From: Flavihumibacter fluvii
GTDB lineage: Bacteria; Bacteroidota; Bacteroidia; Chitinophagales; Chitinophagaceae
Direction of reading: 5' to 3'
Assembly: GCF_018595675.2 (NCBI RefSeq)
Contig: NZ_CP092333.1
Coordinates: 4,612,001 to 4,676,000, forward strand
Length of the DNA: 64,000 bases
The position numbers and the translations under genes were made by a program. The notes under the pieces are model-generated. The model was not told the origin of the DNA. It saw nothing but the letters and a program-made list of their open reading frames with translations, and made no database searches. Position 1 is the first letter of the stretch. Every line of letters begins with the position of its first letter. Shown piece after piece: positions 1-64,000 of this stretch.

Positions 1-342
1 AGTTTGTACCGCCTGCTCGATACCCTGAAGCTCCGGTATAATATTCCGACCGCAAATTTTGTGGGGCATGGTGATATTGCACCCAGCCGCAAGAACGACC
101 CCAATTGGCGCTTTCCCTGGAAAGACCTGGCAGATAAGGGTTTCGGTACCTGGTATAAAGACACGACCCTGCTTGAGCTGCCGTATGGTTTTGATCACCT
201 GATGGCTCTGCGGCTCGTGGGATTTGATGTAAAGGACAGTAGTGCCGCCATTCTTGCCTTTAAACGGCATTGGTTGCAGGATACGACAGCAGGCATGAAC
301 CCGGCCGCTGAAAAAGTATTATTCGGGTTGATCAGGCAGTGA
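1..342 (+). CDS. N-acetylmuramoyl-L-alanine amidase (AmpD-like), 3' end only
   Basis: The C-terminal part of an Amidase_2/AmpD-family zinc amidase, which cleaves the lactyl-peptide bond between MurNAc and the stem peptide. The visible motif VGHGDIAPSRKNDP matches the family's second metal-binding His followed by the AP-x-R-K-x-DP signature, and an FPW motif follows. A short helical C-terminal extension ends at the TGA at 340-342. The reading frame is open at the left window edge, so the in-frame TTG at 4 is not taken as a start. The 3' end overlaps the convergent phosphoesterase gene by 11 bp. Periplasmic or cytoplasmic location cannot be decided because the N-terminus is missing. Confidence 0.8.
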   Translation, partial: SLYRLLDTLKLRYNIPTANFVGHGDIAPSRKNDPNWRFPWKDLADKGFGTWYKDTTLLELPYGFDHLMALRLVGFDVKDSSAAILAFKRHWLQDTTAGMNPAAEKVLFGLIRQ

Positions 343-1465
343 TCTTTCCGGCCAGGCTCACCAGGTGGATCTCTTCGGCCACAATCCTTACAGGCAGGCC
401 ATCTACCTTGCTCCATTTAACCAGCCGCATATAACCACCGGCGATTTCCAGCCCGGTGATATTCCCGTCTTCATAACAGCAGCATCCCGCATTAAAATAG
501 CTGGGCTTCATGTGCCGGAAGGAGTTATTCACGACATCATATTCGCGCCTGCGCCGGGGAATTTCTGCATTGATTTTTTCCTGTGCGGCGGTATCGTTTT
601 TTTCTGTGGCGTATTCGAGGTCAAGGTATAATCTTTCCAGGTGGGTGAGGGAATTGAAAACAGGCTGGTGGGTATGCCCGGTGATCAGTACCAGGTTTTT
701 TTGCGCGGCGCTCCATTCATACATGAACTGGTTGTGCAGGGATTTGTTTTCGTCGTTACAGGACGGGGTATTGGTATTGATCTCGAGAAAGGATTGCAGG
801 GGTCCCCAGATATAACTGACAAACCATTTGCTGAACGCATTGCCATCGCTCTGTGCATCACCCTGGTGCCCATGTGTGCAGAAGATATCAATGGATCCGA
901 TAGGTAATTCAGCGCGCAATACAACACCGGTATGGGCTTTTACCGGTGCGTTGAAAATACTTTTCAGCACTGCCGGGGCAAGAAGATCATTTCCCCAGTA
1001 CAGGTCGTGGTTGCCATACAGTTTAACAAAGGCATTTCTTTCGATGAATTTCCCCTCTGCTTCAAAGGTTGCTTTATTGAATTTGATGACGTTGGGCAAC
1101 ATATTCTCCCAGAGTTCTTCACTATCGCCCAGGTTGAGGTAATAAAAATTGTGTTTATTATAGTGTTCCAGGGCAGCCAGGTAATTGTCTTCGCAAATGG
1201 CGAAATCATCGGAACCATCGCGGGTGCCTTTATGCATATCCGTGAAAATAATGATCGGTTGTTCATCGGGCCTGAAGGCGATGAGCGGACCCTTTTTACC
1301 GGGTTCGGTGATGATGGACCGGTATAATTCCGTGAGTGCCGTGTTGATCTTATCCTGTTGTGGTGCAGAAGAAATCTTATTCGCCAGCCAGGTCACCGGC
1401 CTGGTTAGTAAGAATTGCAGGATGACCCTGAAGAATTCAAAAATGGCTAGAATTATTTTACGCAT
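332..1465 (-). CDS. Calcineurin-like metallophosphoesterase
   Basis: 377 aa. The metallophosphoesterase motifs appear in order: FTDMHKG (variant of DxH), NLGDSEELWEN (GDxxE/D), YGNHDLYWG (GNHD), FCTHGHQGD and TGHTHQPVF (GHxH). These are the dinuclear metal ligands of the calcineurin-like fold. The N-terminus (FFRVILQFLLTRPV) is hydrophobic and could anchor the protein at the membrane or be amphipathic. The overall pattern recalls UDP-2,3-diacylglucosamine hydrolase-like phosphoesterases, but the substrate cannot be set from sequence. The gene is convergent with the amidase and followed upstream, on the same strand, by a short heptamer repeat and umuC. Its ATG is at 1465-1463. Confidence 0.75.
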   Translation of the reverse strand: MRKIILAIFEFFRVILQFLLTRPVTWLANKISSAPQQDKINTALTELYRSIITEPGKKGPLIAFRPDEQPIIIFTDMHKGTRDGSDDFAICEDNYLAALEHYNKHNFYYLNLGDSEELWENMLPNVIKFNKATFEAEGKFIERNAFVKLYGNHDLYWGNDLLAPAVLKSIFNAPVKAHTGVVLRAELPIGSIDIFCTHGHQGDAQSDGNAFSKWFVSYIWGPLQSFLEINTNTPSCNDENKSLHNQFMYEWSAAQKNLVLITGHTHQPVFNSLTHLERLYLDLEYATEKNDTAAQEKINAEIPRRRREYDVVNNSFRHMKPSYFNAGCCCYEDGNITGLEIAGGYMRLVKWSKVDGLPVRIVAEEIHLVSLAGKITA

Positions 1466-1497
1466 AACCTTCTAAGCAGGAAGTTACGAGGAAAGCG

Positions 1498-1541
1498 GGA
1501 ATGGTGAATGCGTGAATGGTGAATGGTGAATAGTGAATGGG
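1498..1541. repeat. Heptamer repeat array (GTGAATG-type)
   Basis: Imperfect tandem copies of a 7-bp unit, GTGAATG with GTGAATA variants, fill the short gap between the phosphoesterase gene and the 3' end of umuC. The same unit recurs in the umuD-umuC gap, and a T-to-C variant (GTGAACG) recurs downstream of the AmgK-like gene. No coding potential is apparent. Confidence 0.7.
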
Positions 1542-2816
1542 CTATTTTACTTCAAAAAGTTCCTTCCAGCGCGTGGTGTAGCGGGGGCTTTTCAGTTCCT
1601 GGCGCATCTTCCAGTTCCGTTCCGTTCCGGATGCGGCAAATTTTACCATATCATCCCGCTGGCTGAAATTGATATTGTCCACTGCCTGCATCAATTGTTG
1701 ATATTCTTTTTTCCCTTCGGGCGAGAACAGGTTGCCCTGGATATTTTCTTCCGGCACCAGGTTGCCGAGGTTGATGCCGGCCTTCAGGTATTTCGGTCCG
1801 GGTTGGTACAATGCTTCCACTAACTTCATGGCATAACCGATAAATACATTGGTCAGGGAAGTGGCTTTGGGTAGCCTGACGGACAAGGTGCTTTTTTTGG
1901 GGTGGTAGGTAAAGTTATTGTTGTCTGCACAAACCAGGTACACTTCAAGCGTAGCGGCTGCACTATGCTGCCGGCGTAATTTTTCTGCGGCCCTTGCCGT
2001 GTAGGTAGCCACAGCCTCGCGGATCTCGTCGAGTCCATATACCGGTTTTCCGAACATCCGGGACGTGCCGATCATTTGTTTTTTTTCGAGCGGGTCTTTC
2101 ATGGTGATACAGGGTTCTCCATTGAGTTCTTTTAACAGGCGCAGTCCAACCACCCCGCCCATATTTTTGCGGACCCATTCGGGTTGCATGCCGGAAAGTG
2201 TAAATGCAGTATCGATGCCCCATTGGGTGAGTTGTTCGGCATAACGATGACCAATACCCCATATATCACCCACCCTGGTTTGCAGGAGGGCCAGCCTGGT
2301 GCTATCGGGGTTGTCCAGGATCATGATGCAGTCGCTTTCCGATTTGTTTTTTTTGGCCAGGCGGTTGGCTACTTTGCTCAACACTTTCGTGGGAGCGATA
2401 CCGATAGACACTTTGATGCCGGTCCAGTTTTCGACGGTGTCTTTCAGGTTCCGGGCCATTTCGACCAGTTCGGGCTGGGTAAGTTCCGGCAGGCTGACAA
2501 AGGCCTCGTCGATGGAATAGACCTCCACCTGTTCCGGTCCGGCCAGGTGCCGGAGTGTATCCATGACGCGCCTGCTCAGGTCGCCATAGAGGGCATAGTT
2601 GGAGGAGAAAACGGCGACATTCTTTTCCCTGATGAGGTCGCGGCATTGGAAATAGGGCACGCCCATGTTGATGCCCAGGGCTTTGGCTTCATCGCTGCGC
2701 GCGATGACACAACCATCGTTGTTGCTGAGCACGACAACGGGATGGTGGTCCAGCGCCGGCCTGAAGAGCCTTTCGCAGGAGCAGTAGAAGGAATTGCAGT
2801 CGATGAGGGCGAACAT
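1542..2816 (-). CDS. umuC: Y-family DNA polymerase V catalytic subunit UmuC
   Basis: 424 aa, the usual UmuC length. It is a translesion DNA polymerase. The N-terminal catalytic motif [15 protein letters not shown] and the palm motif [10 protein letters not shown] (acidic SIDE) are intact. Next come the [16 protein letters not shown] helix and the helix-hairpin-helix region [11 protein letters not shown], then a little-finger domain and a C-terminal DUF4113-like tail ([12 protein letters not shown]). The ATG at 2816-2814 lies directly beside the heptamer repeat. The gene lies downstream of the umuD-like gene on the same strand, as in the usual umuDC order. The catalytic subunit looks active even though its partner appears to have lost protease residues. 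Confidence 0.92.
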
Positions 2817-2818
2817 GA

Positions 2819-2957
2819 GGGAATAGTGAATGGTGAATGGTGAATGGTGAATAAGTCAATAAGTGAATAAGTGAATGGTGAATGGTGAATAAGTCAATGA
2901 ACAATGCGTGTTGTTTCTTTATTCACTATTCACCATTCACTATTCACCATTCACCCT
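2819..2957. repeat. Inverted GTGAATG/CATTCAC heptamer arrays between umuD and umuC
   Basis: The left half (about 2819-2899) holds many GTGAATG, GTGAATA and GTCAATA heptamers. The right half (about 2919-2957) holds the complementary ATTCACT/ATTCACC units. The two halves can pair into a long imperfect hairpin inside the expected umuD-umuC transcript. No ORF of interest lies here. Confidence 0.75.
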
Positions 2958-2964
2958 CTCTCTC

Positions 2965-3402
2965 TCACCTCAACCCATGGATCACATACGTCACCACCCC
3001 CCAGATACCAAAATCCTCACAGGCGGGATCGATATCAATGGGTGCCAGGCGGTTGGTTTCGGGGAGGAGCCGCATTTTATTAAAGGTTTTTTCAAAGCGC
3101 CGGATGAGCATATCGCCATGCAATACGGCGATCACAATTTTGCCGCTTTGGGGTTTGATGGACCGGTCTACGATCACCAGGTCGCCATCATGGATCCCTG
3201 CGCCAATCATGGCCTCGCCCCGTACCCGTAAAAAGAATGTGGCGGGCTTGTTATGGATGAGCTGTTCATTCAGGTCAATCCCCCTTTCTGCGTAATCGTC
3301 TGCCGCAGCGCCAAAACCCGTGGCATCGGCGGTGCGCACCTGGTGCTGGTCAAATGTTTTTGTGCCCGCGTACCTGGTCGTAAATAAATTATCGATATCC
3401 AT
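2965..3402 (-). CDS. umuD: UmuD-like S24 protein lacking the Ser-Lys catalytic dyad
   Basis: 145 aa and colinear with E. coli UmuD from TGFGAAADDY through FGIWGVVTYVIHGLR. UmuD normally cleaves itself at Cys24-Gly25 using Ser60 and Lys97, giving UmuD', which activates UmuC. Here the G-(D/E)-S-M motif reads GEAMIGAGIHDGD, so the nucleophile position is Ala64, encoded by GCC. The lysine position in the strand MLIRRF is Arg101, encoded by CGG. The cleavage-site equivalent is T28-G29. The gene sits upstream of umuC on the same strand. As read it should be unable to self-process by the known mechanism. Family assignment is firm; the consequence is inferred. Confidence 0.88.
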   Translation of the reverse strand: MDIDNLFTTRYAGTKTFDQHQVRTADATGFGAAADDYAERGIDLNEQLIHNKPATFFLRVRGEAMIGAGIHDGDLVIVDRSIKPQSGKIVIAVLHGDMLIRRFEKTFNKMRLLPETNRLAPIDIDPACEDFGIWGVVTYVIHGLR

Positions 3403-3418
3403 AAAAAAGATTTGTAAA

Positions 3419-3435
3419 TACTAAAATACTTAGTA
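3419..3435. promoter_or_regulatory. Operator-like inverted repeat upstream of umuD
   Basis: Perfect palindrome TACTAA-AATAC-TTAGTA, 17 bp, lying 17 bp before the umuD start in the divergent gap that also serves the gene starting at 3475. The position fits a repressor site, for example an SOS-type LexA box, but no LexA consensus for this lineage was matched. Confidence 0.4.
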
Positions 3436-3474
3436 AATTTATGCTAAATAAATTGGTCAGCTACAATTTTGTTT

Positions 3475-4122
3475 ATGGAAAAAGCAGGTAATTTTTTTGC
3501 AGCAGGTCTGCCCGGGCAAACTGAGCCGGCGTTTGGGCAAACCATTAGCCGGAATACCTGTGGTTACCAGGTCATGGTGAAGGTTTCCGGGACAGTTGCT
3601 GAACATGTGAAGCAAGAGCAGGAGTATGCCCTGGAGCGCTATGGGGAATTGGGGTTTTCGCCCATTCAGCCAGAGCTGGTACTCGCAAAATTTGAAGCCC
3701 GGGAAGAAATGGAAGAGACCCTGCTTCGGTGGTTGCACCGGATTGTCGGCCAACAGGAAACGTTCACCGTGCTCTTTAATAATTATGGCAGTATGCCGGG
3801 TTTCCCATTATATGTAAGGGTGCAGGATCCAAGGCCATTCCGGCCCATAACTGAAGGATTGCGGGTAATTGATGGGTTGTTAAAAAGCCATGATGGCCGG
3901 GCCCTGCAGGTTTTTCATCCACCCAGGCTGGTTATCACCCACCAGGTCAGTAAGCAACAGGAAATGGAAATACTGCTTGATTTTTCCGGCCGCTCCTTCA
4001 GGGAAGAAATGACCATCGAGGAATTGGTCCTGGTGAAATGCCTGCCGGGTAACCAGGGTTCCGGTATCCTTTGCCGGCTCATGTTGGCACCCAAAGGCTT
4101 AAAACGGATGGAAACTAATTGA
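3475..4122 (+). CDS. 2H-phosphoesterase-like (2'-5' RNA ligase family) protein, degenerate, copy 1
   Basis: About 215 aa. The layout resembles the 2'-5' RNA ligase/2H fold: a YQVMVKVSG opening strand, a central PELVLAKF strand, a MPGFPLYVRVQDP segment, then HPPRLVITHQVSK and a closing EELVLVKCL strand. In active 2H enzymes the central and second-half strands carry H-x-(S/T) motifs. Here those positions read LVLA and LVIT, so no catalytic His pair is visible. The ATG at 3475 is preferred over an in-frame TTG at 3469. It diverges from umuD and is followed by a second protein of the same build. The family call is moderate and the function is unknown. Confidence 0.5.
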   Translation: MEKAGNFFAAGLPGQTEPAFGQTISRNTCGYQVMVKVSGTVAEHVKQEQEYALERYGELGFSPIQPELVLAKFEAREEMEETLLRWLHRIVGQQETFTVLFNNYGSMPGFPLYVRVQDPRPFRPITEGLRVIDGLLKSHDGRALQVFHPPRLVITHQVSKQQEMEILLDFSGRSFREEMTIEELVLVKCLPGNQGSGILCRLMLAPKGLKRMETN

Positions 4123-4142
4123 TCAACGATAAATCAACAACT

Positions 4143-4790
4143 ATGCAAACAATCCAACCTGCAATGGAAGTCAACCAGTTTGGCAATCTCCTGGCCATGC
4201 CCGGTTACCAGGTATATGAATACCAATTGATCCTGGTTTTGCCGGAAGCGTTGAAAGACAAATTGAAAAAGGTGAAGCAACAATTTGTTGAGCAATTTAA
4301 TTTACCGGCATCGGCATCATCGGCCATTTTTTTACCCCTGGTGAAATTCAGGCAGCGCCAATTGCTGGAGCAAAAAGTCAGGCATGCCCTGAACCAATTG
4401 ATCATGGGCTGGCGGCCGTTTACGGTTAACCTGAAGGACTATGCCAGCCAGCCTTCGCATTCCATCTTTATTCCGGTGACCAGTAAAAACAGGTTGCAGG
4501 ATTGTGTGAAATCCATAAAAAGCATCCAGCACCTTTTACGGCTGGATAAAGAGCAGGCCGCATTTTTTCCGGCAGAACACCAGGTAATTGTTGCTTCCAG
4601 GCTGAAACCGGGTATTTATGAAAAAGCCTGGCAACAATACGCTACACGGCATTTTACCGGGCAGTTCCAGGCTGATGCGGCATTGCTGCTAAAGCGCAAA
4701 GCCGGCGACCAGCATTGGCAGATCGCGCAGCGATTTGAGTTTCGGGACCTGCCTGTCGGAATTGTGCAGACCAGTTTATTCCAGGTATAA
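4143..4790 (+). CDS. 2H-phosphoesterase-like protein, degenerate, copy 2
   Basis: About 215 aa. It shares the layout of its upstream neighbour: YQVYEYQLILVLP opening strand, IFLPLVKF central strand, a HSIFIPVTSKN segment, then HQVIVASRL. A single His remains at the second motif but it lacks the following Ser/Thr, and the first motif is lost. The ATG at 4143 is chosen over a TTG at 4119 that overlaps the previous stop. The two genes look like diverged tandem paralogues. They may have a non-catalytic binding role, but nothing in the sequence proves this. Confidence 0.48.
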   Translation: MQTIQPAMEVNQFGNLLAMPGYQVYEYQLILVLPEALKDKLKKVKQQFVEQFNLPASASSAIFLPLVKFRQRQLLEQKVRHALNQLIMGWRPFTVNLKDYASQPSHSIFIPVTSKNRLQDCVKSIKSIQHLLRLDKEQAAFFPAEHQVIVASRLKPGIYEKAWQQYATRHFTGQFQADAALLLKRKAGDQHWQIAQRFEFRDLPVGIVQTSLFQV

Positions 4791-4822
4791 TTTATTCATC
4801 CGCTCTTGTATAAAACTGCAGC

Positions 4823-5872
4823 TTGTCCAACAAAAAAGGGCGTGGCGCCCAGATCAATACCATTAATCGGTTTGACCAGCAAACGATCAGTAGGGAACAT
4901 ATTGAAGCCATCGATGACTGGACCGAACCAGATCCGGCTACCCGGTATATTGAACAGGAATCCAAAAGCCTGGTCAATAAAGTGGATAGCGTGGATGTGA
5001 ATATGTTTTACAGTATGAATCCTTACCAGGGTTGCGAGCATGGCTGTGTGTATTGTTATGCGCGTAACTCTCATGAATATTGGGGCTTTAGTGCCGGACT
5101 GGATTTTGAAAGGAATATCATCATCAAAAAGAATGCGCCTGATTTGCTGCGCAGGTTTTTGATGAAGCCCGGATGGGAATGTAAACCGATTTCGATCAGC
5201 GGAAATACGGATTGTTACCAACCCGCGGAACAGAAATACAGGATCACCCGCAGGTTATTGGAAATATGTAATGAATTCAACCAGCCGGTGGGGATCATTA
5301 CAAAGAATGCGGGCGTTTTGCGGGATAAGGATATCCTGGTGAAAATGGGTGAGAGGAAGCTGGTGAGTGTATTGGTCTCCATAACCAGCCTGGATGAAAA
5401 TTTGCGCCGGGTGATGGAGCCGCGCACCACTACGGCAGTCCAGCGATTGCGGGTGATCAGGGAGTTAAGTGCTGCGGGCATCAGGGTGGGGGTGATGGCG
5501 GCGCCGATCATACCCGGACTGAATGACCATGAATTTGCTGCAATACTGGAAGCGGCTGCAGAAGCCGGGGCAAGTTATGCGTCCTATACTTTTGTGCGGT
5601 TGAATGGTGCCGTGAAATTGATCTTCCACGATTGGTTGTATACCAATTTCCCTGATCGGGCAGATAAGGTCTGGCATAGTATTGAAGAAGGGCACGGCGG
5701 GAAGGTGAACGACAGCCGCTTCGGTACAAGAATGCGTGGTGAAGGCGTGGTAGCCGACCTCATCAGCCAGCAATTAAAAAAGTTCAGTAAAATGCATGGA
5801 TTGAACCAGGACCGCTGGCAATTGGATACCCAAAGCTTTTCTGTGCCGGGAAGGCAAATGAAATTGTTTTAA
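4823..5872 (+). CDS. PA0069-family radical SAM protein (SPL-like)
   Basis: 349 aa. The radical SAM cluster motif is YQGCEHGCVYCYAR (C-x3-C-x2-C), followed by KPISISGNTDCYQPAE and GIITKNAGVLRD. This pattern is typical of the COG1533 / PA0069 subgroup related to spore photoproduct lyase. Such proteins bind a 4Fe-4S cluster and SAM; the substrate of this subgroup is not established. The frame opens only just upstream, and TTG at 4823 is the first plausible start, because a TAA at 4811 blocks extension. It follows the 2H-like pair by 32 bp and may share their transcript. Proximity to umuDC suggests but does not prove a DNA-repair link. Confidence 0.82.
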   Translation: MSNKKGRGAQINTINRFDQQTISREHIEAIDDWTEPDPATRYIEQESKSLVNKVDSVDVNMFYSMNPYQGCEHGCVYCYARNSHEYWGFSAGLDFERNIIIKKNAPDLLRRFLMKPGWECKPISISGNTDCYQPAEQKYRITRRLLEICNEFNQPVGIITKNAGVLRDKDILVKMGERKLVSVLVSITSLDENLRRVMEPRTTTAVQRLRVIRELSAAGIRVGVMAAPIIPGLNDHEFAAILEAAAEAGASYASYTFVRLNGAVKLIFHDWLYTNFPDRADKVWHSIEEGHGGKVNDSRFGTRMRGEGVVADLISQQLKKFSKMHGLNQDRWQLDTQSFSVPGRQMKLF

Positions 5873-5927
5873 GCAAAACCCTGGCCAATTTGTGATATTT
5901 GCGGCAGTTGATCCAAAACAAGTTGCC

Positions 5928-7010
5928 ATGCCGAAATTTTTTGTTGATCCGAATATTGCCAGGGCAAAAACCCTTGATACCAGCTTTTATATCGATCCTG
6001 CCAATTATGAATTGGCGAAGGAACAGATTTTTGCACCTTCCTGGCAATACATCGGGCATGCTGACCAGGTAAAGGAGAGCGGGGACTGTTACCCGGTCAT
6101 AATGCTGGAGAATTATATCAATGAGCCTTTGGTGTTAACGCGGGACAAATCCGCCATCCTGCATTGCCTGTCGAATGTATGCACGCATCGTGGCAACCTG
6201 GTCGCCTACGAGCCCTGCAAAACGAGCCAGCTGCGCTGCAAATACCATGGACGCCTGTTTGACCTCGATGGCCGCTTCAGGTCCATGCCTGAATTCAAGG
6301 AAGTGGAAAATTTCCCGACCGCAGCAGATGACCTCACCAAACTGCCTGTTTTTCAATGGGGGAAATTGTTGTTCACCTCACTGAAACCGCAGGTGCCGGC
6401 AGCTACTTATTTTAAGGAAATGATCGATCGCGTGGGTTGGTTGCCTATGGACCAGCTCGAATTCAGGGCTGACCTTTCCCAGGATTACATCGTGAAGGCC
6501 AATTGGGCATTGTACTGTGAAAATTACCTGGAAGGTTTCCATATCCCTTTTGTACATGCCGGCCTGAATGCCGTATTGGAATTTGGCGAGTACAGCACTG
6601 AAATATTTACTTATTGCAACCTGCAGATCGGTATTGGTAAAAAAGGGGATAGCTGTTTTGACCTTCCTGCAGATTCACCCGATTATGGTAAGGATGTGGC
6701 CGCTTATTATTTCTGGGCCTTTCCCAACATGATGTTTAATTTTTATCCCTGGGGTTTGTCCTTTAACCTGGTACAGCCAATTTCTCCCTCCGAATGCAAG
6801 GTGTCTTTCCTGAGTTTTGTTTATGATAGCACTAAGCTGGGAACAGGCGCCGGCAGCGGACTGGATACCGTTGAGCATGAAGACGAGGAAGTTGTTCAGC
6901 AAGTGCAGAAAGGGATCCGTTCCAGGTTTTATGACCATGGCCGGTATTCAGTCAAACATGAAAAAGGCACGCACCATTTCCATTCCCTCATTGCTGCTTT
7001 TATGGGATAA
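5928..7010 (+). CDS. Rieske non-haem iron oxygenase, alpha-subunit type
   Basis: About 360 aa from the ATG at 5928 (MPKFFVDPNIAR). The Rieske 2Fe-2S motif is CTHRGNLVAYEPC followed by LRCKYHGRLF, giving the C-x-H...C-x2-H ligands. The mononuclear iron site is ENYLEGFHIPFVH, with a later acidic ligand expected near the C-terminus. This matches ring-hydroxylating or choline-monooxygenase-like SRPBCC oxygenases. The substrate is unknown and no reductase or beta subunit lies next to it. A longer GTG start at 5892 is possible but overlaps a GATATTTG sequence resembling a Bacteroidota -7 box, so the shorter form is preferred. A strong terminator follows. Confidence 0.82.
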   Translation: MPKFFVDPNIARAKTLDTSFYIDPANYELAKEQIFAPSWQYIGHADQVKESGDCYPVIMLENYINEPLVLTRDKSAILHCLSNVCTHRGNLVAYEPCKTSQLRCKYHGRLFDLDGRFRSMPEFKEVENFPTAADDLTKLPVFQWGKLLFTSLKPQVPAATYFKEMIDRVGWLPMDQLEFRADLSQDYIVKANWALYCENYLEGFHIPFVHAGLNAVLEFGEYSTEIFTYCNLQIGIGKKGDSCFDLPADSPDYGKDVAAYYFWAFPNMMFNFYPWGLSFNLVQPISPSECKVSFLSFVYDSTKLGTGAGSGLDTVEHEDEEVVQQVQKGIRSRFYDHGRYSVKHEKGTHHFHSLIAAFMG

Positions 7011-7036
7011 GTGGAATTATGCCTCATATAATAATG

Positions 7037-7073
7037 GAAAAGGTCCGCGGAATCTCCGCAGACCTTTTTTTTT
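7037..7073. terminator. Bidirectional intrinsic terminator
   Basis: The stem pairs AGGTC with GACCT and GCGGA with TCCGC across a three-base loop and one mismatch. It is flanked by A-runs on the left and nine T on the right. It lies between the convergent Rieske oxygenase and TonB receptor genes and can serve both. Confidence 0.85.
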
Positions 7074-7096
7074 ATGTATAGGCACTTCCTGTAAAA

Positions 7097-9895
7097 TTAT
7101 AACTTGAATCCAACGCGCACGAACATACGCAATCCATTGCTACCCATCTGGACAGCATCCCATGGACCGCCGGTTTCGTTATTAAAGGCCCAACCTTTTG
7201 CACCGGGTGCAAAACTCATATCCGGGTGTACATTGATGAAATTATCTACACCCCAGTAAAGGCCGATATTTTTATTCAACTGGTAGGACATATAAATATC
7301 CGGAACAAGTTTCCCGCCATACACATACTGGTCTTTCACCTTGCTGCCATCGGCATCTGCGGGCACATAGGCATAGAGGTCACCCCTTTCGAATGGTGGA
7401 TTAAAATCTTCAGCAGTTCCATCGCCATAACCCAGCAAAGTAGTTTTCCCAAAATAGGTGAAACGAAGTCCCAGTGCAAGTTTGGGCCAGCTGTGTTCCA
7501 GTGTTAACCCGAATTTCGCATTTGGAGCAGATGCCAGGATAAATTTCTGTTCGCGCTCTGTAAGGAAGGTGGCGCGCAGGTCAGCGGTTCCGGTCAATTT
7601 GGCCGGTACATTGATCTTATCGATTTCCATCGACTGGATATTACCGGTCAGCAATGCCTTGAAACCATTCTTGCCATATTTCTTGTTGTATTCCAATACC
7701 ATGTCAATCCCTTTATTGGTTGTGTTCACGGCATTTGCAAAAAACTGGGCCAGGGCAACATCCAGTTCTTTCATGGCATCCGTTAAATCAGGATCCAGCC
7801 CTTCGTCATCAGCACTGAACTGGCCGGATAAAACCACGCGGTCTTTCACTTTCACCAAATAGCCATCAACAGTGAGCGTAAATGCCTTTGACAGTTTGGC
7901 GGTAAAGCCAAGGCTGGCATTCTGTGACCTTTCCTGTTTCAGGGCTTCGATGCCGGCGGCAGCGGTGATCGGACTGTAATTCGGGGCGATCTTTACTTCC
8001 TTGATATCGGCACCCTGTACGGTTGTAAAAGTGGACGAGAAATTGATCTGTTGCAAAGACGGTGCCCTGAATCCGGTACTGTAAGATCCGCGGATATTCA
8101 CATGATCCGTCAGTTTATACCGTGTAGCGATCTTGTAATTAAAGGTGGACCCGAAGTCGTTATAATTCTCAAAACGTATGGCGGCGCCAACCAGCCATTT
8201 TTTAGTGATATCAATTTCAGCATCACCATATACACCAAAAACCGAACGGGTGGCATTCACTTCATCAGCAGGCTGGTAACCCGGGAAACCCTGTGAGCCA
8301 CCGGCCTTTTCACCGGTTACATCATAGTTCTTGTAGGAGGCTTCTTCACCGGCATTGATCTTATAGCGCTCGCTCCGGAATTCTCCGCCAAAGGAAATAT
8401 TCAGGCCGCTGGCAATATCATCAAAAGCCCTGGTGAAGCCCAGGTTCACGGTGTTTTGCAGGAAGTTAAATCCGCCATCATCAAAATGGGTCTGTGAAGC
8501 CCCTTTAGACGCGTTAAAGGTTTTGTCGCCATAGAAATGAAAATCATTCACGCCCAGGGAATTACTAAGGTCCCAATCCCATTTCCCGGCCAGGCCCCTT
8601 AGGCCGGCTGCAATGGAGAAGTCGCTGATCTTCGTTTGTATATGCGGGTTATAATAAGTCTCGCCGTCAGATGTTTCCTTCATGATACCCGGAACATTGA
8701 TCAGGTCGCCATTTGCATCAGTCGGAAAGCGGTCAGGCCTTGCAGAGAAGTTCCTGGTAAAAGCATAGGCGTCGGAAGATTTATGGTTATAACCACCGAA
8801 TGAATAGAGCGTGGTATTGCCAAATATCTTCGGTATTTCGGCATTATAAAAAACGCCACCGGCCACCAGTGAACCATCGCCATGCGCGCGGCGATAGATA
8901 TTTGTTGGCAACCAGTCTTTTTTGGTATCATCGGTCTCCAGGGTCTGGCGATAGGTTTTTCCGGAGGTCAGGAAGCTACCGGTGAAATTGATAAAGCCAT
9001 CATTTTTCAATGCCACGCCATAGTTCAGGTTGGCATTGAAGGCATTGCCATCCAGCTTGCCATCATACACATACTGGCCCAGTTCCGGTTTTGTAGCCGG
9101 ATTGTATTTGTTGTCATAATAGCCCGACCAGCCTGCGTTCCCGGTCAGTTCGCCGGTATTCTTTTTCAGAACCAGGTTGATCACGCCGGCAATGGCATCC
9201 GAACCATATTGGGCGGAAGCACCATCGCGCAGGATCTCAACCCGGTCGATGGCGGCCAGGGGAAGTGCGCTGAGGTCGGTGCCGGAATTTCCACGGCCCC
9301 GGGTACCGAAAACAGCCACAAAGGCGGTCTGGTGGCGGCGTTTGCCATTCACTAAAACCAGGGTCTGGTCGGGGCCCAGTCCGCGTAAAGTGGCGAGGTC
9401 AATATGATCGGCACCATCACTGCCGCTTTGTTTGTTGTAGTTGAAAGAAGGTGCCGCATAATTAATGATCGCGGTCAGGTCCATCCTTGCTGTTGGCAGG
9501 GAGACCTGTCCAACGTTCACGATATCCACCGGAACCGGTGTTTCAATTTTAACGCGGCCCGCCCTGCGGGTACCCACCAGTACAACACCGGCCAGGTCGG
9601 TGATAGCAGGCTCAAGGTTGATGGTAAGATCGGTTTCGCTGCCCACAGTTACAGAGCGATTCGCATAACCGATCATCGTGATCTCGAGCACATCGTTAGG
9701 TGCAGCGGCCAGGGCAAAGACCCCGGCATCATTGGTGAGTGTGCCGACACGGCTTGATTTCACTTTAATGGACACACCCTGCAGGGGCGCGCCTGATTTA
9801 CCATCTACGATCCTGCCCCTGATGGTTGTTTGGGCACTCAGGTAAAACGTACTCAATAAGCAGATTACGAGTAAAAGAATGTTGTTTGGTTTCAT
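7097..9895 (-). CDS. TonB-dependent receptor with CarboxypepD_reg-like N-terminal domain
   Basis: 932 aa. It has a signal peptide (LLLVICLLSTFYLSAQ), then a carboxypeptidase-regulatory-like beta-sandwich from about residue 23 to 100 (TIRGRIVDGKSGAPLQGVSIKV). The plug domain follows at about 115-235 (DQTLVLVNGKRRHQ, VEILRDGASAQYGSDAIAGVINLVLKK). The rest is an outer-membrane beta-barrel ending in the aromatic-rich strand GLRMFVRVGFKL. It imports an unknown ligand with TonB energy. No SusD partner is adjacent, so this is not a classic SusCD pair. It is divergent from the AmgK-like gene across an 83-bp gap, which hints at, but does not show, amino-sugar or muropeptide uptake. Confidence 0.92.
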   Translation of the reverse strand: MKPNNILLLVICLLSTFYLSAQTTIRGRIVDGKSGAPLQGVSIKVKSSRVGTLTNDAGVFALAAAPNDVLEITMIGYANRSVTVGSETDLTINLEPAITDLAGVVLVGTRRAGRVKIETPVPVDIVNVGQVSLPTARMDLTAIINYAAPSFNYNKQSGSDGADHIDLATLRGLGPDQTLVLVNGKRRHQTAFVAVFGTRGRGNSGTDLSALPLAAIDRVEILRDGASAQYGSDAIAGVINLVLKKNTGELTGNAGWSGYYDNKYNPATKPELGQYVYDGKLDGNAFNANLNYGVALKNDGFINFTGSFLTSGKTYRQTLETDDTKKDWLPTNIYRRAHGDGSLVAGGVFYNAEIPKIFGNTTLYSFGGYNHKSSDAYAFTRNFSARPDRFPTDANGDLINVPGIMKETSDGETYYNPHIQTKISDFSIAAGLRGLAGKWDWDLSNSLGVNDFHFYGDKTFNASKGASQTHFDDGGFNFLQNTVNLGFTRAFDDIASGLNISFGGEFRSERYKINAGEEASYKNYDVTGEKAGGSQGFPGYQPADEVNATRSVFGVYGDAEIDITKKWLVGAAIRFENYNDFGSTFNYKIATRYKLTDHVNIRGSYSTGFRAPSLQQINFSSTFTTVQGADIKEVKIAPNYSPITAAAGIEALKQERSQNASLGFTAKLSKAFTLTVDGYLVKVKDRVVLSGQFSADDEGLDPDLTDAMKELDVALAQFFANAVNTTNKGIDMVLEYNKKYGKNGFKALLTGNIQSMEIDKINVPAKLTGTADLRATFLTEREQKFILASAPNAKFGLTLEHSWPKLALGLRFTYFGKTTLLGYGDGTAEDFNPPFERGDLYAYVPADADGSKVKDQYVYGGKLVPDIYMSYQLNKNIGLYWGVDNFINVHPDMSFAPGAKGWAFNNETGGPWDAVQMGSNGLRMFVRVGFKL

Positions 9896-9957
9896 GCAGT
9901 CAGGTATTTAGATGAATATAGGAAAATCCCCATAAACCCGATTCTTTCGGGATACAC

Positions 9958-9965
9958 TATATTTG
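9958..9965 (+). promoter_or_regulatory. Bacteroidota-type -7 box (TATATTTG)
   Basis: A perfect TAnnTTTG box 13 bp before the ATG of the AmgK-RapZ gene, which would give a nearly leaderless transcript. No clear TTG -33 element was found at the usual distance, so the call is moderate. Confidence 0.5.
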
Positions 9966-9978
9966 GTCCCCAAATCAT

Positions 9979-11469
9979 ATGGAAAAAATAATTGACGAAA
10001 TAAAATCCCTTTGGCTGCAATATGCTGGTACTGAGGCCCTTGAGGTCACCAAGCTGCCACAAAGCGGCAGTGACCGGATGTATTTCAGGGTAACATCCGC
10101 AGAAACTTTAGTGAAGGTGGAGAAGACCGTAATCGCCACCTACAATGACAACCTGAAAGAAAACAACACCTTCTTCGCTTTTTCAAAAGCCCTGTTGTCT
10201 AAGGGATGCCCGGTTTGCCGGGTGCTCATCGTTAATGAAGCCGGGAATACTTACCTGCAGGAAGACTTTGGCGACACCTCGCTGCTGAATGTACTGGAAG
10301 AAAAAGGTTATACCGGGGAAGTATATGCGCTGTTTCAGCAAAGCCTGAAAAAGCTGGCCCACCTGCAGATCGTTGGCGGCTCGGCCATCAATTACGATGA
10401 TTGCCTCACCACCCGCGAATTCGGTAAGCAGGCCATCATGAGTGACCTCCTGTATTTCAAATATTATTTCTTAGATACCCTGAAATATCCTTACGATAAG
10501 CAGGCCCTGCTGAATGATTTTGAGGCCCTGAGCACTTACCTCACCCATACCGGCAACAAGCATTTCATGTTCCGTGATTTCCAGAGCCGGAATATTATGG
10601 TGAAAGACGGGGATATCCATTTCATCGATTACCAGGGCGGGATGCTGGGTGCCTTGCAATATGATGTGGCTTCCATGCTATGGCAGGCCCGGGCTGAATT
10701 ACCTGCTGACTGGAAAAACAGCCTGCTGGATTATTATATCGAAGAAGCGGGTAAGCTGTTGCCGCAACCATTGGACCCGGCTTTGTTTATCGCCCAGTAT
10801 AATGGGTATGTGCTGATCAGATTATTGCAGGTATTGGGGGCTTATGGCTTCCGTGGATTTTTCCAGCGCAAGGCCCAGTTCCTCACCAGTATCCCGCTGG
10901 CTTTACGCAACCTGAAATGGTTCACCGAAAACGGGCGGATGGGCATCTCGGTGCCTGAATTCGATCGTTGCCTGGGCTTTTGTACCAGCCAGGAGATCCT
11001 GGACCGTTTCGAGCCATTGAAGGCTGATGACAACACGCCCCTGGTGGTGCAGATCCACAGTTTCTCTTTCAGGAAAGGCATCCCTGCGGATACTTCCGGT
11101 AATGGCGGAGGGTTTGTGTTTGATTGCCGCGCCATCCTGAACCCGGGCCGCATTGAAGAATTTAAAACACAGACCGGGCGTGATAAGGCCGTGAAAGATT
11201 TCCTGGAGCAACGCACCACCATGCCCGATTTCCTGAACAGCGTGTTTGATATGGTGGATATCAGTGTGACCGATTATATCAAAAGGGGTTTTGGCAGCCT
11301 GCAGGTGAACTTTGGCTGTACCGGCGGACAACACCGCAGTGTGTATGCCGCTGATGCCCTTGCCCGCCACCTGCGCAATAAGTTTGGTGTAAAGATCGAA
11401 CTGAAACACATTGAGCAGGAAGCAAAGAACTGGATTAATTTAACGTATAAAATTGAAGGTGAACAGTGA
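9979..11469 (+). CDS. AmgK-like amino-sugar kinase fused to RapZ C-terminal domain
   Basis: 496 aa with two domains. Residues about 1-335 form an aminoglycoside-phosphotransferase-fold kinase with FRDFQSRNIMV as the Brenner/catalytic loop (Asp and Asn kept, the usual first His replaced by Phe). IDYQGGMLGALQYDVASML carries the metal-binding Asp. This reads most like AmgK, which phosphorylates MurNAc/GlcNAc at C1 for peptidoglycan recycling. Residues about 355-490 form a RapZ C-terminal domain with VQIHSFSFRKG, VFDCRAILNPGR and the signature GCTGGQHRSVY. In E. coli RapZ this region senses glucosamine-6-phosphate and binds sRNA. The RapZ N-terminal P-loop domain is absent. A murU-like gene follows directly. 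Confidence 0.85.
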   Translation: MEKIIDEIKSLWLQYAGTEALEVTKLPQSGSDRMYFRVTSAETLVKVEKTVIATYNDNLKENNTFFAFSKALLSKGCPVCRVLIVNEAGNTYLQEDFGDTSLLNVLEEKGYTGEVYALFQQSLKKLAHLQIVGGSAINYDDCLTTREFGKQAIMSDLLYFKYYFLDTLKYPYDKQALLNDFEALSTYLTHTGNKHFMFRDFQSRNIMVKDGDIHFIDYQGGMLGALQYDVASMLWQARAELPADWKNSLLDYYIEEAGKLLPQPLDPALFIAQYNGYVLIRLLQVLGAYGFRGFFQRKAQFLTSIPLALRNLKWFTENGRMGISVPEFDRCLGFCTSQEILDRFEPLKADDNTPLVVQIHSFSFRKGIPADTSGNGGGFVFDCRAILNPGRIEEFKTQTGRDKAVKDFLEQRTTMPDFLNSVFDMVDISVTDYIKRGFGSLQVNFGCTGGQHRSVYAADALARHLRNKFGVKIELKHIEQEAKNWINLTYKIEGEQ

Positions 11470-11524
11470 ACGGTAAACGGTGAACGGTACTGCAAGTATA
11501 GTGTACCGTTCACCGTTTACCGTT
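11469..11524. repeat. Perfect 22-bp inverted repeat made of GTGAACG-type heptamers
   Basis: Left arm 11469-11490 and right arm 11503-11524 are exact reverse complements around a 12-base loop. The arms consist of AACGGT-rich heptamers, and further partial copies run to about 11550. It lies between the kinase stop codon and the murU start and would form a strong RNA hairpin in a shared transcript. There is no T-run, so it is not a standard terminator. Confidence 0.8.
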
Positions 11525-11557
11525 TCCCGTTCACCGTTTCCCTTTCACCACTCTCTC

Positions 11558-12316
11558 ATGAAAGCCATGATCTTCGCAGCGGGACTCGGTACCCGCTTTA
11601 AACCCTGGACAGACCTGCATCCCAAGGCATTAGCCCTGGTGAACGGGAAGTCGTTGCTGCAACGGAATATAGAATACCTCCAACGGTTTGGTATCAACGA
11701 AGTGGTGGTGAATGTGCACCATTTCGCAGACCAGATCTATGCCGCCGTAGCGGAGAATGACGGCTGGGGCAGTACCGTGCAATTCAGCGATGAGACAGGT
11801 GAGGTGCTCGAAACAGGTGGTGGTTTGTTAAAGGCAAGACTCTTGCTGGAAGGCTATGAACCCTTTGTGACGATCAATGTTGATATCCTCACCGACCTGG
11901 ACCTCAGCCACCTGTTTGAATTCCACGAACGAAAGGAGGCCCTCATCAGTTTTGGCATTACCAACAGGAAAACTTCGCGTAATTTTTTATTTGATGGCGA
12001 TAACCGGCTTTGTGGCTGGGCCAATTCCCAGACCGGGGAACAACGGATTTCGATCGATAAGCCTGGATTGCGACCCATGGCTTATAGCTGTGTGGCGATC
12101 TTTGAGCCGGCGGTTTTTCCGTTGATGAGGCCCACCTTCGCCTCGCCCGCCTTCGCTAAAGCTACGGCGGGCGGGGCCCGCAAATTCTCAATCGTGGATA
12201 CCTACCTCAGCCTGGCTCCTGCACACCGGATCATGGGATTTGACCATTCCGGCGACCGGTTGGTAGATGTAGGCAAGCCTGAATCGGTGGCTGTTGCTGA
12301 GGCGTTATTCGATTAG
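11558..12316 (+). CDS. murU: MurU-like sugar-1-phosphate nucleotidyltransferase
   Basis: 252 aa from the ATG at 11558. An in-frame upstream start at 11480 would run through repeat DNA and is rejected. The nucleotidyltransferase signature is IFAAGLGTRFKPWTDLHPKAL; VTINVDILTDLDL carries the metal-binding Asp, and a GGG-LLKAR loop precedes it. The family adds UMP to MurNAc-alpha-1-phosphate, the step after AmgK in the recycling route that bypasses de novo UDP-MurNAc synthesis. Adjacency to the AmgK-like kinase supports the call. Near the C-terminus an insertion reading SPAFAKATAGG, encoded by a GC-rich palindrome, separates FPLMRP from KFSIVDTYL. The protein appears otherwise intact. Confidence 0.85.
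   Translation: MKAMIFAAGLGTRFKPWTDLHPKALALVNGKSLLQRNIEYLQRFGINEVVVNVHHFADQIYAAVAENDGWGSTVQFSDETGEVLETGGGLLKARLLLEGYEPFVTINVDILTDLDLSHLFEFHERKEALISFGITNRKTSRNFLFDGDNRLCGWANSQTGEQRISIDKPGLRPMAYSCVAIFEPAVFPLMRPTFASPAFAKATAGGARKFSIVDTYLSLAPAHRIMGFDHSGDRLVDVGKPESVAVAEALFD
12141..12176. repeat. GC-rich palindromic element inserted in frame in murU
   Basis: Arms CGCCCGCC (12144-12151) and GGCGGGCG (12166-12173) enclose TTCGCTAAAGCTAC, which itself has a GCT/AGC pair. The element stands out by its GC content and encodes SPAFAKATAGG without breaking the frame. It resembles small palindromic repeats that insert into genes. Confidence 0.75.
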
Positions 12317-12484
12317 ATCATTGAATGGATCAGGCATGGAAGTCCTGATAGCCGTTTTGGGTTGAAATTTGACCGGTTTCAATCCTGGCGGTTAGTAAGA
12401 TGCGGCTGATATTAAAATCTGCTTCAAAAATTGCCTGAAGGGAAGCATTACTTTCAAAATTCACATATGCGGAATTGGGAGATT

Positions 12485-12540
12485 ACATAAACATGTACAT
12501 AAAAGTGTAATTATGCACACTTTTATGTACATGTTTATGT
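12485..12540. terminator. Perfect 24-bp inverted repeat between convergent genes
   Basis: Arms 12485-12508 and 12517-12540 are exact reverse complements with an 8-base loop (AATTATGC). The repeat ends one base before the stop codon of the minus-strand NagX-like gene, and murU converges from the left. It can form a long AT-rich hairpin on either strand but lacks a clear T-tract, so the terminator role is inferred from position. Confidence 0.55.
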
Positions 12541-12541
12541 G

Positions 12542-13723
12542 TCAGACCTTCACATACCAACCTTTCTTATCCATCCACCAGGCGGCGGCCCAGAAGCAAA
12601 GGATGAAAATAATGGCATACAAAAGCGAGCTGTTTTCGGGCTTGCTGCTGATGGGTTTGCAGATATTTTCATAGAACCAGCCCAGGGGTCCCAGCCATTT
12701 CGGCTGCCCCTGTTCGTTGACTCCATTTGGGATCCTGATGAGGGCCAGGCTTTTGGGCACCAGGGCGCTTAGCACAAAGATGAAAAGCGGGTTCTTGCCA
12801 AAGACATCGAAAAACCTGCTCCAGGCGCCTTTCCAGCCGCGGAATTCAATGAGCTGGATCATGGTGGCCAGGATGATCGTAGCCAATCCCACTGTATATA
12901 ACACATAAGAGCTGGTCCAGATCTTTTTATTGATCGGGAACACCAGTCCCCAGGCCATTCCGGCGATCCACAAGACTACCCCGGCGACAAAAAGGTTGGC
13001 GACCATATCGGCATTCCTGCCTTTTTGCTGGATATACTCCCCCACCAAAAAACCAAAGATCACCTGGGCTATGGCCGGGATGGTACTCACCAGGCCTTCC
13101 GGATCAAAAGGCACGCCTTCGCCTTTATACAGGTGGTCGGGCCCCAGCAGTGCCCGGTCAACATGGGTGCCCCAGAAGCCTTCCAGGCTAAAGGGATCGA
13201 TGGATCCATCCGGTGCGGGGTGGCCGGAAAAAGCCGTGACCACCCAATAGCCGAGCAGCAAAACCGTGGCCGTATAAAAAGCGCCCTTTGTCCTGAAAAA
13301 ATAAATGATGAGGGCGGCGAAAGTATAAGCCAGTGCGATCCTTTGCAAAACGCCCAGGATGCGCAGGGTGGAAAAGGGTTTGGCCACCAGCATATTGTTA
13401 TCCCATTTGATAAAGGGAAACCAGTTGAGTAATAACCCGATGAGGAAGATCAGCAATCCGCGTTTAAGGATCTTCGTTAGTGCGGCTGAGCGATCCATCT
13501 GCTGCATTTTGGGCATCACAAAAGCCATGGCATTACCCACCGCAAAAAGGAAGAAAGGAAAGACAAGGTCGGTAGGTGTGCAGCCTTCCCAGGGCGCATG
13601 TTTCAGCGGACCGTAAATATGTCCCCAGTCACCCGGATTATTCACCAGTATCATCAGGCAAACGGTAGCACCGCGGAAAACATCGAGGGCGTAGAAGCGT
13701 TGGTTGGTAAGTTTGGGGTTCAA
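12542..13723 (-). CDS. NagX/HGSNAT-like membrane acetyltransferase (DUF5009 type)
   Basis: 393 aa, with about ten hydrophobic segments. It opens with RFYALDVFRGATVCLMILVNNPGDW, and GCTPTDLVFPFFLFAVGNAMAF follows. Both are typical of the heparan-alpha-glucosaminide N-acetyltransferase / NagX family, which moves acetyl groups across the inner membrane onto glucosamine sugars. The start is a TTG at 13723-13721; no ATG is available in frame before an upstream stop. It is convergent with murU. Together with the AmgK-like kinase it fits an amino-sugar salvage theme, but the acceptor is inferred. Confidence 0.78.
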   Translation of the reverse strand: MNPKLTNQRFYALDVFRGATVCLMILVNNPGDWGHIYGPLKHAPWEGCTPTDLVFPFFLFAVGNAMAFVMPKMQQMDRSAALTKILKRGLLIFLIGLLLNWFPFIKWDNNMLVAKPFSTLRILGVLQRIALAYTFAALIIYFFRTKGAFYTATVLLLGYWVVTAFSGHPAPDGSIDPFSLEGFWGTHVDRALLGPDHLYKGEGVPFDPEGLVSTIPAIAQVIFGFLVGEYIQQKGRNADMVANLFVAGVVLWIAGMAWGLVFPINKKIWTSSYVLYTVGLATIILATMIQLIEFRGWKGAWSRFFDVFGKNPLFIFVLSALVPKSLALIRIPNGVNEQGQPKWLGPLGWFYENICKPISSKPENSSLLYAIIFILCFWAAAWWMDKKGWYVKV

Positions 13724-13846
13724 TGCAGCATGAATAAGGATTTAAAATACATAATAAGTAGCTGATGGTAAAGCAGGTTAAAAAATTTACTTGCAAATCC
13801 TTCTATTAAGTTTTACTTTTATATTGACCAGTTGGTTCACACAATT

Positions 13847-14098
13847 ATGCAGACGCTTACAGTACAAATAATCGATAATAGCGGATTAAAAATGCTTCAA
13901 TCAATGGAGCAAAAGCATTTTATACGTATTGTAGAGACATCTTTGCATGAAAGCCCTGCATTACCTGGAGAAGCAATGACAATAAAGTCATTTAAATCAT
14001 GGATTAATGATGCAGAAAATGCACCCACTGTTCTGTTAAAAGTAGCTAAAGCCAAATGGGCCAGCAAAAGAAAGCAGCTGCAAAAAATTACCAGGTAA
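13847..14098 (+). CDS. Small protein upstream of ParE-type toxin, candidate antitoxin
   Basis: 83 aa from the ATG at 13847; a TTG at 13832 is also possible. The N-terminal half is a short strand-like segment (QTLTVQIIDNSGLKMLQSMEQKHF). The C-terminal half is basic and helical (FKSWINDAENAP, then [13 protein letters not shown]). It overlaps the toxin gene by 43 bp, the compact arrangement usual in toxin-antitoxin pairs. No named antitoxin family was recognised, so the role rests on position and size. Confidence 0.55.
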   Translation: MQTLTVQIIDNSGLKMLQSMEQKHFIRIVETSLHESPALPGEAMTIKSFKSWINDAENAPTVLLKVAKAKWASKRKQLQKITR

Positions 14099-14406
14099 GG
14101 ATTTCAAATAATGCCTTAAAGAATATTGATGAGATAACCGGTTATATAGCCTTCATCAATAATCAGCCAATCAACGCAATAAAAATAGGGGACAAAATCT
14201 TTAATTCAATTGATCGGATTTCTGCAAATCCACTGGCATTTAAGGAATGCGAGCTATTACGCACAAAATCTAAAATGTATCGTCGGGCTGCATGCCTTTC
14301 ATGGTCAATAATATATCGTGTAAAACCTGGTGAAGTATTAATTCTTGGTATTATTCATCAATCCCGCCGACCTGTAAATCTATTACCATTAAAGAAATTG
14401 AAATAG
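14056..14406 (+). CDS. ParE/RelE-superfamily toxin
   Basis: 116 aa. [20 protein letters not shown] is the typical first strand and helix pair of ParE-like proteins. [13 protein letters not shown] and [34 protein letters not shown] match the C-terminal strands, with the usual I-hydrophobic-H-x-x-R-x-P ending. ParE members inhibit gyrase and RelE members cleave mRNA; sequence alone favours ParE. The start is the ATG at 14056, inside the candidate antitoxin gene. The stop codon shares a base with the GTG start of the following acetyltransferase gene. Confidence 0.75.
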
Positions 14407-14903
14407 TGAATTATATATCACATCCTTCAGCGATAATTGATCCCGGTGCGCAAATCGGCGATGGTACCCGTATCTGGCATTTTTGCCATCTCATGCCCGG
14501 GGCCATCGTTGGCGAACGTTGTACTATCGGCCAGAATGTTTTTATCGATAATAATGTGATGGTGGGTAATGGCTGCAAGATCCAGAACAATGTTTCCCTC
14601 TACAATGGGGTTGTGCTGGAAGATGATGTTTTCATCGGGCCATCGGTCGTGTTTACCAATGTGATCAATCCCCGCGCATTCATTGAGCGGAAATCCGAGT
14701 TCAGGGCAACCATCGTTGCCAGGGGTGCCAGCATCGGCGCCAATGTTACGATCGTATGTGGTGTGCGGATCGGTGAATACGCGCTCATCGGCGCGGGCGC
14801 GGTGATCACCAAAGATGTTCCCGACTATGCCCTGGTGGTGGGCAATCCGGGCCGGATCATCGGCCAGGTGGATAAGGAAGGCAACCGCGTGAGGCCATTA
14901 TAG
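14406..14903 (+). CDS. Left-handed beta-helix sugar N-acetyltransferase (WbpD/WlbB-like)
   Basis: 165 aa of hexapeptide repeats ([35 protein letters not shown]). It carries the subgroup signature [22 protein letters not shown], a [29 protein letters not shown] end cap and the acyl-CoA binding coil. It is closest to UDP-2-acetamido-3-amino-glucuronate acetyltransferases that make diacetylated uronic acids for surface glycans. A GTG start overlaps the toxin stop by one base, so it may be cotranscribed with the toxin pair. The other genes for that sugar are not in the window. Confidence 0.82.
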
Positions 14904-14960
14904 CCCTCATGAGGCCATTAATTACAATTGTGATTCCATTATTCCGGCTAAATGAGTCCA

Positions 14961-15536
14961 TTACAGACCGGCTTCAGGGTTCAATGGCAGCAGGGTGTAT
15001 TTTATGCCGGCGCCCCATCCGTTGACCGAAATGATGCCCCGGCGGACCATGTCCTGCAAATCGCGGGTGGCCGTTGCCTTAGACACTTTATTGATTTCCT
15101 GGTAAGCAGGATTGCTCAGCTCTTGTCCCAGGGCCAGGTATTTGAGTCCCGCAGCCTGGCGCTCCGTCAGGTCAAAAGCCGACCGGTAACGGTCCACTGT
15201 TGCCTCCGCCTCGGACAACAGCACCGGGCGACTATTTTCCAGCATATACTGTTGAATACTAGCATGGTAGACACTTTGCTTAGCGGTCTTTTTCCGGGAT
15301 TTCAATTGTTTTTTCAGCTCTTCCGACCGCACCGGGTCTGCCAGGACAGCCTTCGCATGGGCGACTGCTTTACTGAATGTGCCATTGCTTTCCCGCTGCA
15401 AAAGGGATAACCGCACATTGCTTCGATCGGGGTATTTGGTCAGTAAAGTTTCATCCTTATAATCTTTAAAGACGAACTCCTTGCCAACTTTACCACTGTA
15501 GTTCCGGGTAAGCATATTGTTGTTGTTTTTGGCCAT
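14961..15536 (-). CDS. Conserved hypothetical protein with C-terminal winged helix
   Basis: 191 aa. The C-terminal 65 residues (LTERQAAGLKYLALG, then YQEINKVSKATATRDLQDMV and a GWGAGIKYTL wing) look like the winged helix-turn-helix found at the end of Fic proteins and in DeoR-like regulators. No Fic motif is present. The N-terminal part (NYSGKVGKEFVFKDYKDETLLTKYPDR in pieces, then NGTFSKAVAHAKAVLADP) was not assigned to a family. It is divergent from the glycoside hydrolase across a 244-bp gap that holds phased repeats. A DNA-binding role is likely; targets are unknown. Confidence 0.55.
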   Translation of the reverse strand: MAKNNNNMLTRNYSGKVGKEFVFKDYKDETLLTKYPDRSNVRLSLLQRESNGTFSKAVAHAKAVLADPVRSEELKKQLKSRKKTAKQSVYHASIQQYMLENSRPVLLSEAEATVDRYRSAFDLTERQAAGLKYLALGQELSNPAYQEINKVSKATATRDLQDMVRRGIISVNGWGAGIKYTLLPLNPEAGL

Positions 15537-15583
15537 ATCCTGTCTTTTTATTAAATATAAGAAATCTTGTATAAATAATCATT

Positions 15584-15661
15584 CCGTTATTTTGCCGTTA
15601 TTTTTCCGTTTTCTTGCCGTTATTCTCTATATCATCTCAGCAGCATCTCAGTACTATCTCA
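15584..15661. repeat. Two arrays of 11-bp phased direct repeats
   Basis: CCGTT starts at 15584, 15595, 15606 and 15617, exactly 11 bp apart, each followed by a T-rich tail. ATCTCA then starts at 15634, 15645 and 15656, again exactly 11 bp apart. The arrays lie in the 244-bp divergent gap between the winged-helix gene and the glycoside hydrolase gene. The helical phasing suggests cooperative protein binding on one face of the DNA. Confidence 0.7.
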
Positions 15662-15780
15662 TAGCTTTCCCTGATCCCGGCCTCCTGTCCGGGGGGTAAT
15701 TTCGAGTCAACAAATAATAAAATCCTTAAACAGTTCCTGCGCGCACTGCAGTAGCTTTTCATCTTCAACCCGTTTGTCTT

Positions 15781-17940
15781 ATGCATAAGATTTTTTATAG
15801 TGCCCTGGTGGCTATTTGCTGTTGCCATACTGCCAGCAGCCAGTCGCCCGGGAAGGATTGGTTACTCAGCAAGGTTCCGGCAAAAGCCAGCATCACCCTC
15901 GCCGCCAATGGCAAAGACCTGGTGCTGGATAACGGGCTCCTGCGCCGGAGTTTCCGGTTGGCCCCCGCAGTGGCCTGCACGGATTTCCAGAACCTCAGCA
16001 ACGGGCAGCAGCTCCTCCGGGCCATTTCGCCGGAAGCCAGGCTGACCATTAACGGCAAGGCCTATGCGGTGGGCGGGTTAAGCGGACAAAAAGAAAAAGC
16101 CTACCTGGTGAAATCGGAGATAGGTAGTTATGCATCCGGGGAGCCGGGGTTTGCATTTAAGCAATATGAAGTGGCCGCCTTACAGCAATTTATTCCCTGG
16201 AGACCCACAGGCTGGCGGCCCGCCGCAGCTAAAGCCGCCACCGGCAAACAACTGGTGCTTCATTTTACCGGCAATATCCCGGCATTGGAAGGACTGGAGG
16301 TGGACGTGCATTATAATCTTTATGATGGTATTCCGCTGGTCGAAAAATGGCTAACGCTCACCAACAGGGGCAGGAACGAACTGAAGCTGGACCGCGTCAC
16401 CAATGAAATACTGGCCATGGTGGAAGAAGAGTCGGCGGTGGTGGGGAGTCCCGACCAGATGGCCAAACCGATGGGCATTTATGTGGAGACGAACTATGCT
16501 TTCAACAATGCCATGCGGTACAGCATCAGCGACCAGACCACGCACTGGAAAACCGACAGCAGTTATACCTCGCAGGTAAATTATTATTACCAGACCCCCT
16601 GTGTGCTGGAAGTGTACCCGGATAAAGCGCCGGGCATTGTGTTGAAGCCAGGGGAGAATTTTATGTCGGTACGGAGCTATGAGTTGCTGCAGGACAGCTA
16701 TGACCGCGAACGCCGGGGACTGGCGATCAGGAAAATGTACCGCACCATCGCGCCCTGGGTGCAGGAGAATCCCATTTTCATGCACCTGGTGAGCCAGGAT
16801 GACGCCGAAGTGACCACAGCCATCGACCAGTGTGCGGCAACCGGTTATGAGGCGCTGATCCTGAGTTTTGGCAGCCATCTCGATATGGAGGACAGTTCTG
16901 CGGCCAATATTGCGCGCTGGAAAAAGCTGGCCGATTATGCCCGGTCGAAAAATATCCGGATCGGTGGCTATTCCCTGTTCAGCTCCCGGCGGATCAGCGA
17001 GGAAGATGATGTGATCAGTCCGGTTACCGGCAAGACCGGCAGCGCTTTCTTTGGCAATGCGCCCTGCTTCGGCAGTAAGTGGGGATTGGCCTACCGCGAT
17101 AAGATCAAGCATTTTTTCGCCAAAACCGGGTTTTCGATTTATGAGAACGATGGCCCCTACCCGGGGGATGTCTGTGCATCCACCACGCATCCCGGGCATA
17201 CCGGCCTGGATGATTCCCAGTGGCGGCAGATGGAGGTCCAGAAAGACCTGTACCATTGGCTGAATGCGCGGGGCGTGTATATCAATGCGCCGGACTGGTA
17301 TTTCCTGGACGGGACGCACAAGATCGCGATCGGGTACCGGGAAGTGAATTTTTCCCTGCCGCGGGAGAACCAGAAAATCCTGAACCGGCAGAATATTTAC
17401 GATGGCACCTGGGAGAAGATCCCTTCGATGGGTTGGGGGTTTGTGCCCCTCACCCGGTACCAGGGCGGCGGGCCGGAGGCGGTGCTGGAGCCATTGTCTG
17501 AGCATATCGCTGATTATGAGCAGTTAATGATGCAGTATTATGGGGCGGGCGTGCAGGCCTGTTACCGCGGGCCGCGTCTCTACGATACCGAATCCACCAG
17601 GCAGGTTGTCAGCAATACGGTGAACTGGTACAAAAAGTACCGGGAGATCCTGAACAGTGATATCATCCATTTACGGCGGGCCGATGGCCGGGACTGGGAT
17701 GGGATACTGCATGTGAATCCGGCGTTGAAGGAGAAAGGGCTGGTGATGATCTATAATCCGCTGAAAGAAGCGATCACGCGGCGGGTGAAGCTGCCCTTGT
17801 ATTATACCGGCCGGCAGTCGGAGGTGATGATCCGGGAGAAGGAGGGGAAGGCCCGTAAATATTTGTTAAACAGGGAATATGAGGCTGAGCTGGAGGTGAG
17901 GCTGGAAGCAGGAGGGTATTCCTGGTGGGTGGTAGAATGA
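15781..17940 (+). CDS. Secreted glycoside hydrolase, GH36/clan GH-D-like
   Basis: 719 aa with a signal peptide (MHKIFYSALVAICCCHTASSQ). The N-terminal 330 residues are beta-rich (DLVLDNGLLRRSFRL, VEKWLTLTNRGRNELKLDRV) like the supersandwich domain of alpha-galactosidases. A TIM-barrel-like region follows (ERRGLAIRKMYRTIAPWVQENP, ATGYEALILSFGSH, FSIYENDGPYPGD, GVYINAPDWYFLDG), where Asp residues in YENDG and APDWYFLDG are candidate catalytic groups. A C-terminal beta domain closes the protein. The substrate is probably an alpha-galactoside or related glycan, but no close family was recognised with certainty. It stands alone, with no SusCD pair next to it. Confidence 0.6.
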   Translation: MHKIFYSALVAICCCHTASSQSPGKDWLLSKVPAKASITLAANGKDLVLDNGLLRRSFRLAPAVACTDFQNLSNGQQLLRAISPEARLTINGKAYAVGGLSGQKEKAYLVKSEIGSYASGEPGFAFKQYEVAALQQFIPWRPTGWRPAAAKAATGKQLVLHFTGNIPALEGLEVDVHYNLYDGIPLVEKWLTLTNRGRNELKLDRVTNEILAMVEEESAVVGSPDQMAKPMGIYVETNYAFNNAMRYSISDQTTHWKTDSSYTSQVNYYYQTPCVLEVYPDKAPGIVLKPGENFMSVRSYELLQDSYDRERRGLAIRKMYRTIAPWVQENPIFMHLVSQDDAEVTTAIDQCAATGYEALILSFGSHLDMEDSSAANIARWKKLADYARSKNIRIGGYSLFSSRRISEEDDVISPVTGKTGSAFFGNAPCFGSKWGLAYRDKIKHFFAKTGFSIYENDGPYPGDVCASTTHPGHTGLDDSQWRQMEVQKDLYHWLNARGVYINAPDWYFLDGTHKIAIGYREVNFSLPRENQKILNRQNIYDGTWEKIPSMGWGFVPLTRYQGGGPEAVLEPLSEHIADYEQLMMQYYGAGVQACYRGPRLYDTESTRQVVSNTVNWYKKYREILNSDIIHLRRADGRDWDGILHVNPALKEKGLVMIYNPLKEAITRRVKLPLYYTGRQSEVMIREKEGKARKYLLNREYEAELEVRLEAGGYSWWVVE

Positions 17941-17991
17941 TTGCTGTTAAGTTATCACTTCCCATACTGGAATTCTTAAATTCTGTAAAGC

Positions 17992-18011
17992 AAAAATCCT
18001 TTTTGATTTTT
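17992..18011 (+). terminator. Weak AT-rich hairpin after the glycoside hydrolase
   Basis: AAAAATC and GATTTTT pair around a six-base loop about 50 bp after the stop codon. The T-rich right arm gives it terminator character, but the stem is short and AT-rich. Confidence 0.3.
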
Positions 18012-18097
18012 CCAAACATATATGGTTGTTTTGCAACATTTTAAATAATCCATTAATGTTTTTCAGCTGGTTAAATTAAAATACAGACTAAACCTAA

Positions 18098-19552
18098 ATG
18101 CTTTTCAATTCAATAAGTTTTGCAATTTTTCTACCAATTGTATTCGCCATCTATTGGTTTTTAGGAAATAAAGGCTTGCGATCCCAGAATATATTCCTGC
18201 TTGCTGCAAGCTATTATTTTTACTCTTGCTGGGATTGGAGGTTTCTCTTCTTATTGATTTTTTCAACTTTGTTGGACTATTTCACAGGTTTGAAAATGGA
18301 GCAGGCACAAAATGAAAAACTAAAAAGGTTTTGGTTCTGGCTTAGTATATCAGTTAATCTTGGCTTTCTTGGCATATTCAAATATTATAACTTTTTTATT
18401 ACTTCTTTCACTGAAGCATTATCAAATCTTGGCTTACATGTCAGCCCATGGACATTAAAAGTAATTTTGCCAGTGGGAATTTCATTTTACACGTTCCATG
18501 GTTTATCCTATGTCATAGATATTTATAAGAATAAAATTAAAGCAGAACGTAATTTTATCGATTATGCTCTTTTTGTAAGTTTTTTTCCGCTTTTAGTAGC
18601 CGGGCCGATAGAAAGAGCGACACATTTATTGCCACAAATTCAACAAAAAAGAACTTTCAATTATAAACAGGCGGTAGATGGCTTAAGGCAAATATTGTGG
18701 GGACTATTTAAAAAAATAGTAATTGCAGATCAGTGTGCGGAGTATGCAAATTTAATCTTCAATAACTCGGCAGATTATTCAGGAAGCACACTCGTATTGG
18801 GTGCAATATTCTTTGCCTTTCAAATTTATGGTGATTTCTCAGGCTATTCTGATATTGCTTTAGGTACAGCAAGATTGTTTGGAATAGAGCTCCTTAGAAA
18901 CTTTGCATTTCCATACTTTTCAAGAGACATTGCAGAGTTTTGGAGAAGATGGCATATTTCCCTTTCTACCTGGTTCAGAGACTATCTCTATATACCACTT
19001 GGCGGCAGTAAGGGTGGGGTATTGATGAAGGTTCGAAATACTTTTATTATTTTTTTGGTCAGTGGCTTTTGGCATGGTGCAAACTGGACGTTCATTGTTT
19101 GGGGGCTTTTAAATGCTTTGTATATTATGCCTTCCATAATTTTCAATACCAATAGAAATAATTTGGATGTTATTGCCCAGGGAAAAATATTTCCAAGTAT
19201 TAAGGAGTTGCTTTTAATGATGTTTACGTTTAGTTTGACTGTGCTTGCATGGATTTTCTTCAGGGCGGAAAATTTAAGTCATGCCTTACGCTACGTTAAA
19301 GATATTTTTACAAAATCATTATTTAAGATTCCATATTTTGAGGGAATCGGACTAATTGTTCCTTTCTTATTGTTTTTAATATTATTCATAATTATTGAAT
19401 GGTCTCAAAGAAACCATCAATATGCGCTTCAATATTTGGGCTTTAGATGGCCTGTCGCATTACGATGGTTTTTTTATTTTTGTTTAATCCTATCTACATA
19501 CTATTTTTCCTCAATAGGGTCCAACCAGCAATTTATTTATTTCCAATTTTAA
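18098..19552 (+). CDS. MBOAT-family membrane O-acyltransferase (AlgI-like)
   Basis: 484 aa with many membrane segments. AlgI/DltB family motifs are clear: SFYTFHGLSYVIDIYK, FFPLLVAGPIERA, FAFQIYGDFSGYSDIALG, FWRRWHISLSTWFRDYLYIPLGGS and the catalytic-His segment FLVSGFWHGANWTFIVWG. Members carry acyl groups, usually acetyl, across the inner membrane onto polysaccharides. The gene is visibly AT-rich compared with the preceding hydrolase. It is followed after 3 bp by an SGNH-like gene, as in alginate or cellulose acetylation systems, so acetylation of the exopolysaccharide encoded downstream is a reasonable inference. Confidence 0.88.
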   Translation: MLFNSISFAIFLPIVFAIYWFLGNKGLRSQNIFLLAASYYFYSCWDWRFLFLLIFSTLLDYFTGLKMEQAQNEKLKRFWFWLSISVNLGFLGIFKYYNFFITSFTEALSNLGLHVSPWTLKVILPVGISFYTFHGLSYVIDIYKNKIKAERNFIDYALFVSFFPLLVAGPIERATHLLPQIQQKRTFNYKQAVDGLRQILWGLFKKIVIADQCAEYANLIFNNSADYSGSTLVLGAIFFAFQIYGDFSGYSDIALGTARLFGIELLRNFAFPYFSRDIAEFWRRWHISLSTWFRDYLYIPLGGSKGGVLMKVRNTFIIFLVSGFWHGANWTFIVWGLLNALYIMPSIIFNTNRNNLDVIAQGKIFPSIKELLLMMFTFSLTVLAWIFFRAENLSHALRYVKDIFTKSLFKIPYFEGIGLIVPFLLFLILFIIIEWSQRNHQYALQYLGFRWPVALRWFFYFCLILSTYYFSSIGSNQQFIYFQF

Positions 19553-19555
19553 ATA

Positions 19556-20491
19556 ATGAGACTATTTATTAAAAGAATGGTTGTGTTTGCCCTGGTCACA
19601 ATTGGCCTGGTGTTTTTTTTTCAAATACTTATTTCTGCAAGAATTAAGGGGAAGACAGTAAGGGGGCACGATAATCTAGAACAAACTTCAAATGTACATG
19701 CTGATTTAGTACTTATGGGAAGTTCAAGATGTTGGTCCCATCTTGACCCTGTATTTTTTGATTCAACCTTCAAATTGCGAAGTATAAATATTGGTGTTGA
19801 TGGCCATTCTGAAATCTCAATGGCGATTATTAGATTAAAGGATTATCTATCTAGAAATGTTCCACCAAAATTTGCTATCTGTACATTTGATCCTTTTGTT
19901 AGTTCCGGAAAGCAAAAAAATAATACTAATTACGTACACAAAAACGATTTTGCCAGATATGCGTTTTTCCCTAAAGAAAAAGACTTATTAATCGTAGACT
20001 ATTTTGGATTTAATTTCTTTGAAAAATATGTGCCCCTGTATGCTATCTTCAAATATAAACTTCTGGCAAATTGTATTTTTTTAAATAATCGGAGTAATTA
20101 TGTTGATTTTGGATATGAAAGGCATGATCTGAATTGGGATACTATTGCAACACCAGTTAGTGATAAAATGAAAGGTTTTTATTTTAAAGAATCAGATATA
20201 CCTGCAATTCAAAAATCAGCTGATAGTCTGGTGCAATTGTGTAAATCCAATAATATCAAATTAATGTTTATCCAAACACCAGTTTACAAAGTTTGTTATG
20301 ATGATTCTGCTTTTTCAATGACTAGTAAAATTTGTTCTGGCATGAATATTCCATTTATTGATGTTAATGATGAATACATCAGAAATAACATCAAATTCTT
20401 TTATAATTCAAATCATTTGAATACAACTGGTGTCAATGCAATGAATTCATTACTCTCGAAAGACTCATTGTTAAGGTCATTTTTACAATAA
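19556..20491 (+). CDS. Membrane-anchored SGNH/AlgJ-like protein, putative O-acetylation partner
   Basis: 311 aa. One N-terminal membrane segment (VVFALVTIGLVFFFQILI) is followed by an extracytoplasmic domain. LVLMGSSRCWSHLDP carries a GSSR nucleophile block, RSINIGVDGHSEISM a block II-like segment, and FYNSNHLNTTGVNAM a terminal N-x-H block, in the SGNH order. The usual DxxH is seen here as NSNH, so activity is not certain. It directly follows the MBOAT gene and shares its low GC content, matching AlgI-AlgJ/X-type pairs in which the MBOAT supplies acetyl groups and the SGNH protein transfers them. Confidence 0.6.
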   Translation: MRLFIKRMVVFALVTIGLVFFFQILISARIKGKTVRGHDNLEQTSNVHADLVLMGSSRCWSHLDPVFFDSTFKLRSINIGVDGHSEISMAIIRLKDYLSRNVPPKFAICTFDPFVSSGKQKNNTNYVHKNDFARYAFFPKEKDLLIVDYFGFNFFEKYVPLYAIFKYKLLANCIFLNNRSNYVDFGYERHDLNWDTIATPVSDKMKGFYFKESDIPAIQKSADSLVQLCKSNNIKLMFIQTPVYKVCYDDSAFSMTSKICSGMNIPFIDVNDEYIRNNIKFFYNSNHLNTTGVNAMNSLLSKDSLLRSFLQ

Positions 20492-20621
20492 AAGGGATTT
20501 TTATTCCTCAATGGGGTCCTGTTTTAGCTATAAGAGAACATTTAGCATAATTGTGGCTGCTAAAATTGGGTTCTGCAACAAAATAGGCGGACATTTGGGG
20601 AATATATAATGGAATGATTCT

Positions 20622-21977
20622 ATGAAAACTGCCTGGCTATTATTTTTTATTCCCCTTTTTTCTTTTGGACAAAATGCAGACTGGCGTGAATTACAGGGCA
20701 AAATTGATTCAGCCATCAAAATACATGGAAAAGTTGAGATCAGGCGCAATTATAAAATAGACAAGCCACTGGTGGCTGCTGCCTGGGACGGTAAAGAGTA
20801 TACCTATTTTTCTATTCAGATCATAGGGGAAGCAACCATGTGGGATGTTAATGCGCGCAGTAAAATCTCCACGACTTTTAAAGACGCACCGGCTTTAGTT
20901 ATTCAAAAAGGGAAGGATGTAATTATACATGGGGTTAATTTCCAGGGACAATACCAGGCACCTGCATTGAATACGGAACAACTGTATAGTACTGAGCTGG
21001 AAAACTATGGTGATACCACTTGTCGCGACTCCCGGTACAGTCCATTCTGTGCCATTGCCATTGATCCATTCAGTGGCGGGTTACCGCCGGATAAAGGATA
21101 TCCCTCCTTGAAAAGCTGGTATCGTGGTCCAGCTAAAATTTCTGGTTCTACAGACATCCGGATAGAAGATTGCACGTTCAACGGTTTCACGGTTGGTGCA
21201 ATTTTATCATTAGCCGGTGAGGTATCAGACGATGGGCATATGACGTTTGAAAATATACGGATCGGGACCTGTAAGATCGGGATAGCCGGTACAGGAGGCA
21301 ATGAAAAGTTGAATAAGGTGATCAATATTGGTTCCTGGGGTACAACACATACCCTACTTGATTTTACCTTATATGGTAAGCAGGAGCCAGGAAACTGGCT
21401 GGTTGATGGCGTGAATATTGCTGGAAACGTAGTGCAATTGGTTTGCCGGAATAGCAGGGACAAGCAACCCTTGCATATGAAAAATGTTTTTGCAGAATCA
21501 TTAGGCAGGATTGGCGTCTGGAGTACCCTGCTGGCTGATAAATTAGAAAATGCCTCTATTAATTTCCGTTACATAAACCAGACAAAAGGATTTCCTGATT
21601 TTGCATTACTGGGTGATGGTGTGACCATCAGTCAATCCACTTTACGGTATTATGGGCAGAAATTACCCATTGTATTTGTTGGACAGCAGGCACATGTAAA
21701 TACAACCTATGATGGCAATAAGCCTGTTTTTTGGAATAACAGCGATAGAAAAAAATCGCGGAACCCGGGAATGTCTACTGTACAAATTTCAAGTAAACAG
21801 GCGATAGTTAAAGAAGAAGCCGCCATTGGTGATGCCGTGGTTTTTTTGGATGAGAACAATAAATACGTTGGATATGGTCTGGTTGAGAAACTGCTGGATG
21901 GCAATTGTTTAGTTGGGCAAATAAGCGGATCAGTGAAGCCGGGAAGAAACTACTATGCAACTGTATATAAAAAATGA
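20622..21977 (+). CDS. Secreted beta-helix-like protein, tandem paralogue A
   Basis: 451 aa with a signal peptide (MKTAWLLFFIPLFSFGQ). The mature part starts NADWRELQGKIDSAI and has repeated short strands (VIIHGVNFQGQY, IRIEDCTFNGFTVGAI, ENIRIGTCKIGIAG) suggestive of a right-handed parallel beta-helix, the fold of pectate lyases and alginate epimerases. A conserved block CRDSRYSPFCAIAIDPF is shared with the next gene. No catalytic residues were recognised. The C-terminal 90 residues form a separate small beta domain. It is placed between the acetylation pair and the export genes, so a role in modifying or binding the polysaccharide is inferred only. Confidence 0.6.
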   Translation: MKTAWLLFFIPLFSFGQNADWRELQGKIDSAIKIHGKVEIRRNYKIDKPLVAAAWDGKEYTYFSIQIIGEATMWDVNARSKISTTFKDAPALVIQKGKDVIIHGVNFQGQYQAPALNTEQLYSTELENYGDTTCRDSRYSPFCAIAIDPFSGGLPPDKGYPSLKSWYRGPAKISGSTDIRIEDCTFNGFTVGAILSLAGEVSDDGHMTFENIRIGTCKIGIAGTGGNEKLNKVINIGSWGTTHTLLDFTLYGKQEPGNWLVDGVNIAGNVVQLVCRNSRDKQPLHMKNVFAESLGRIGVWSTLLADKLENASINFRYINQTKGFPDFALLGDGVTISQSTLRYYGQKLPIVFVGQQAHVNTTYDGNKPVFWNNSDRKKSRNPGMSTVQISSKQAIVKEEAAIGDAVVFLDENNKYVGYGLVEKLLDGNCLVGQISGSVKPGRNYYATVYKK

Positions 21978-21986
21978 TCGATTGGA

Positions 21987-23363
21987 ATGCAAAAGAAAAA
22001 GTATAAAAATATAATTGGTGTAGTTTTTTCCCTGGTAATTTTTTGTTGCCCGTTGGTTTCCCTGGGCCAGAATATGGACTGGAAAGAATTGCAAGGAAAG
22101 ATAGATTCAGCCATAGCCGTAAGCGGCATCGTTCAGCTTAAGCGCAATTACAGAATTGATCAGCCATTAGTGGCTGCCAGGTGGACTGGCAAAGACTATG
22201 GTTATTTCACCATTCAGATAATTGGTAAGGGAACCATCACCGCCCTGTTCAATGATGCACCAGCCTTATCCATCCACAAGGGGAAAGGCGTTATAGTAAA
22301 AGGGATCTCCTTTGAAGGACAATACAAGTCCCCCGTTTTGTCTGCACAGGATTTCTATAATTCTAATCTGGGCAACTATAGTAATTCCGGCTGCAGGGAC
22401 AGCAGGTACTCCCCATATGCGGCAATCGCCATTGACCCATTTATGTATCAACTACCACCTGATGGCGGCTATCCCACCCTGAAGCAATATTACAGGGGCG
22501 CAAAATCTGTCAGTGGATCAACCGGCATCAGGGTAGAAGATTGCAGCATTAGTGGTTTTACCATCGGGGCAATTACTTCCCCCAACGGGTACACATTAAA
22601 TGCTGAAATTATCAGTTTTGTGGATATGAAGCTCAGTGACTGCAGGATAGGCATAGCCGGTAATCAACCCCAGGAGAAAATGAACAGGGTCATTAACCTG
22701 AAAGCTGTTGGAACTATTCATACATTATTTGCATTTGGACGATATGGAAAGGGACATCCGGGGAACTGGGTCATCGATGGGGTTAAAATCACCGGCAGGA
22801 TGGTGAATTTGATATTCAGGCATACTGGTAAATTTTTCCCGATGTATATGAACAATATCCAGGCAGAATCATTGGGAAGCATAGGGGAATGGCAGACAGG
22901 TCTATCTGATGCCTTATCGAATTCAACCATACGCCTTGTTGGCTGGAAGGAAGTGGGTAATCTTCCTGACTATGTATTAACCAATGGGGGTGTGGCCATG
23001 AACAATACGACCATACAATACATTGATTCCAAACAACCCCTGATCTTCGCTGGAAAGAGCCTGGACCAGGCCCAATACAGTAATATGGATTACAAAGGGA
23101 ATAAACCGGTGTATTGGACCAATTTTAAACAAAATCCCCTTAAATCTAAGGTTAATTTAAAAAAAGGATTACCTATCAGTAAGGAAACCATCAAATTGCC
23201 CGGGAAGGCTGCTGTTGGTGATATCGTAATATTTTACGAAGGAAATTTTTTCTACCAGGGTTGTGGTATGGTTATTTCAGCAGAACCGGGAGCCTACCTG
23301 GTTGGAAAGCTATCACCAGGCGTTTACAATGGTAAATCAAATTGGGCAGGGATATTGCTATAG
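21987..23363 (+). CDS. Secreted beta-helix-like protein, tandem paralogue B
   Basis: 458 aa with a signal peptide ending at VSLGQ. It aligns along its full length with the preceding protein: DWKELQGKIDSAI, NYRIDQPLVAARW, CRDSRYSPYAAIAIDPF, IRVEDCSISGFTIGAI, LSDCRIGIAGN and the same C-terminal domain. The main difference is a short deletion after the IQIIGKGTI strand. A tandem duplication with later divergence explains the pair. The gap of only 9 bp suggests cotranscription. Function is unknown; the shared CRDSRYSP block is the best handle for family assignment. Confidence 0.6.
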   Translation: MQKKKYKNIIGVVFSLVIFCCPLVSLGQNMDWKELQGKIDSAIAVSGIVQLKRNYRIDQPLVAARWTGKDYGYFTIQIIGKGTITALFNDAPALSIHKGKGVIVKGISFEGQYKSPVLSAQDFYNSNLGNYSNSGCRDSRYSPYAAIAIDPFMYQLPPDGGYPTLKQYYRGAKSVSGSTGIRVEDCSISGFTIGAITSPNGYTLNAEIISFVDMKLSDCRIGIAGNQPQEKMNRVINLKAVGTIHTLFAFGRYGKGHPGNWVIDGVKITGRMVNLIFRHTGKFFPMYMNNIQAESLGSIGEWQTGLSDALSNSTIRLVGWKEVGNLPDYVLTNGGVAMNNTTIQYIDSKQPLIFAGKSLDQAQYSNMDYKGNKPVYWTNFKQNPLKSKVNLKKGLPISKETIKLPGKAAVGDIVIFYEGNFFYQGCGMVISAEPGAYLVGKLSPGVYNGKSNWAGILL

Positions 23364-23456
23364 GGGGTATATAAAACATTTGATAAACAATCAGTTCTAA
23401 TCAATATGCACCAGGTAGGTAGGGTTTTATGGGTCAGGAAATATGTCAATTTACCC

Positions 23457-23464
23457 TATCTTTG
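23457..23464 (+). promoter_or_regulatory. -7 box TATCTTTG, candidate promoter of the EPS operon
   Basis: A perfect TAnnTTTG box in the 385-bp gap before upxY. No good TTTG -33 element was found. Used as a start, it would give a leader of about 280 bases containing the hairpin at 23560 and the folded element at 23658. Confidence 0.45.
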
Positions 23465-23559
23465 CCCACGCTGTAAAGACAATTTGTCTAACGAAAATAA
23501 AATAGAGATTGATTTAGCTTATGCATTCGATAATACTAAGTTGATCAGTAAATAAAAGA

Positions 23560-23594
23560 AAAGGCAAGGAAACCACAGGATTTTCCCTGCCTTT
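23560..23594. terminator. Strong hairpin in the EPS leader, attenuator candidate
   Basis: AAAGGCAAGGAAA (23560-23572) pairs with TTTTCCCTGCCTTT (23581-23594), with one bulge, around a loop of about eight bases. The plus-strand continuation is only moderately T-rich; the minus-strand continuation is strongly T-rich. It could be a terminator in either direction. Between it and the next element lies a TAAGTTG/CAACTTA inverted repeat (23618-23639) with two TGTAAGT copies 10 bp apart. Confidence 0.5.
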
Positions 23595-23657
23595 GTTGTA
23601 TTTGGGGTATTTAAGTGTAAGTTGTTGTAAGTCAACTTAATAGTTTAGGTTAAGGAT

Positions 23658-23750
23658 ATGATTAGGGGCAATGCTGACCTTGGTCCGTGTGACTGAGGAG
23701 GCGAAGCTATGCAGGAAAACAAGCGGGAAAAGAAAAAGCAAACTAATCAT
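23658..23750 (+). promoter_or_regulatory. Candidate structured leader RNA closing on the upxY start codon
   Basis: Three nested stems can form. P1 pairs ATGATTAG (23658-23665) with CTAATCAT (23743-23750), whose last two bases belong to the upxY ATG. P2 pairs GCA-at-GCT (23668-23675) with AGC-ta-TGC (23705-23712) across a 2x2 internal loop. P3 pairs CCTTGGTC (23678-23685) with GACTGAGG (23691-23698) around the loop CGTGT, with two G-U pairs. A purine-rich single strand (23713-23742) joins P2 to P1. No known riboswitch class was recognised. The fold is a hand prediction. Confidence 0.5.
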
Positions 23751-24264
23751 GGCGGACGAGCAACAAAATAAGCACTGGTATGCTTTGTATACAAAGCCCC
23801 GGTGGGAGAAGAAAGTATATGACCTGATTCAGCGCAGGGGAGTGGAAGGGTATTGTCCCATGAACAAAGTGCGCAAGAAGTGGACAGACAGGTTCAAGGT
23901 CATTGAAGAGCCATTGTTCAAGAGTTATTTGTTTGTTCGGGTGGATGAGCAGGAGAAAGGAGTGGTAAGGTATGTGGACGGCGTTGTGAATTATGTGTAC
24001 TGGTTGGGCAAGCCGGCAATAATCCGGGAGGATGATATTGAAAGGATCAAACGTTTTTTGAATGAATACAGTGATGTGAAAGTAGAACAGATCGGCCAGC
24101 CGCAGCCTGGCGATAAGGTGCTGATCACCGGCGGGGTCTTCATGGAGCAGGAGGGTACGGTTTTGGCAACTGATAAAAAACGGGTTGAAATATTGATAGA
24201 AAGCCTTGGTTGCAAGCTTGTTGCGCAGGTAGATAAAGATAAAGTAACAGTCAGGAAGGGCTAG
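23749..24264 (+). CDS. UpxY/LoaP-type NusG-family transcription antiterminator
   Basis: 171 aa from the ATG at 23749. HWYALYTKPRWEKKVYDLIQRRG is the NusG N-terminal fold, VRKKWTDRFKVIEEPLFKSYLFVRV the central part, and PGDKVLITGGVFMEQEGTV a KOW motif. Specialised NusG paralogues of this type sit first in capsule and exopolysaccharide operons of Bacteroidota and let RNA polymerase read through the long operon. That fits its position before wza. An ATG at 23671 would add 26 basic residues, but these lie inside the structured leader and before the conserved NusG start, so the shorter form is chosen. Confidence 0.88.
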   Translation: MADEQQNKHWYALYTKPRWEKKVYDLIQRRGVEGYCPMNKVRKKWTDRFKVIEEPLFKSYLFVRVDEQEKGVVRYVDGVVNYVYWLGKPAIIREDDIERIKRFLNEYSDVKVEQIGQPQPGDKVLITGGVFMEQEGTVLATDKKRVEILIESLGCKLVAQVDKDKVTVRKG

Positions 24265-24320
24265 TGGCTTTTTTGTACCTTACGAATAAAATATACATTG
24301 TCATTTTCCAATAACCAGAT

Positions 24321-25121
24321 ATGCTGAAAAAGCTTTTTCAAGGTGCAGCAATAGCCACTGCACTTTTTTTGTTAGGGTCATGTGGGGCGAGTAAGAAAAA
24401 CCACCAGGAAAGGTTACTGCTGCAGGGCATTGATACCGTCAAAAGCCTGGAGGTAATGCTTCCCCAGATCACCATCAAGAAGGGCGACCTGCTTACGATT
24501 ATGGTGTTTAGTGATAACCTGGAAGCCACTACAATCTATAACCAGCCGCAAACAGGTGGTGGGGCAACCACCAGTTCTTCTTCATCTATGACTTTATCTT
24601 CAACTGGAAGGGGCTACCTGGTGGATATTAATGGCCAGATTTACTTCCATAGTTTGGGGCTGATTAACGTAGAGGGACAAACAAAGAACCAGTTGGCTAA
24701 CCTGCTCCGGGACAGCCTCAGGCGCTATTTACAGAATCCTTATGTTACCATCCGGTACACCAATGCCCGGATTAATTTGATAGGCGAAGTGGCCAAACCC
24801 GGCATTATTGAATTGTCGGACCAAAAAATCAATATTCTGGATGCCATAGGCTTTGCCGGGGATTTTACACCATTTGGCAGGCGGGACAATGTCCTGGTAG
24901 TACGGGAGGTGGATGGCAAAAGGATTACCGGCAGGCTTGATGTACGGTCACCGGAAATTTACAGCTCGCCGTTCTTCTATTTACAACAGAACGACCTGGT
25001 TTACGTAGAACCCAATCGCAAGAAACCAACCGGTAATGAGCAGGTCTTAATGCGGAACCTTGCCATCACTACCAGCATCCTGTCGATGGTCACAATTCTT
25101 GTCACCTTACTCACCCGATAA
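24321..25121 (+). CDS. Wza-like polysaccharide export lipoprotein
   Basis: 266 aa. The signal peptide ends in a lipobox (LFLLGSCGAS), so Cys21 is expected to be lipidated. A Poly_export (BexD/Wza) domain follows (ITIKKGDLLTIMVFS, GYLVDINGQIYFHSLG, VEGQTKNQLANLL), then an SLBB-like domain (INLIGEVAKPGIIELSDQKINILDAIGFAG). A hydrophobic C-terminal segment (TTSILSMVTILVTLL) may be a membrane anchor. It should form the outer-membrane channel for the polysaccharide. It lies between upxY and wzc, the standard order. Confidence 0.9.
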   Translation: MLKKLFQGAAIATALFLLGSCGASKKNHQERLLLQGIDTVKSLEVMLPQITIKKGDLLTIMVFSDNLEATTIYNQPQTGGGATTSSSSSMTLSSTGRGYLVDINGQIYFHSLGLINVEGQTKNQLANLLRDSLRRYLQNPYVTIRYTNARINLIGEVAKPGIIELSDQKINILDAIGFAGDFTPFGRRDNVLVVREVDGKRITGRLDVRSPEIYSSPFFYLQQNDLVYVEPNRKKPTGNEQVLMRNLAITTSILSMVTILVTLLTR

Positions 25122-25136
25122 TCCAGCATATATACA

Positions 25137-27500
25137 ATGGGTACATCAATTGACAATTCATACATAAAGAAAGACGAATTTTCCCCTAAGGAATTAATCT
25201 TCAGGTACGTTAAATATATTCCCTGGGTTATCTTATCTGTCCTTGTTTTTTCCATTCTTGGATTCATTAACCTCCGCTATACGCCTAAAATTTATAGTGC
25301 CAAAGGCCAGATCATCATTAAGAATGAAGCCTCCTTCAGCACGGGTGATGAAAAGTTTAACAGCATGTTCATGATGGAGGACGGCACCAACCTGAATAAT
25401 GAAATGATCATTTTAAGGTCCACTTCCATGGTTCAAAGAGTGGTTAAGGAACTTGGCCTGGAAACCATGTACACTGAAGTGGGAAAAGTGCGCTCAACTT
25501 TATTGTACAGGACCAGCCCTTTGAAATTGGAAACCCTGTCCAGGAATGATTCCGCCTATGTTTACTTTAGTGTAGTGGTGGTGGACAGTTTACATTATAT
25601 ACTGAATGAGGAAGAAAAACCCAGGCTGTTTGGTTCAGTGATTGAAAACAACAATGGCGTATTCAAAATTTCCCGTACCTGGGGTAAAATAAGTGATTTT
25701 AATAACAGGGAGTTTATCATTGAAAGCCTTCCGGCTGATATCGCTACGGAAAGGGTTATCCCGTCGATTTACGTGCAGAAAACGAACGATTACTCCAATA
25801 TACTGGATATATCTTTTAGTTCCACGGATAAAGACCTGGCTGCAGACTTCATTAATTCCTTAATGCGACAATATGGTGAGTCAACCATTGAAGATAAAAA
25901 TACCATAGCGAAGAATACGATCCAGTTTATTAATGACAGGGTTGACTCCCTGCAATCTGAATTGTTTGGTGTTGAAAACAAACTGCAGCGTTTTGCAGAA
26001 AGTAATAAAGGGATAGCGCTTGAATCACAGGCCCAGTTGTATGTGGCCGGTATTTCTGACCTTGACACAAAGATCAATGAAGTGTCTGTTAAAAAGAAGA
26101 TACTGGAATGGCTGCGGTCGTATATACAAAGTGAGAAAAACCGGGAGAATACCGTGCCTGTGAACCTGGGTGTGGATGAGCCGTCAATGGCGCCATTAAT
26201 TACAGCATACAATGAAATGATGGTGCAGAAAGCGGCATTGTTGAAAACCACCACGATCAATAATCCCAAGGTGGTTGAGATGACGGTGAGTCTCGAAAAA
26301 ATGAAAGCAGATATCAGTGAGGCGCTGAATAGTGTTGAAAAATCCTATAATATTTCACTTACGCAGCTTCAGCAGCGATATGCCGAGACCGAACGTAAGG
26401 CAGTTGGAGTGCCAGGAAAAACACGGCAACAATTGAATATAGAAAGGCAGCAGAATATTAAGGAGGGCCTGTATTTGTTGCTGTTATCCAAAAAGGAAGA
26501 AGTTGCCATTGGGGCTGCGGCGGTGTTGCCAAATTCCAGGATATTGGAACAGGCCACAGAGCGGGCAAAAATCGTAGCGCCCATTGCCAGTTCGGTGTAC
26601 ATGAAATTTATATTGTTGGGCCTCGCTATCCCAATCGCCATTATTGCGCTGATTGAATTCCTGAATGATAAAATTTCGGTTCGTAATGATATTGAAAAAC
26701 AGACCAATGTTCCCATTGCGGGAGAAGTGGGTCGCTCAGTAGATGCTGCATCCTTAGTGGTGACCAAACAAAACAGGAGTTTTATTACAGAGCAATTCAG
26801 AGCGATCCGGACCAATATGACCTACCTGGCAGCAAAATCGAAAAGGCCGGTGATTTTAGTGACCTCCTCTATGAGCGGTGAGGGTAAGTCATTTGTGAGT
26901 ACCAATGTAGGCGCAGCTTTTGCCCTTGCCGGCAAAAAGACACTGATCCTTGAGTTTGATATCCGCAAGCCTAAAGTGGCGGCTAATTTGGGGATTTCGA
27001 CCAGGAAGGGCTTGTCCAGCTTTTTGATCACTAACGAAGACCCGGATGATCTCGTCTATAGTATCGAAAATGTGGACAACCTGTTTATGATCCCCTGCGG
27101 ATTAATACCGCCCAATCCTTCCGAAATGTTGTTGTTGCCCAGGATGGAAGAATTATTCGACTGGGCTAAATCAAATTATGATGTGGTGATCATTGATTCT
27201 GCACCAATTGGGGTTGTGAGTGATGCCATAACCCTGGGAAAGTATGCTGATGTGACCCTCTATATTGTCCGTATGGGTTATACCCTGAAGCGGGTGATGG
27301 AATTTATTGAAAAACTTTACCAGGAAAGACGCCTGCCCAATATGGCAGTTGTCGTGAATGATGTAGCCACAAAGGGTAGTTATGGTTACGGGTATGGCTA
27401 TGGATATGGGTATGGATCAGGAAGTTCAGTTAAGGATTATTTTGATAATACAGCCCCAAAGAAAAAATCTATATTCTCCCGGTTTTTTGGAACCAAATAA
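25137..27500 (+). CDS. Wzc-like chain-length regulator and tyrosine autokinase
   Basis: 787 aa. A Wzz domain with a first membrane segment lies near residue 25-50 and a long coiled-coil periplasmic part follows. A GNVR-type region (GVPGKTRQQLNIERQQNIKEGLY) leads to the second membrane segment near 480-500, then a BY-kinase domain. Walker A is SSMSGEGKS (about 577-585), A' is LILEFDIRKPK, and a VIIDSAPIG strand carries the Walker B Asp. The tail around 746-765 repeats YG six times (GYGYGYGYGYGYG), a tyrosine cluster for autophosphorylation. Its expected phosphatase is encoded at 49788. Confidence 0.92.
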   Translation: MGTSIDNSYIKKDEFSPKELIFRYVKYIPWVILSVLVFSILGFINLRYTPKIYSAKGQIIIKNEASFSTGDEKFNSMFMMEDGTNLNNEMIILRSTSMVQRVVKELGLETMYTEVGKVRSTLLYRTSPLKLETLSRNDSAYVYFSVVVVDSLHYILNEEEKPRLFGSVIENNNGVFKISRTWGKISDFNNREFIIESLPADIATERVIPSIYVQKTNDYSNILDISFSSTDKDLAADFINSLMRQYGESTIEDKNTIAKNTIQFINDRVDSLQSELFGVENKLQRFAESNKGIALESQAQLYVAGISDLDTKINEVSVKKKILEWLRSYIQSEKNRENTVPVNLGVDEPSMAPLITAYNEMMVQKAALLKTTTINNPKVVEMTVSLEKMKADISEALNSVEKSYNISLTQLQQRYAETERKAVGVPGKTRQQLNIERQQNIKEGLYLLLLSKKEEVAIGAAAVLPNSRILEQATERAKIVAPIASSVYMKFILLGLAIPIAIIALIEFLNDKISVRNDIEKQTNVPIAGEVGRSVDAASLVVTKQNRSFITEQFRAIRTNMTYLAAKSKRPVILVTSSMSGEGKSFVSTNVGAAFALAGKKTLILEFDIRKPKVAANLGISTRKGLSSFLITNEDPDDLVYSIENVDNLFMIPCGLIPPNPSEMLLLPRMEELFDWAKSNYDVVIIDSAPIGVVSDAITLGKYADVTLYIVRMGYTLKRVMEFIEKLYQERRLPNMAVVVNDVATKGSYGYGYGYGYGYGSGSSVKDYFDNTAPKKKSIFSRFFGTK

Positions 27501-27533
27501 AAAAACCGGCTTATTAATTAATCAAGAAAACGA

Positions 27534-28424
27534 ATGACGACTGAACAAATAAAGTTCAACCCTGAAGCTGACATCGCTGGTAATTCCGAATGGACCACCG
27601 TCATCCAGCCCAAACGCGGTTGGCTGGATATTGACCTCAAGGAGATTTGGCGGTACAGGGACCTGCTGATGTTATTGGTGAAAAGGGATTTTGTTGCCTT
27701 CTATAAGCAAACCATCCTGGGTCCTGTCTGGTTTTTTATCCAACCTTTACTAACTACACTGATGTTCCTGGTTGTTTTTGGCCGCATTGCCAGGTTGTCA
27801 ACGGATGGCGTACCACCGATCTTGTTTTACCTGGCCGGGGTTACCTGCTGGAGTTATATTTCAGAATGCCTGACAAAGACTTCGGATACATTTATAACGA
27901 ATGCAAATATTTTCGGTAAAGTGTATTTTCCGAGGGTGGTCATACCGGCAGCTGTCGTGATCTCCAACCTTGTCAGGTTTAGCATTCAGCTATGTTTATT
28001 TTTGTCGGTATGGGTGTATTACCTGACACGCACCGGATCTACCATCCATCCCAACCGTATGATATTACTGGTTCCTTTCCTTGTGCTGATCATGGCATTA
28101 TTGAGCCTGGGGCTTGGCATTATCTTTTCATCCCTGACGACAAAATACCGGGATTTGCGTTTTTTGCTGACATTCGGTATTCAATTACTGATGTATGCTA
28201 CGCCTGTCGTGTACCCGTTGTCATTAACCAGTGAGAAATACCGGTGGCTGATCCTGGCCAATCCTTTTTCAGCTTTAGTGGAAACCTTCCGGTATGCCTT
28301 TACAGGCAGCGGTACGTTCAGCTGGTATAACCTGGGATACAGTGCATTGTGCATGCTGGTCATCCTGGCAACAGGTATTATTATTTTCAATAAGGTGGAA
28401 AGGACCTTCATGGATACAGTTTAA
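27534..28424 (+). CDS. ABC-2 type polysaccharide export permease (Wzm-like)
   Basis: 296 aa. Six membrane segments are visible. The family signature region WRYRDLLMLLVKRDFVAFYKQTILGPVWFFIQP is followed by GVTCWSYISECLTKTSDTF and LRFLLTFGIQLLMYATPVVYPLS. It should form the inner-membrane channel of an ABC exporter with the next gene product. Wzm proteins export completed O-antigen or teichoic acid chains from the cytoplasm. It starts 33 bp after wzc. Confidence 0.9.
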   Translation: MTTEQIKFNPEADIAGNSEWTTVIQPKRGWLDIDLKEIWRYRDLLMLLVKRDFVAFYKQTILGPVWFFIQPLLTTLMFLVVFGRIARLSTDGVPPILFYLAGVTCWSYISECLTKTSDTFITNANIFGKVYFPRVVIPAAVVISNLVRFSIQLCLFLSVWVYYLTRTGSTIHPNRMILLVPFLVLIMALLSLGLGIIFSSLTTKYRDLRFLLTFGIQLLMYATPVVYPLSLTSEKYRWLILANPFSALVETFRYAFTGSGTFSWYNLGYSALCMLVILATGIIIFNKVERTFMDTV

Positions 28425-28437
28425 AAAAGTTATACGT

Positions 28438-29718
28438 ATGTCAGAAGTAGCCATAATGGCGGAGAATGTTTCGAAACTGTACCGTTTAGGGGAGATAGGC
28501 ACAGGTACCCTTTCCCATGATCTAAACCGCTGGTGGGCATCCATAAGAGGTAAGGAAGATCCTTATATGAAATTGGGCCAGTCCAACAAAAGGGATGAAA
28601 AAGGCAGTGACTGGGTATGGGCCTTGCAGGATATCAATTTTGAATTGAATGAAGGCGAGGTGCTTGGGATTATCGGCCGAAATGGTGCAGGCAAATCCAC
28701 TTTACTCAAATTACTCTCCCGCATTTCAAACCCAACGACCGGTGTAATAAAAGCCCGCGGCCGGATAGCCAGTTTACTGGAAGTGGGCACCGGGTTTCAC
28801 CCGGAATTAACCGGCAGGGAAAATATTTTTTTAAATGGGGCGATACTGGGCATGACCAAGGCAGAGATCAAACGGAAATTTGATGAGATCGTGGACTTTG
28901 CCGGCGTTACCCGTTATATAGATACTCCGGTGAAACGGTACAGCAGCGGGATGTATGTGCGGCTGGCCTTTGGCGTGGCTGCTCACCTGGAGCCTGAAAT
29001 CCTGATTGTAGATGAAGTGTTGGCCGTAGGGGATGCGGAATTCCAGAAAAAAGCCCTGGGGAAAATGAAATCAGTCAGCCAGAATGATGGCCGGACTGTT
29101 TTATTTGTCAGCCATAATATGGCCAGCATCAGTACGCTTTGCACCAAAGGATTGATGATGCAAAATGGACAGGTGGCCTACCAGGGTGATATTGAGGAAA
29201 CCATCAGGCAATACAACCAGAGTTCGGGATCAGGGTCAAACCAGGTAGATGGGTTTTATGACCTGGAGAAGTTTAATGACCCGGCTTTGAATATAAAAAT
29301 TACGAGCGCCCAGATCTATTGTGATAAAGTGCGGACCGGTACCCTGTTAACCGGATCAAATGTTGTCTTTGAATTTTCCTATACCTTAAAGAACGAAGCA
29401 ACCTTAAGAGAATTTGGGATTATGGTGAAGAATGGCGCCGAAGAATTTGTTTTTGAAGTGGACACCAATCACCTGGGTGAAAAGATCGATGACCGGGTTA
29501 CGGAAGGCACGATCCGGTTCGAGTTTCCCGAGTTCAGGTTATTTGGTAATGAAGATTTTATCATTGACTATTATTTTGGTGATGCCCAGTTGAGGCGCTC
29601 CTTCCTGTTTAAGGACCTGATTCGGTTCAGCCTCCTGAGTACGGATGTATATAATTCAGGAAAGATTTTACAGTCCAAGTACAATAAGTTTTACCAGGAT
29701 GTTATTTTTTCACAATAA
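28438..29718 (+). CDS. ABC transporter ATPase for polysaccharide export (Wzt-like)
   Basis: 426 aa from the ATG at 28438; the longer frame from 28294 overlaps wzm and is rejected. Walker A is GRNGAGKSTLLK, the signature motif is YSSGMYVRLAFG, Walker B is ILIVDEVLAVGD and the H-loop is VLFVSHNMAS. After residue 270 a beta-rich C-terminal domain (IKITSAQIYCDK, NVVFEFSYTLKN, FIIDYYFGDAQ) resembles the Wzt C-domain that recognises the glycan's non-reducing end. That implies coupling of export to a terminal modification. Confidence 0.9.
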   Translation: MSEVAIMAENVSKLYRLGEIGTGTLSHDLNRWWASIRGKEDPYMKLGQSNKRDEKGSDWVWALQDINFELNEGEVLGIIGRNGAGKSTLLKLLSRISNPTTGVIKARGRIASLLEVGTGFHPELTGRENIFLNGAILGMTKAEIKRKFDEIVDFAGVTRYIDTPVKRYSSGMYVRLAFGVAAHLEPEILIVDEVLAVGDAEFQKKALGKMKSVSQNDGRTVLFVSHNMASISTLCTKGLMMQNGQVAYQGDIEETIRQYNQSSGSGSNQVDGFYDLEKFNDPALNIKITSAQIYCDKVRTGTLLTGSNVVFEFSYTLKNEATLREFGIMVKNGAEEFVFEVDTNHLGEKIDDRVTEGTIRFEFPEFRLFGNEDFIIDYYFGDAQLRRSFLFKDLIRFSLLSTDVYNSGKILQSKYNKFYQDVIFSQ

Positions 29719-29734
29719 GAACTGCAGCTAAGAT

Positions 29735-30865
29735 TTGAATAACCAGGGCGCTGCCAAAAGTGCATATTACCCACAGCTCGATTTCCTGCGGTTTGTTGCC
29801 GTTACCCTGGTGATCCTGGAGCATTGGTTCGGATCTGCATTATCCAGGAATTTTGAATTTGGGTATTTAGGAGTATTGTTGTTTTTTGTCTTAAGCGGCT
29901 TCCTGATTTCCGGGATACTTTTGAAGAATAGGGCCATGATAGATGCCGGAATGGTAAGCAAAAGGGAAACGCTGAAGGTGTTTTATATACGCAGGACTTT
30001 AAGGATATTCCCGGTATATTATTTCCTGTTACTCTTCTTGTTTATATTTTCATTTGAAGGCATCCGGCAAAAGGCCTTATGGTATTTTCTATACGCTTCC
30101 AATATATATACCTATATACAGCAGGAATGGGATGGCATGATTGGCCCATTCTGGTCATTGGCGGTAGAAGAACAATTTTACCTGGTCTGGCCCTTGCTGA
30201 TGCTGGTTATGCCGGTAAGAAAAATGCCGGCATTTTTCGGTACTTGCCTGCTCCTCGCACCCGTTTTCAGGCTATTGTCCATTGTCTTTGCCAATCATTT
30301 TTCTGAAGCCCCGTTGGATACTTTATCCATGCGGGTGCTGATGCCATCCTGCATAGATTCTTTTGCAGCGGGTGGCTTGCTCGCATTCTGGCGCCAGGAC
30401 GAAAATACAGGCAGTAAATGGTTGAAGTATTTAAATAATAAGTACTTAGTATCAGGACTGGTTGTTATCGCTTATATTTTATTAAGGTATAAGGAAAACT
30501 TCCTGTTTTATTTATTGTTCCCATCCGTGTTTAGCTTTTTGAGCGTAACCATGATAGCTGCCCTGCTGGTAAAAGCAAAAGGATTAAAAGGTGTGATATT
30601 TAATAATCCGTTCCTGTTACATCTTGGAAAAATTAGTTATGGCCTGTATTTGTTCCATGGACCCTTTCCGTTGATCTTCAGCATAGTGGATGTTGTATTA
30701 GGAAAGCTGCATAAAGGTTTTACAATATATCATATACTGGCGGGGTTGCCTAAGACAACCAGGAGCCTTGTTTGGGTAGTTTACCTGGTTGGGCTGGCCA
30801 GCCTTTCGTATTATATCCTTGAAAAGCCCTTTAATAAGTTAAAGGATAAATTTTTGTATAAATGA
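29735..30865 (+). CDS. Acyltransferase family 3 membrane protein (OafA-like), first copy
   Basis: 376 aa with about ten membrane segments. Characteristic motifs are QLDFLRFVAVTLVILEHWFG, VLLFFVLSGFLISGILL, the basic loop FYIRRTLRIFPVYYF, and GPFWSLAVEEQFYLVWPLLML. The family transfers acetyl or other acyl groups to surface sugars. A TTG start at 29735 is used because no ATG precedes the conserved N-terminus. It overlaps the following glycosyltransferase gene by 4 bp. Confidence 0.88.
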   Translation: MNNQGAAKSAYYPQLDFLRFVAVTLVILEHWFGSALSRNFEFGYLGVLLFFVLSGFLISGILLKNRAMIDAGMVSKRETLKVFYIRRTLRIFPVYYFLLLFLFIFSFEGIRQKALWYFLYASNIYTYIQQEWDGMIGPFWSLAVEEQFYLVWPLLMLVMPVRKMPAFFGTCLLLAPVFRLLSIVFANHFSEAPLDTLSMRVLMPSCIDSFAAGGLLAFWRQDENTGSKWLKYLNNKYLVSGLVVIAYILLRYKENFLFYLLFPSVFSFLSVTMIAALLVKAKGLKGVIFNNPFLLHLGKISYGLYLFHGPFPLIFSIVDVVLGKLHKGFTIYHILAGLPKTTRSLVWVVYLVGLASLSYYILEKPFNKLKDKFLYK

Positions 30866-31884
30866 GTGTGGATGGCCGGGCGCCAATGGTTTCGGTGGTA
30901 ATGCCGGTATATAATGCAGCCCCATTTTTGAGGCCGGCAATTGACAGCATATTGAAGCAGACTTATCCTGATTTTGAGTGTATTTTAATAAATGATGGTT
31001 CAACGGATAGTTCGGCGGAGATCATCCGATCCTATTCAGACCCACGGATAAAGTTAATTGAACAGCAAAACCAGGGTGTAGCTAAAACCCTGAATAATGC
31101 CCTGGGCTATATCCGGGGCAAGTATACCTGGCGGCATGATGCTGATGATACCAGCCTTCCCGGAAAACTTGAATCGCAGGTTGCTTTCCTGGAGGCCCAT
31201 CCTGAATTTGCGTTATGTGCAACCCAGGTTGCATTCATGACTGAACGGGGCAAGATCGCATGGGATTATCGCCAGCCCCGGAATGATTTTTTTGGCGATA
31301 AGCCTTATTTGGAGGTAAGCCGTGCCGATTTTAAACCCTATAGCCCAATCACGCATGCAACAGTATTGATCCGGACCGATGCCTTAAAGGATTTGGGCGG
31401 GTATAGAACTGCTTTTAAGACCGCCGAGGATGTAGACCTATGGTTGCGGCTTTTACAGAAGTATAGGGCCGTTGTACTGAATCAATGTGATTATTTTGTG
31501 CGGTTGAACAGGAGTTCCGCAACACAAGTGCAGGGTTGGAAGAATGCGTTCTTTAGGAATCTTGCTTTTGAATATTACGACCAGCGCAATAATAAGGGGC
31601 AGGATAACCTGGAAAGAGGGGAGCAGGTGGTTTTGCCAGAACCACCAACAATTAACCACCAAAACAGGGAAACCTTAACTGGCAAGGTTATGCGGCATGA
31701 TTTATTGGATTACAATTATCGCCTCCATTTGAATGCAAAGGATTGGTTGGCCTGTGTAGAAATGGCAAAATATTCAATAAGGGACGGATGGAAGCTGGCA
31801 GAAACATGGAAGGCATTGGTCTTTCCATTTTTAGCGCCATGGTTTGTTGGAAGTATTGTGAAAATGAAAAAACGATTTAAATAA
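30862..31884 (+). CDS. GT2-family glycosyltransferase
   Basis: 340 aa. GT-A fold motifs: VSVVMPVYNAAPFL, then ILINDGSTDSS and the metal-binding D-x-D region WRHDADDTSLPGKLE. The C-terminal part has FKTAEDVDLWLRLLQKY, holding the ED acid-base motif, then a helical tail with a weak hydrophobic end. It transfers a sugar from a nucleotide donor to the growing repeat unit; donor and acceptor are unknown. Its start overlaps the preceding acyltransferase stop (ATGA type), so they are translationally coupled. Confidence 0.88.
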   Translation: MSVDGRAPMVSVVMPVYNAAPFLRPAIDSILKQTYPDFECILINDGSTDSSAEIIRSYSDPRIKLIEQQNQGVAKTLNNALGYIRGKYTWRHDADDTSLPGKLESQVAFLEAHPEFALCATQVAFMTERGKIAWDYRQPRNDFFGDKPYLEVSRADFKPYSPITHATVLIRTDALKDLGGYRTAFKTAEDVDLWLRLLQKYRAVVLNQCDYFVRLNRSSATQVQGWKNAFFRNLAFEYYDQRNNKGQDNLERGEQVVLPEPPTINHQNRETLTGKVMRHDLLDYNYRLHLNAKDWLACVEMAKYSIRDGWKLAETWKALVFPFLAPWFVGSIVKMKKRFK

Positions 31885-31888
31885 TCAT

Positions 31889-32986
31889 TTGGAAACAAAA
31901 GAGAACCATAAGTTTTATACACAACTGGAAGGGCTAAGAGGTATTGCTGTTCTGATGGTATTAACCTCCCATTTTATTATAATGAAAAACTTTCCCGGAT
32001 TGAAATTTCTTGAACTGGGTTTCTGGGGTGTAAATATATTTTTTGTACTCAGTGGTTTTTTAATTACTGAAATATTGTTGAAGGAGATTTATGCAAATAA
32101 TAGTGCAAAAGACATATTGCGCCGTTTCTATTTGAAACGGACCTTACGCATCTTCCCGATCTATTATTTGATTATTATATTATTAGCCATATTTAAAGTC
32201 GGCGGCACTGAATCGGCGCTTAAATGGTCCCTGACTTATACGCTTAATATCCAGGAGATTTGGTTTGGCGGCATACCAAATGTTATTTTTCATTTTTGGT
32301 CGTTATGTGTGGAAGAGCAATTCTATATCATTTGGCCATTTTTGTTACTACTGGTTCCGTCATTCTTTCATAAGAGGATCATATTATTTATACTATTTGG
32401 TGCCGCCTTGCTGCGATTTTGTTTTGCCTATTGGCAGGTAAAAAATTATATTTCATTCAATCATGATTCCATGTTTACCTGTATGGATGCGCTTGGTACC
32501 GGGGCATTACTTGCTTACTTGAAACTGAATGAGCCCGAGCGGTTAAAAAAAATATTAGAGAGATTTTGGGTGCCGTTACTACTAATTTCATCCTTTTTTT
32601 TGATAAGTTATTATAGCATAAAGTACGAAATTGTAATGCAGTCCCTTGGTCGGCTAGTTTGTGCTTTCACTGGTTTTTATTTGGTTGGTTGGGGCGCAAT
32701 GCACATTGAGACAAGGTTGGGTAAAGTTTTTGAAAACCCCGCGGCCAGGTATGTGGGAAAGATCTCCTATGGGGTCTATTTGTTCCATTGGATTTTGTAT
32801 TTTCTATATGCAAAGCAATTCAGTGAATGGTTCAAAGGGTTTTTTAAAGGGAAATCAACTTTGATATATTTTAATACATGGTTTTTTACCTTTATTGTTT
32901 TTGTGTTGGCTACAATTGCTGTCGCTTCATTGTCATATTATTTAATAGAAAAACCACTTCTGCGATTAAAAAGCAGGATATCTTAG
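31889..32986 (+). CDS. Acyltransferase family 3 membrane protein, second copy
   Basis: 365 aa. QLEGLRGIAVLMVLTSHFI, FWGVNIFFVLSGFLITEILL, FYLKRTLRIFPIYYLI and FWSLCVEEQFYIIWPFLLLL are the family motifs, on a multi-pass protein. The start is a TTG at 31889. It is similar in design to the copies at 29735 and 48745, and three such proteins in one locus suggest several acylation positions on the glycan. The sequence is more AT-rich than the first copy. Confidence 0.88.
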   Translation: METKENHKFYTQLEGLRGIAVLMVLTSHFIIMKNFPGLKFLELGFWGVNIFFVLSGFLITEILLKEIYANNSAKDILRRFYLKRTLRIFPIYYLIIILLAIFKVGGTESALKWSLTYTLNIQEIWFGGIPNVIFHFWSLCVEEQFYIIWPFLLLLVPSFFHKRIILFILFGAALLRFCFAYWQVKNYISFNHDSMFTCMDALGTGALLAYLKLNEPERLKKILERFWVPLLLISSFFLISYYSIKYEIVMQSLGRLVCAFTGFYLVGWGAMHIETRLGKVFENPAARYVGKISYGVYLFHWILYFLYAKQFSEWFKGFFKGKSTLIYFNTWFFTFIVFVLATIAVASLSYYLIEKPLLRLKSRIS

Positions 32987-32992
32987 AATTTA

Positions 32993-34006
32993 ATGCGTAA
33001 GGTTTCTGTAATTGTCCCTTTGTTTAACAGGGCGGACATAATATCCCATACGATTGATAGCGTCATCAACCAAACCCATGAAAATTGGGAATTGCTGATT
33101 GTTGATGATGAATCATCAGATAACAGCGTTCAGGTTGTGACTGCTTATTCGGTAAATGATGACCGGATAAATTTGATTCAAAGAGTTACCCAGACCAGGG
33201 GTGGGAATGCCTGCCGGAATATCGGCTTAAAACAGGCAACCGGGGATTATGTAATATTCCTCGATTCTGATGATTTGCTTAAACCGCATTGTTTTGAAAC
33301 GAGAATTAAAAGTATTGAAAGCGCACAGGGGTTGAATTTTGCGGTTTTCCCCGGTGCTACTTTTCAAGATGATAGGGGGACGCCGCGTCATTTCTGGAAT
33401 ATCGAAACCGGGCTGGAAGATTATATCCGGTTTTTACAGTTGGATAGTCCCTGGCAAACTACAGGGGTGATTTGGACAAGGGATTTCCTGTTTGAGCGTA
33501 ATTTATCCTGGGATGAGCGCCTGGCTATATGGCAGGATGTGGATTTCCACTTGAATATATTGCTTTTAAATCCTGTTTATAAAGTGTTTTGGGAAATGGA
33601 TATAGATTATCTTATCAGGGAGAATAGTGCAGACAGCGTAAGCAGGGTTGGCTATTTTAAAGCGGATAAAGTAAATTCGCGCGTTAGCTTTTTCCAAAAG
33701 TATCTTACTGTCTTATCTGAAAAGAAAAAAGGCACAAGGCAATTGAGGAAGGTTTTTTTCATTGTACTGAAGTCCCTTTCAGTTCATAGAAATTGGCCCC
33801 TGGTTAAAGAGATCATTGCAAAAAGTTTAACATATGGAGTGATAACTAAATATGAATCAGTTCGGTTGTTATGTGCGGTTTTAATGGCTAAGATTACCCG
33901 GAATAGAATACTTGTTTTCCCTGGAAAGAAGATTGAATTATGGATAGACAATCAACCTGCTGATACTTTACAAAAAGTGCCTTATGTTGAACGTAATTCC
34001 CAATAG
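32993..34006 (+). CDS. GT2-family glycosyltransferase
   Basis: 337 aa. VSVIVPLFNRADIISHTIDSVINQT and LLIVDDESSDNS form the nucleotide-binding half, GDYVIFLDSDDLLKP the metal-binding DSDD, and AIWQDVDFHLNILLL the later acidic motif. The C-terminal 90 residues are helical and basic. Starts with ATG 6 bp after the acyltransferase gene. Substrates are not predictable from sequence. Confidence 0.88.
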   Translation: MRKVSVIVPLFNRADIISHTIDSVINQTHENWELLIVDDESSDNSVQVVTAYSVNDDRINLIQRVTQTRGGNACRNIGLKQATGDYVIFLDSDDLLKPHCFETRIKSIESAQGLNFAVFPGATFQDDRGTPRHFWNIETGLEDYIRFLQLDSPWQTTGVIWTRDFLFERNLSWDERLAIWQDVDFHLNILLLNPVYKVFWEMDIDYLIRENSADSVSRVGYFKADKVNSRVSFFQKYLTVLSEKKKGTRQLRKVFFIVLKSLSVHRNWPLVKEIIAKSLTYGVITKYESVRLLCAVLMAKITRNRILVFPGKKIELWIDNQPADTLQKVPYVERNSQ

Positions 34007-34008
34007 TA

Positions 34009-34989
34009 ATGTCAGCTGAACTGAAGAAAGACATCCTTATTTCTATTGTTATCCCTGTAAAAAACGGTGATAAATGGATTGAGAAATGTATTCAAGGTAT
34101 CATTGATCAGACACTATTCCCGAAATCTGAGATAATTGTGCTTGATTCTGGTTCCACTGACAGCACATTAGCGATATTGGCAAATTATCCTGTTCAGGTC
34201 ATTCATATTCCTCCAAATGAATTCAACCATGGTCTAACCAGGAATCACGGGGTACAGGTAGCCAAAGGCAAATTTGTCGTAATGACTGTTCAGGATGCAA
34301 ATCCGGTTGATAACCGATGGCTGGAGAAATTGTTAGAGTGTTTTGAGGATGAAGCAGTTGCCGGAGTATGTGGTCAGCAAATTGTGCCACATGATATTGA
34401 TAAGAATCCTGTAGATTGGTATTTGCCTGTATCTGAACCAGCTATAAAAATATTTAATTTTTCAAAGGAAGAGTTTGATTTATTTTCTCCTGATCAAAAA
34501 GCTGCAATATGCAGTTGGGATAATGTGAATGCAATGTATAGGAGAATATCATTATTACAAATCCCATTTAGAAATTCCTTGTTTGGTGAAGATGCAATTT
34601 GGGCGCTGGACGCTATTCAAATGGGAAAAACAATAGTTTACCAGCCAAGTGCCAGGGTCTTTCATTATCACAATGAAAACAGGGATTTTGTATTCAAAAG
34701 ACATTTTACTACTAATTATTTCAGGTATATATATTTTGGGGTAATACCTGCGAAACCTAAGTTAACCTTGAGAAGAAGAATCAGTATAATTAAGATCATT
34801 TTTTTTCGGACTAAAAATATTAGTCTAAGGAATCGGTGCTTATGGTGGAAGTATAATATAGAGAGATTTAAAGGGAAATCAGATGCCTATAAAATATTTA
34901 TAGAATCAATTAAAATAAGTAAGGAAGAACTGGATGCTGTTCATGAAAAGTATTGTGGTATTCCTCCTCTCGCCCCAAAATCCAAATAA
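34009..34989 (+). CDS. GT2-family glycosyltransferase (rhamnosyltransferase-like)
   Basis: 326 aa. ISIVIPVKNGDKWIEKCI and IIVLDSGSTDSTLAIL open the GT-A domain. The FNHGLTRNHGVQVAKGKFVVMTVQDANP segment is typical of the WbbL/rhamnosyltransferase-like branch, with QDANP in place of the classic DxD. SLFGEDAIWALDAIQMG provides the later acidic motif. The gene is distinctly AT-rich, as are the following two, which points to separate acquisition of this block. Donor sugar is uncertain. Confidence 0.82.
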   Translation: MSAELKKDILISIVIPVKNGDKWIEKCIQGIIDQTLFPKSEIIVLDSGSTDSTLAILANYPVQVIHIPPNEFNHGLTRNHGVQVAKGKFVVMTVQDANPVDNRWLEKLLECFEDEAVAGVCGQQIVPHDIDKNPVDWYLPVSEPAIKIFNFSKEEFDLFSPDQKAAICSWDNVNAMYRRISLLQIPFRNSLFGEDAIWALDAIQMGKTIVYQPSARVFHYHNENRDFVFKRHFTTNYFRYIYFGVIPAKPKLTLRRRISIIKIIFFRTKNISLRNRCLWWKYNIERFKGKSDAYKIFIESIKISKEELDAVHEKYCGIPPLAPKSK

Positions 34990-35053
34990 CTAATTGGTTC
35001 ATTAATTTGCTACTTAATATTTTCGGGTTTTAGATTGTAAATTTCTATAATAA

Positions 35054-35695
35054 ATGAATAGAATTAAATTCTTTTTAAATCATCCTACTCAATTTTTTGC
35101 AGTTGTATTAGCTATTTTTTTTCCCAGATTTAGGTTCTTTAGGGAAACTAATGAGTATAGTGATAAGATTACATTTAATGTTTGGTTTATTCAAAAGGTA
35201 TTGGGCTTTAATCGAAATGCATATTGGCCAATGCATCACTCAAGTAGGGTGGTAGGTGTTGAAAATATAGTTATTGGAATAGATACAAACCCAGGATTTC
35301 ATCCTGGATGTTATATTCAGGGGACTGGAAAACTTGTCATAGGGGATTATTCTAGAATAGGGGCAAATACTGGTTTGTTAAGTGGAAACCATAGTGTATA
35401 TGATCATAAGATATATGAAGCAAAGGAAACCATAATAGGTAAATATTGCTGGATCGGTATGAATTCTGTTATACTTCCCGGGGTTGTTCTTGGTGATTAC
35501 ACTAAAGTAGCAGCAGGTTCAGTAGTCACAAAGTCGTTTCCTGCTGGATACTGTATAATTGGTGGTAATCCAGCCAAGATTATAAAGGAATTGGATCCCG
35601 ATAAAGTTGTCAGTCATAAGTATAAATCGGAGTATGTTGGTTACATCCCAAAGAATAAATTCGACTCCTTCCGGAAGAAACATTTAAACTCTTAA
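35054..35695 (+). CDS. Left-handed beta-helix acyltransferase
   Basis: 213 aa. After an N-terminal helical part come hexapeptide-type turns (VVGVENIVIGIDTNPGFHPG, LVIGDYSRIGANTG) and the catalytic His segment LSGNHSVYDH. KETIIGKYCWIGMNSVILPGVVLGDYTKVAAGSVVTKSFP is the CoA-binding coil. This is the maltose/serine/WcaF-type acetyltransferase pattern, expected to O- or N-acetylate a sugar in the cytoplasm. AT-rich like its neighbours. A 64-bp gap separates it from the preceding gene, with no clear promoter seen. Confidence 0.8.
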   Translation: MNRIKFFLNHPTQFFAVVLAIFFPRFRFFRETNEYSDKITFNVWFIQKVLGFNRNAYWPMHHSSRVVGVENIVIGIDTNPGFHPGCYIQGTGKLVIGDYSRIGANTGLLSGNHSVYDHKIYEAKETIIGKYCWIGMNSVILPGVVLGDYTKVAAGSVVTKSFPAGYCIIGGNPAKIIKELDPDKVVSHKYKSEYVGYIPKNKFDSFRKKHLNS

Positions 35696-35706
35696 TACCT
35701 AGTATA

Positions 35707-36540
35707 ATGAATGCACCTCCTTTGGTAAGTGTATTAATGACGTCCTATAACAGGGAAAAGTATATTACAAATGCAATTCAAAGTGTACTTGATTCAGATT
35801 TTACGGATTACGAATTGATAATTGTTGATGATATTTCAAAGGATAATACATTTGCGATTGCAAAAGAATTTGAAAAAGTGGATTCACGTGTAAAAGTATT
35901 CCAAAACGCTAAGAATCTAGGGGATTATCCAAATAGGAATTGTGCTGCTTCATATGCTAAGGGAAAATATTTAAAGTATGTAGATGCGGATGATTTGATA
36001 TATCCCTGGGGTTTGGGCCTTCTTGTTAAAATGATGGAGTTATTTCCAAATGCTGGTTATGGACTTTGTTCATTGAAACAGGATGATAATCGAATATACC
36101 CATTTGAACTTTCACCTTCAGAGGCGTATAAATATAACTATAAAGGATCTGGTATTTTTAATAAAGCACCATTGTCTTCTATCATTTTGAGGGAAGCATA
36201 CCTGAAAGTTGGTGGATTTAGGGAAATCAGGATGGCTGGTGATTTTGATATGTGGCATCGGTTATCACAAATTTATCCTGTTGTTTTAATGCCCCAAGGA
36301 ATTGTTTGGTATAGAAAACATAGTGAACAGGAAATGAATTCACATAAAAATTATGTTCAAGTGTATGAAGGGCTTAAAATTGGTTATTTGAAATCCGATT
36401 TATGTCCCCTTGATAAGGAATTTATTAGCCAGATATTGAAAAAAAATAAAAGGCATATACAGCGTAAACTTGCTCTTGATTTGATAAAATTGAGATGGTC
36501 AGATTTTAGCATTGGTGTAAAAAAATTAAAGCAATATTAA
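35707..36540 (+). CDS. GT2-family glycosyltransferase
   Basis: 277 aa. VSVLMTSYNREKYITNAIQSVL, LIIVDDISKDNT and GKYLKYVDADDLIYPWGL give the GT-A donor and metal sites. MAGDFDMWHRLSQIYPVVLMP is the later acidic motif, and a short basic helical tail ends the protein. It is shorter than the other GT2 proteins here but complete. AT-rich. It is followed after 2 bp by a GT4 gene. Confidence 0.86.
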   Translation: MNAPPLVSVLMTSYNREKYITNAIQSVLDSDFTDYELIIVDDISKDNTFAIAKEFEKVDSRVKVFQNAKNLGDYPNRNCAASYAKGKYLKYVDADDLIYPWGLGLLVKMMELFPNAGYGLCSLKQDDNRIYPFELSPSEAYKYNYKGSGIFNKAPLSSIILREAYLKVGGFREIRMAGDFDMWHRLSQIYPVVLMPQGIVWYRKHSEQEMNSHKNYVQVYEGLKIGYLKSDLCPLDKEFISQILKKNKRHIQRKLALDLIKLRWSDFSIGVKKLKQY

Positions 36541-36542
36541 AC

Positions 36543-37949
36543 TTGTTGCCTAGTAATATTTCTGGAACTCAGGACATCATTTTCATTTCTTTTGAGTTCC
36601 CTCCCTTGAATGTTGGCGGCGTTTTCCGCCCCATGAAGTTTGCGAAATATCTTCCGGATTATGGTATCAGGCCACATGTGTATGCACTTGACCCATCAGA
36701 TTATCCCAAGATATTCAGTAAAGTGAATGTTGATGAGTCAATGCTGCATGACCTCAATAAGGTTGACCTGGTTATTAACAAAGTAAAAATTGATCCACTA
36801 TCCAAATTGGATACCTCTAAGTTCAAAAAATTTGTACGAATTTATTTTAGCTTGTACCGGGGTAGTGAATATTTACTTTGGAGAGATCACCTGATGCAGC
36901 AAATAAAGAAGGATGCTGCTACAAAAGACTTTAAGGCAGTGCTTGTTACTGCTCCACCTTTTGGGATGATCGCATTGGGTTACGAGATAGCTAAAAAGTT
37001 CAATATCCCGCTGATCCTCGACATGCGTGATGCATGGGCTTTGTGGAATACTTCGCCCTATGGCAGTTACCTGCATTATTTGGCTACCGTTAAAAAGGAA
37101 AAAAAATATTTTGAGTTTGCCAGCCGTGTTATAGCCACTTCTGACCAAACCATTGCTGATTGGCTGAACCTTCATCCCAGCCTTCCTGCCGGAAAATTCA
37201 CCTGTATTACCAATGGGTATGACAGGGCTGCATTAGAAGTTGATTTTTCTCCATTTGAACTTCGGCCAATTAACGGCAACAGGATTTTTAAGATCGTGTA
37301 TGTTGGCAGTTTTTATTATTCGCCCGCCGCTAGGAAAGAAATGCTTGAACCGGTATACAAGAAGAAAGGCCATAGAATATTTCAATACTATCCAAGAAAA
37401 CAAGATTGGCTTTACCGAAGCCCTTATTTTTTCTTTAAAACAATTCAACGGGTTTTGGAATTGATGCCTGAATTACGACAAAAATTGCTGATCGAATTTG
37501 CGGGGAACCCACAAGCCTGGATGGATGAAATGATAAAGGAGGCCGGATTGACAGACATCGTTTCACAAATAGGGTTTGTGAGTCATAAAGAATCACTGGC
37601 ACTACAAAAAAATGCAGATGCGTTATTAATCACTTCTGCAAAAGTTGAAGGAGGCAGGGATTGTTTTATTGCAGGGAAAACATTCGAATATCTTACCATG
37701 AACAAACCAATTTTAGCATTTGTCTCAGAGGGCTCACAAAAGGACATCCTGGTTCAGTCTGGCTTGTCTGTAATGTTTAATCCCGACGATATTGAGCATT
37801 CTGCAAAGACGTTTATATCACTTTTATCTGAAGGCCACCATTTTATACCAGATAGTCAATTCCTTAATAGGTTTGATAGGAATCACTTAACCCAGGAGTT
37901 GTCGGAAGTAATTAAGGATTCAATAATTGAACACCAAGCGGTTCTGTAG
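36543..37949 (+). CDS. GT4-like glycosyltransferase
   Basis: 468 aa. The N-terminal Rossmann domain begins DIIFISFEFPPLNVGGVFRPMKFAKYLPDYG. A GT4-type donor domain follows (KIVYVGSFYYSP, IGFVSHKESLALQKNADALLITS, GKTFEYLTMNKPILAFVSEGS), with the nucleotide-binding acidic residue expected in the GKTFEYL region. A proline- and tyrosine-rich insert between the domains is unusual. The start is a TTG at 36543. GC content returns to the level of the rest of the locus within this gene. Confidence 0.8.
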   Translation: MLPSNISGTQDIIFISFEFPPLNVGGVFRPMKFAKYLPDYGIRPHVYALDPSDYPKIFSKVNVDESMLHDLNKVDLVINKVKIDPLSKLDTSKFKKFVRIYFSLYRGSEYLLWRDHLMQQIKKDAATKDFKAVLVTAPPFGMIALGYEIAKKFNIPLILDMRDAWALWNTSPYGSYLHYLATVKKEKKYFEFASRVIATSDQTIADWLNLHPSLPAGKFTCITNGYDRAALEVDFSPFELRPINGNRIFKIVYVGSFYYSPAARKEMLEPVYKKKGHRIFQYYPRKQDWLYRSPYFFFKTIQRVLELMPELRQKLLIEFAGNPQAWMDEMIKEAGLTDIVSQIGFVSHKESLALQKNADALLITSAKVEGGRDCFIAGKTFEYLTMNKPILAFVSEGSQKDILVQSGLSVMFNPDDIEHSAKTFISLLSEGHHFIPDSQFLNRFDRNHLTQELSEVIKDSIIEHQAVL

Positions 37950-37952
37950 GGG

Positions 37953-39158
37953 ATGAAAATTCTTTTTATCACAACATCTAACCTGGCTACAAACCCCAGG
38001 TTATTAAAGGAGGTCAGGCTGGCAATTGACAAGGGATTTACAGTAACTGTCATTTGCTTCTCTTTCAATAACTGGAGTAAGCAGATCAATGATGAATTGA
38101 TCAGTGAACTTTCGGGTAAAGCCGATATTCACACAATTTCAATGCGGTCTGCATCATCCTTTTCCTGGATCAATGCTTCAATAATCGAACGGACAGGCAG
38201 AATATTTGGAAAGCTGCATAGTAGTCCAAGGCTGGCTGCCATTTCAAACAAGAGAAGCCTTTTGCTCTTGCAGGCCCTGAATTATTTCCATAAACATACC
38301 TTCGATTTTGTTGTAGCGCATAACCCGGGGGCACTTTATCCTGCCTGGCGGTTTGCCAGGAAAAAAGGGATACCCTATTGTTTTGATATTGAGGATTACC
38401 ACCCTGGTGAAACAGCAAGTGGTGCTGAAGCGGACAAGATCCGTAGCGTAATGCGGTATTATTTAAGAGATGCGGCCTATTTGTCTGCCGCTTCTCCACT
38501 AATTCTCCAACATACTTTGGAGGATATCGGTGATTTTACCCATCCCGCGATCGTGGTACATAATTTTTTTCCTACCGGGGAATTTATTCCACCGAAACCA
38601 GATTACAACAATCCAAAACTGAAAATAATCTGGTTTTCGCAAAACATTAATCATGGCCGTGGATTAGAAGAAATTGCAGCGATACTTCCCCAATTTGACG
38701 ATCGGGTTGAACTTCACCTGATCGGTAACCTCAACGCGGATTATTATGAAAAATACTTAAAAGGGATAGGCAGTATTAAGATCCTTTCGCCTGTTGCACA
38801 GAAACAGTTACACCATGAACTTGCCAGTTATGATGTTGGCCTTGCGATAGAACCATCGAAAGACCTAAATAATGAATTGGCTGTCTCCAATAAACTGAAT
38901 GCATATATCCAAGGTGGCGTTTATGTGTTGGCATCGGATACAAAGGGCCAGCGCCAGCATATGATGGATCATCAAGTTTCGGGAGAACTTGTTAATTTGA
39001 AAAGTAAACCAGCATTGACTGCTTTTTTTAACCAGGCGATCCAGCAAAAGGATCAATTGAGGCAAAGCATGGCAGACCGTTTTGAAAAACAAAAAAAGTA
39101 TTCCTGGGAAACAGAAGCTGAAAAGCTATTGCAGGTATGGACAAGAATTGTGTTATGA
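37953..39158 (+). CDS. GT4-family glycosyltransferase
   Basis: 401 aa. KILFITTSNLATNPRLLKEV opens a GT-B fold. DFVVAHNPGALYPAWRFARKKGIPYCFDIEDYHPGE is the acceptor-side domain. The donor side runs from KIIWFSQNINHGRGLEEI to NELAVSNKLNAYIQGG, with an acidic E in the usual E-x7-E zone replaced by an ELAVSNK form. It overlaps the next gene by 4 bp (ATGA). Sugar specificity is unknown. Confidence 0.82.
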   Translation: MKILFITTSNLATNPRLLKEVRLAIDKGFTVTVICFSFNNWSKQINDELISELSGKADIHTISMRSASSFSWINASIIERTGRIFGKLHSSPRLAAISNKRSLLLLQALNYFHKHTFDFVVAHNPGALYPAWRFARKKGIPYCFDIEDYHPGETASGAEADKIRSVMRYYLRDAAYLSAASPLILQHTLEDIGDFTHPAIVVHNFFPTGEFIPPKPDYNNPKLKIIWFSQNINHGRGLEEIAAILPQFDDRVELHLIGNLNADYYEKYLKGIGSIKILSPVAQKQLHHELASYDVGLAIEPSKDLNNELAVSNKLNAYIQGGVYVLASDTKGQRQHMMDHQVSGELVNLKSKPALTAFFNQAIQQKDQLRQSMADRFEKQKKYSWETEAEKLLQVWTRIVL

Positions 39159-40426
39159 AGAAGATCCTGATAATTTCACCGCATTTTCCACCAAGTAACC
39201 TTGCCGCAGTGCACAGAAGCAGGTTATTTGCCATGCACTTACCTGAGTTCGGTTGGGAGCCGATCGTGTTAACCGTGCATGAAAAATATTATGAAGAGGC
39301 ATTGGACCATAACCTGGAAAAATTATTGCCCACCGGGTTACGTATTGAAAAAGTGAAAGCATTCCCGGTCACCAGTCCCAGGCTGATCGGTGATATCGGC
39401 ATCCGTGGATTTTTCCAGATGTACCGCAGGGCCAGGCAAATAATCAAAGCAGAAAAAATTGATTTTCTATATATCCCGATACCGTCTTTCTATGTCGCCT
39501 TACTCGGCAGGCTGCTACATGCGCGCACAGGGGTAACTTATGGCATTGATTATATAGATCCATGGGTACACCATTTTGCTGGTAGTGAAAGAATTTTTTC
39601 AAGGCATTGGCTGAGTACCAAATTATCGGAATTCCTTGAACCAATAGCGATCAAAAAAGCTGCGCTGATAACAGGTGTGGCAGAAGGGTATTATAAGGGT
39701 GTGCAGCAAAGGAACCCGGCCCTTGTTAAAAGGTGTGAATTTGCTGCAATGCCATATGGAGGCGAAGCGCTGGATCATAAAAACCTGAAAAACCTCGGCA
39801 TTAAACCCTACCTGTTTACCAAAAATCCGGGGAAGCTGCAACTGGTATATGCAGGCGCTATGCTACCGAAAGCCTACCAGCCATTGGAAGAGATCTTTAA
39901 GGCGATTTCAAATAACCCGGCTTTATTTCAACAGCTTGAAATTCATTTTGTAGGAACCGGGAAAAAAGCGAACGATCCGGAGAGCTTTAACATAAAACCA
40001 TATGCAGAAAAATATGGGTTATGGCAAAAACAAATATTCGAATACCCACAGCGGATACCCTACCTCGATGTGTTAATCCACCTCGACGCGCTTGATGGTG
40101 TATTTATACTTGGCAGCACAGAGCCACATTATACGCCCAGCAAGGTGTACCAGGGTGTTCTGGCACAGAAGCCCATTTTGGCTGTTTTACATGAAGCAAG
40201 CTCAGCCGTAGAAGTGTTGAAAAGTTCGGGAGCCGGATTGGTGCTGGCTTTTGATGGTGAAAAAGAACTGGACAAGATCCGGATGGAATTTCCAGTATAC
40301 TTTGAGGAGTACCGGAAATTCCTTCAGTCATTTGATTTCTCCAGGGTAAACCTGTCAAATTTTGAGATGTATTCTGCAAGGAATGTAACCAGGATATTAG
40401 CGGAAAGTCTCAATAATATTAGTTGA
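39155..40426 (+). CDS. GT4-family glycosyltransferase
   Basis: 423 aa from the ATG at 39155, which overlaps the previous stop. An in-frame ATG at 39137 is less likely, given the common MKKILIISPHFPPSNLAAVHRS opening. The middle holds DFLYIPIPSFYVALLGRLLHARTG and ITGVAEGYYKG. The donor-binding half has LQLVYAGAMLPKAYQPLEEIF and TPSKVYQGVLAQKPILAVLHE. It belongs to the GT-B group as its neighbours do. Function is inferred from fold and context. Confidence 0.82.
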   Translation: MKKILIISPHFPPSNLAAVHRSRLFAMHLPEFGWEPIVLTVHEKYYEEALDHNLEKLLPTGLRIEKVKAFPVTSPRLIGDIGIRGFFQMYRRARQIIKAEKIDFLYIPIPSFYVALLGRLLHARTGVTYGIDYIDPWVHHFAGSERIFSRHWLSTKLSEFLEPIAIKKAALITGVAEGYYKGVQQRNPALVKRCEFAAMPYGGEALDHKNLKNLGIKPYLFTKNPGKLQLVYAGAMLPKAYQPLEEIFKAISNNPALFQQLEIHFVGTGKKANDPESFNIKPYAEKYGLWQKQIFEYPQRIPYLDVLIHLDALDGVFILGSTEPHYTPSKVYQGVLAQKPILAVLHEASSAVEVLKSSGAGLVLAFDGEKELDKIRMEFPVYFEEYRKFLQSFDFSRVNLSNFEMYSARNVTRILAESLNNIS

Positions 40427-41590
40427 TTGAAGAAGAAACTAGCTATAGTCAGTACCCATCCTATCCAGTATAATGCACCCTGGTTTGGACTTTTGAATCA
40501 ATCATCTACTGTTCAGGTAAAAGTTTTTTATACCTGGTCACAATCCCAAGGCGGAGCAAAATTTGATCCGGGTTTTGGAAGGGTTGTCGAATGGGATATA
40601 CCTTTACTGGAGGGTTATGATTACTGCTTTGTTGAGAACACCGCCAGTAAACCCGGTACAAGCCATTTCGGGGGAATTGTCAATCCTGGCCTGATACCCG
40701 AGATTGAAAGCTGGCGGGCCGATGCAGTGCTGATAATGGGCTGGAATTTTAGCAGCCATTTCAGTTGTATGCGCTACTTCAAAGGGCGAATACCGGTTAT
40801 GTTCAGGGGTGACTCGACGTTATTAGATGAGATACCTGGAGTCAAGCGAACTATTCGCCGTTTGTTCCTGACCTTCATTTACAGGTATGTAGATTATGCA
40901 TTGTACGTAGGGGAGAATAACAGGCTTTATTTCAAGGCGCATGGACTTAAAGACAAACAATTATTTAAAGTGCCCCACGCAATTGATAATACGCGATTCG
41001 GTTTAAATAAGTTTGAGGAATTGGCGCAAGCCAAAAGAAGGGAATTGGGAATTTGTGACGACGACTTCCTTGTTTTGTTTGCAGGTAAAATGGAACCCAA
41101 AAAAGACCCGGACTTCATATTACAGCTTGCAGGAATATTGGATGAACCATCAATTAAGTTTTTATTGGTGGGCAATGGTGTGTTGGAAGCATCTTTGAAG
41201 GAAAAGGCTAAAGGAGACAACCGTATCAAATTCCTTGATTTTCAGAACCAATCGGCAATGCCTGTGATGTACCGGATGGCAGATATTTTTATCCTGCCTT
41301 CCAGGGGGCCCGGGGAAACATGGGGATTGGCGATCAATGAAGCCATGGCCAGCGGCAGGCCTGTGATGGTTAGTGAAAAAGTTGGCGGTGCTCCAGACCT
41401 GGTTAAAGATGGCCAAAACGGAATCATTATCCAGCCAGGCGAATTGAATAAAGCAGCGGAATGTATAAGAAGCCTGGCGTCTGATAAAAATAACTGGAAG
41501 AAAATGGCAGGTGCTTCCAGTTCGCTTATCAGGGAATTTACCTTTGAAAAAATTGCGACCAATATAGAAAAGCTGATTTCTAAAATTTAA
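40427..41590 (+). CDS. GT4-family glycosyltransferase
   Basis: 387 aa. KLAIVSTHPIQYNAPWFGLL begins the GT-B fold. LVLFAGKMEPKKDPDFILQL, KFLLVGNGVLEASLKEKA and ILPSRGPGETWGLAINEAMASGRPVMVSEKVGGAPDLV are classic GT4 donor-domain motifs with the E-x7-E pair (ETWGLAINE). TTG start at 40427, directly after the previous stop. A 57-bp gap then separates it from the polymerase gene, although the polymerase frame extends back into that gap. Confidence 0.88.
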   Translation: MKKKLAIVSTHPIQYNAPWFGLLNQSSTVQVKVFYTWSQSQGGAKFDPGFGRVVEWDIPLLEGYDYCFVENTASKPGTSHFGGIVNPGLIPEIESWRADAVLIMGWNFSSHFSCMRYFKGRIPVMFRGDSTLLDEIPGVKRTIRRLFLTFIYRYVDYALYVGENNRLYFKAHGLKDKQLFKVPHAIDNTRFGLNKFEELAQAKRRELGICDDDFLVLFAGKMEPKKDPDFILQLAGILDEPSIKFLLVGNGVLEASLKEKAKGDNRIKFLDFQNQSAMPVMYRMADIFILPSRGPGETWGLAINEAMASGRPVMVSEKVGGAPDLVKDGQNGIIIQPGELNKAAECIRSLASDKNNWKKMAGASSSLIREFTFEKIATNIEKLISKI

Positions 41591-41647
41591 TAAAACGCTA
41601 TCAAGAATAAACTATCATATTTCTTTCTGATTGTAAATATCGGCGTA

Positions 41648-43039
41648 GTGATACTGTCGACTATTACAAATTGGTATGAAGAGTTGACGCATATACTTTT
41701 TATTAGTCTCCTGCTGAATATCCTGAATAAACTGGGAAAGGGCCTGGTACTCAGGGAATCTATAGCTTTCTTTTATTGCCTTACCTGCCTGGAGTTTCCA
41801 GTGCTTGGTTATAATGTATATACCGGTGATTTTTGGTTATCCAGGCTATTTATGAAATATATGCTTGTGCCCGAGGCTGAATATTTAAGCATGGCCTTGC
41901 CAGCGATCTCGGCTTTTGTTGTAGCACTTACCTGGCCTTTACCAGCTAATGATCAATCAAATGATGAAGGACAGGGTATCCATAATTTATTCCTGGCAAT
42001 CAAGGCCAGAGCAATTGCCCTTCAATCCATTGCGATTTGGATAATTGTGGTTGGTATCATCTTTTCTGTGATTTCAAGAGTGTTGCCTGCAAGCCTTAGC
42101 TTTGTGGCGACCTTGTTCTTTTTTAGTGCATTTGCCGGATTATTATACCTGTATTTTTGTCCGCCTTCAATGTTTCGTACCCTGTTTATCATCATATTCC
42201 TGGTGTTTGTAGCAGGAAATGCGCTTTCCTCCGGTATGTTTACGGTGGTGGCATATATGGGGATCACCATATTTTCATTTTTCTTTCTGGGTAACAGGAT
42301 GAGCCTGGTTAAGAAAGTGAGTATTTTTTCTATCGGGGTCATGTTTATTTTGGTATTGCAGAGTTCTAAAGGGGCATATCGGGAAGCAACCTGGTTTGGC
42401 CAAACAAATGATAACAGAGCCCTGGTCTTTGCAAAACTTTTCTGGGAGAATCTTCAAAAAGGCACATCACTTTTTAAAAAGGAGGAGTTTTACCCATTAC
42501 ATGTTCGAATGAACCAGGGCTGGAATATCACCCTTGTTATGAAAAGGATACCGGCCATGCAGGAACCCGATGGTGGAAAGCAATTAGTTACTGTAGCTGC
42601 CGCATCATTTGTGCCAAGGTTACTTTGGCCAGATAAGCCAATGGCAGGAGGTAAATTTAATATGAAGCATTATGCGGGCGTTACGATTTCCGGGTATTCC
42701 ACAAATGTTGGTCCTTTAGGCGAAGGGTATGGCAGTTTTGGCAAAACCGGCGCTATGTTTTTTATGGCTATACTTGGCCTGTTTATAAGGTGGGTATATA
42801 AACGGTTCTTTTCACTGGCCATAAAGTATCCATTATTGATTTGCTGGTTGCCAGTTATGTTTTATCAGCTTACCTATTCTGCTGAAACTGATACCTTACA
42901 GATATTGAATTCATTGATAAAAGGAAGTTTTTTCATCTGGTTTTTAATGAAAGTGATGCCTGCCTGGTTTGGAATAAAAAAGCAGCAGGGAATAAATCGT
43001 GTTCTCAATAATGATCTCCCTTATTTACAGAAAGGCTAA
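41648..43039 (+). CDS. Wzy-like polysaccharide polymerase, multi-pass membrane protein
   Basis: 463 aa or more, with about ten hydrophobic segments and a large extracytoplasmic loop in the C-terminal half (FVPRLLWPDKPMAGGKFN). That loop motif, RLLWPDKP, is often seen in O-antigen/exopolysaccharide polymerases of Bacteroidota. It likely joins repeat units in the periplasm. The GTG at 41648 is the first usual start codon, but the frame is open back to 41594 and that part encodes a good first membrane helix (KLSYFFLIVNIGVVIL), so the true start may be upstream. It overlaps the next glycosyltransferase gene. Confidence 0.7.
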   Translation: MILSTITNWYEELTHILFISLLLNILNKLGKGLVLRESIAFFYCLTCLEFPVLGYNVYTGDFWLSRLFMKYMLVPEAEYLSMALPAISAFVVALTWPLPANDQSNDEGQGIHNLFLAIKARAIALQSIAIWIIVVGIIFSVISRVLPASLSFVATLFFFSAFAGLLYLYFCPPSMFRTLFIIIFLVFVAGNALSSGMFTVVAYMGITIFSFFFLGNRMSLVKKVSIFSIGVMFILVLQSSKGAYREATWFGQTNDNRALVFAKLFWENLQKGTSLFKKEEFYPLHVRMNQGWNITLVMKRIPAMQEPDGGKQLVTVAAASFVPRLLWPDKPMAGGKFNMKHYAGVTISGYSTNVGPLGEGYGSFGKTGAMFFMAILGLFIRWVYKRFFSLAIKYPLLICWLPVMFYQLTYSAETDTLQILNSLIKGSFFIWFLMKVMPAWFGIKKQQGINRVLNNDLPYLQKG

Positions 43040-44003
43040 TACCAGCTCTTTCAGTTTAGAGAAAGTATTTAATAATCTTGTACCCTATATCAGGCAGCGG
43101 ATGCCTGTTAATGTTTACCAGGCATACACAAGAGCAGCTGGTTTAAAGGGTGTATTAACAAACCTGCGGCATTTTTCGGGCATTAAGAGTGATGTTTACC
43201 ATGTTACCGGGGATATTCATTATGCCGTTTTTGCCTTTCCGCGTCGTAAGACAATTTTGACGATTCATGATTGTGTATTCCTTTATCAGCATGCTGGTAT
43301 TAAAAGATTATTATTCAGGTGGCTTTGGTTAAAATTACCTGTATGGTGGGCAACAAGGATCACCACAATTTCAGAGAAAAGTAAGGAGGAAATAGTTAAG
43401 AACTCGGGTTGCAGGCCGGAAAAGATAGTTGTTATTAATAATCCGGTTGATGACCGGTTTCAATTCGTTGAAAAGGAATTCAATGCGGCAAAGCCCGCGA
43501 TCCTGTTCATCGGCACAAAGCCCAACAAAAACCTTCCAAATGCTATTGAGGCAATAAAAGGCATTAACTGTCACCTGGATATAGTTGGGGAACTGAATGC
43601 GGAACAAGTAGCCCTGCTTTCCGAAAACGGGATTTCCTGGTCCAATTACTTTAATGTCAGTGATGAAAAATTGATTGACTTGTATGCAACCGCTGACATC
43701 TTGTTGTTTCCTTCAGTGTATGAAGGCTTTGGTGTTCCAATTCTTGAAGCGCAACAAACAGGACGGTTAGTGGTTACGAGCAATATTTCACCACTTAAAG
43801 AGGTTGCCGGTGCAGGAGCCGAATTGGTGGACCCATATGAACCCGCATCTATCAGGTCGGGGTTATTAAGGGTAATTAATGATGAAGAGTACCGGTCAGG
43901 ATTAATTCGTAAAGGATTGGAAAATGTGCGGCAATATAATTCTTCAGCCATTGCTACAAGTTATATCAGTATTTATCATTCTCTTATGGATCCTGTGAAA
44001 TGA
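43011..44003 (+). CDS. GT4-family glycosyltransferase (mannosyltransferase-like)
   Basis: 330 aa from the ATG at 43011, overlapping the polymerase 3' end by 29 bp. SDVYHVTGDIHYAVFAF and TILTIHDCVFLYQHAG are typical of the MtfB/WbdA-like branch. AILFIGTKPNKNLPNAIEAI, NVSDEKLIDLYATADILLFPSVYEGFGVPILEAQQTGR holds the E-x7-E pair (EGFGVPILE). It is a retaining GT-B enzyme by family. The sugar is unknown, though GDP-mannose must be available since gmd is in the locus. Confidence 0.88.
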   Translation: MISLIYRKANTSSFSLEKVFNNLVPYIRQRMPVNVYQAYTRAAGLKGVLTNLRHFSGIKSDVYHVTGDIHYAVFAFPRRKTILTIHDCVFLYQHAGIKRLLFRWLWLKLPVWWATRITTISEKSKEEIVKNSGCRPEKIVVINNPVDDRFQFVEKEFNAAKPAILFIGTKPNKNLPNAIEAIKGINCHLDIVGELNAEQVALLSENGISWSNYFNVSDEKLIDLYATADILLFPSVYEGFGVPILEAQQTGRLVVTSNISPLKEVAGAGAELVDPYEPASIRSGLLRVINDEEYRSGLIRKGLENVRQYNSSAIATSYISIYHSLMDPVK

Positions 44004-44071
44004 AAAAAGTATTTTATTTAACCATCCTCCTTTGCAGTTGGCATCAGTTGCCAATGCTTTTACAAAGATGA
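44000..44071 (+). CDS. 23-codon ORF, possibly a decayed signal-peptide remnant
   Basis: It starts ATGA-overlapped with the preceding stop and encodes MKKVFYLTILLCSWHQLPM followed by LLQR, which looks like the first part of a secretion signal. A second frame through the same bases gives CQCFYKDDPDCKMVK and runs into the next gene's frame. It may be the trace of a deleted small secreted protein or chance. No RNA signature seen. Confidence 0.2.
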   Translation: MKKVFYLTILLCSWHQLPMLLQR

Positions 44072-44084
44072 TCCGGATTGCAAA

Positions 44085-45254
44085 ATGGTGAAATCCTATA
44101 CAGACCAGTTTATCAATGGGCCTAAAAAAATATTGATTTTTACCGATTGGTATGATCCTGCCTATAAAGCAGGCGGACCAGTACAGTCCTGTGTTAATTT
44201 CTGTAAACAGATGAACAGGGATTATGAGTTATTTGTTTTTACCAGCAACAGGGATTTGAATGATACGGAACCATTGCAGGGAATAGCACCAAATAACTGG
44301 ATATTGCATACTTCAGGTGCAAGGGTTTTTTATGCTGAGCCTGGAAGCATCAACCTGTTTTCCATGCGGAAACTCGTTAAATCCATTGCCCCGGATTTTA
44401 TTTACCTGAATAGTATGTTTTCCTTAAAGTTTACCATATTTCCGTTACTACTTTACCGGTTGGGTAAATTCAATGCCACCATCATTCTAAGCCCGAGGGG
44501 GATGTTGAAAGATTCTGCTATGTCATTTAGAGCAGGTAAAAAGAAAATATTCCTGGCAGCCTTGAAATTCGCGGGAATCCCTGGCCGTATTCATTTTCAT
44601 GCAACCGACCAGACAGAAAAGAAGGATATTGAACAATTTTTTCCGGGAGCCAGGGTTTCTATAGCACCAAATTTTCCAGCTCCGGCTGAGCATAGGCCCG
44701 GGCCAGTCTCCAAAGAACCCGGAAAGTTGAATATTGTTTTTATTGGTCGGATTCACCCTATTAAACAACTGCATATACTGCTTGCTGCCCTGGAAAATAT
44801 TAAAGGGTTGGTTCAGCTGCATATTGTTGGCAGTCATGAAGATGAAAAGTATTGGCAGCTTTGCAAACAGTTAATTGATAGATTCCAACGCAATATTACC
44901 ATTATAGAACACGGAAGTATGCCCCACCAAAGTGTAATGGAGATATTAATGCAACAGCATTTATTTGTCCTGCCAACTTTGGGTGAAAACTTTGGTCATG
45001 CGATTTCTGAAGCCTTGAATTCAGGAATTCCTGTTTTGATCTCTGACCAGACACCCTGGCGGTTTCTTGAACCTGCAAAAGCAGGTTGGGATATAAGTTT
45101 AAATGAGCCTGAGGTTTTCGCCAGGAAAATTGAAGAAGCGGTAGGCTGGAACCAACAGGAATTTGATCTATGGCGGGCAGGGGCTTTGTCTGTTGCAAAT
45201 AAATATGCAGAAAAGAATTCCCTTGTATCTGAGTACCGTAAAATATTTTCTTAA
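44085..45254 (+). CDS. GT4-family glycosyltransferase
   Basis: 389 aa. The core begins PKKILIFTDWYDPAYKAGGPVQSCVNFC, preceded by a 13-residue extension. IYLNSMFSLKFTIFPLLLYR and IILSPRGMLKDSAMSFR are typical of one GT4 branch common in surface-glycan loci. LNIVFIGRIHPIKQLHILLAAL and FVLPTLGENFGHAISEALNSGIPVLIS carry the donor site with E-x7-E (ENFGHAISE). It lies 81 bp after the previous gene. Confidence 0.88.
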   Translation: MVKSYTDQFINGPKKILIFTDWYDPAYKAGGPVQSCVNFCKQMNRDYELFVFTSNRDLNDTEPLQGIAPNNWILHTSGARVFYAEPGSINLFSMRKLVKSIAPDFIYLNSMFSLKFTIFPLLLYRLGKFNATIILSPRGMLKDSAMSFRAGKKKIFLAALKFAGIPGRIHFHATDQTEKKDIEQFFPGARVSIAPNFPAPAEHRPGPVSKEPGKLNIVFIGRIHPIKQLHILLAALENIKGLVQLHIVGSHEDEKYWQLCKQLIDRFQRNITIIEHGSMPHQSVMEILMQQHLFVLPTLGENFGHAISEALNSGIPVLISDQTPWRFLEPAKAGWDISLNEPEVFARKIEEAVGWNQQEFDLWRAGALSVANKYAEKNSLVSEYRKIFS

Positions 45255-45268
45255 ACGCCTTGTTGAGT

Positions 45269-45826
45269 ATGGCAACAAATTTAAGTGACTATAATAATAG
45301 CTGGTATAAAGACCAGATTGGTGCTGGCCGGTTGAAGCAATTTATATGGTATTATACCAACCTGCTGATCTTTAATAACGGTTTATTCCCTGTATCATCC
45401 ATCAAGGTGGTTTTGCTGCGGTGGTTTGGAGCAACTATTGGTAAGTCAGTACTTATAAAACCATCTGTGAATATTAAATACCCCTGGAAGCTGGTAATTG
45501 GGGATCATACATGGATTGGTGAAAATGTGTGGATCGATAACCTGGCTGATGTTTCTATAGGATCACACGTGTGTTTGTCGCAGGGGGCATTTTTACTGAC
45601 CGGTAACCATGATTTTAAAAGTAAAACATTTGACCTGATGGTAAAACCGATAAAGCTTGAAGATGGCGTCTGGATCGGTGCACAGGCAATAGTTTGTCCA
45701 GGCGTCAATTGTCATCATTCCAGTGTGTTAAGTGTCAGTTCAGTTGCAACAAAAGATTTGGAAGCCTATACTATCTACCAGGGAAATCCGGCTATTCCCG
45801 TAAAGACCAGGATTATTTCAGACTAA
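45269..45826 (+). CDS. WcaF-like left-handed beta-helix acetyltransferase
   Basis: 185 aa from the ATG at 45269; a TTG at 45260 is possible. NNSWYKDQIGAGRLKQFIWYYTN and FPVSSIKVVLLRWFGATIGKSVLIKPSVNIKYPWKLVIGDH are the WcaF subgroup opening. IGENVWIDNLADVSIGSHVCLSQGAFLLTGNHD gives the catalytic His, and DGVWIGAQAIVCPGV the CoA-binding turn. WcaF acetylates fucose in colanic acid, which is attractive here because GDP-fucose genes follow, but this link is inferred. Confidence 0.85.
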   Translation: MATNLSDYNNSWYKDQIGAGRLKQFIWYYTNLLIFNNGLFPVSSIKVVLLRWFGATIGKSVLIKPSVNIKYPWKLVIGDHTWIGENVWIDNLADVSIGSHVCLSQGAFLLTGNHDFKSKTFDLMVKPIKLEDGVWIGAQAIVCPGVNCHHSSVLSVSSVATKDLEAYTIYQGNPAIPVKTRIISD

Positions 45827-45836
45827 ATTATTTATT

Positions 45837-46586
45837 GTGGTTTCTATTTCGATAATAACGGCTTCATATAACAGCGCATCAACCATTCGGGATACTTTAA
45901 TTAGTGTAGGCCGGCAAACCTTTACCAATTACGAACACCTGATTATTGATGGCGGTTCAACTGACAGTACAATTGACATTGTTGCAAAATATCCTCATGT
46001 AGCTAAAGTGATATCCGAAAAGGATAATGGTATCTATGATGCCATGAACAAGGGAATTGCCCTGGCAACCGGGGATATAGTAGGGATTTTGAACTCAGAT
46101 GATATTTATGCACATAACCGGGTGCTCGAAAAAGTTGCCAGGCTTTTTGAAAATCCCGACGTGCAGACCGTATATGCCGACCTGCAATATGTAAAGGCCA
46201 ATAACCTGAATAAGGTTGTGCGGCATTGGAAATCCGGTCCCTATAGTTCCCAGAATTTCTTTTATGGCTGGATGCCACCGCACCCGACTTTTTTTGTAAG
46301 AAGGGAATTGTATGAAGAGTGCGGGGTTTTTGATACGAGTTTCACATCGGCTGCAGACTATGAACTGATGTTGCGCTTCCTGGTCCGGTATGATATCCCG
46401 GCCACTTACCTGCCGGAAGTTATCGTGAAGATGCGCACAGGGGGTATGAGTAATGCCAGCTTTAAAAATCGCTGGCGGGCCAACAGGGAAGATCGCCGTG
46501 CCTGGGATGTCAACAACCTCACGCCTTATTTCTTCACCATACCCATGAAACCGTTTAGAAAACTTACCCAGTTTATCAATCCATAA
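45837..46586 (+). CDS. GT2-family glycosyltransferase (WcaA/WbbD-like)
   Basis: 249 aa. ISIITASYNSASTIRDTLISVGRQT, LIIDGGSTDSTIDIV and SEKDNGIYDAMNKGIALATGDIVGILNSDD are the signature of the colanic-acid-type GT2 branch, with NSDD as the metal motif. Its C-terminal motif is TSAADYELMLRFL. GTG start at 45837. It is the last glycosyltransferase before the GDP-fucose genes. Confidence 0.88.
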   Translation: MVSISIITASYNSASTIRDTLISVGRQTFTNYEHLIIDGGSTDSTIDIVAKYPHVAKVISEKDNGIYDAMNKGIALATGDIVGILNSDDIYAHNRVLEKVARLFENPDVQTVYADLQYVKANNLNKVVRHWKSGPYSSQNFFYGWMPPHPTFFVRRELYEECGVFDTSFTSAADYELMLRFLVRYDIPATYLPEVIVKMRTGGMSNASFKNRWRANREDRRAWDVNNLTPYFFTIPMKPFRKLTQFINP

Positions 46587-46616
46587 CATATCATTAAATT
46601 TTTTAGTGCCAATTGG

Positions 46617-46624
46617 TAATTTTG
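46617..46624 (+). promoter_or_regulatory. -7 box TAATTTTG upstream of gmd
   Basis: Perfect TAnnTTTG box 28 bp before the gmd ATG, in the 66-bp gap after the last glycosyltransferase gene. The -33 region is T-rich (AAATTTTTTAG) without a clean TTTG. It suggests that gmd-fcl have their own promoter inside the locus. Confidence 0.5.
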
Positions 46625-46652
46625 CACCCAATATTGCGTTTAAACTTATTGT

Positions 46653-47771
46653 ATGAAAAATAAAGTCGCACTCGTTACAGGTATTACCGGCCAGGATGGC
46701 GCTTACCTCGCTGAGCTTTTGCTGGCAAAAGGGTATTTTGTCCATGGTATCAAAAGGCGTTCTTCGCTGTTCAACACAGACCGGATCGACCACCTCTACC
46801 AGGACCCGCATGAAAGGAATGTTCGCCTGAAACTCCATTATGGCGACCTGACCGACAGCACCAACCTCATCAGGATCATCCAGGAAACACAACCCGACGA
46901 AATTTATAACCTGGCCGCCATGAGCCATGTGGCCGTTAGTTTCGAAGAGCCTGAATATACCGCCAATGCCGATGGTATTGGAACCCTGCGCATCCTGGAG
47001 GCTGTAAGGTTGCTGGGGTTAACCAAAAAAACGAAGGTCTACCAGGCATCAACCTCGGAATTATATGGCCTGGTGCAGGAGGTTCCTCAAAGTGAAAAAA
47101 CACCGTTTTACCCCCGTTCTCCATATGCAGTGGCAAAGATGTACGCCTATTGGATCACGGTGAATTACAGGGAAGCCTACAATATGTTTGCAGTGAACGG
47201 GATTCTGTTTAACCACGAATCACCCTTGCGCGGCGAAACCTTTGTAACCCGGAAAATAACCCGTGGTGTGGCTAAGATCGCACTGGGTATGCAGGATAAG
47301 ATCTTCCTGGGTAACCTGAATGCGCAACGCGACTGGGGCCATGCGAAAGATTATGTGGAAGCCATGTGGCTGATCCTGCAACAGGAGATACCGGAAGACT
47401 ATGTGATTGCCACTGGGGTAACCACACCGGTGCGTGAGTTTGTCCGGATGGCATTTGCCGAAGTGGGTGTAACCCTGGAATTCAAGGGTGAAAATGATAA
47501 AGAAGTAGCGGTGGTGGTTTCCTGCTCCAATCCGGAGTTCCAACTGGAAACCGGCAGGGAGGTGGTTGCCGTTGATCCCCGGTATTTCCGGCCAACAGAG
47601 GTGGAACTCTTAATTGGCGATCCAACCAAGTCACAGACAAAATTGGGCTGGAAGCCTAAATATGACCTGCCTGCGCTGGTGAAAGAAATGGTTGCTGCTG
47701 ATGTGGATAGCTTCCGCAAGGAGAAATTATTGAAAGACAGCGGCTACTATGTAAAGAATCAATACGAGTAA
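46653..47771 (+). CDS. gmd: GDP-mannose 4,6-dehydratase
   Basis: 372 aa, full family length. It is an extended [33 protein letters not shown] is the NADP-binding site, [20 protein letters not shown] the core, [35 protein letters not shown] carries the catalytic S/T-E and YxxxK residues, and [18 protein letters not shown] is the Gmd signature. It converts GDP-D-mannose to GDP-4-keto-6-deoxymannose. fcl follows 1 bp later, so GDP-L-fucose is the product of the pair. Confidence 0.97.
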
Positions 47772-47772
47772 A

Positions 47773-48693
47773 ATGAACGGGAACGATAAGATCTATATCG
47801 CCGGCCATCGGGGAATGGTGGGGTCGGCCATTCACAGGAAATTACAAAAGGAAGGGTTTACTAACTTTGTCCTGCGCACCTCCAGCGAGCTTGATCTCCG
47901 CAACCAGCAGGCCGTCGCTGATTTTTTCGGGGCAGAGAAGCCCGGGTATGTTTTCCTTGCCGCAGCAAAAGTGGGGGGGATCATGGCCAATAATATTTAC
48001 CGGGGTGAATTCCTTTACGATAACCTGATGATCCAGAATAATGTTATTCATTCGGCTTACACCAAAGGGGTGAAAAAGCTGATGTTCCTGGGGTCTTCCT
48101 GTATTTATCCAAAGCTGGCCCCGCAACCTTTAAAAGAGGAATATTTACTGACCGGCGAACTGGAACCTACCAACGAGCCATATGCGATCGCAAAAATTGC
48201 GGGCATTAAAATGTGTGATGCTTACCGCTCACAATACGGCTGCAATTTCATTTCGGTAATGCCTACCAACCTTTACGGCCCTAATGATAATTACGACCTG
48301 AAGAATTCGCATGTATTGCCAGCCATGATCCGGAAGTTCCATGAAGCAAAAATGAACGGGGAACCGACGGTTACCATTTGGGGAACAGGAACACCATTGC
48401 GGGAATTCCTGCATGCCGATGACCTCGCTGATGCCTGTTTTTTCCTGATGCAGCAATACAATGAATCCGGTTTTGTCAATATTGGGGTGGGGCATGATAT
48501 CTCCATCAAAGACCTGGCTATATTGGTTAAAAAGATCGTCGGCTTTGAAGGGACCATCGAGCATGATTTATCCAAGCCGGATGGCACCCCGCGTAAACTT
48601 ATGAATGTTGATAAGCTGCATAGTATTGGCTGGAAACATAAAATAGGCCTTGAAGAAGGTATTACAGCAGTGTATAAAGCCTACCAGCAATAG
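47773..48693 (+). CDS. fcl: GDP-L-fucose synthase
   Basis: 306 aa. [18 protein letters not shown] binds [37 protein letters not shown] and [24 protein letters not shown] are family hallmarks, and [22 protein letters not shown] carries the catalytic Tyr and Lys. It carries out the 3,5-epimerisation and 4-reduction that follow Gmd. Presence of both genes predicts fucose (or its precursor) in the exopolysaccharide. Confidence 0.97.
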
Positions 48694-48744
48694 TCCTGAA
48701 AAACCCTAAACCAAATTTTATCAGGACAAAGAACCCAATTCTGC

Positions 48745-49770
48745 TTGCGTTATATTAAGAGTCTAAATGCGCTGCGGGCTATTGCCGTTCTGATGGTCAT
48801 TTTTCAGCACTGGCTTCCATTGCGGCATAAGTACCGGCACTTCGATTTTGGGGCAACAGGTGTAGATATTTTCTTCACGATCAGCGGATTCCTGATCACT
48901 ACCATTCTTTTACGCGATATTGGAAAGTATAACAAACACGAACTTTCCTTTGGACAGGTGATCGGGCATTTTTTTATCCGCCGGTTGCTGAGAATCATTC
49001 CTGCCTATGGGCTGGCGCTTTTACTGACCTTTTTGTTCAAGGGCTGGCTGCAGCCATTTGATGCAGGTGCCTGGCCATACCTGTTAACCTTTACCTTCAA
49101 TATTTATATGACCTGGCAACCGTATTGGCCCGGAACTATTCCGCATTTCTGGTCGCTTGCGGTTGAAGAACAATACTACCTATTTTGGCCTTTTCTGTTG
49201 ATATTCTCCCGTCCAGGATTCAGGCCATATTTAATGGCTTTTTTGGTCATATTGGCTGTTATTCTCCGGTACCATTATATCCAGGCAAATGACATGATGT
49301 ATAATGTCCGGACGATTACCTGCCTGGATGCTTTCGGATTGGGTGGCTTGCTGGCCTGGTTTTATATAAACAAGCCCGATGTAATTAACCGATTTTTTAA
49401 GCCGCCTGTGATGATACCGTCACTTTTACTACTCTTTTTTTTACCCGTTATGCATTTTAATTACCCGGGTATTAATTTCCTGCTCAGGTTATTTACGGCA
49501 ATATTCAGCACAGCGGTCATTGCATACCTGCTCTACAGTGATAAACACGGATCCGGGTCATTGTCCTGGTTCTGGAATAATCCCTTGCTGGAATTGGTGG
49601 GGAAGATAAGTTATGGCATGTACCTCTATCATTTTTTAGTGCCTGAACTGGTTGCAGGTCCGTGGGTCCTGAATTTTTTCCTTAAACTAATTATATTGTT
49701 CTCCTTTTCCTGGCTGTCCTGGAAATATTTTGAATTACCGATCCTCACACTAAAAAAATATTTTCATTAA
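48745..49770 (+). CDS. Acyltransferase family 3 membrane protein, third copy
   Basis: 341 aa, multi-pass. YIKSLNALRAIAVLMVIFQHW, FGATGVDIFFTISGFLITTILL, FFIRRLLRIIPAYGLAL and IPHFWSLAVEEQYYLFWPFLL are the family motifs; the usual R/H pair (RAIAV...QHW) is kept. TTG start at 48745, 51 bp after fcl. It likely adds an acyl group to the exopolysaccharide or another envelope glycan. Confidence 0.87.
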   Translation: MRYIKSLNALRAIAVLMVIFQHWLPLRHKYRHFDFGATGVDIFFTISGFLITTILLRDIGKYNKHELSFGQVIGHFFIRRLLRIIPAYGLALLLTFLFKGWLQPFDAGAWPYLLTFTFNIYMTWQPYWPGTIPHFWSLAVEEQYYLFWPFLLIFSRPGFRPYLMAFLVILAVILRYHYIQANDMMYNVRTITCLDAFGLGGLLAWFYINKPDVINRFFKPPVMIPSLLLLFFLPVMHFNYPGINFLLRLFTAIFSTAVIAYLLYSDKHGSGSLSWFWNNPLLELVGKISYGMYLYHFLVPELVAGPWVLNFFLKLIILFSFSWLSWKYFELPILTLKKYFH

Positions 49771-49787
49771 GCGAATTAACTTGCGTT

Positions 49788-50534
49788 ATGTTTTCATTTT
49801 TCAGCAGTAAATCCATTCCCAGCATAGATCTCTCTGCCATTGGCACAGATATGCATTCACACCTGCTGCCCGGTATTGATGACGGCTCGCCGGATGCAGG
49901 AACTTCGCTGGAATTATTAAAGGGGCTGCAGGGCCTGGGGCTGAAAAAATTCATCACTACGCCGCATATCCTTTGGGACTTATACAGGAATGATGACCAG
50001 ACAATTGGTAATGCACGGGCAGTATTCCAACAGGCTGCCGACCAGCAAAATATTCCCCTTCCGGTAACTGCAGCAGCCGAGTACATGATGGATGACCATT
50101 TTGCTGAACTGCTTCGTAAAAAAGTCCCGCTTCGTACAATTTCCGGCAAATATGTTTTGGTGGAATTCTCTTTCGTCAGCCTTCCTTTTGAATGGAAAGA
50201 AATGCTCTTTGACCTCCAGATGCAGGGTTACCAGCCGGTCCTCGCCCATCCTGAACGGTATAGCTACCTGGGAACAAAGACCGATGTATTCCAGGAAATC
50301 ACAGAAATGGGCGTGGTATTGCAGGTCAACCTCAATTCCCTCACCGGTTACTATGGTAAGCCGGCATTACAACTTGCTAAAGAATTAGCCAGGAAAAAGC
50401 TGGTCACTTTTGTGGGTACCGACCTTCATCATCACCGGCACCTGGAAGCTTTGCGCAATTCTCCCCACCTGATGGATAGTATTAAGGGACTGCTGGACAG
50501 CGGTAAATTATTAAACAGCCAATTGGAAGTTTAA
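49788..50534 (+). CDS. CpsB/YwqE-type PHP-domain tyrosine phosphatase
   Basis: 248 aa. The PHP metal motif is TDMHSHLLPGIDDGSPD, followed by FITTPHILWDLYRND, VLVEFSFVSLP, VLAHPERYSYLG and VGTDLHHHRHLEAL. These are the Mn-binding residues of the CpsB/YwqE family. Such enzymes remove phosphate from the tyrosine-rich tail of Wzc-type kinases and thereby control chain length and export. It closes the operon and pairs logically with the YG-repeat tail of Wzc at 27.4 kb. Confidence 0.9.
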   Translation: MFSFFSSKSIPSIDLSAIGTDMHSHLLPGIDDGSPDAGTSLELLKGLQGLGLKKFITTPHILWDLYRNDDQTIGNARAVFQQAADQQNIPLPVTAAAEYMMDDHFAELLRKKVPLRTISGKYVLVEFSFVSLPFEWKEMLFDLQMQGYQPVLAHPERYSYLGTKTDVFQEITEMGVVLQVNLNSLTGYYGKPALQLAKELARKKLVTFVGTDLHHHRHLEALRNSPHLMDSIKGLLDSGKLLNSQLEV

Positions 50535-50549
50535 TACAACCGTCCGCAA

Positions 50550-51980
50550 TTAGCGTTCCACCGCCCCGATATCCCGCTTTCCATTGATGATGTTTGCATA
50601 AAAATCCCGCGACGGCAGGCCGCTGAATTCAAGGCCATTGTCGATAACCGGTGAATTTGGCATGGGTATAAAATCGTTATCCAATATCGCATTGCCGAGG
50701 TAATTATTCTCTGCACCCGGACTTAAATAAGGTGATTTGGGTGCCGACAGGATATTATTCTTCACATCAAAGATCCCTTCCACACTATTCCCCAGTTTTG
50801 TAATGGCCTGTCCTTTGTCCTGCACGATCGTATTGTTATAGACCATCACGTCCCTGATAGGCACTGTTCCACCAATACTGATTCCACCATATTTTGGGCC
50901 ACTCCGCCCATCATTATTGGAGATATTATACCTGCAGGTTGCGCCCTTTAATCCATTCGGGTCACCATATTCATAAATCAGGAATCCGGCGCCATCATTA
51001 TCGTAAGCCAGGTTATACTGCATGGTGCAATTCCAGGTTCCCCCGTCAATATCAAACCCGCCGCCATCCACACCCGTGGTTGACCTGTTGCTGAAAGATG
51101 CAGAGTGCTGGATAACCACATTCTCAGCAGTATAGGTCCAGATGCCAACATTGGCATGGCCGTTTTCCCAACCATTATTATTTGCACTGCAGGAATCAAT
51201 TATTCCATTGACCGCATTGGCCAGGATGATGCCATTCCCGGAATGTGGCCGCATGCCTTTAATGCCCCTGTTATGGGAAGCCGTTGAATTCAGAATCACG
51301 ATATCCCTATTCTGTTTACCGGGCCATAAACCAGTCATATTGATGCCGGCAAATCCGTTGCTGTCTGCCACGCAATTCTTTACGATCACTGAATCATAGC
51401 CACCAGCATAAGACATGGCAGCTTCATTGCCGGAGCCCATGGCATCTGAAAGAGCCAGTCCGGAAGCAATGCCTGCATAGGAATATCCTTTGGCTACCAC
51501 ATGATCGAGCATGATATTGGCATGCCTTTTATTATCATCAGACCAAAGTATGATCCCGGAGTTGGAAATGGATGTACTCATTTTGCCACCACCCTGGATG
51601 ACCATATCCTTAACCAGGATGTGATCGTTATTGTAAAGCAATATGCCATTCTTTTCCGCACTCAGGAGCTCGCCGCCCCGGATGGTGATCATCAGGTTAC
51701 GGGAGCCTGATTCATCCAGCATCAATGAACCCTGGACCTGTCCAACTATATTAATGGTATCACCTGGCTGGAAAGTAAATGCATTGGCTTTTTCCAGGTT
51801 CCAGGCATTAAGCGGTGAGCGGCCATCATTGGCACTGCTACCCTGTTCGGTGATATAATAATTGGGGTATTGGGGAATGACGATAACCTGTTCTGATGGG
51901 GGCACTGTCTCTGCCGGGATTTCAGGTACAATTTCTTTGGAGCATGACACGAACAGTAAGGCAACTAAGAGGTACCTCAT
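50550..51980 (-). CDS. Lipoprotein with right-handed parallel beta-helix
   Basis: 476 aa. The signal peptide ends with a lipobox (ALLFVSCSKE), predicting a lipidated Cys13. After a short Pro-rich linker comes a DUF1565-like start (YYITEQGSSANDGRSPLNAW), then many beta-helix coils (ILVKDMVIQGGGKM, SVIVKNCVADSNGFAGINM, VVIQHSASFSNRST, RDVMVYNNTIVQD). The fold is shared by polysaccharide lyases, epimerases and binding proteins; no catalytic triad was identified. It is convergent with the phosphatase gene with a 15-bp gap, at the end of the polysaccharide locus. Confidence 0.75.
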   Translation of the reverse strand: MRYLLVALLFVSCSKEIVPEIPAETVPPSEQVIVIPQYPNYYITEQGSSANDGRSPLNAWNLEKANAFTFQPGDTINIVGQVQGSLMLDESGSRNLMITIRGGELLSAEKNGILLYNNDHILVKDMVIQGGGKMSTSISNSGIILWSDDNKRHANIMLDHVVAKGYSYAGIASGLALSDAMGSGNEAAMSYAGGYDSVIVKNCVADSNGFAGINMTGLWPGKQNRDIVILNSTASHNRGIKGMRPHSGNGIILANAVNGIIDSCSANNNGWENGHANVGIWTYTAENVVIQHSASFSNRSTTGVDGGGFDIDGGTWNCTMQYNLAYDNDGAGFLIYEYGDPNGLKGATCRYNISNNDGRSGPKYGGISIGGTVPIRDVMVYNNTIVQDKGQAITKLGNSVEGIFDVKNNILSAPKSPYLSPGAENNYLGNAILDNDFIPMPNSPVIDNGLEFSGLPSRDFYANIINGKRDIGAVER

Positions 51981-52125
51981 AGGATGATTATTGGATTTTT
52001 AGAGAAACAGTCGAGACAATTGATTAACGCACAATTAATTGTTGGAATTGTGGCGGGGCACCTTAAAAATTTATTGCTAATTGTAAACCCTTAGCGCGGT
52101 TTGTTGAACCTTTTCTAATCTTTCC

Positions 52126-52156
52126 TGTTTAATATTATGGCAATTATGTTTAAACA
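52126..52156. promoter_or_regulatory. TGTTTAA direct repeats upstream of the MerR-type regulator
   Basis: TGTTTAA occurs at 52126-52132 and 52147-52153, 21 bp apart (two helical turns). The second copy is part of the palindrome TGTTTAAACA. The same half-site recurs before the sigma factor gene, so this is a candidate autoregulatory site. Confidence 0.45.
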
Positions 52157-52171
52157 TGAAAACTGGTGACC

Positions 52172-53053
52172 ATGAATGCGTTTACGATTAAGGACCTCGA
52201 GAATCTCTCCGGAATAAAAGCCCATACGATCCGTATCTGGGAGCAACGGTATAATTTCCTCAAACCCCAGCGGACGGAGACCAATATCCGTTATTACAGC
52301 AGCGAGGAGTTGAAAGCGGTACTCAATATCGCCCTGTTGAACAAGTATGGCTACAAGATCTCCCATATTGACCGGATGCGGCCGGAAGAGATCCACGACC
52401 GTATTGTTACCCTCGGTAACGCACAGGCGCAGCAGGAGCGGATGGTCAATGAACTGATCCAGCATATGGTGGACATGGATATCGCCACCTTTGAGGAAGT
52501 GATAGACAGTTACATTGCTGCCCGCGGAATTGACAAAACCATAACACAGGTGATTTTCCCTTTTCTGGAAAAAATAGGGATATTGTGGCTGACGAACCAC
52601 ATCAATCCGGCGCAGGAACACCTGGTCACCAATATCATCCGCCAGAAACTGATTGTAGGTATAGAAGGGGCTTACTCGCATATCGGAGTAAATAAGACCA
52701 TCCTCCTCTTCCTTCCGGAAGGAGAGCACCATGAAATCGGCCTCCTGTATACCTTCTACCTCATGAAAAGCCATGGTATCAAGGTTATTTACCTGGGAGC
52801 CAATGTGCCAATGAAAGATGTAGAATTCGTTGCAAACCTGAAGAAGCCAGATTACCTGTACACCCACCTGACATCGGTGGCCAACAATTTTAATTTCGAT
52901 AAATTTCTTCATAATTACGGAACCCGTTGCAGTACACATAAACTGGTCATTTCAGGACTGCTCACCCAGCTGTATAAGAAAAAAGCGCCCGAAAACATCC
53001 ATTTTAAAAAGTCGCTGGCAGAAGTGATGGAGTATTTGGCCAGCCTGCGGTAA
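52172..53053 (+). CDS. MerR-family regulator with CarH/LitR-type cobalamin photoreceptor motifs
   Basis: 293 aa from the ATG at 52172; a GTG at 52166 would add two residues. The N-terminal MerR domain is FTIKDLENLSGIKAHTIRIWEQRYNFLKP. It is followed by a four-helix B12-binding-2-type segment and a Rossmann-like domain. W139-x9-E149-H150 (WLTNHINPAQEH) matches the W-x9-EH light-sensing motif of CarH. E185-x-H187-x-x-G190 (EHHEIG) matches the lower axial His ligand motif. CarH proteins bind adenosylcobalamin, repress carotenoid genes in the dark and release DNA on light. Its location just before a sigma factor and crt genes supports this. Light response is inferred. Confidence 0.8.
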   Translation: MNAFTIKDLENLSGIKAHTIRIWEQRYNFLKPQRTETNIRYYSSEELKAVLNIALLNKYGYKISHIDRMRPEEIHDRIVTLGNAQAQQERMVNELIQHMVDMDIATFEEVIDSYIAARGIDKTITQVIFPFLEKIGILWLTNHINPAQEHLVTNIIRQKLIVGIEGAYSHIGVNKTILLFLPEGEHHEIGLLYTFYLMKSHGIKVIYLGANVPMKDVEFVANLKKPDYLYTHLTSVANNFNFDKFLHNYGTRCSTHKLVISGLLTQLYKKKAPENIHFKKSLAEVMEYLASLR

Positions 53054-53095
53054 ATACGCCTGACCTAATCGATGGATAAACAACGAGTTGTACTT

Positions 53096-53182
53096 TGTTT
53101 GATATTTTAACAAATTAATTAAACAAAAATTTTGGGTGGAGTAGGGTGGTTTGTTTAAATTTGACACTGTAACAATTAAACA
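53096..53182. promoter_or_regulatory. Promoter of the sigma-crt operon with inverted TGTTTRA half-sites
   Basis: A -33 TTTG at 53131-53134 and a -7 TAAATTTG at 53156-53163 are separated by 21 bp, a good Bacteroidota promoter. Half-sites TGTTTGA (53096) with TTAAACA (53119), and TGTTTAA (53152) with TTAAACA (53176), form two inverted pairs with similar spacing. The second pair straddles the -7 box, where a bound repressor would block initiation. Confidence 0.6.
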
Positions 53183-53191
53183 CACAAGGCC

Positions 53192-53692
53192 ATGTCTAAT
53201 ATCGAGTTTAATGAAATGCTGGTCAACAACGCGGAATTCCTCAGGCCTTTCGCCATTACGTTGACAAGGGACAATGAAGCAGCCCAGGATCTTTTCCAGG
53301 AGACCATGTACCGTGCGATCGCCAATAAGGAAAAGTACAATGTAGGCACGAACATCAAGGCATGGCTGTACACCATCATGCGGAATATTTTTATCAATAA
53401 TTACCGCAGGAAGGCTAAGCAGAATACCATTTTTGACAATACCCCGAATGATTTCCTGCTCGATTATAACCAGGTGACCACCGCAAATGCGGCAGAAGGC
53501 AACCTGAAATTAAAAGAGATCCAGGAAGCCGTTCATAAACTGCCCGATATCTTCCGTAATCCCTTCCTCCTGTACTTCGATGGGTTTAAATACCACGAGA
53601 TTGCAGAAATGCTGGGCGAACCGCTTGGTACCATAAAAAGCCGTATCCATTTTGCCCGGAAACTGCTGAAAGCACAGATCCAAAGGTATTAA
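53192..53692 (+). CDS. ECF-type sigma-70 factor of the carotenoid cluster
   Basis: 166 aa. Region 2 is FAITLTRDNEAAQDLFQETMYRAI followed by KAWLYTIMRNIFINNYRR; region 4 is LPDIFRNPFLLYFDGFKYHEIAEMLGEPLGTIKSRIHFARKLL. There is no anti-sigma gene beside it. The arrangement of a cobalamin-type MerR regulator, an ECF sigma factor and crt genes parallels the LitR-LitS pair of Streptomyces. It probably drives crt transcription, itself under control of the upstream regulator. Confidence 0.88.
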   Translation: MSNIEFNEMLVNNAEFLRPFAITLTRDNEAAQDLFQETMYRAIANKEKYNVGTNIKAWLYTIMRNIFINNYRRKAKQNTIFDNTPNDFLLDYNQVTTANAAEGNLKLKEIQEAVHKLPDIFRNPFLLYFDGFKYHEIAEMLGEPLGTIKSRIHFARKLLKAQIQRY

Positions 53693-53716
53693 GGAATAGA
53701 AATTCCCTAACTTTTC

Positions 53717-55189
53717 ATGGTGAGTAAACAAGTCATTATAATTGGTAGCGGCTTTGCCGGGCTATCTGCAGCCGCCTTCATGGCAAAAGCCGGCTGGAAG
53801 GTCACCGTGTTAGAGAAAAACGACCAGCCAGGCGGTCGGGCCCGCCAATGGACATCTTCAGGCTTTACCTTCGATATGGGCCCTTCGTGGTACTGGATGC
53901 CAGATGTTTTTGAACGGTATTTTGCCCAGTTCGGAAAATCGGTGAAAGATTACTATGAACTGGAGCGGCTTGACCCGAGCTACAGGGTCTACTGGCCCGA
54001 AGGCCCGATGGATATTCCAGCCGGGCTACCTGCATTAAAGAATTTATTTGAGTCCATAGAACCTGGCAGCGCCAACCGACTGCAGCAGTTCATGGACGAA
54101 GCCGCCTTCAAATACCGGGTGGGCATTCAAAAGCTCGTTTTTAAACCCGGGCAATCACTTACAGAATTCCTGGATTGGGAATTGATCAAAGGCGTATTTA
54201 AGCTGGATGTGTTCACATCCATGAAGCAACATGTCCATAAATTTTTCCGGGATCCACGCCTCCGCCAGCTGATGGAATTCCCGGTATTATTCCTTGGTGC
54301 CATGCCCGAACAGACCCCAGCTCTGTATAGCCTCATGAATTATGCCGATGTAGTAGGCGGAACCTGGTACCCTAAAGGCGGAATGTATGCGATTGTTGAT
54401 GCCATGTACCAACTGGCCCTTGAACTAGGTGTGCAATTTCGGTTTAACGAAGCCGTTACATCCATTGACATTACTTCCTCTGCAGTGCGTTCTGTAACAA
54501 CAGGCAAGGGCAATTACCTGGCCGATGCTGTTATCGGTGGCGCCGATTACCACCATATTGAAACGGAATTATTACCTGCTTCACACCGCAGTTATTCCGA
54601 AGCCTACTGGGATAAGCGGGTCATGGCACCCAGTTCCTTGATTTTTTATGTCGGACTAAATAAACGTCTCGAAAATATCCATCACCATACCTTGTTTTTT
54701 GACACGCCTTTTGAAGCACATGCAAAAGAAATTTATGTAGCGCATGAATGGCCTAAGGCACCATTATTCTATATGTGTGCCACATCGGTTACTGATGATA
54801 CGGTAGCACCACCTGGCCATGAGAATTTATTTTTACTGATGCCTGTTTCTGCCGGCCTGCAGGGCGATACCCCTGCCGTCCGTGAAAAATATTTTGATCA
54901 GATCATTGGCCGGATTGAGCAACATCTTGGCCAGTCTGTTCGTGAAGCTGTTGTTTTGAATCGCTCATTTGCGCATGCAGATTTCAAAAACGATTACCAT
55001 TCGTTTAAGGGAAACGCCTATGGCCTGGCAAATACCCTTAAACAAACTGCAAATCTTAAACCGAATTGCCGGAGTAAAAAAGTAAAAAACTTATTTTACA
55101 CGGGGCAATTAACTGTACCTGGTCCGGGTGTGCCGCCCAGCCTGATCAGTGGTGAAGTAGTGGCAAAAGAGGTGATTCGAAATTTTTAA
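53717..55189 (+). CDS. crtI: Phytoene desaturase
   Basis: 490 aa, the typical CrtI length. The N-terminal dinucleotide motif is VIIIGSGFAGLSAAAFMAKAGWKVTVLEKNDQPGGRARQW. FDMGPSWYWMPD follows, and the C-terminal signature is LFYTGQLTVPGPGVPPSLISGEVVA. It introduces double bonds into phytoene to give lycopene, using FAD at the membrane. It starts 24 bp after the sigma gene, first of five carotenoid genes in one direction. Confidence 0.95.
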   Translation: MVSKQVIIIGSGFAGLSAAAFMAKAGWKVTVLEKNDQPGGRARQWTSSGFTFDMGPSWYWMPDVFERYFAQFGKSVKDYYELERLDPSYRVYWPEGPMDIPAGLPALKNLFESIEPGSANRLQQFMDEAAFKYRVGIQKLVFKPGQSLTEFLDWELIKGVFKLDVFTSMKQHVHKFFRDPRLRQLMEFPVLFLGAMPEQTPALYSLMNYADVVGGTWYPKGGMYAIVDAMYQLALELGVQFRFNEAVTSIDITSSAVRSVTTGKGNYLADAVIGGADYHHIETELLPASHRSYSEAYWDKRVMAPSSLIFYVGLNKRLENIHHHTLFFDTPFEAHAKEIYVAHEWPKAPLFYMCATSVTDDTVAPPGHENLFLLMPVSAGLQGDTPAVREKYFDQIIGRIEQHLGQSVREAVVLNRSFAHADFKNDYHSFKGNAYGLANTLKQTANLKPNCRSKKVKNLFYTGQLTVPGPGVPPSLISGEVVAKEVIRNF

Positions 55190-55221
55190 TTATCTTTTGA
55201 CAAGAACTGAATGGGAAGTTT

Positions 55222-56061
55222 ATGATGGAATTGTTTCATATGGTATGTGAAAGCTGCAGCCGCACTACAACAGAGCGGTACAGCACGTCTTTTTCATCAG
55301 CCATAAAATTGTTGCACCAGGACCTTCGCCAGCCGATATTCAATATTTATGGACTGGTGCGTTTTGCTGATGAAATAGTGGATACTTTTCATGAGTTTGA
55401 TAAGTCTGTGCTGTTGGCAGAATTTAAAAAACAGGCTTACGAAGCCATTGACCGGAAGATCAGCCTGAATCCGATCCTGCATAGTTTCCAGCAAACGGTG
55501 AATGCTTATAATATTGATCATGAACTCATAGAGGCTTTTTTCAGGAGCATGGAAATGGACCTGGATAAAAAGGCCTATGACCACCAGGGTTATGTGGAAT
55601 ATATTTATGGGTCAGCAGAAGTGGTGGGCTTAATGTGCCTGTATGTTTTTTGTGAGGGCGATCGTTCACTGTATGAGCGGTTGAAATCTTCCGCCCGTTC
55701 TTTAGGTGCTGCATTCCAGAAAGTAAATTTTTTGCGCGACCTTAAAGCGGATTTCAAGCAGTTGGACAGGGTGTATTTTCCAGGTTGTGATTTCACCAAT
55801 TTCACTGCCTGTGATAAGTCGAAAATTGAAGCGGATATACAGCAGGATTTTGATGATGCGTATAAAGGAATCATGCAATTGCCGGTAAAGGCGCGCTTTG
55901 GTGTTTACGTGGCCTATAAATATTACCTTTCCCTGTTCAAGCGTATCAAACGTTGCCAGCCCCAAAACATACTGGTGGAAAGGATCCGCATTCCCAACTA
56001 CAGCAAAGCTGCCATTGTTGTGCGGGCCGGTGTAAAAAACCAATTAGGGATGATCGGGTAA
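55222..56061 (+). CDS. crtB: Phytoene synthase
   Basis: 279 aa. The two Asp-rich motifs that bind the diphosphates through Mg are RFADEIVDTFHEFDKS (DEIVD) and NFLRDLKADFKQLDRVYFP (DLKAD). SSAIKLLHQDLRQPIFNIYGLVRFAD is the usual start of the squalene/phytoene synthase fold. It condenses two GGPP molecules to phytoene. No crtE gene for GGPP is in the window, so that precursor must come from elsewhere in the genome. Confidence 0.95.
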   Translation: MMELFHMVCESCSRTTTERYSTSFSSAIKLLHQDLRQPIFNIYGLVRFADEIVDTFHEFDKSVLLAEFKKQAYEAIDRKISLNPILHSFQQTVNAYNIDHELIEAFFRSMEMDLDKKAYDHQGYVEYIYGSAEVVGLMCLYVFCEGDRSLYERLKSSARSLGAAFQKVNFLRDLKADFKQLDRVYFPGCDFTNFTACDKSKIEADIQQDFDDAYKGIMQLPVKARFGVYVAYKYYLSLFKRIKRCQPQNILVERIRIPNYSKAAIVVRAGVKNQLGMIG

Positions 56062-56079
56062 TTTTTTAAACTTATTGAA

Positions 56080-56628
56080 TTGGTTAAAGAGAATCTATAT
56101 AATACTGTTGTGCTGGTAGATGAGGATGATAATGAAACCGGCACTATGGATAAAATGGAGGCGCATCGCAAGGCTGTTTTACACCGTGCGTTCAGCGTAT
56201 TCATATTTAATTCCGCGGGTGATATGTTGTTGCAACAAAGGGCCATTAATAAATACCATAGCGGTGGATTATGGACCAATGCCTGTTGCAGCCATCCTTT
56301 TCCCGGCGAAACCGCTGAACAGGGAGCCATCCGCCGTCTTGATGAGGAAATGGGATTTTCGGTACCTATCCAGAAAGCTTTTTCATTTGTCTATACCGCA
56401 CCTTTTGATAATGGGCTTACGGAGCATGAATTTGATCATGTGTTTATAGGGGAATATGAGGGAAAGATCATTCCGAATCCTGCCGAAGTCCAGGATTTTT
56501 GTTACCGGTCCCTGGAAGAAATTGAAGCATCTTTGCAGTCACATCCGTCGCGGTTTACAGCCTGGTTTCACCTGGCGTTTCCACGTGTGAAGGAATGGAA
56601 AAAACAAGCAGCACTATGTATTGGTTAA
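56080..56628 (+). CDS. idi: Isopentenyl-diphosphate delta-isomerase, type I
   Basis: 182 aa. It is a Nudix-fold enzyme: VVLVDEDDNETGTMDKMEAHRKAVLHRAFSVFIF, the catalytic-Cys segment TNACCSHPFPGE, the Nudix-like helix GAIRRLDEEMGF, and EHEFDHVFIGEYEG with the catalytic Glu. It interconverts IPP and DMAPP to supply carotenoid precursors. TTG start at 56080. The 3' end overlaps crtZ by 34 bp. Confidence 0.95.
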   Translation: MVKENLYNTVVLVDEDDNETGTMDKMEAHRKAVLHRAFSVFIFNSAGDMLLQQRAINKYHSGGLWTNACCSHPFPGETAEQGAIRRLDEEMGFSVPIQKAFSFVYTAPFDNGLTEHEFDHVFIGEYEGKIIPNPAEVQDFCYRSLEEIEASLQSHPSRFTAWFHLAFPRVKEWKKQAALCIG

Positions 56629-57101
56629 TGTATTTCGGAATAATATTGGTTACTTTTTTGTTGATGGAAGGTGTAACCTGGCTCACGCACCGTTTTGTGA
56701 TGCATGGATTTTTATGGTACCTGCATGAGGACCACCATAAGAAAGGTCCGGGTTTCTTTGAGAAGAATGACTGGTTCTTTGTCATCTTTGCCATACCGAG
56801 TATTGGCATGATTTTGCTGGGGACCCTGCGTCCCGAATTCTGGTGGTTGCAGGCCATAGGTTTTGGCGTAATGGCCTATGGGTTCGCGTATTTTATGGTG
56901 CATGAGATCATCATCCACCAAAGGTTCAAATATTTCACCAGGAGCAATAACATTTACATCAGGGCCATCCGCTGGGCGCATAAAATGCACCACAAACATA
57001 TCGGGAAAGAAGACGGGGAGTCTTTTGGCATGCTGATGGTTCACCAGAAATACTGGGAGAAGGTTAAAAAAGACCGTGAAAACACCCATAGAAAAAAATA
57101 G
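56595..57101 (+). CDS. crtZ: Beta-carotene hydroxylase
   Basis: 168 aa; the ATG at 56616 is an alternative start. The di-iron His clusters of the fatty-acid-hydroxylase superfamily are present: THRFVMHG, LHEDHHKKG, HEIIIHQRFK and HKMHHKHIG. Four membrane segments are visible. CrtZ adds 3-hydroxyl groups to beta-carotene rings, giving zeaxanthin. Overlap with idi points to translational coupling. Confidence 0.94.
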   Translation: MEKTSSTMYWLMYFGIILVTFLLMEGVTWLTHRFVMHGFLWYLHEDHHKKGPGFFEKNDWFFVIFAIPSIGMILLGTLRPEFWWLQAIGFGVMAYGFAYFMVHEIIIHQRFKYFTRSNNIYIRAIRWAHKMHHKHIGKEDGESFGMLMVHQKYWEKVKKDRENTHRKK

Positions 57102-57139
57102 ATTATGGGCTATCTTGGCACCGTCCATTAAAGCCAGCT

Positions 57140-58324
57140 ATGAAATCTTCCTCCCTTTACCAATACAAGTATTACGATTACCGCTATGAATACGATTATG
57201 TATTTACAGGAGCCGGTGCAGCAGGATTAAGCCTTCTTGTACGGATGTTAAAGAGCGGAAAATTCCGTGATAAGACCTTTTTGCTGGTCGATAAAGACCG
57301 TAAAGACCGGAACGACCGTACCTGGTGTTACTGGGAAAAAGGCGAAGGCCTTTTTGATGAAGTTGTTTACAAGAGCTGGGATAAGACCTGGTTCCATGGT
57401 CCGGGTTTTTCGAAGTTATACACCATCAGGCCCTACCGCTATAAAATGATCAGGGGCATCGATTTCTACAACCATTGCCTGGAATATATTAAACAGCAGG
57501 CGAATGTGCGCATTCTGTTTGAACCCATCAGGCAGATTGAAAACAAGGAACGCTATGCACGGCTGGTACTGGAGAACGGGGAAGACTATTTTGCGAAGGC
57601 TTTCCTGTTCAATTCCATTTTATTTGAAGTGCCGCCAAAAGATGAGCACACCCAAACATTCCTGCAGCATTTCAAGGGCTGGTTCATAAAAACAGAAGCA
57701 CCTGCATTTGATCCGGATGCTAATACACTAATGGATTTCAGGGTGAGCCAGGAACATGGTGCGACTTTCGTGTATACCATGCCGGTTGATGAGCACAGGG
57801 CCCTTATCGAATACACGCTGTTTACGGAAGAATTGCTTGATCCGGCCGCCTATGAAGAAGGCCTGCATAATTATGTGCGTGATTTCATGAAGCTGGATAA
57901 GTATACAATTACCGAAAAAGAATTTGGCGTCATACCCATGACCAATCACCAGTTTTCTCCCGGTGAAGGCAGGATAGTTAATATCGGAACTGCCGGAGGA
58001 CAAACCAAATCATCGAGCGGATATACTTTCCAGTTTATCCAGAAAAACAGCCGTGCTATCCTGCAATCATTACTCACCAATGGCACGCCAAGGATCGACC
58101 CTGAACATGCTGGGCGTTTTCGTTTTTATGACCATGTACTCTTAGATGTGCTGACCCATAAGGAACTCACCGGGGCCCAGATATTTACCCGGTTGTTTAA
58201 GCGCAATCCGGCACAGCGGATCTTCAGGTTCCTGGACAATGATTCCTGGTTGCCCGAAGAATTATTGCTGATCGGCAGTTTGCCCACAATGCCTTTTTTG
58301 CGCGCCGCGAGAAGGGTGATCTGA
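57140..58324 (+). CDS. crtY: Lycopene beta-cyclase
   Basis: 394 aa. The NAD(P)/FAD-binding motif is YDYVFTGAGAAGLSLLVRML, then LLVDKDRKDRNDRTWCYWEKGEG with the WCYW family signature. EFGVIPMTNH and GRIVNIGTAGGQTKSSSGYTF complete the family pattern. It closes both ends of lycopene to beta-rings. With CrtI, CrtB and CrtZ the window encodes the path from GGPP to zeaxanthin. It starts 38 bp after crtZ. Confidence 0.95.
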   Translation: MKSSSLYQYKYYDYRYEYDYVFTGAGAAGLSLLVRMLKSGKFRDKTFLLVDKDRKDRNDRTWCYWEKGEGLFDEVVYKSWDKTWFHGPGFSKLYTIRPYRYKMIRGIDFYNHCLEYIKQQANVRILFEPIRQIENKERYARLVLENGEDYFAKAFLFNSILFEVPPKDEHTQTFLQHFKGWFIKTEAPAFDPDANTLMDFRVSQEHGATFVYTMPVDEHRALIEYTLFTEELLDPAAYEEGLHNYVRDFMKLDKYTITEKEFGVIPMTNHQFSPGEGRIVNIGTAGGQTKSSSGYTFQFIQKNSRAILQSLLTNGTPRIDPEHAGRFRFYDHVLLDVLTHKELTGAQIFTRLFKRNPAQRIFRFLDNDSWLPEELLLIGSLPTMPFLRAARRVI

Positions 58325-58347
58325 GCCAGTTGTTATAACTTGCGGCC

Positions 58348-58947
58348 ATGGATATTTACCTGATCAGGCATACAAAGCCTGCTGTTGCAAAAGGGGTCTG
58401 TTATGGACAAAGCGACCTGGATGTTGTAGAGACCTTTCACCAGGAGGCCGCCGTCATTAAAAACTGTTTACCCGGTGATATTGTAAAAGTGTATTCCAGT
58501 CCACTTCGCCGTTGCCGCCTTCTCGCCGAGCATTTGTTTATACAACCCATACACTTCCATGATGACCTGATGGAATTACATTGCGGCAATTGGGAAATGC
58601 AACATTGGGATGAAATACCGCGGGAAGAACTGAAGCCATGGATGGATAATTTTGTGGAAGTAAAGGTCCCTGGCGGTGAAAGTTACCAGGACTTGTTTAC
58701 CCGAACTGTTCGCCGGTATGAGTCGATTACCAGCCAGGAAAGACCAGCAGCGATAGTTGCCCATGGCGGGGTGATCAGGAGTATTTTATCGCATGTTAGC
58801 GGAACACCCCTGAAAGATGCCTTTAACCGGTTCCCGCTGTTTTATGGCGCTGTAGCAAGGATCAATACCCTGAATGGCGAAGTGGAAATATTATCCAATA
58901 TTGAGGTAAAAGGCGAACAACACCGGCCAAGTGATTGGGTGAAGTGA
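58348..58947 (+). CDS. Histidine phosphatase, alpha-ribazole phosphatase-like (CobC)
   Basis: 199 aa. The phosphohistidine motif is YLIRHTKPAVAKGVCYGQSDLDV, with SSPLRRCRLLAEHL and VAHGGVIRSIL as the other active-site parts. The G-x-CYGQ-x-DLDV segment is typical of CobC-type alpha-ribazole-5'-phosphate phosphatases, which act in cobalamin nucleotide-loop assembly. It lies 23 bp after crtY, so it may be part of the same transcript as the B12-type photoreceptor's target genes. Specificity is inferred; generic histidine phosphatase is the fallback. Confidence 0.72.
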   Translation: MDIYLIRHTKPAVAKGVCYGQSDLDVVETFHQEAAVIKNCLPGDIVKVYSSPLRRCRLLAEHLFIQPIHFHDDLMELHCGNWEMQHWDEIPREELKPWMDNFVEVKVPGGESYQDLFTRTVRRYESITSQERPAAIVAHGGVIRSILSHVSGTPLKDAFNRFPLFYGAVARINTLNGEVEILSNIEVKGEQHRPSDWVK

Positions 58948-58963
58948 ATCTTAATTTTATATT

Positions 58964-59542
58964 ATGCCTGTTAATTTCGATGAATTACTAACGGTAACCT
59001 TCACCCTGTTTGCGGTGATTGATATTCTTGGTTCCATTCCGTTGCTGATTTCCCTCAAATCAAAAATGGGAATGATCCACGAGGGAAAAGCCACCCTGAT
59101 TTCCGGGGCCTTGATGATTTTGTTTTTATTGGTAGGAGAAAAATTCCTGAACATACTGGGTGTAGACGTCCGTTCTTTTGCAGTAGGAGGTTCCATAGTC
59201 ATTTTTATCCTTGGACTGGAAATGGTACTGGGAATTGAATTCTTTAAAGGAAGCGGTGATGCGAAATCAGGCACGGTAGTTCCCATTGCGTTTCCGCTGA
59301 TAGCCGGGTCGGGCACTTTGACTACGATCATTTCATTGAAGGCCAATTACCAGACCCCCACAGTTGCTGTTGCCATTTTATTAAACCTGGTATTTGTTTA
59401 CACAGTACTTCGGTCACTTGATTATATTGAACGCATAATTGGTGCTAATGGATTACTGGCCATCCGTAAATTTTTTGGGGTAATCCTGCTGGCTATTGCG
59501 GTGAAAATATTTGCAGCGAATGCCAGCGGGCTGATTAAATAA
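58964..59542 (+). CDS. MarC-family integral membrane protein
   Basis: 192 aa with six hydrophobic segments. LLTVTFTLFAVIDILGSIPLL is the MarC opening, IVIFILGLEMVLGIEFF and VVPIAFPLIAGSGTLTTIISL are family-typical, and a terminal LIAVKIFAANASG-like segment follows. The molecular function of MarC/UPF0056 proteins is not known despite the name. It is placed between the phosphatase and the pseudouridine synthase genes with very short gaps. Confidence 0.88.
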   Translation: MPVNFDELLTVTFTLFAVIDILGSIPLLISLKSKMGMIHEGKATLISGALMILFLLVGEKFLNILGVDVRSFAVGGSIVIFILGLEMVLGIEFFKGSGDAKSGTVVPIAFPLIAGSGTLTTIISLKANYQTPTVAVAILLNLVFVYTVLRSLDYIERIIGANGLLAIRKFFGVILLAIAVKIFAANASGLIK

Positions 59543-59547
59543 GTATT

Positions 59548-60150
59548 ATGGAGCAGGGCGGACACCGGTATTTTGTATTACATAAGCCATTTAATATGGT
59601 CTCACAGTTTGTGAGTCCGGATGCCGTGAACCTCCTCGGCGATATAGATTTCGATTTTCCGCCCGGTACCCATGCTATTGGCCGGCTCGATAACCATTCG
59701 GAGGGGCTCCTTTTACTCACCACCAATAAGAAGATGACGAACCTGTTATTTTCATCACCTGTACCGCATAAACGCGATTACCTGGTGAGGGTGCGTAATG
59801 TGGTCCAACCGGAAGAATTGGAACCCTTAAGGCAGGGAATTGGATTGCCGGGCAGCGGAGGGGTGGATTATATGTCCAAGCCCTGTGAAGTAAAGCTGGT
59901 CGAGAAGCCAGCCTGGCTGGCCGACCGGCCCAATGAATACCGCGACGATATTCCGCATTCATGGCTCCTGATATCCTTGTATGAAGGAAAATTCCACCAG
60001 GTGCGTAAAATGGTGGGGGCCATCCGCCATCCCTGCCAAAGGCTGATCAGGGTAGCCATTGAAGACCTCACCCTGGGTGACCTGCCCGCAGGAGGCGTTC
60101 GCGAACTGCCTGAAGCGGAAATATTCCGGCTACTTAAAATAAGCCCGTAA
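59548..60150 (+). CDS. rluE: 23S rRNA pseudouridine synthase, RluE type
   Basis: 200 aa without an S4 domain, as expected for RluE. YFVLHKPFNMVSQFVS opens the RsuA/RluB/E/F fold, and the catalytic Asp is in IGRLDNHSEGLLLLTTN. LISLYEGKFHQVRKMVGAIRHPCQRLIRVAIEDLTLGDLPAGGVREL is the conserved C-terminal stretch. RluE modifies U2457 in E. coli 23S rRNA. It is likely a housekeeping gene next to the carotenoid operon, 5 bp after marC. Confidence 0.92.
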   Translation: MEQGGHRYFVLHKPFNMVSQFVSPDAVNLLGDIDFDFPPGTHAIGRLDNHSEGLLLLTTNKKMTNLLFSSPVPHKRDYLVRVRNVVQPEELEPLRQGIGLPGSGGVDYMSKPCEVKLVEKPAWLADRPNEYRDDIPHSWLLISLYEGKFHQVRKMVGAIRHPCQRLIRVAIEDLTLGDLPAGGVRELPEAEIFRLLKISP

Positions 60151-60198
60151 CTCCGGGAGCCGATCCTGCTTTTTTTTGCAGAATAATTTTTTCTTCCT

Positions 60199-60227
60199 AC
60201 TTTAACGTCGTACTAAAACGTTAAAGT
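60199..60227. promoter_or_regulatory. Operator-like palindrome upstream of the inositol operon
   Basis: ACTTTAACGT and ACGTTAAAGT are perfect reverse complements separated by 9 bases. The site lies 41 bp before the aldolase start. A TTTG at 60175-60178 lies about 20 bp upstream and could be a -33 element, placing the palindrome over the -7 region. A repressor site for a LacI- or GntR-type regulator is likely. No regulator gene is in view. Confidence 0.6.
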
Positions 60228-60267
60228 AACCGATCGGCTTGGTGGCCGGGAGGCCTTTTCCAACGAT

Positions 60268-61224
60268 ATGCTTGTATCTCCTTCAATTTTGTACCATCAT
60301 TGTTATGGTAAGTATGCCATTGCCGCGGTAAATGTTTTTACGATGGAACAGGTGCATGGCCTGTTTGCAGCCGCGCAAAAGTTTGAGGCGCCGGTTATCG
60401 TGCAAATCACCCCGGCTGCCCGCAATTATGCGCATCCGATTATGCTGATGGCCATGGTTAAGGCAGCAGCAGCAATATATCCCGATGTTGTATATGCGAT
60501 TCACCTCGATCACGGAATAGAGTCCCATGTATTCGATGCGATAGAACAAGGATATACATCAGTGATGATAGACGCTTCCCATGATCCATTTGAACAGAAT
60601 ATTGCCCGGACAAAAGCGGTGGTGGAAAAAGCGCATCCCCGCGGGTTAGTGGTTGAAGCCGAGCTTGGCCTGCTGAGTGGGGTGGAGGATGACCTGGATA
60701 TAGAAGACCACGATGCATTTTATACAAATCCCCTGCAGGCAAAGGAATTTGTTAAACGCACTGGTTGTGATAGCCTGGCAGTAGCCGTAGGCACCAGTCA
60801 CGGTGCCTATAAGTTCAGCGGCGGGCAGGGTATCCAATTCCATATCCTTGAAAAAATCCAGCAGGAATTACCCGCTTACCCATTGGTGTTACATGGAAGT
60901 TCATTGGTGGACAAACACGAGGTGGCCATGATCAACCAGTATGGCGGCAATTTAAAGGAAGATGCTGCGGGTGTTACAGATGCCGAATTGCAAAAGTCTA
61001 TCCAATATGGAATTTGTAAAGTAAATATAGCAACAGATCTGCGCTTACTGTGGACGAGGGTGCACCGGGCTTTTTTTGCCCAGACACCAGAATTGTTTGA
61101 TCCCGTTGTACCTGGAAAAAAATATATGGAGGCTTACCAGGAATTCATGGGTAAACGCTTTGAGGTTTTAGGTGCAACCGGCAATTCAGTAGCGATTAAA
61201 TCCATTTATTATGCACAAAAGTAA
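60268..61224 (+). CDS. Class II aldolase of the inositol operon (IolJ-like)
   Basis: 318 aa. Class II fructose-bisphosphate aldolase fold: YAIAAVNVFTMEQVHGLFAAA, the metal-site segment YAIHLDHGIESHVFDAIEQGYTSVMIDASH, VEAELGLLSGVEDD, AVGTSHGAYKF and LHGSSLVD. Zn-binding His residues are kept. Beside iolB, iolC and iolD the natural substrate is 2-deoxy-5-keto-gluconate-6-phosphate, split to malonate semialdehyde and DHAP, as by IolJ. A general FBP aldolase cannot be excluded. Overlaps iolB by 14 bp. Confidence 0.85.
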   Translation: MLVSPSILYHHCYGKYAIAAVNVFTMEQVHGLFAAAQKFEAPVIVQITPAARNYAHPIMLMAMVKAAAAIYPDVVYAIHLDHGIESHVFDAIEQGYTSVMIDASHDPFEQNIARTKAVVEKAHPRGLVVEAELGLLSGVEDDLDIEDHDAFYTNPLQAKEFVKRTGCDSLAVAVGTSHGAYKFSGGQGIQFHILEKIQQELPAYPLVLHGSSLVDKHEVAMINQYGGNLKEDAAGVTDAELQKSIQYGICKVNIATDLRLLWTRVHRAFFAQTPELFDPVVPGKKYMEAYQEFMGKRFEVLGATGNSVAIKSIYYAQK

Positions 61225-62095
61225 AAAGTACCCGCTGGTCAGCGAAGGCATTAAAGGCTTTGGGGTATACCAACAGGTTCTGGCCAAAGATGCCGGATGG
61301 CAATTCCTGAATATGGAAGCCCGGTTAATGCGAAAGGGCGAAGAGTGGAAAGGAGAAACCGGCGATAATGAATACGCCATTATATTATTAAGTGGTAACT
61401 ATTCGGTGGTAACCGATAAGGGAAGCTGGCAAACAACAAATGGCCGAAAAGACGTGTTTAGCGGCATTGCACATACGTTGTACCTGCCCCGGCATAGCAC
61501 ATTTACACTTACTGCTACCAGTGAGGTCCTTGATATTTCCTATGGATGGGTGGCCAGTGATATGGATTTTCCTGCCCGGTTCAAGACTCCCGAAGAAGCC
61601 GTCATTGAGATACGCGGGGGAGATAACGCAACAAGGCAGATCAACAGCCTTGTAGAGCCGGGTTTTGGCTGCCAGCGAATTATTGCGGTGGAAGTATATA
61701 CGCCCTCGGGTAACTGGAGTTCCTTTCCGGCGCACAAACACGATGATAGAAAAGTTGACGCCGAAGGAAATGTATTAGAGGCCAACCTGGTAGAGACCTA
61801 TTTTTATAAAATTGATAAGCCCGAAGGATTTGCCATCCAGCAGGTGTACAACGATGACCGAAGCCTGGATGAAATTATGAAAGTGAAAACGAATGATGTG
61901 GTGCTGGTGCCAAAAGGGTATCACCCTGTAGTTGCTGAGCATGGTTACAATTGTTATTACCTGAATTTTTTAGCGGGAAGTGACCAGTCCCTGGCCAATA
62001 CACCCGACCCGGACCAGGCTTGGATTTTTAATTCCTGGAAAGGAAAGGATCCCCGTATTCCACTGGTTACAGCTGCAATGAATGTTCCTTCCTGA
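61211..62095 (+). CDS. iolB: 5-deoxy-glucuronate isomerase
   Basis: 294 aa, two cupin-like halves. GDNEYAIILLSGNYSV is in the first half; NWSSFPAHKHDDRKVDAEGN with metal-binding His residues, ETYFYKIDKPEGFAIQQVYND and PKGYHPVVAEHGYNCYYLNFLAG are IolB hallmarks. It turns 5-deoxy-glucuronate into 2-deoxy-5-keto-gluconate in inositol breakdown. The ATG at 61211 lies inside the aldolase gene, so translation is coupled. Confidence 0.95.
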   Translation: MHKSKKYPLVSEGIKGFGVYQQVLAKDAGWQFLNMEARLMRKGEEWKGETGDNEYAIILLSGNYSVVTDKGSWQTTNGRKDVFSGIAHTLYLPRHSTFTLTATSEVLDISYGWVASDMDFPARFKTPEEAVIEIRGGDNATRQINSLVEPGFGCQRIIAVEVYTPSGNWSSFPAHKHDDRKVDAEGNVLEANLVETYFYKIDKPEGFAIQQVYNDDRSLDEIMKVKTNDVVLVPKGYHPVVAEHGYNCYYLNFLAGSDQSLANTPDPDQAWIFNSWKGKDPRIPLVTAAMNVPS

Positions 62096-62119
62096 TGACC
62101 AAACAGAACAACAAATAAC

Positions 62120-63118
62120 ATGGATATTTTAACTATTGGCCGGTCTTCCATTGATCTTTATTCCCAGGATATTGGCGCCGATTTTGTGGACATCACCGGC
62201 TTCAATGCATTTGTAGGGGGATCCCCATTAAATATTGCTGTTGGCACACAGCGCCTGGGCCTGCAGGCTGCATTACTCACCGCTGTTGGTAATGATAAAA
62301 TCGGAGATTTCATCCTGCATTTTTTACAGAAGGAAAAAGTAAGTACGGCCTTCATTCCAACGATACCGGGTGCCCGGACAAGTGCGGTGGTGTTGGGTAT
62401 TGAACCCCCCGACCGGTTCCCACTGGTGTATTATCGTGAAAATGCTGCTGATAGCCAGATAACCATTGACCATGTAAACGCTGCCGGAATAAAGAATTTT
62501 AAACTGGTTGAAATATCCGGTACTGCGCTGAATATGGAGCCTTCGCGCAGCGCGGTTTTTTTTGCTGTTGAACAAGCTGTTGAGCAAGGTGTTCAGGTGG
62601 TCCTGGATATCGATTTCAGGGCCGACCAGTGGCAGGATATCAGGTCATTCGGGTTGATGGTCCGCGCAATATTGCCAAAAGTTGATATTGCCATCGGCAC
62701 TGAAGAAGAAATACTGGCTGCTACTTTGGTGGATATTTCTTCTGTAGCCATTGCGCACCAGCAAATTTCAGCCCCTGAAGTAAAAGGCGACCTGGATTCC
62801 GCTATCCAAAAGATACTGGATACAGGGGTAAAAGTGTTGGTGGTAAAAAAAGGTGCGAATGGCGTAACGATTTACCGGAAAGATGCAGCACCGGTTGATG
62901 TACCTGGTTTTCCTGTTGAAGTATTAAATGTGTTAGGCGCCGGTGATGCATTTGCAAGTGGGTTTATATATGGCCATTTGCAGGGCTGGGACCTGTATAA
63001 AGCCTGTCGCATGGGGAATGCCAGCGGTGCATGGGTGGTGCAAAAACCTGGGTGCGCCAATGATATGCCCACCTTGCAGGAAGTGATGGCATTAATAGAA
63101 TCAAGAGGTGGATTTTGA
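62120..63118 (+). CDS. iolC: 5-dehydro-2-deoxygluconokinase
   Basis: 332 aa PfkB-family sugar kinase. ILTIGRSSIDLYSQDIGADF and FVGGSPLNIAVGTQRLGLQAALLTAVG are IolC-type N-terminal motifs. VVLDIDFRADQW and the catalytic anion-hole motif LNVLGAGDAFASGFIYG follow. It phosphorylates 2-deoxy-5-keto-gluconate, between the IolB and IolJ steps. It starts 24 bp after iolB. Confidence 0.94.
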   Translation: MDILTIGRSSIDLYSQDIGADFVDITGFNAFVGGSPLNIAVGTQRLGLQAALLTAVGNDKIGDFILHFLQKEKVSTAFIPTIPGARTSAVVLGIEPPDRFPLVYYRENAADSQITIDHVNAAGIKNFKLVEISGTALNMEPSRSAVFFAVEQAVEQGVQVVLDIDFRADQWQDIRSFGLMVRAILPKVDIAIGTEEEILAATLVDISSVAIAHQQISAPEVKGDLDSAIQKILDTGVKVLVVKKGANGVTIYRKDAAPVDVPGFPVEVLNVLGAGDAFASGFIYGHLQGWDLYKACRMGNASGAWVVQKPGCANDMPTLQEVMALIESRGGF

Positions 63119-63167
63119 GGAAGACAGTCAACAAAAAATAATCATTCCAACTTTAAACTACAGGCAT

Positions 63168-64000
63168 ATGGCCACTAAAACGAAACGGTTAACCACTGCG
63201 CAGGCAACAATATTATTTCTGCAAAACCAATATGTGTCACGGGATGGAAAAGAACAGCCATTCTTTGGCGGTTGCTTTGGCATATTCGGACATGGCAATG
63301 TCGCCGGGATTGGGCAAGCCCTTGCGCAGTATCCTTCTTTTAAATATTATCAAAGCCGGAATGAGCAGGCAATGGTACATACTGCTATTGCATATGCTAA
63401 AACAAAGAACCGGCTCGGTGCTTTAGCCTGCACCACATCAATTGGTCCGGGTGCAACAAATATGATCACCGGAGCAGCAACGGCAACCATCAACCGAATT
63501 CCGGTTTTATTGTTGCCGGGCGATATTTTTGCTAACCGGCAGGTTGCACCAGTTTTACAGCAACTGGAGAGCAATTCATCACAGGATATTTCGGTGAATG
63601 ATTGTTTTAAGCCGGTATCAAAATACTGGGACCGGATCAATCGCCCGGAACAACTCATTTCTGCATTGCCCGAAGCGATGCGGGTACTGACCTCACCAGT
63701 AGAAACCGGGGCGGTAACCATTTGCATGCCGCAGGATGTGCAGGCCGAGGCCTATGACTATCCTGTCAGCTTTTTTGAAAAAAGGGTATGGCCTGTTCAA
63801 CGACTTCGTCCGGATAAGCAATCCATACTCCAGGCAATCACCGCTATTAAAAATGCCAAAAAGCCAATTATCATTGCCGGTGGTGGTGTGCTTTACAGTG
63901 AAGCAACCCCGGAGTTGAAAAAACTGGTAAATGCAACGGGGATTCCGGTTGCCGAAACCTTTGCCGGGAAAGGAAGCCTTCGCTATGATGAGCCACAGAA
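63168..64000 (+). CDS. iolD: 3D-trihydroxycyclohexane-1,2-dione hydrolase, 5' part
   Basis: At least 277 codons are open to the window edge. A thiamine-diphosphate enzyme: RLTTAQATILFLQNQYVSRDG, FFGGCFGIFGHGNVAGIGQAL and the ThDP-binding N-terminal part ACTTSIGPGATNMITGAATATINRIPVLLLPGD, then a central domain (KPIIIAGGGVLY). IolD opens the ring of the dione made by IolE, giving 5-deoxy-glucuronate for IolB. The ATG at 63168 gives the usual IolD N-terminus, 49 bp after iolC. The 3' part lies beyond the window. Confidence 0.94.
   Translation, partial: MATKTKRLTTAQATILFLQNQYVSRDGKEQPFFGGCFGIFGHGNVAGIGQALAQYPSFKYYQSRNEQAMVHTAIAYAKTKNRLGALACTTSIGPGATNMITGAATATINRIPVLLLPGDIFANRQVAPVLQQLESNSSQDISVNDCFKPVSKYWDRINRPEQLISALPEAMRVLTSPVETGAVTICMPQDVQAEAYDYPVSFFEKRVWPVQRLRPDKQSILQAITAIKNAKKPIIIAGGGVLYSEATPELKKLVNATGIPVAETFAGKGSLRYDEPQ

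Follow-up and report, generated by a model that had tools for sequence, protein, structure and literature searches.

The upxY leader and its predicted outer stem

The 64,000-nucleotide stretch of the Flavihumibacter fluvii genome analyzed here (contig NZ_CP092333.1, positions 4,612,001 to 4,676,000 of the forward strand), hereafter the window, carries on its plus strand upxY (23749..24264), which encodes a NusG paralog of 171 aa plus stop codon. The later open reading frames (ORFs) of a polysaccharide locus follow on the same strand (24321..50534) and are presumed to form an operon; they were assigned from the ORF list and, for six ORFs, from Pfam, and include an export protein, a Wzz/kinase, an ABC transporter, and transferases. 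The UpxY protein scored 138 bits with NF033644 antiterm_UpxY (cut-off 100), also matched PF02357, and had RfaH as its best PDB match (E 2.9e-11). upxY is likely the operon's first gene, and its product the reader of the element described below. Between the upstream gene and the leader lies an inverted repeat, AAAGGCA...TGCCTTT (23560-23594), which is probably the end of the upstream transcription unit; a terminator scan flagged only a minus-strand terminator-like part in this region.

A preliminary description of the leader proposed a structured RNA in which an 8-bp outer stem, P1, enclosed nested stems and a purine-rich joining strand and masked the start codon. The strands of P1, ATGATTAG (23658..23665, plus strand) and CTAATCAT (23743..23750, plus strand), are perfect complements, and the 3' strand extends over the A and T of the upxY start codon, ATG 23749-23751. 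Such a stem was nevertheless found to be near chance: after dinucleotide shuffling of 23640-23760, 13 of 500 sequences contained a perfect stem of at least 8 bp, as did 14 of 160 tiles of 121 nt cut from the window. Sister UpxY leaders gave it no support, the start-codon region pairing upstream over at most 6 bp in the 12 leaders tested, several of which are closely related among themselves (no start was obtained for a 13th). We therefore judged P1 to be a coincidence. The predicted leader fold, which contains both P1 and an inner stem, CCUUGGUC/GACUGAGG, had a free energy of -25.3 kcal/mol (z -2.12), equaled or bettered by 8 of 200 shuffles; with wider flanks, z was -1.47, and 13 of 200 shuffles did as well or better. 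Masking of the start codon by P1 was without comparative support, and the purine-rich joining strand was not conserved, either among relatives read side by side or in the flanks of other sites. The statement that the leader belongs to no known riboswitch class was borne out by Rfam, which gave 0 matches at gathering score for the window and for 20 element loci. At E<=10, region 23400-24400 gave seven matches, all far under gathering scores and none credible, and a known riboswitch was accordingly rejected.

A conserved 24-nt element and its covarying hairpin

The conserved part of the leader is a 24-nt element, TGTGACTGAGGAGGCGAAGCTATG (23688..23711, plus strand; consensus TGKGACTGAGGNGGCGAAGCYNTG). 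A DNA search with leader and gene gave matches in 16 of 39 relatives; apart from the coding region, it returned short, nearly identical stretches of roughly 25 nt at 23688-23712, often with a second occurrence in the same genome. Reading the relatives side by side delimited an island, TG(G/T)GACTGAGGNGGCGAAGC(T/C)NTG, with differing flanks. In the genus, a pattern covering a 22-nt part of the element, with at most 2 mismatches, was found in 15 of 15 genomes, at 67 sites versus 1 for the reversed pattern. We then used R1, a sequence-only model of the 24-nt element whose E-values are rough. R1 matched the window only at 23688-23711 (30 bits, E 3e-8); across the family it matched 168 of 294 genomes and 71 of 101 genera at E<=0.05, the chance expectation being about 15 of the 294 genomes provided that the rough E-values hold, and across the class it matched 48 of 395 genomes at E<=0.001. 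Scanning named genomes for exact matches yielded at least 120 stretches; among the matches listed, 117 were under names taken as Bacteroidota, two were labeled Terriglobia or Acidobacteriota, and one was unlabeled. When the loop was left free and one mismatch allowed, the element was found in 16 of 395 phylum genomes, 7 of them outside the window's class; of these 7 matches, 1 lay ahead of a NusG-like ORF and 3 had no suitable ORF. The element is common to many Bacteroidota and occurs ahead of capsule operons. Its flanks are not conserved: every flanking column was at or below 0.43 bits across 207 non-redundant sites, the highest being the A before the element, at a frequency of 0.60. Kinship was handled only by dropping redundant sites, from 287 to 216 for the flank set and from 299 to 223 for the covariation set. 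Within the 24-mer, sites chosen by pattern or by R1 are biased; the flanks, the 5' arm, and the free-loop and free-core searches are free of this bias, as is, in part, the UpxY-first sample described below.

The 3' arm of an RNA hairpin makes up the first half of the element; the matching 5' arm is variable and covaries. In the window, the 5' arm CCTTGGTC (23678..23685, plus strand) and the 3' arm GACTGAGG (23691..23698, plus strand) form 8 of 8 pairs, G-U counted, around a loop at 23686-23690. Helices of at least 7 bp were present at 25% of 216 sites. Shuffling the upstream sequence lowered this share to 6-9%, reversing the arm to 6%, and substituting the adjacent 30 nt further upstream to 5%; 57% of the actual sites had fewer than 6 consecutive pairs. 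Among 223 sites, the mean folding (MFE) z was -1.33, with 87% below zero, at least half of the arm was paired in 91% versus 65%, and 172 sites had at least 5 bp of helix across the mid-arm, whereas shuffles averaged 141 and never exceeded 161. Covariation was examined at the 41 sites with a changed arm by permuting arms among sites: the real pairing score, 505, exceeded those of all 2000 permutations (mean 440, sd 12.5; 0/2000 reached it). Replacing the true arm by the consensus arm weakened pairing at 16 of these sites, strengthened it at 8, and left it unchanged at 17. Covarying pairs included GACCGAGG with TTTCGGTT (L043), GGGTGAG with CTTACCC (L045), and GACTGACG with CGTTGGTC (L049). Compensatory changes among homologous leaders, which the outer stem did not display, were thus found for the inner stem, and of the nested stems originally proposed it is CCUUGGUC/GACUGAGG that stood, as the covarying hairpin attached to the 24-nt element. 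Pairing alone would permit the 3' arm to drift, yet it is nearly invariant, which suggests a further constraint.

The second half of the element contains the core GGCGAAGCT (23700..23708, plus strand), in which GCGAAGC (23701-23707, plus strand) may form a mini-hairpin with a GAA triloop, G:C and C:G pairs, and an outer G-T. GCGAAGC has been described as an extra-stable DNA mini-hairpin, of a class defined by a GNA loop and at least two closing G-C pairs (PMC4686876). With the loop left free, 20 phylum hits read GAA (16) or GGA (4), with no T in the loop. With all nine core positions left free, the family gave 60 hits versus 5 for the reversed control: GGCGAAGC was present in 52 of the 60, C-GRA-G was retained in 58, and 56 contained GCGAAGC or GCGGAGC, sequences that conform to the GNA mini-hairpin definition and may fold accordingly. 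The eight exceptions comprised two GGCGGAGC and one TGTGAAGC; one AGCGAAGC and one AGCGGAGC, each facing a T and so forming an A:T third pair; GGACGAAGT and CACGAAGTG, with A:T in place of G:C one base downstream; and one unrelated sequence inside an ORF. The second core pair changed on both sides in 2 of the 60 hits. In a set of 223 sites selected for A or G as first base, G-T formed the outer third pair at 165, G-C at 54, A-T at 2, and G-A at 2. A DNA folding program, whose parameters may lack a triloop bonus, did not predict the mini-hairpin of GGCGAAGCT (0 kcal/mol) and gave -0.6 kcal/mol for GGCGAAGCC and -0.9 for the ops 13-mer. The mini-hairpin would act as DNA, a form that comparison cannot separate from the RNA form.

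When GGCGAAGCYNTG is aligned to the ops sequence GGCGGTAGCGTG, G1 G2 C3 G4 and T11 G12 agree. E. coli RNA polymerase has been reported to pause at U11 of ops, the non-template strand of which forms a small hairpin read by RfaH (PMC5995543). By this common register, a pause is predicted at 23710..23711 (plus strand), with the RNA 3' end at T23710 and G23711 as the next base, 12 nt past the hairpin.

Genes associated with the element

The element is strongly oriented with respect to genes. A codirectional ORF of at least 150 aa started within 400 nt at 181 of 211 non-redundant sites, versus 28 for the reversed element, and 5 of the 211 sites on the same strand and 1 on the opposite strand were buried in ORFs of at least 200 aa. 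Distances from element to start ranged from -29 to 396 nt (median, 40), and the frames were evenly distributed (69/67/65). The element is therefore neither coding nor tied to the start codon, and translation from 23671 as the purpose of the region was likewise unsupported. A leader peptide was also rejected, on the free distance and frame and on the sequence itself: TGGGACTGAGGAGGCGAAGC encodes MGLRRRS after A, but the commoner T variant reads ATG TGA. A Bacteroidota-type promoter box, TAnnTTTG, was mildly enriched (99 upstream versus 37 downstream) and ended between -150 and -10 at 36 of 217 sites, weak evidence for a promoter; a sigma-70 promoter scan was uninformative.

Next genes were taken mechanically for 220 sites, of which 19 had no ORF; 200 of the resulting 201 ORFs were searched, the very long ORF at L207 being left out. 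NusG paralogs were by far the commonest next gene, at 83 of 200 sites (42/100 and 41/100), the remaining 117 being not NusG-like. Other next genes included polysaccharide export and SLBB proteins, flippases, Wzz, sugar-nucleotide enzymes, asparagine synthases, and six integrases. NusG was absent from the 25 families listed for 100 upstream neighbors (the first 100 of 168). Twenty of these 100 had Wzc-kind ATPase domains, and some transferases were found as well, which places some of the elements within polysaccharide loci.

Among 149 sampled class genomes, 49 had a UpxY match at E<=1e-6 and 19 had the element at E<=0.001, and all 19 were among the 49 (P 3.9e-11, kinship uncorrected). The other 30 UpxY-positive genomes had no element at this threshold, and divergent elements or other modes must therefore exist. 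Starting from UpxY instead, we sampled 30 loci out of 50 UpxY matches, using a scoring matrix trained on sites that include some from the same genomes: 13 loci, the window's own included, had a high-scoring element (7 before the gene and 6 after), 3 further loci had it with the arm-core spacing lengthened by one or two bases, and 14 were element-less even with spacing variants allowed. In an alignment of 24 UpxYs, the stretches W-S-D-R-x-K and R-x-E-K-K were nearly invariant and are candidates for nucleic-acid or polymerase contact.

Several other genes recur after the element. A protein family starting like ML(E/D)TLITSKTRIKLLLKFFLN was seen at L125, L128, L131, L227, L248, L270, and L338; the L125 member matched neither Pfam nor NCBIfam, and the L131 member likewise lacked an NCBIfam match. 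The family is possibly a regulator of polysaccharide loci. Small ORFs directly follow the element at L104, L105, L129, and L225, and we take them to resemble 23S-rRNA-intervening or GxxExxY proteins; PF05635 was the next gene at 2 of 100 sites. Tyrosine recombinases came first after the element at 6 of 200 sites, and one is found in the window's own genome (L055:870-1577), where the site lies within a 104-aa ORF. They recall the invertases near Bacteroides capsule loci.

In this genome, R1 gives 8 candidate sites at E<=0.5, and a search for the NusG family found two genes, NusG and the window's UpxY. With the two weakest sites left out, the next genes outside the window encode a flippase-like protein, the tyrosine recombinase, a product that matches phage-tail-type sheaths, and, at two sites, proteins lacking any family match. 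If a single UpxY serves several sites, it would have to act in trans, like RfaH. The element at L054:1379-1402 (G000:C1:628378) precedes ORF 1448-3832, whose N-terminal part matches the tail-type sheaths 8bky and 9ezm and, weakly, Afp2 and Pvc2; a contractile injection system under UpxY control is possible. The same changed arm, GACCGATG, occurs at L325:1501-1524 and L326:1501-1523 (G000:C1:3824363 and 3800654), facing an upstream partner of the TTTCGGTT type; it is the next ORFs of these two sites that lack family matches.

Proposed recruitment of UpxY and related systems

Computation established the conservation and orientation of the element, the covariation of its hairpin, the conservation of the mini-hairpin sequence, and the association and co-occurrence with UpxY; pausing, UpxY binding, and antitermination are carried over from work on RfaH and Bacteroides UpxY. 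We propose, with a probability of roughly 70%, that the element is an ops-like pause and UpxY recruitment site, which is autoregulatory, is read via the mini-hairpin, and serves antitermination of the locus. RNA polymerase would start upstream, and the transcribed CCUUGGUC/GACUGAGG hairpin would fold behind it. Polymerase would then pause on GGCGAAGCTATG, in the same register as at the ops pause of RfaH, with the RNA 3' end at T23710. The non-template DNA strand, exposed in the bubble of the halted enzyme, could fold into the GCGAAGC mini-hairpin. UpxY may be recruited at this pause through recognition of the mini-hairpin, possibly together with upstream duplex DNA or the RNA hairpin, and would stay with polymerase to suppress termination across the polysaccharide locus of about 26 kb. 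Suppressed termination would cover upxY itself and so create positive feedback. The other element sites would probably be served in trans by the same UpxY, as RfaH does, since the NusG-family search found one UpxY besides NusG. The preliminary description was thus partly supported, being right in kind and wrong in mechanism: a conserved structured regulatory element, namely the inner hairpin with the 24-nt element, does lie in the upxY leader, and the autoregulation through a NusG paralog that it had considered is the best explanation.

An unlikely alternative is that UpxY reads an RNA signal, the covarying hairpin with the GGCGAAGC stretch, the non-template DNA hairpin being incidental. The hairpin covaries and is within the transcript, a leader hairpin is also linked to LoaP (PMC12691694), and the DNA and RNA forms of the core are inseparable by comparison; against this, the core matches ops in its pause register and obeys the triloop rule (GNA) of extra-stable DNA, and the near-invariance of the 3' arm suggests constraint beyond pairing. 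Still less credible is a signal for pausing or attenuation whose reader is some other factor, such as NusG, NusA, or an unknown protein, with UpxY merely present in like operons. Such a signal would fit the 117 of 200 sites where the next ORF is not NusG-like, but it sits poorly with the presence of UpxY in all 19 element genomes of the 149-genome sample and with the predominance of NusG paralogs among next genes.

Two further explanations are very improbable. A start-codon-masking switch or riboswitch closed by P1 has in its favor that the stem exists and overlaps the start codon; it was refuted comparatively, the stem being near chance and missing in 12 sister leaders, the start distance and frame being free, and Rfam giving no match. 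A site for recombination or transposition, dispersed by mobile DNA, would suit the integrases that were the next gene at 4/100 and 2/100 sites and at one own-genome site, but was rejected on the strong orientation to gene starts and the covarying 5' arm. Carriage by phages was also rejected, viral contigs having no exact match to the 24-nt element, which speaks against mobile DNA as well.

The recruitment site proposed here is of a kind already known, since work on ops and on Bacteroides UpxY exists. According to a 2020 survey (PMC7593976), divergent NusG paralogs occur in about half of Bacteroidota, RfaH was the only such paralog with recruitment known in detail, and recruitment was unknown for paralogs encoded within their own operons. 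We consider it an even bet that the covarying RNA hairpin, a consensus-type pause, and the d(GCGAAGC)/d(GCGGAGC) mini-hairpin form a recruitment code for UpxY-type NusG paralogs, near-invariant across much of Bacteroidota, which would define trans regulons of capsule, exopolysaccharide, and other operons, here perhaps including a contractile injection system. One sequence marking likely targets would permit UpxY regulons to be proposed from genomes alone, and the element gives a regulatory context to operons of unknown function. The 24-bp site is directly testable in vitro. If the non-template strand does fold into d(GCGAAGC), a structure noted in chemistry for its extraordinary stability would gain a natural role in transcription.

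One close likeness is to ops/JUMPstart of RfaH in Escherichia coli: a short leader element, long operons, and a NusG paralog, with G1 G2 C3 G4 ... T11 G12 in identical register. ops serves RfaH in trans and is described as forming a small hairpin in the exposed non-template strand (PMC5995543). The agreement of G1 G2 ... T11 G12 is one of sequence register only, and the ops core GGCGGTAGCGTG itself was not seen, 0 of the 60 free-core hits reading as ops. Unlike ops, the element described here has a GAA/GGA loop without the flipped T6, which in ops is read by H20, R23, Q24, and R73 of RfaH; two or three pairs, where only the C3:G8 pair of ops is considered relevant; an upstream half that is conserved and takes part in a covarying RNA hairpin; and a likely reader, UpxY, that often sits within the target operon. 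By a hand-counted alignment, H20 and R73 of RfaH correspond to Leu and Asp of the window's UpxY, and the protein contacts must therefore differ from those of RfaH.

In Bacteroides, UpxY is reported to prevent early termination in the 5' leader of capsule operons (Chatzidaki-Livanis 2009, 2010, via reviews), and UpxY contact with upstream duplex DNA is mentioned in PMC12691694. Each UpxY there is stated to serve its own locus, with UpxZ blocking the others (PMC7593976). The element described here differs in being a near-invariant 24-mer common across orders and present at several loci per genome, and the window lacks the order upxZ after upxY, its next large ORF (24321-25121) encoding the polysaccharide export protein. 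Saba 2024 (Nat Commun 15:10862) reportedly describes roles of the non-template strand, the duplex, and hairpins in UpxY recruitment, the hairpins being in non-template DNA and in nascent RNA. The literature searched contained no description of the 24-nt element, the Saba 2024 sequences being outside the comparison. The LoaP/dfn leader hairpin of Bacillus is alike in that a NusG paralog is linked to a leader hairpin, as outlined in PMC12691694. Unlike LoaP, the window's UpxY scores 48.1 bits to the LoaP model, for which the cut-off is 125. Finally, the hairpin-stabilized pause of the his leader has a spacing of about 12 nt between hairpin and RNA 3' end, and the RNA hairpin here likewise ends about 12 nt before the predicted RNA 3' end; unlike in the his leader, the predicted pause appears to be linked to a NusG paralog and a conserved core.
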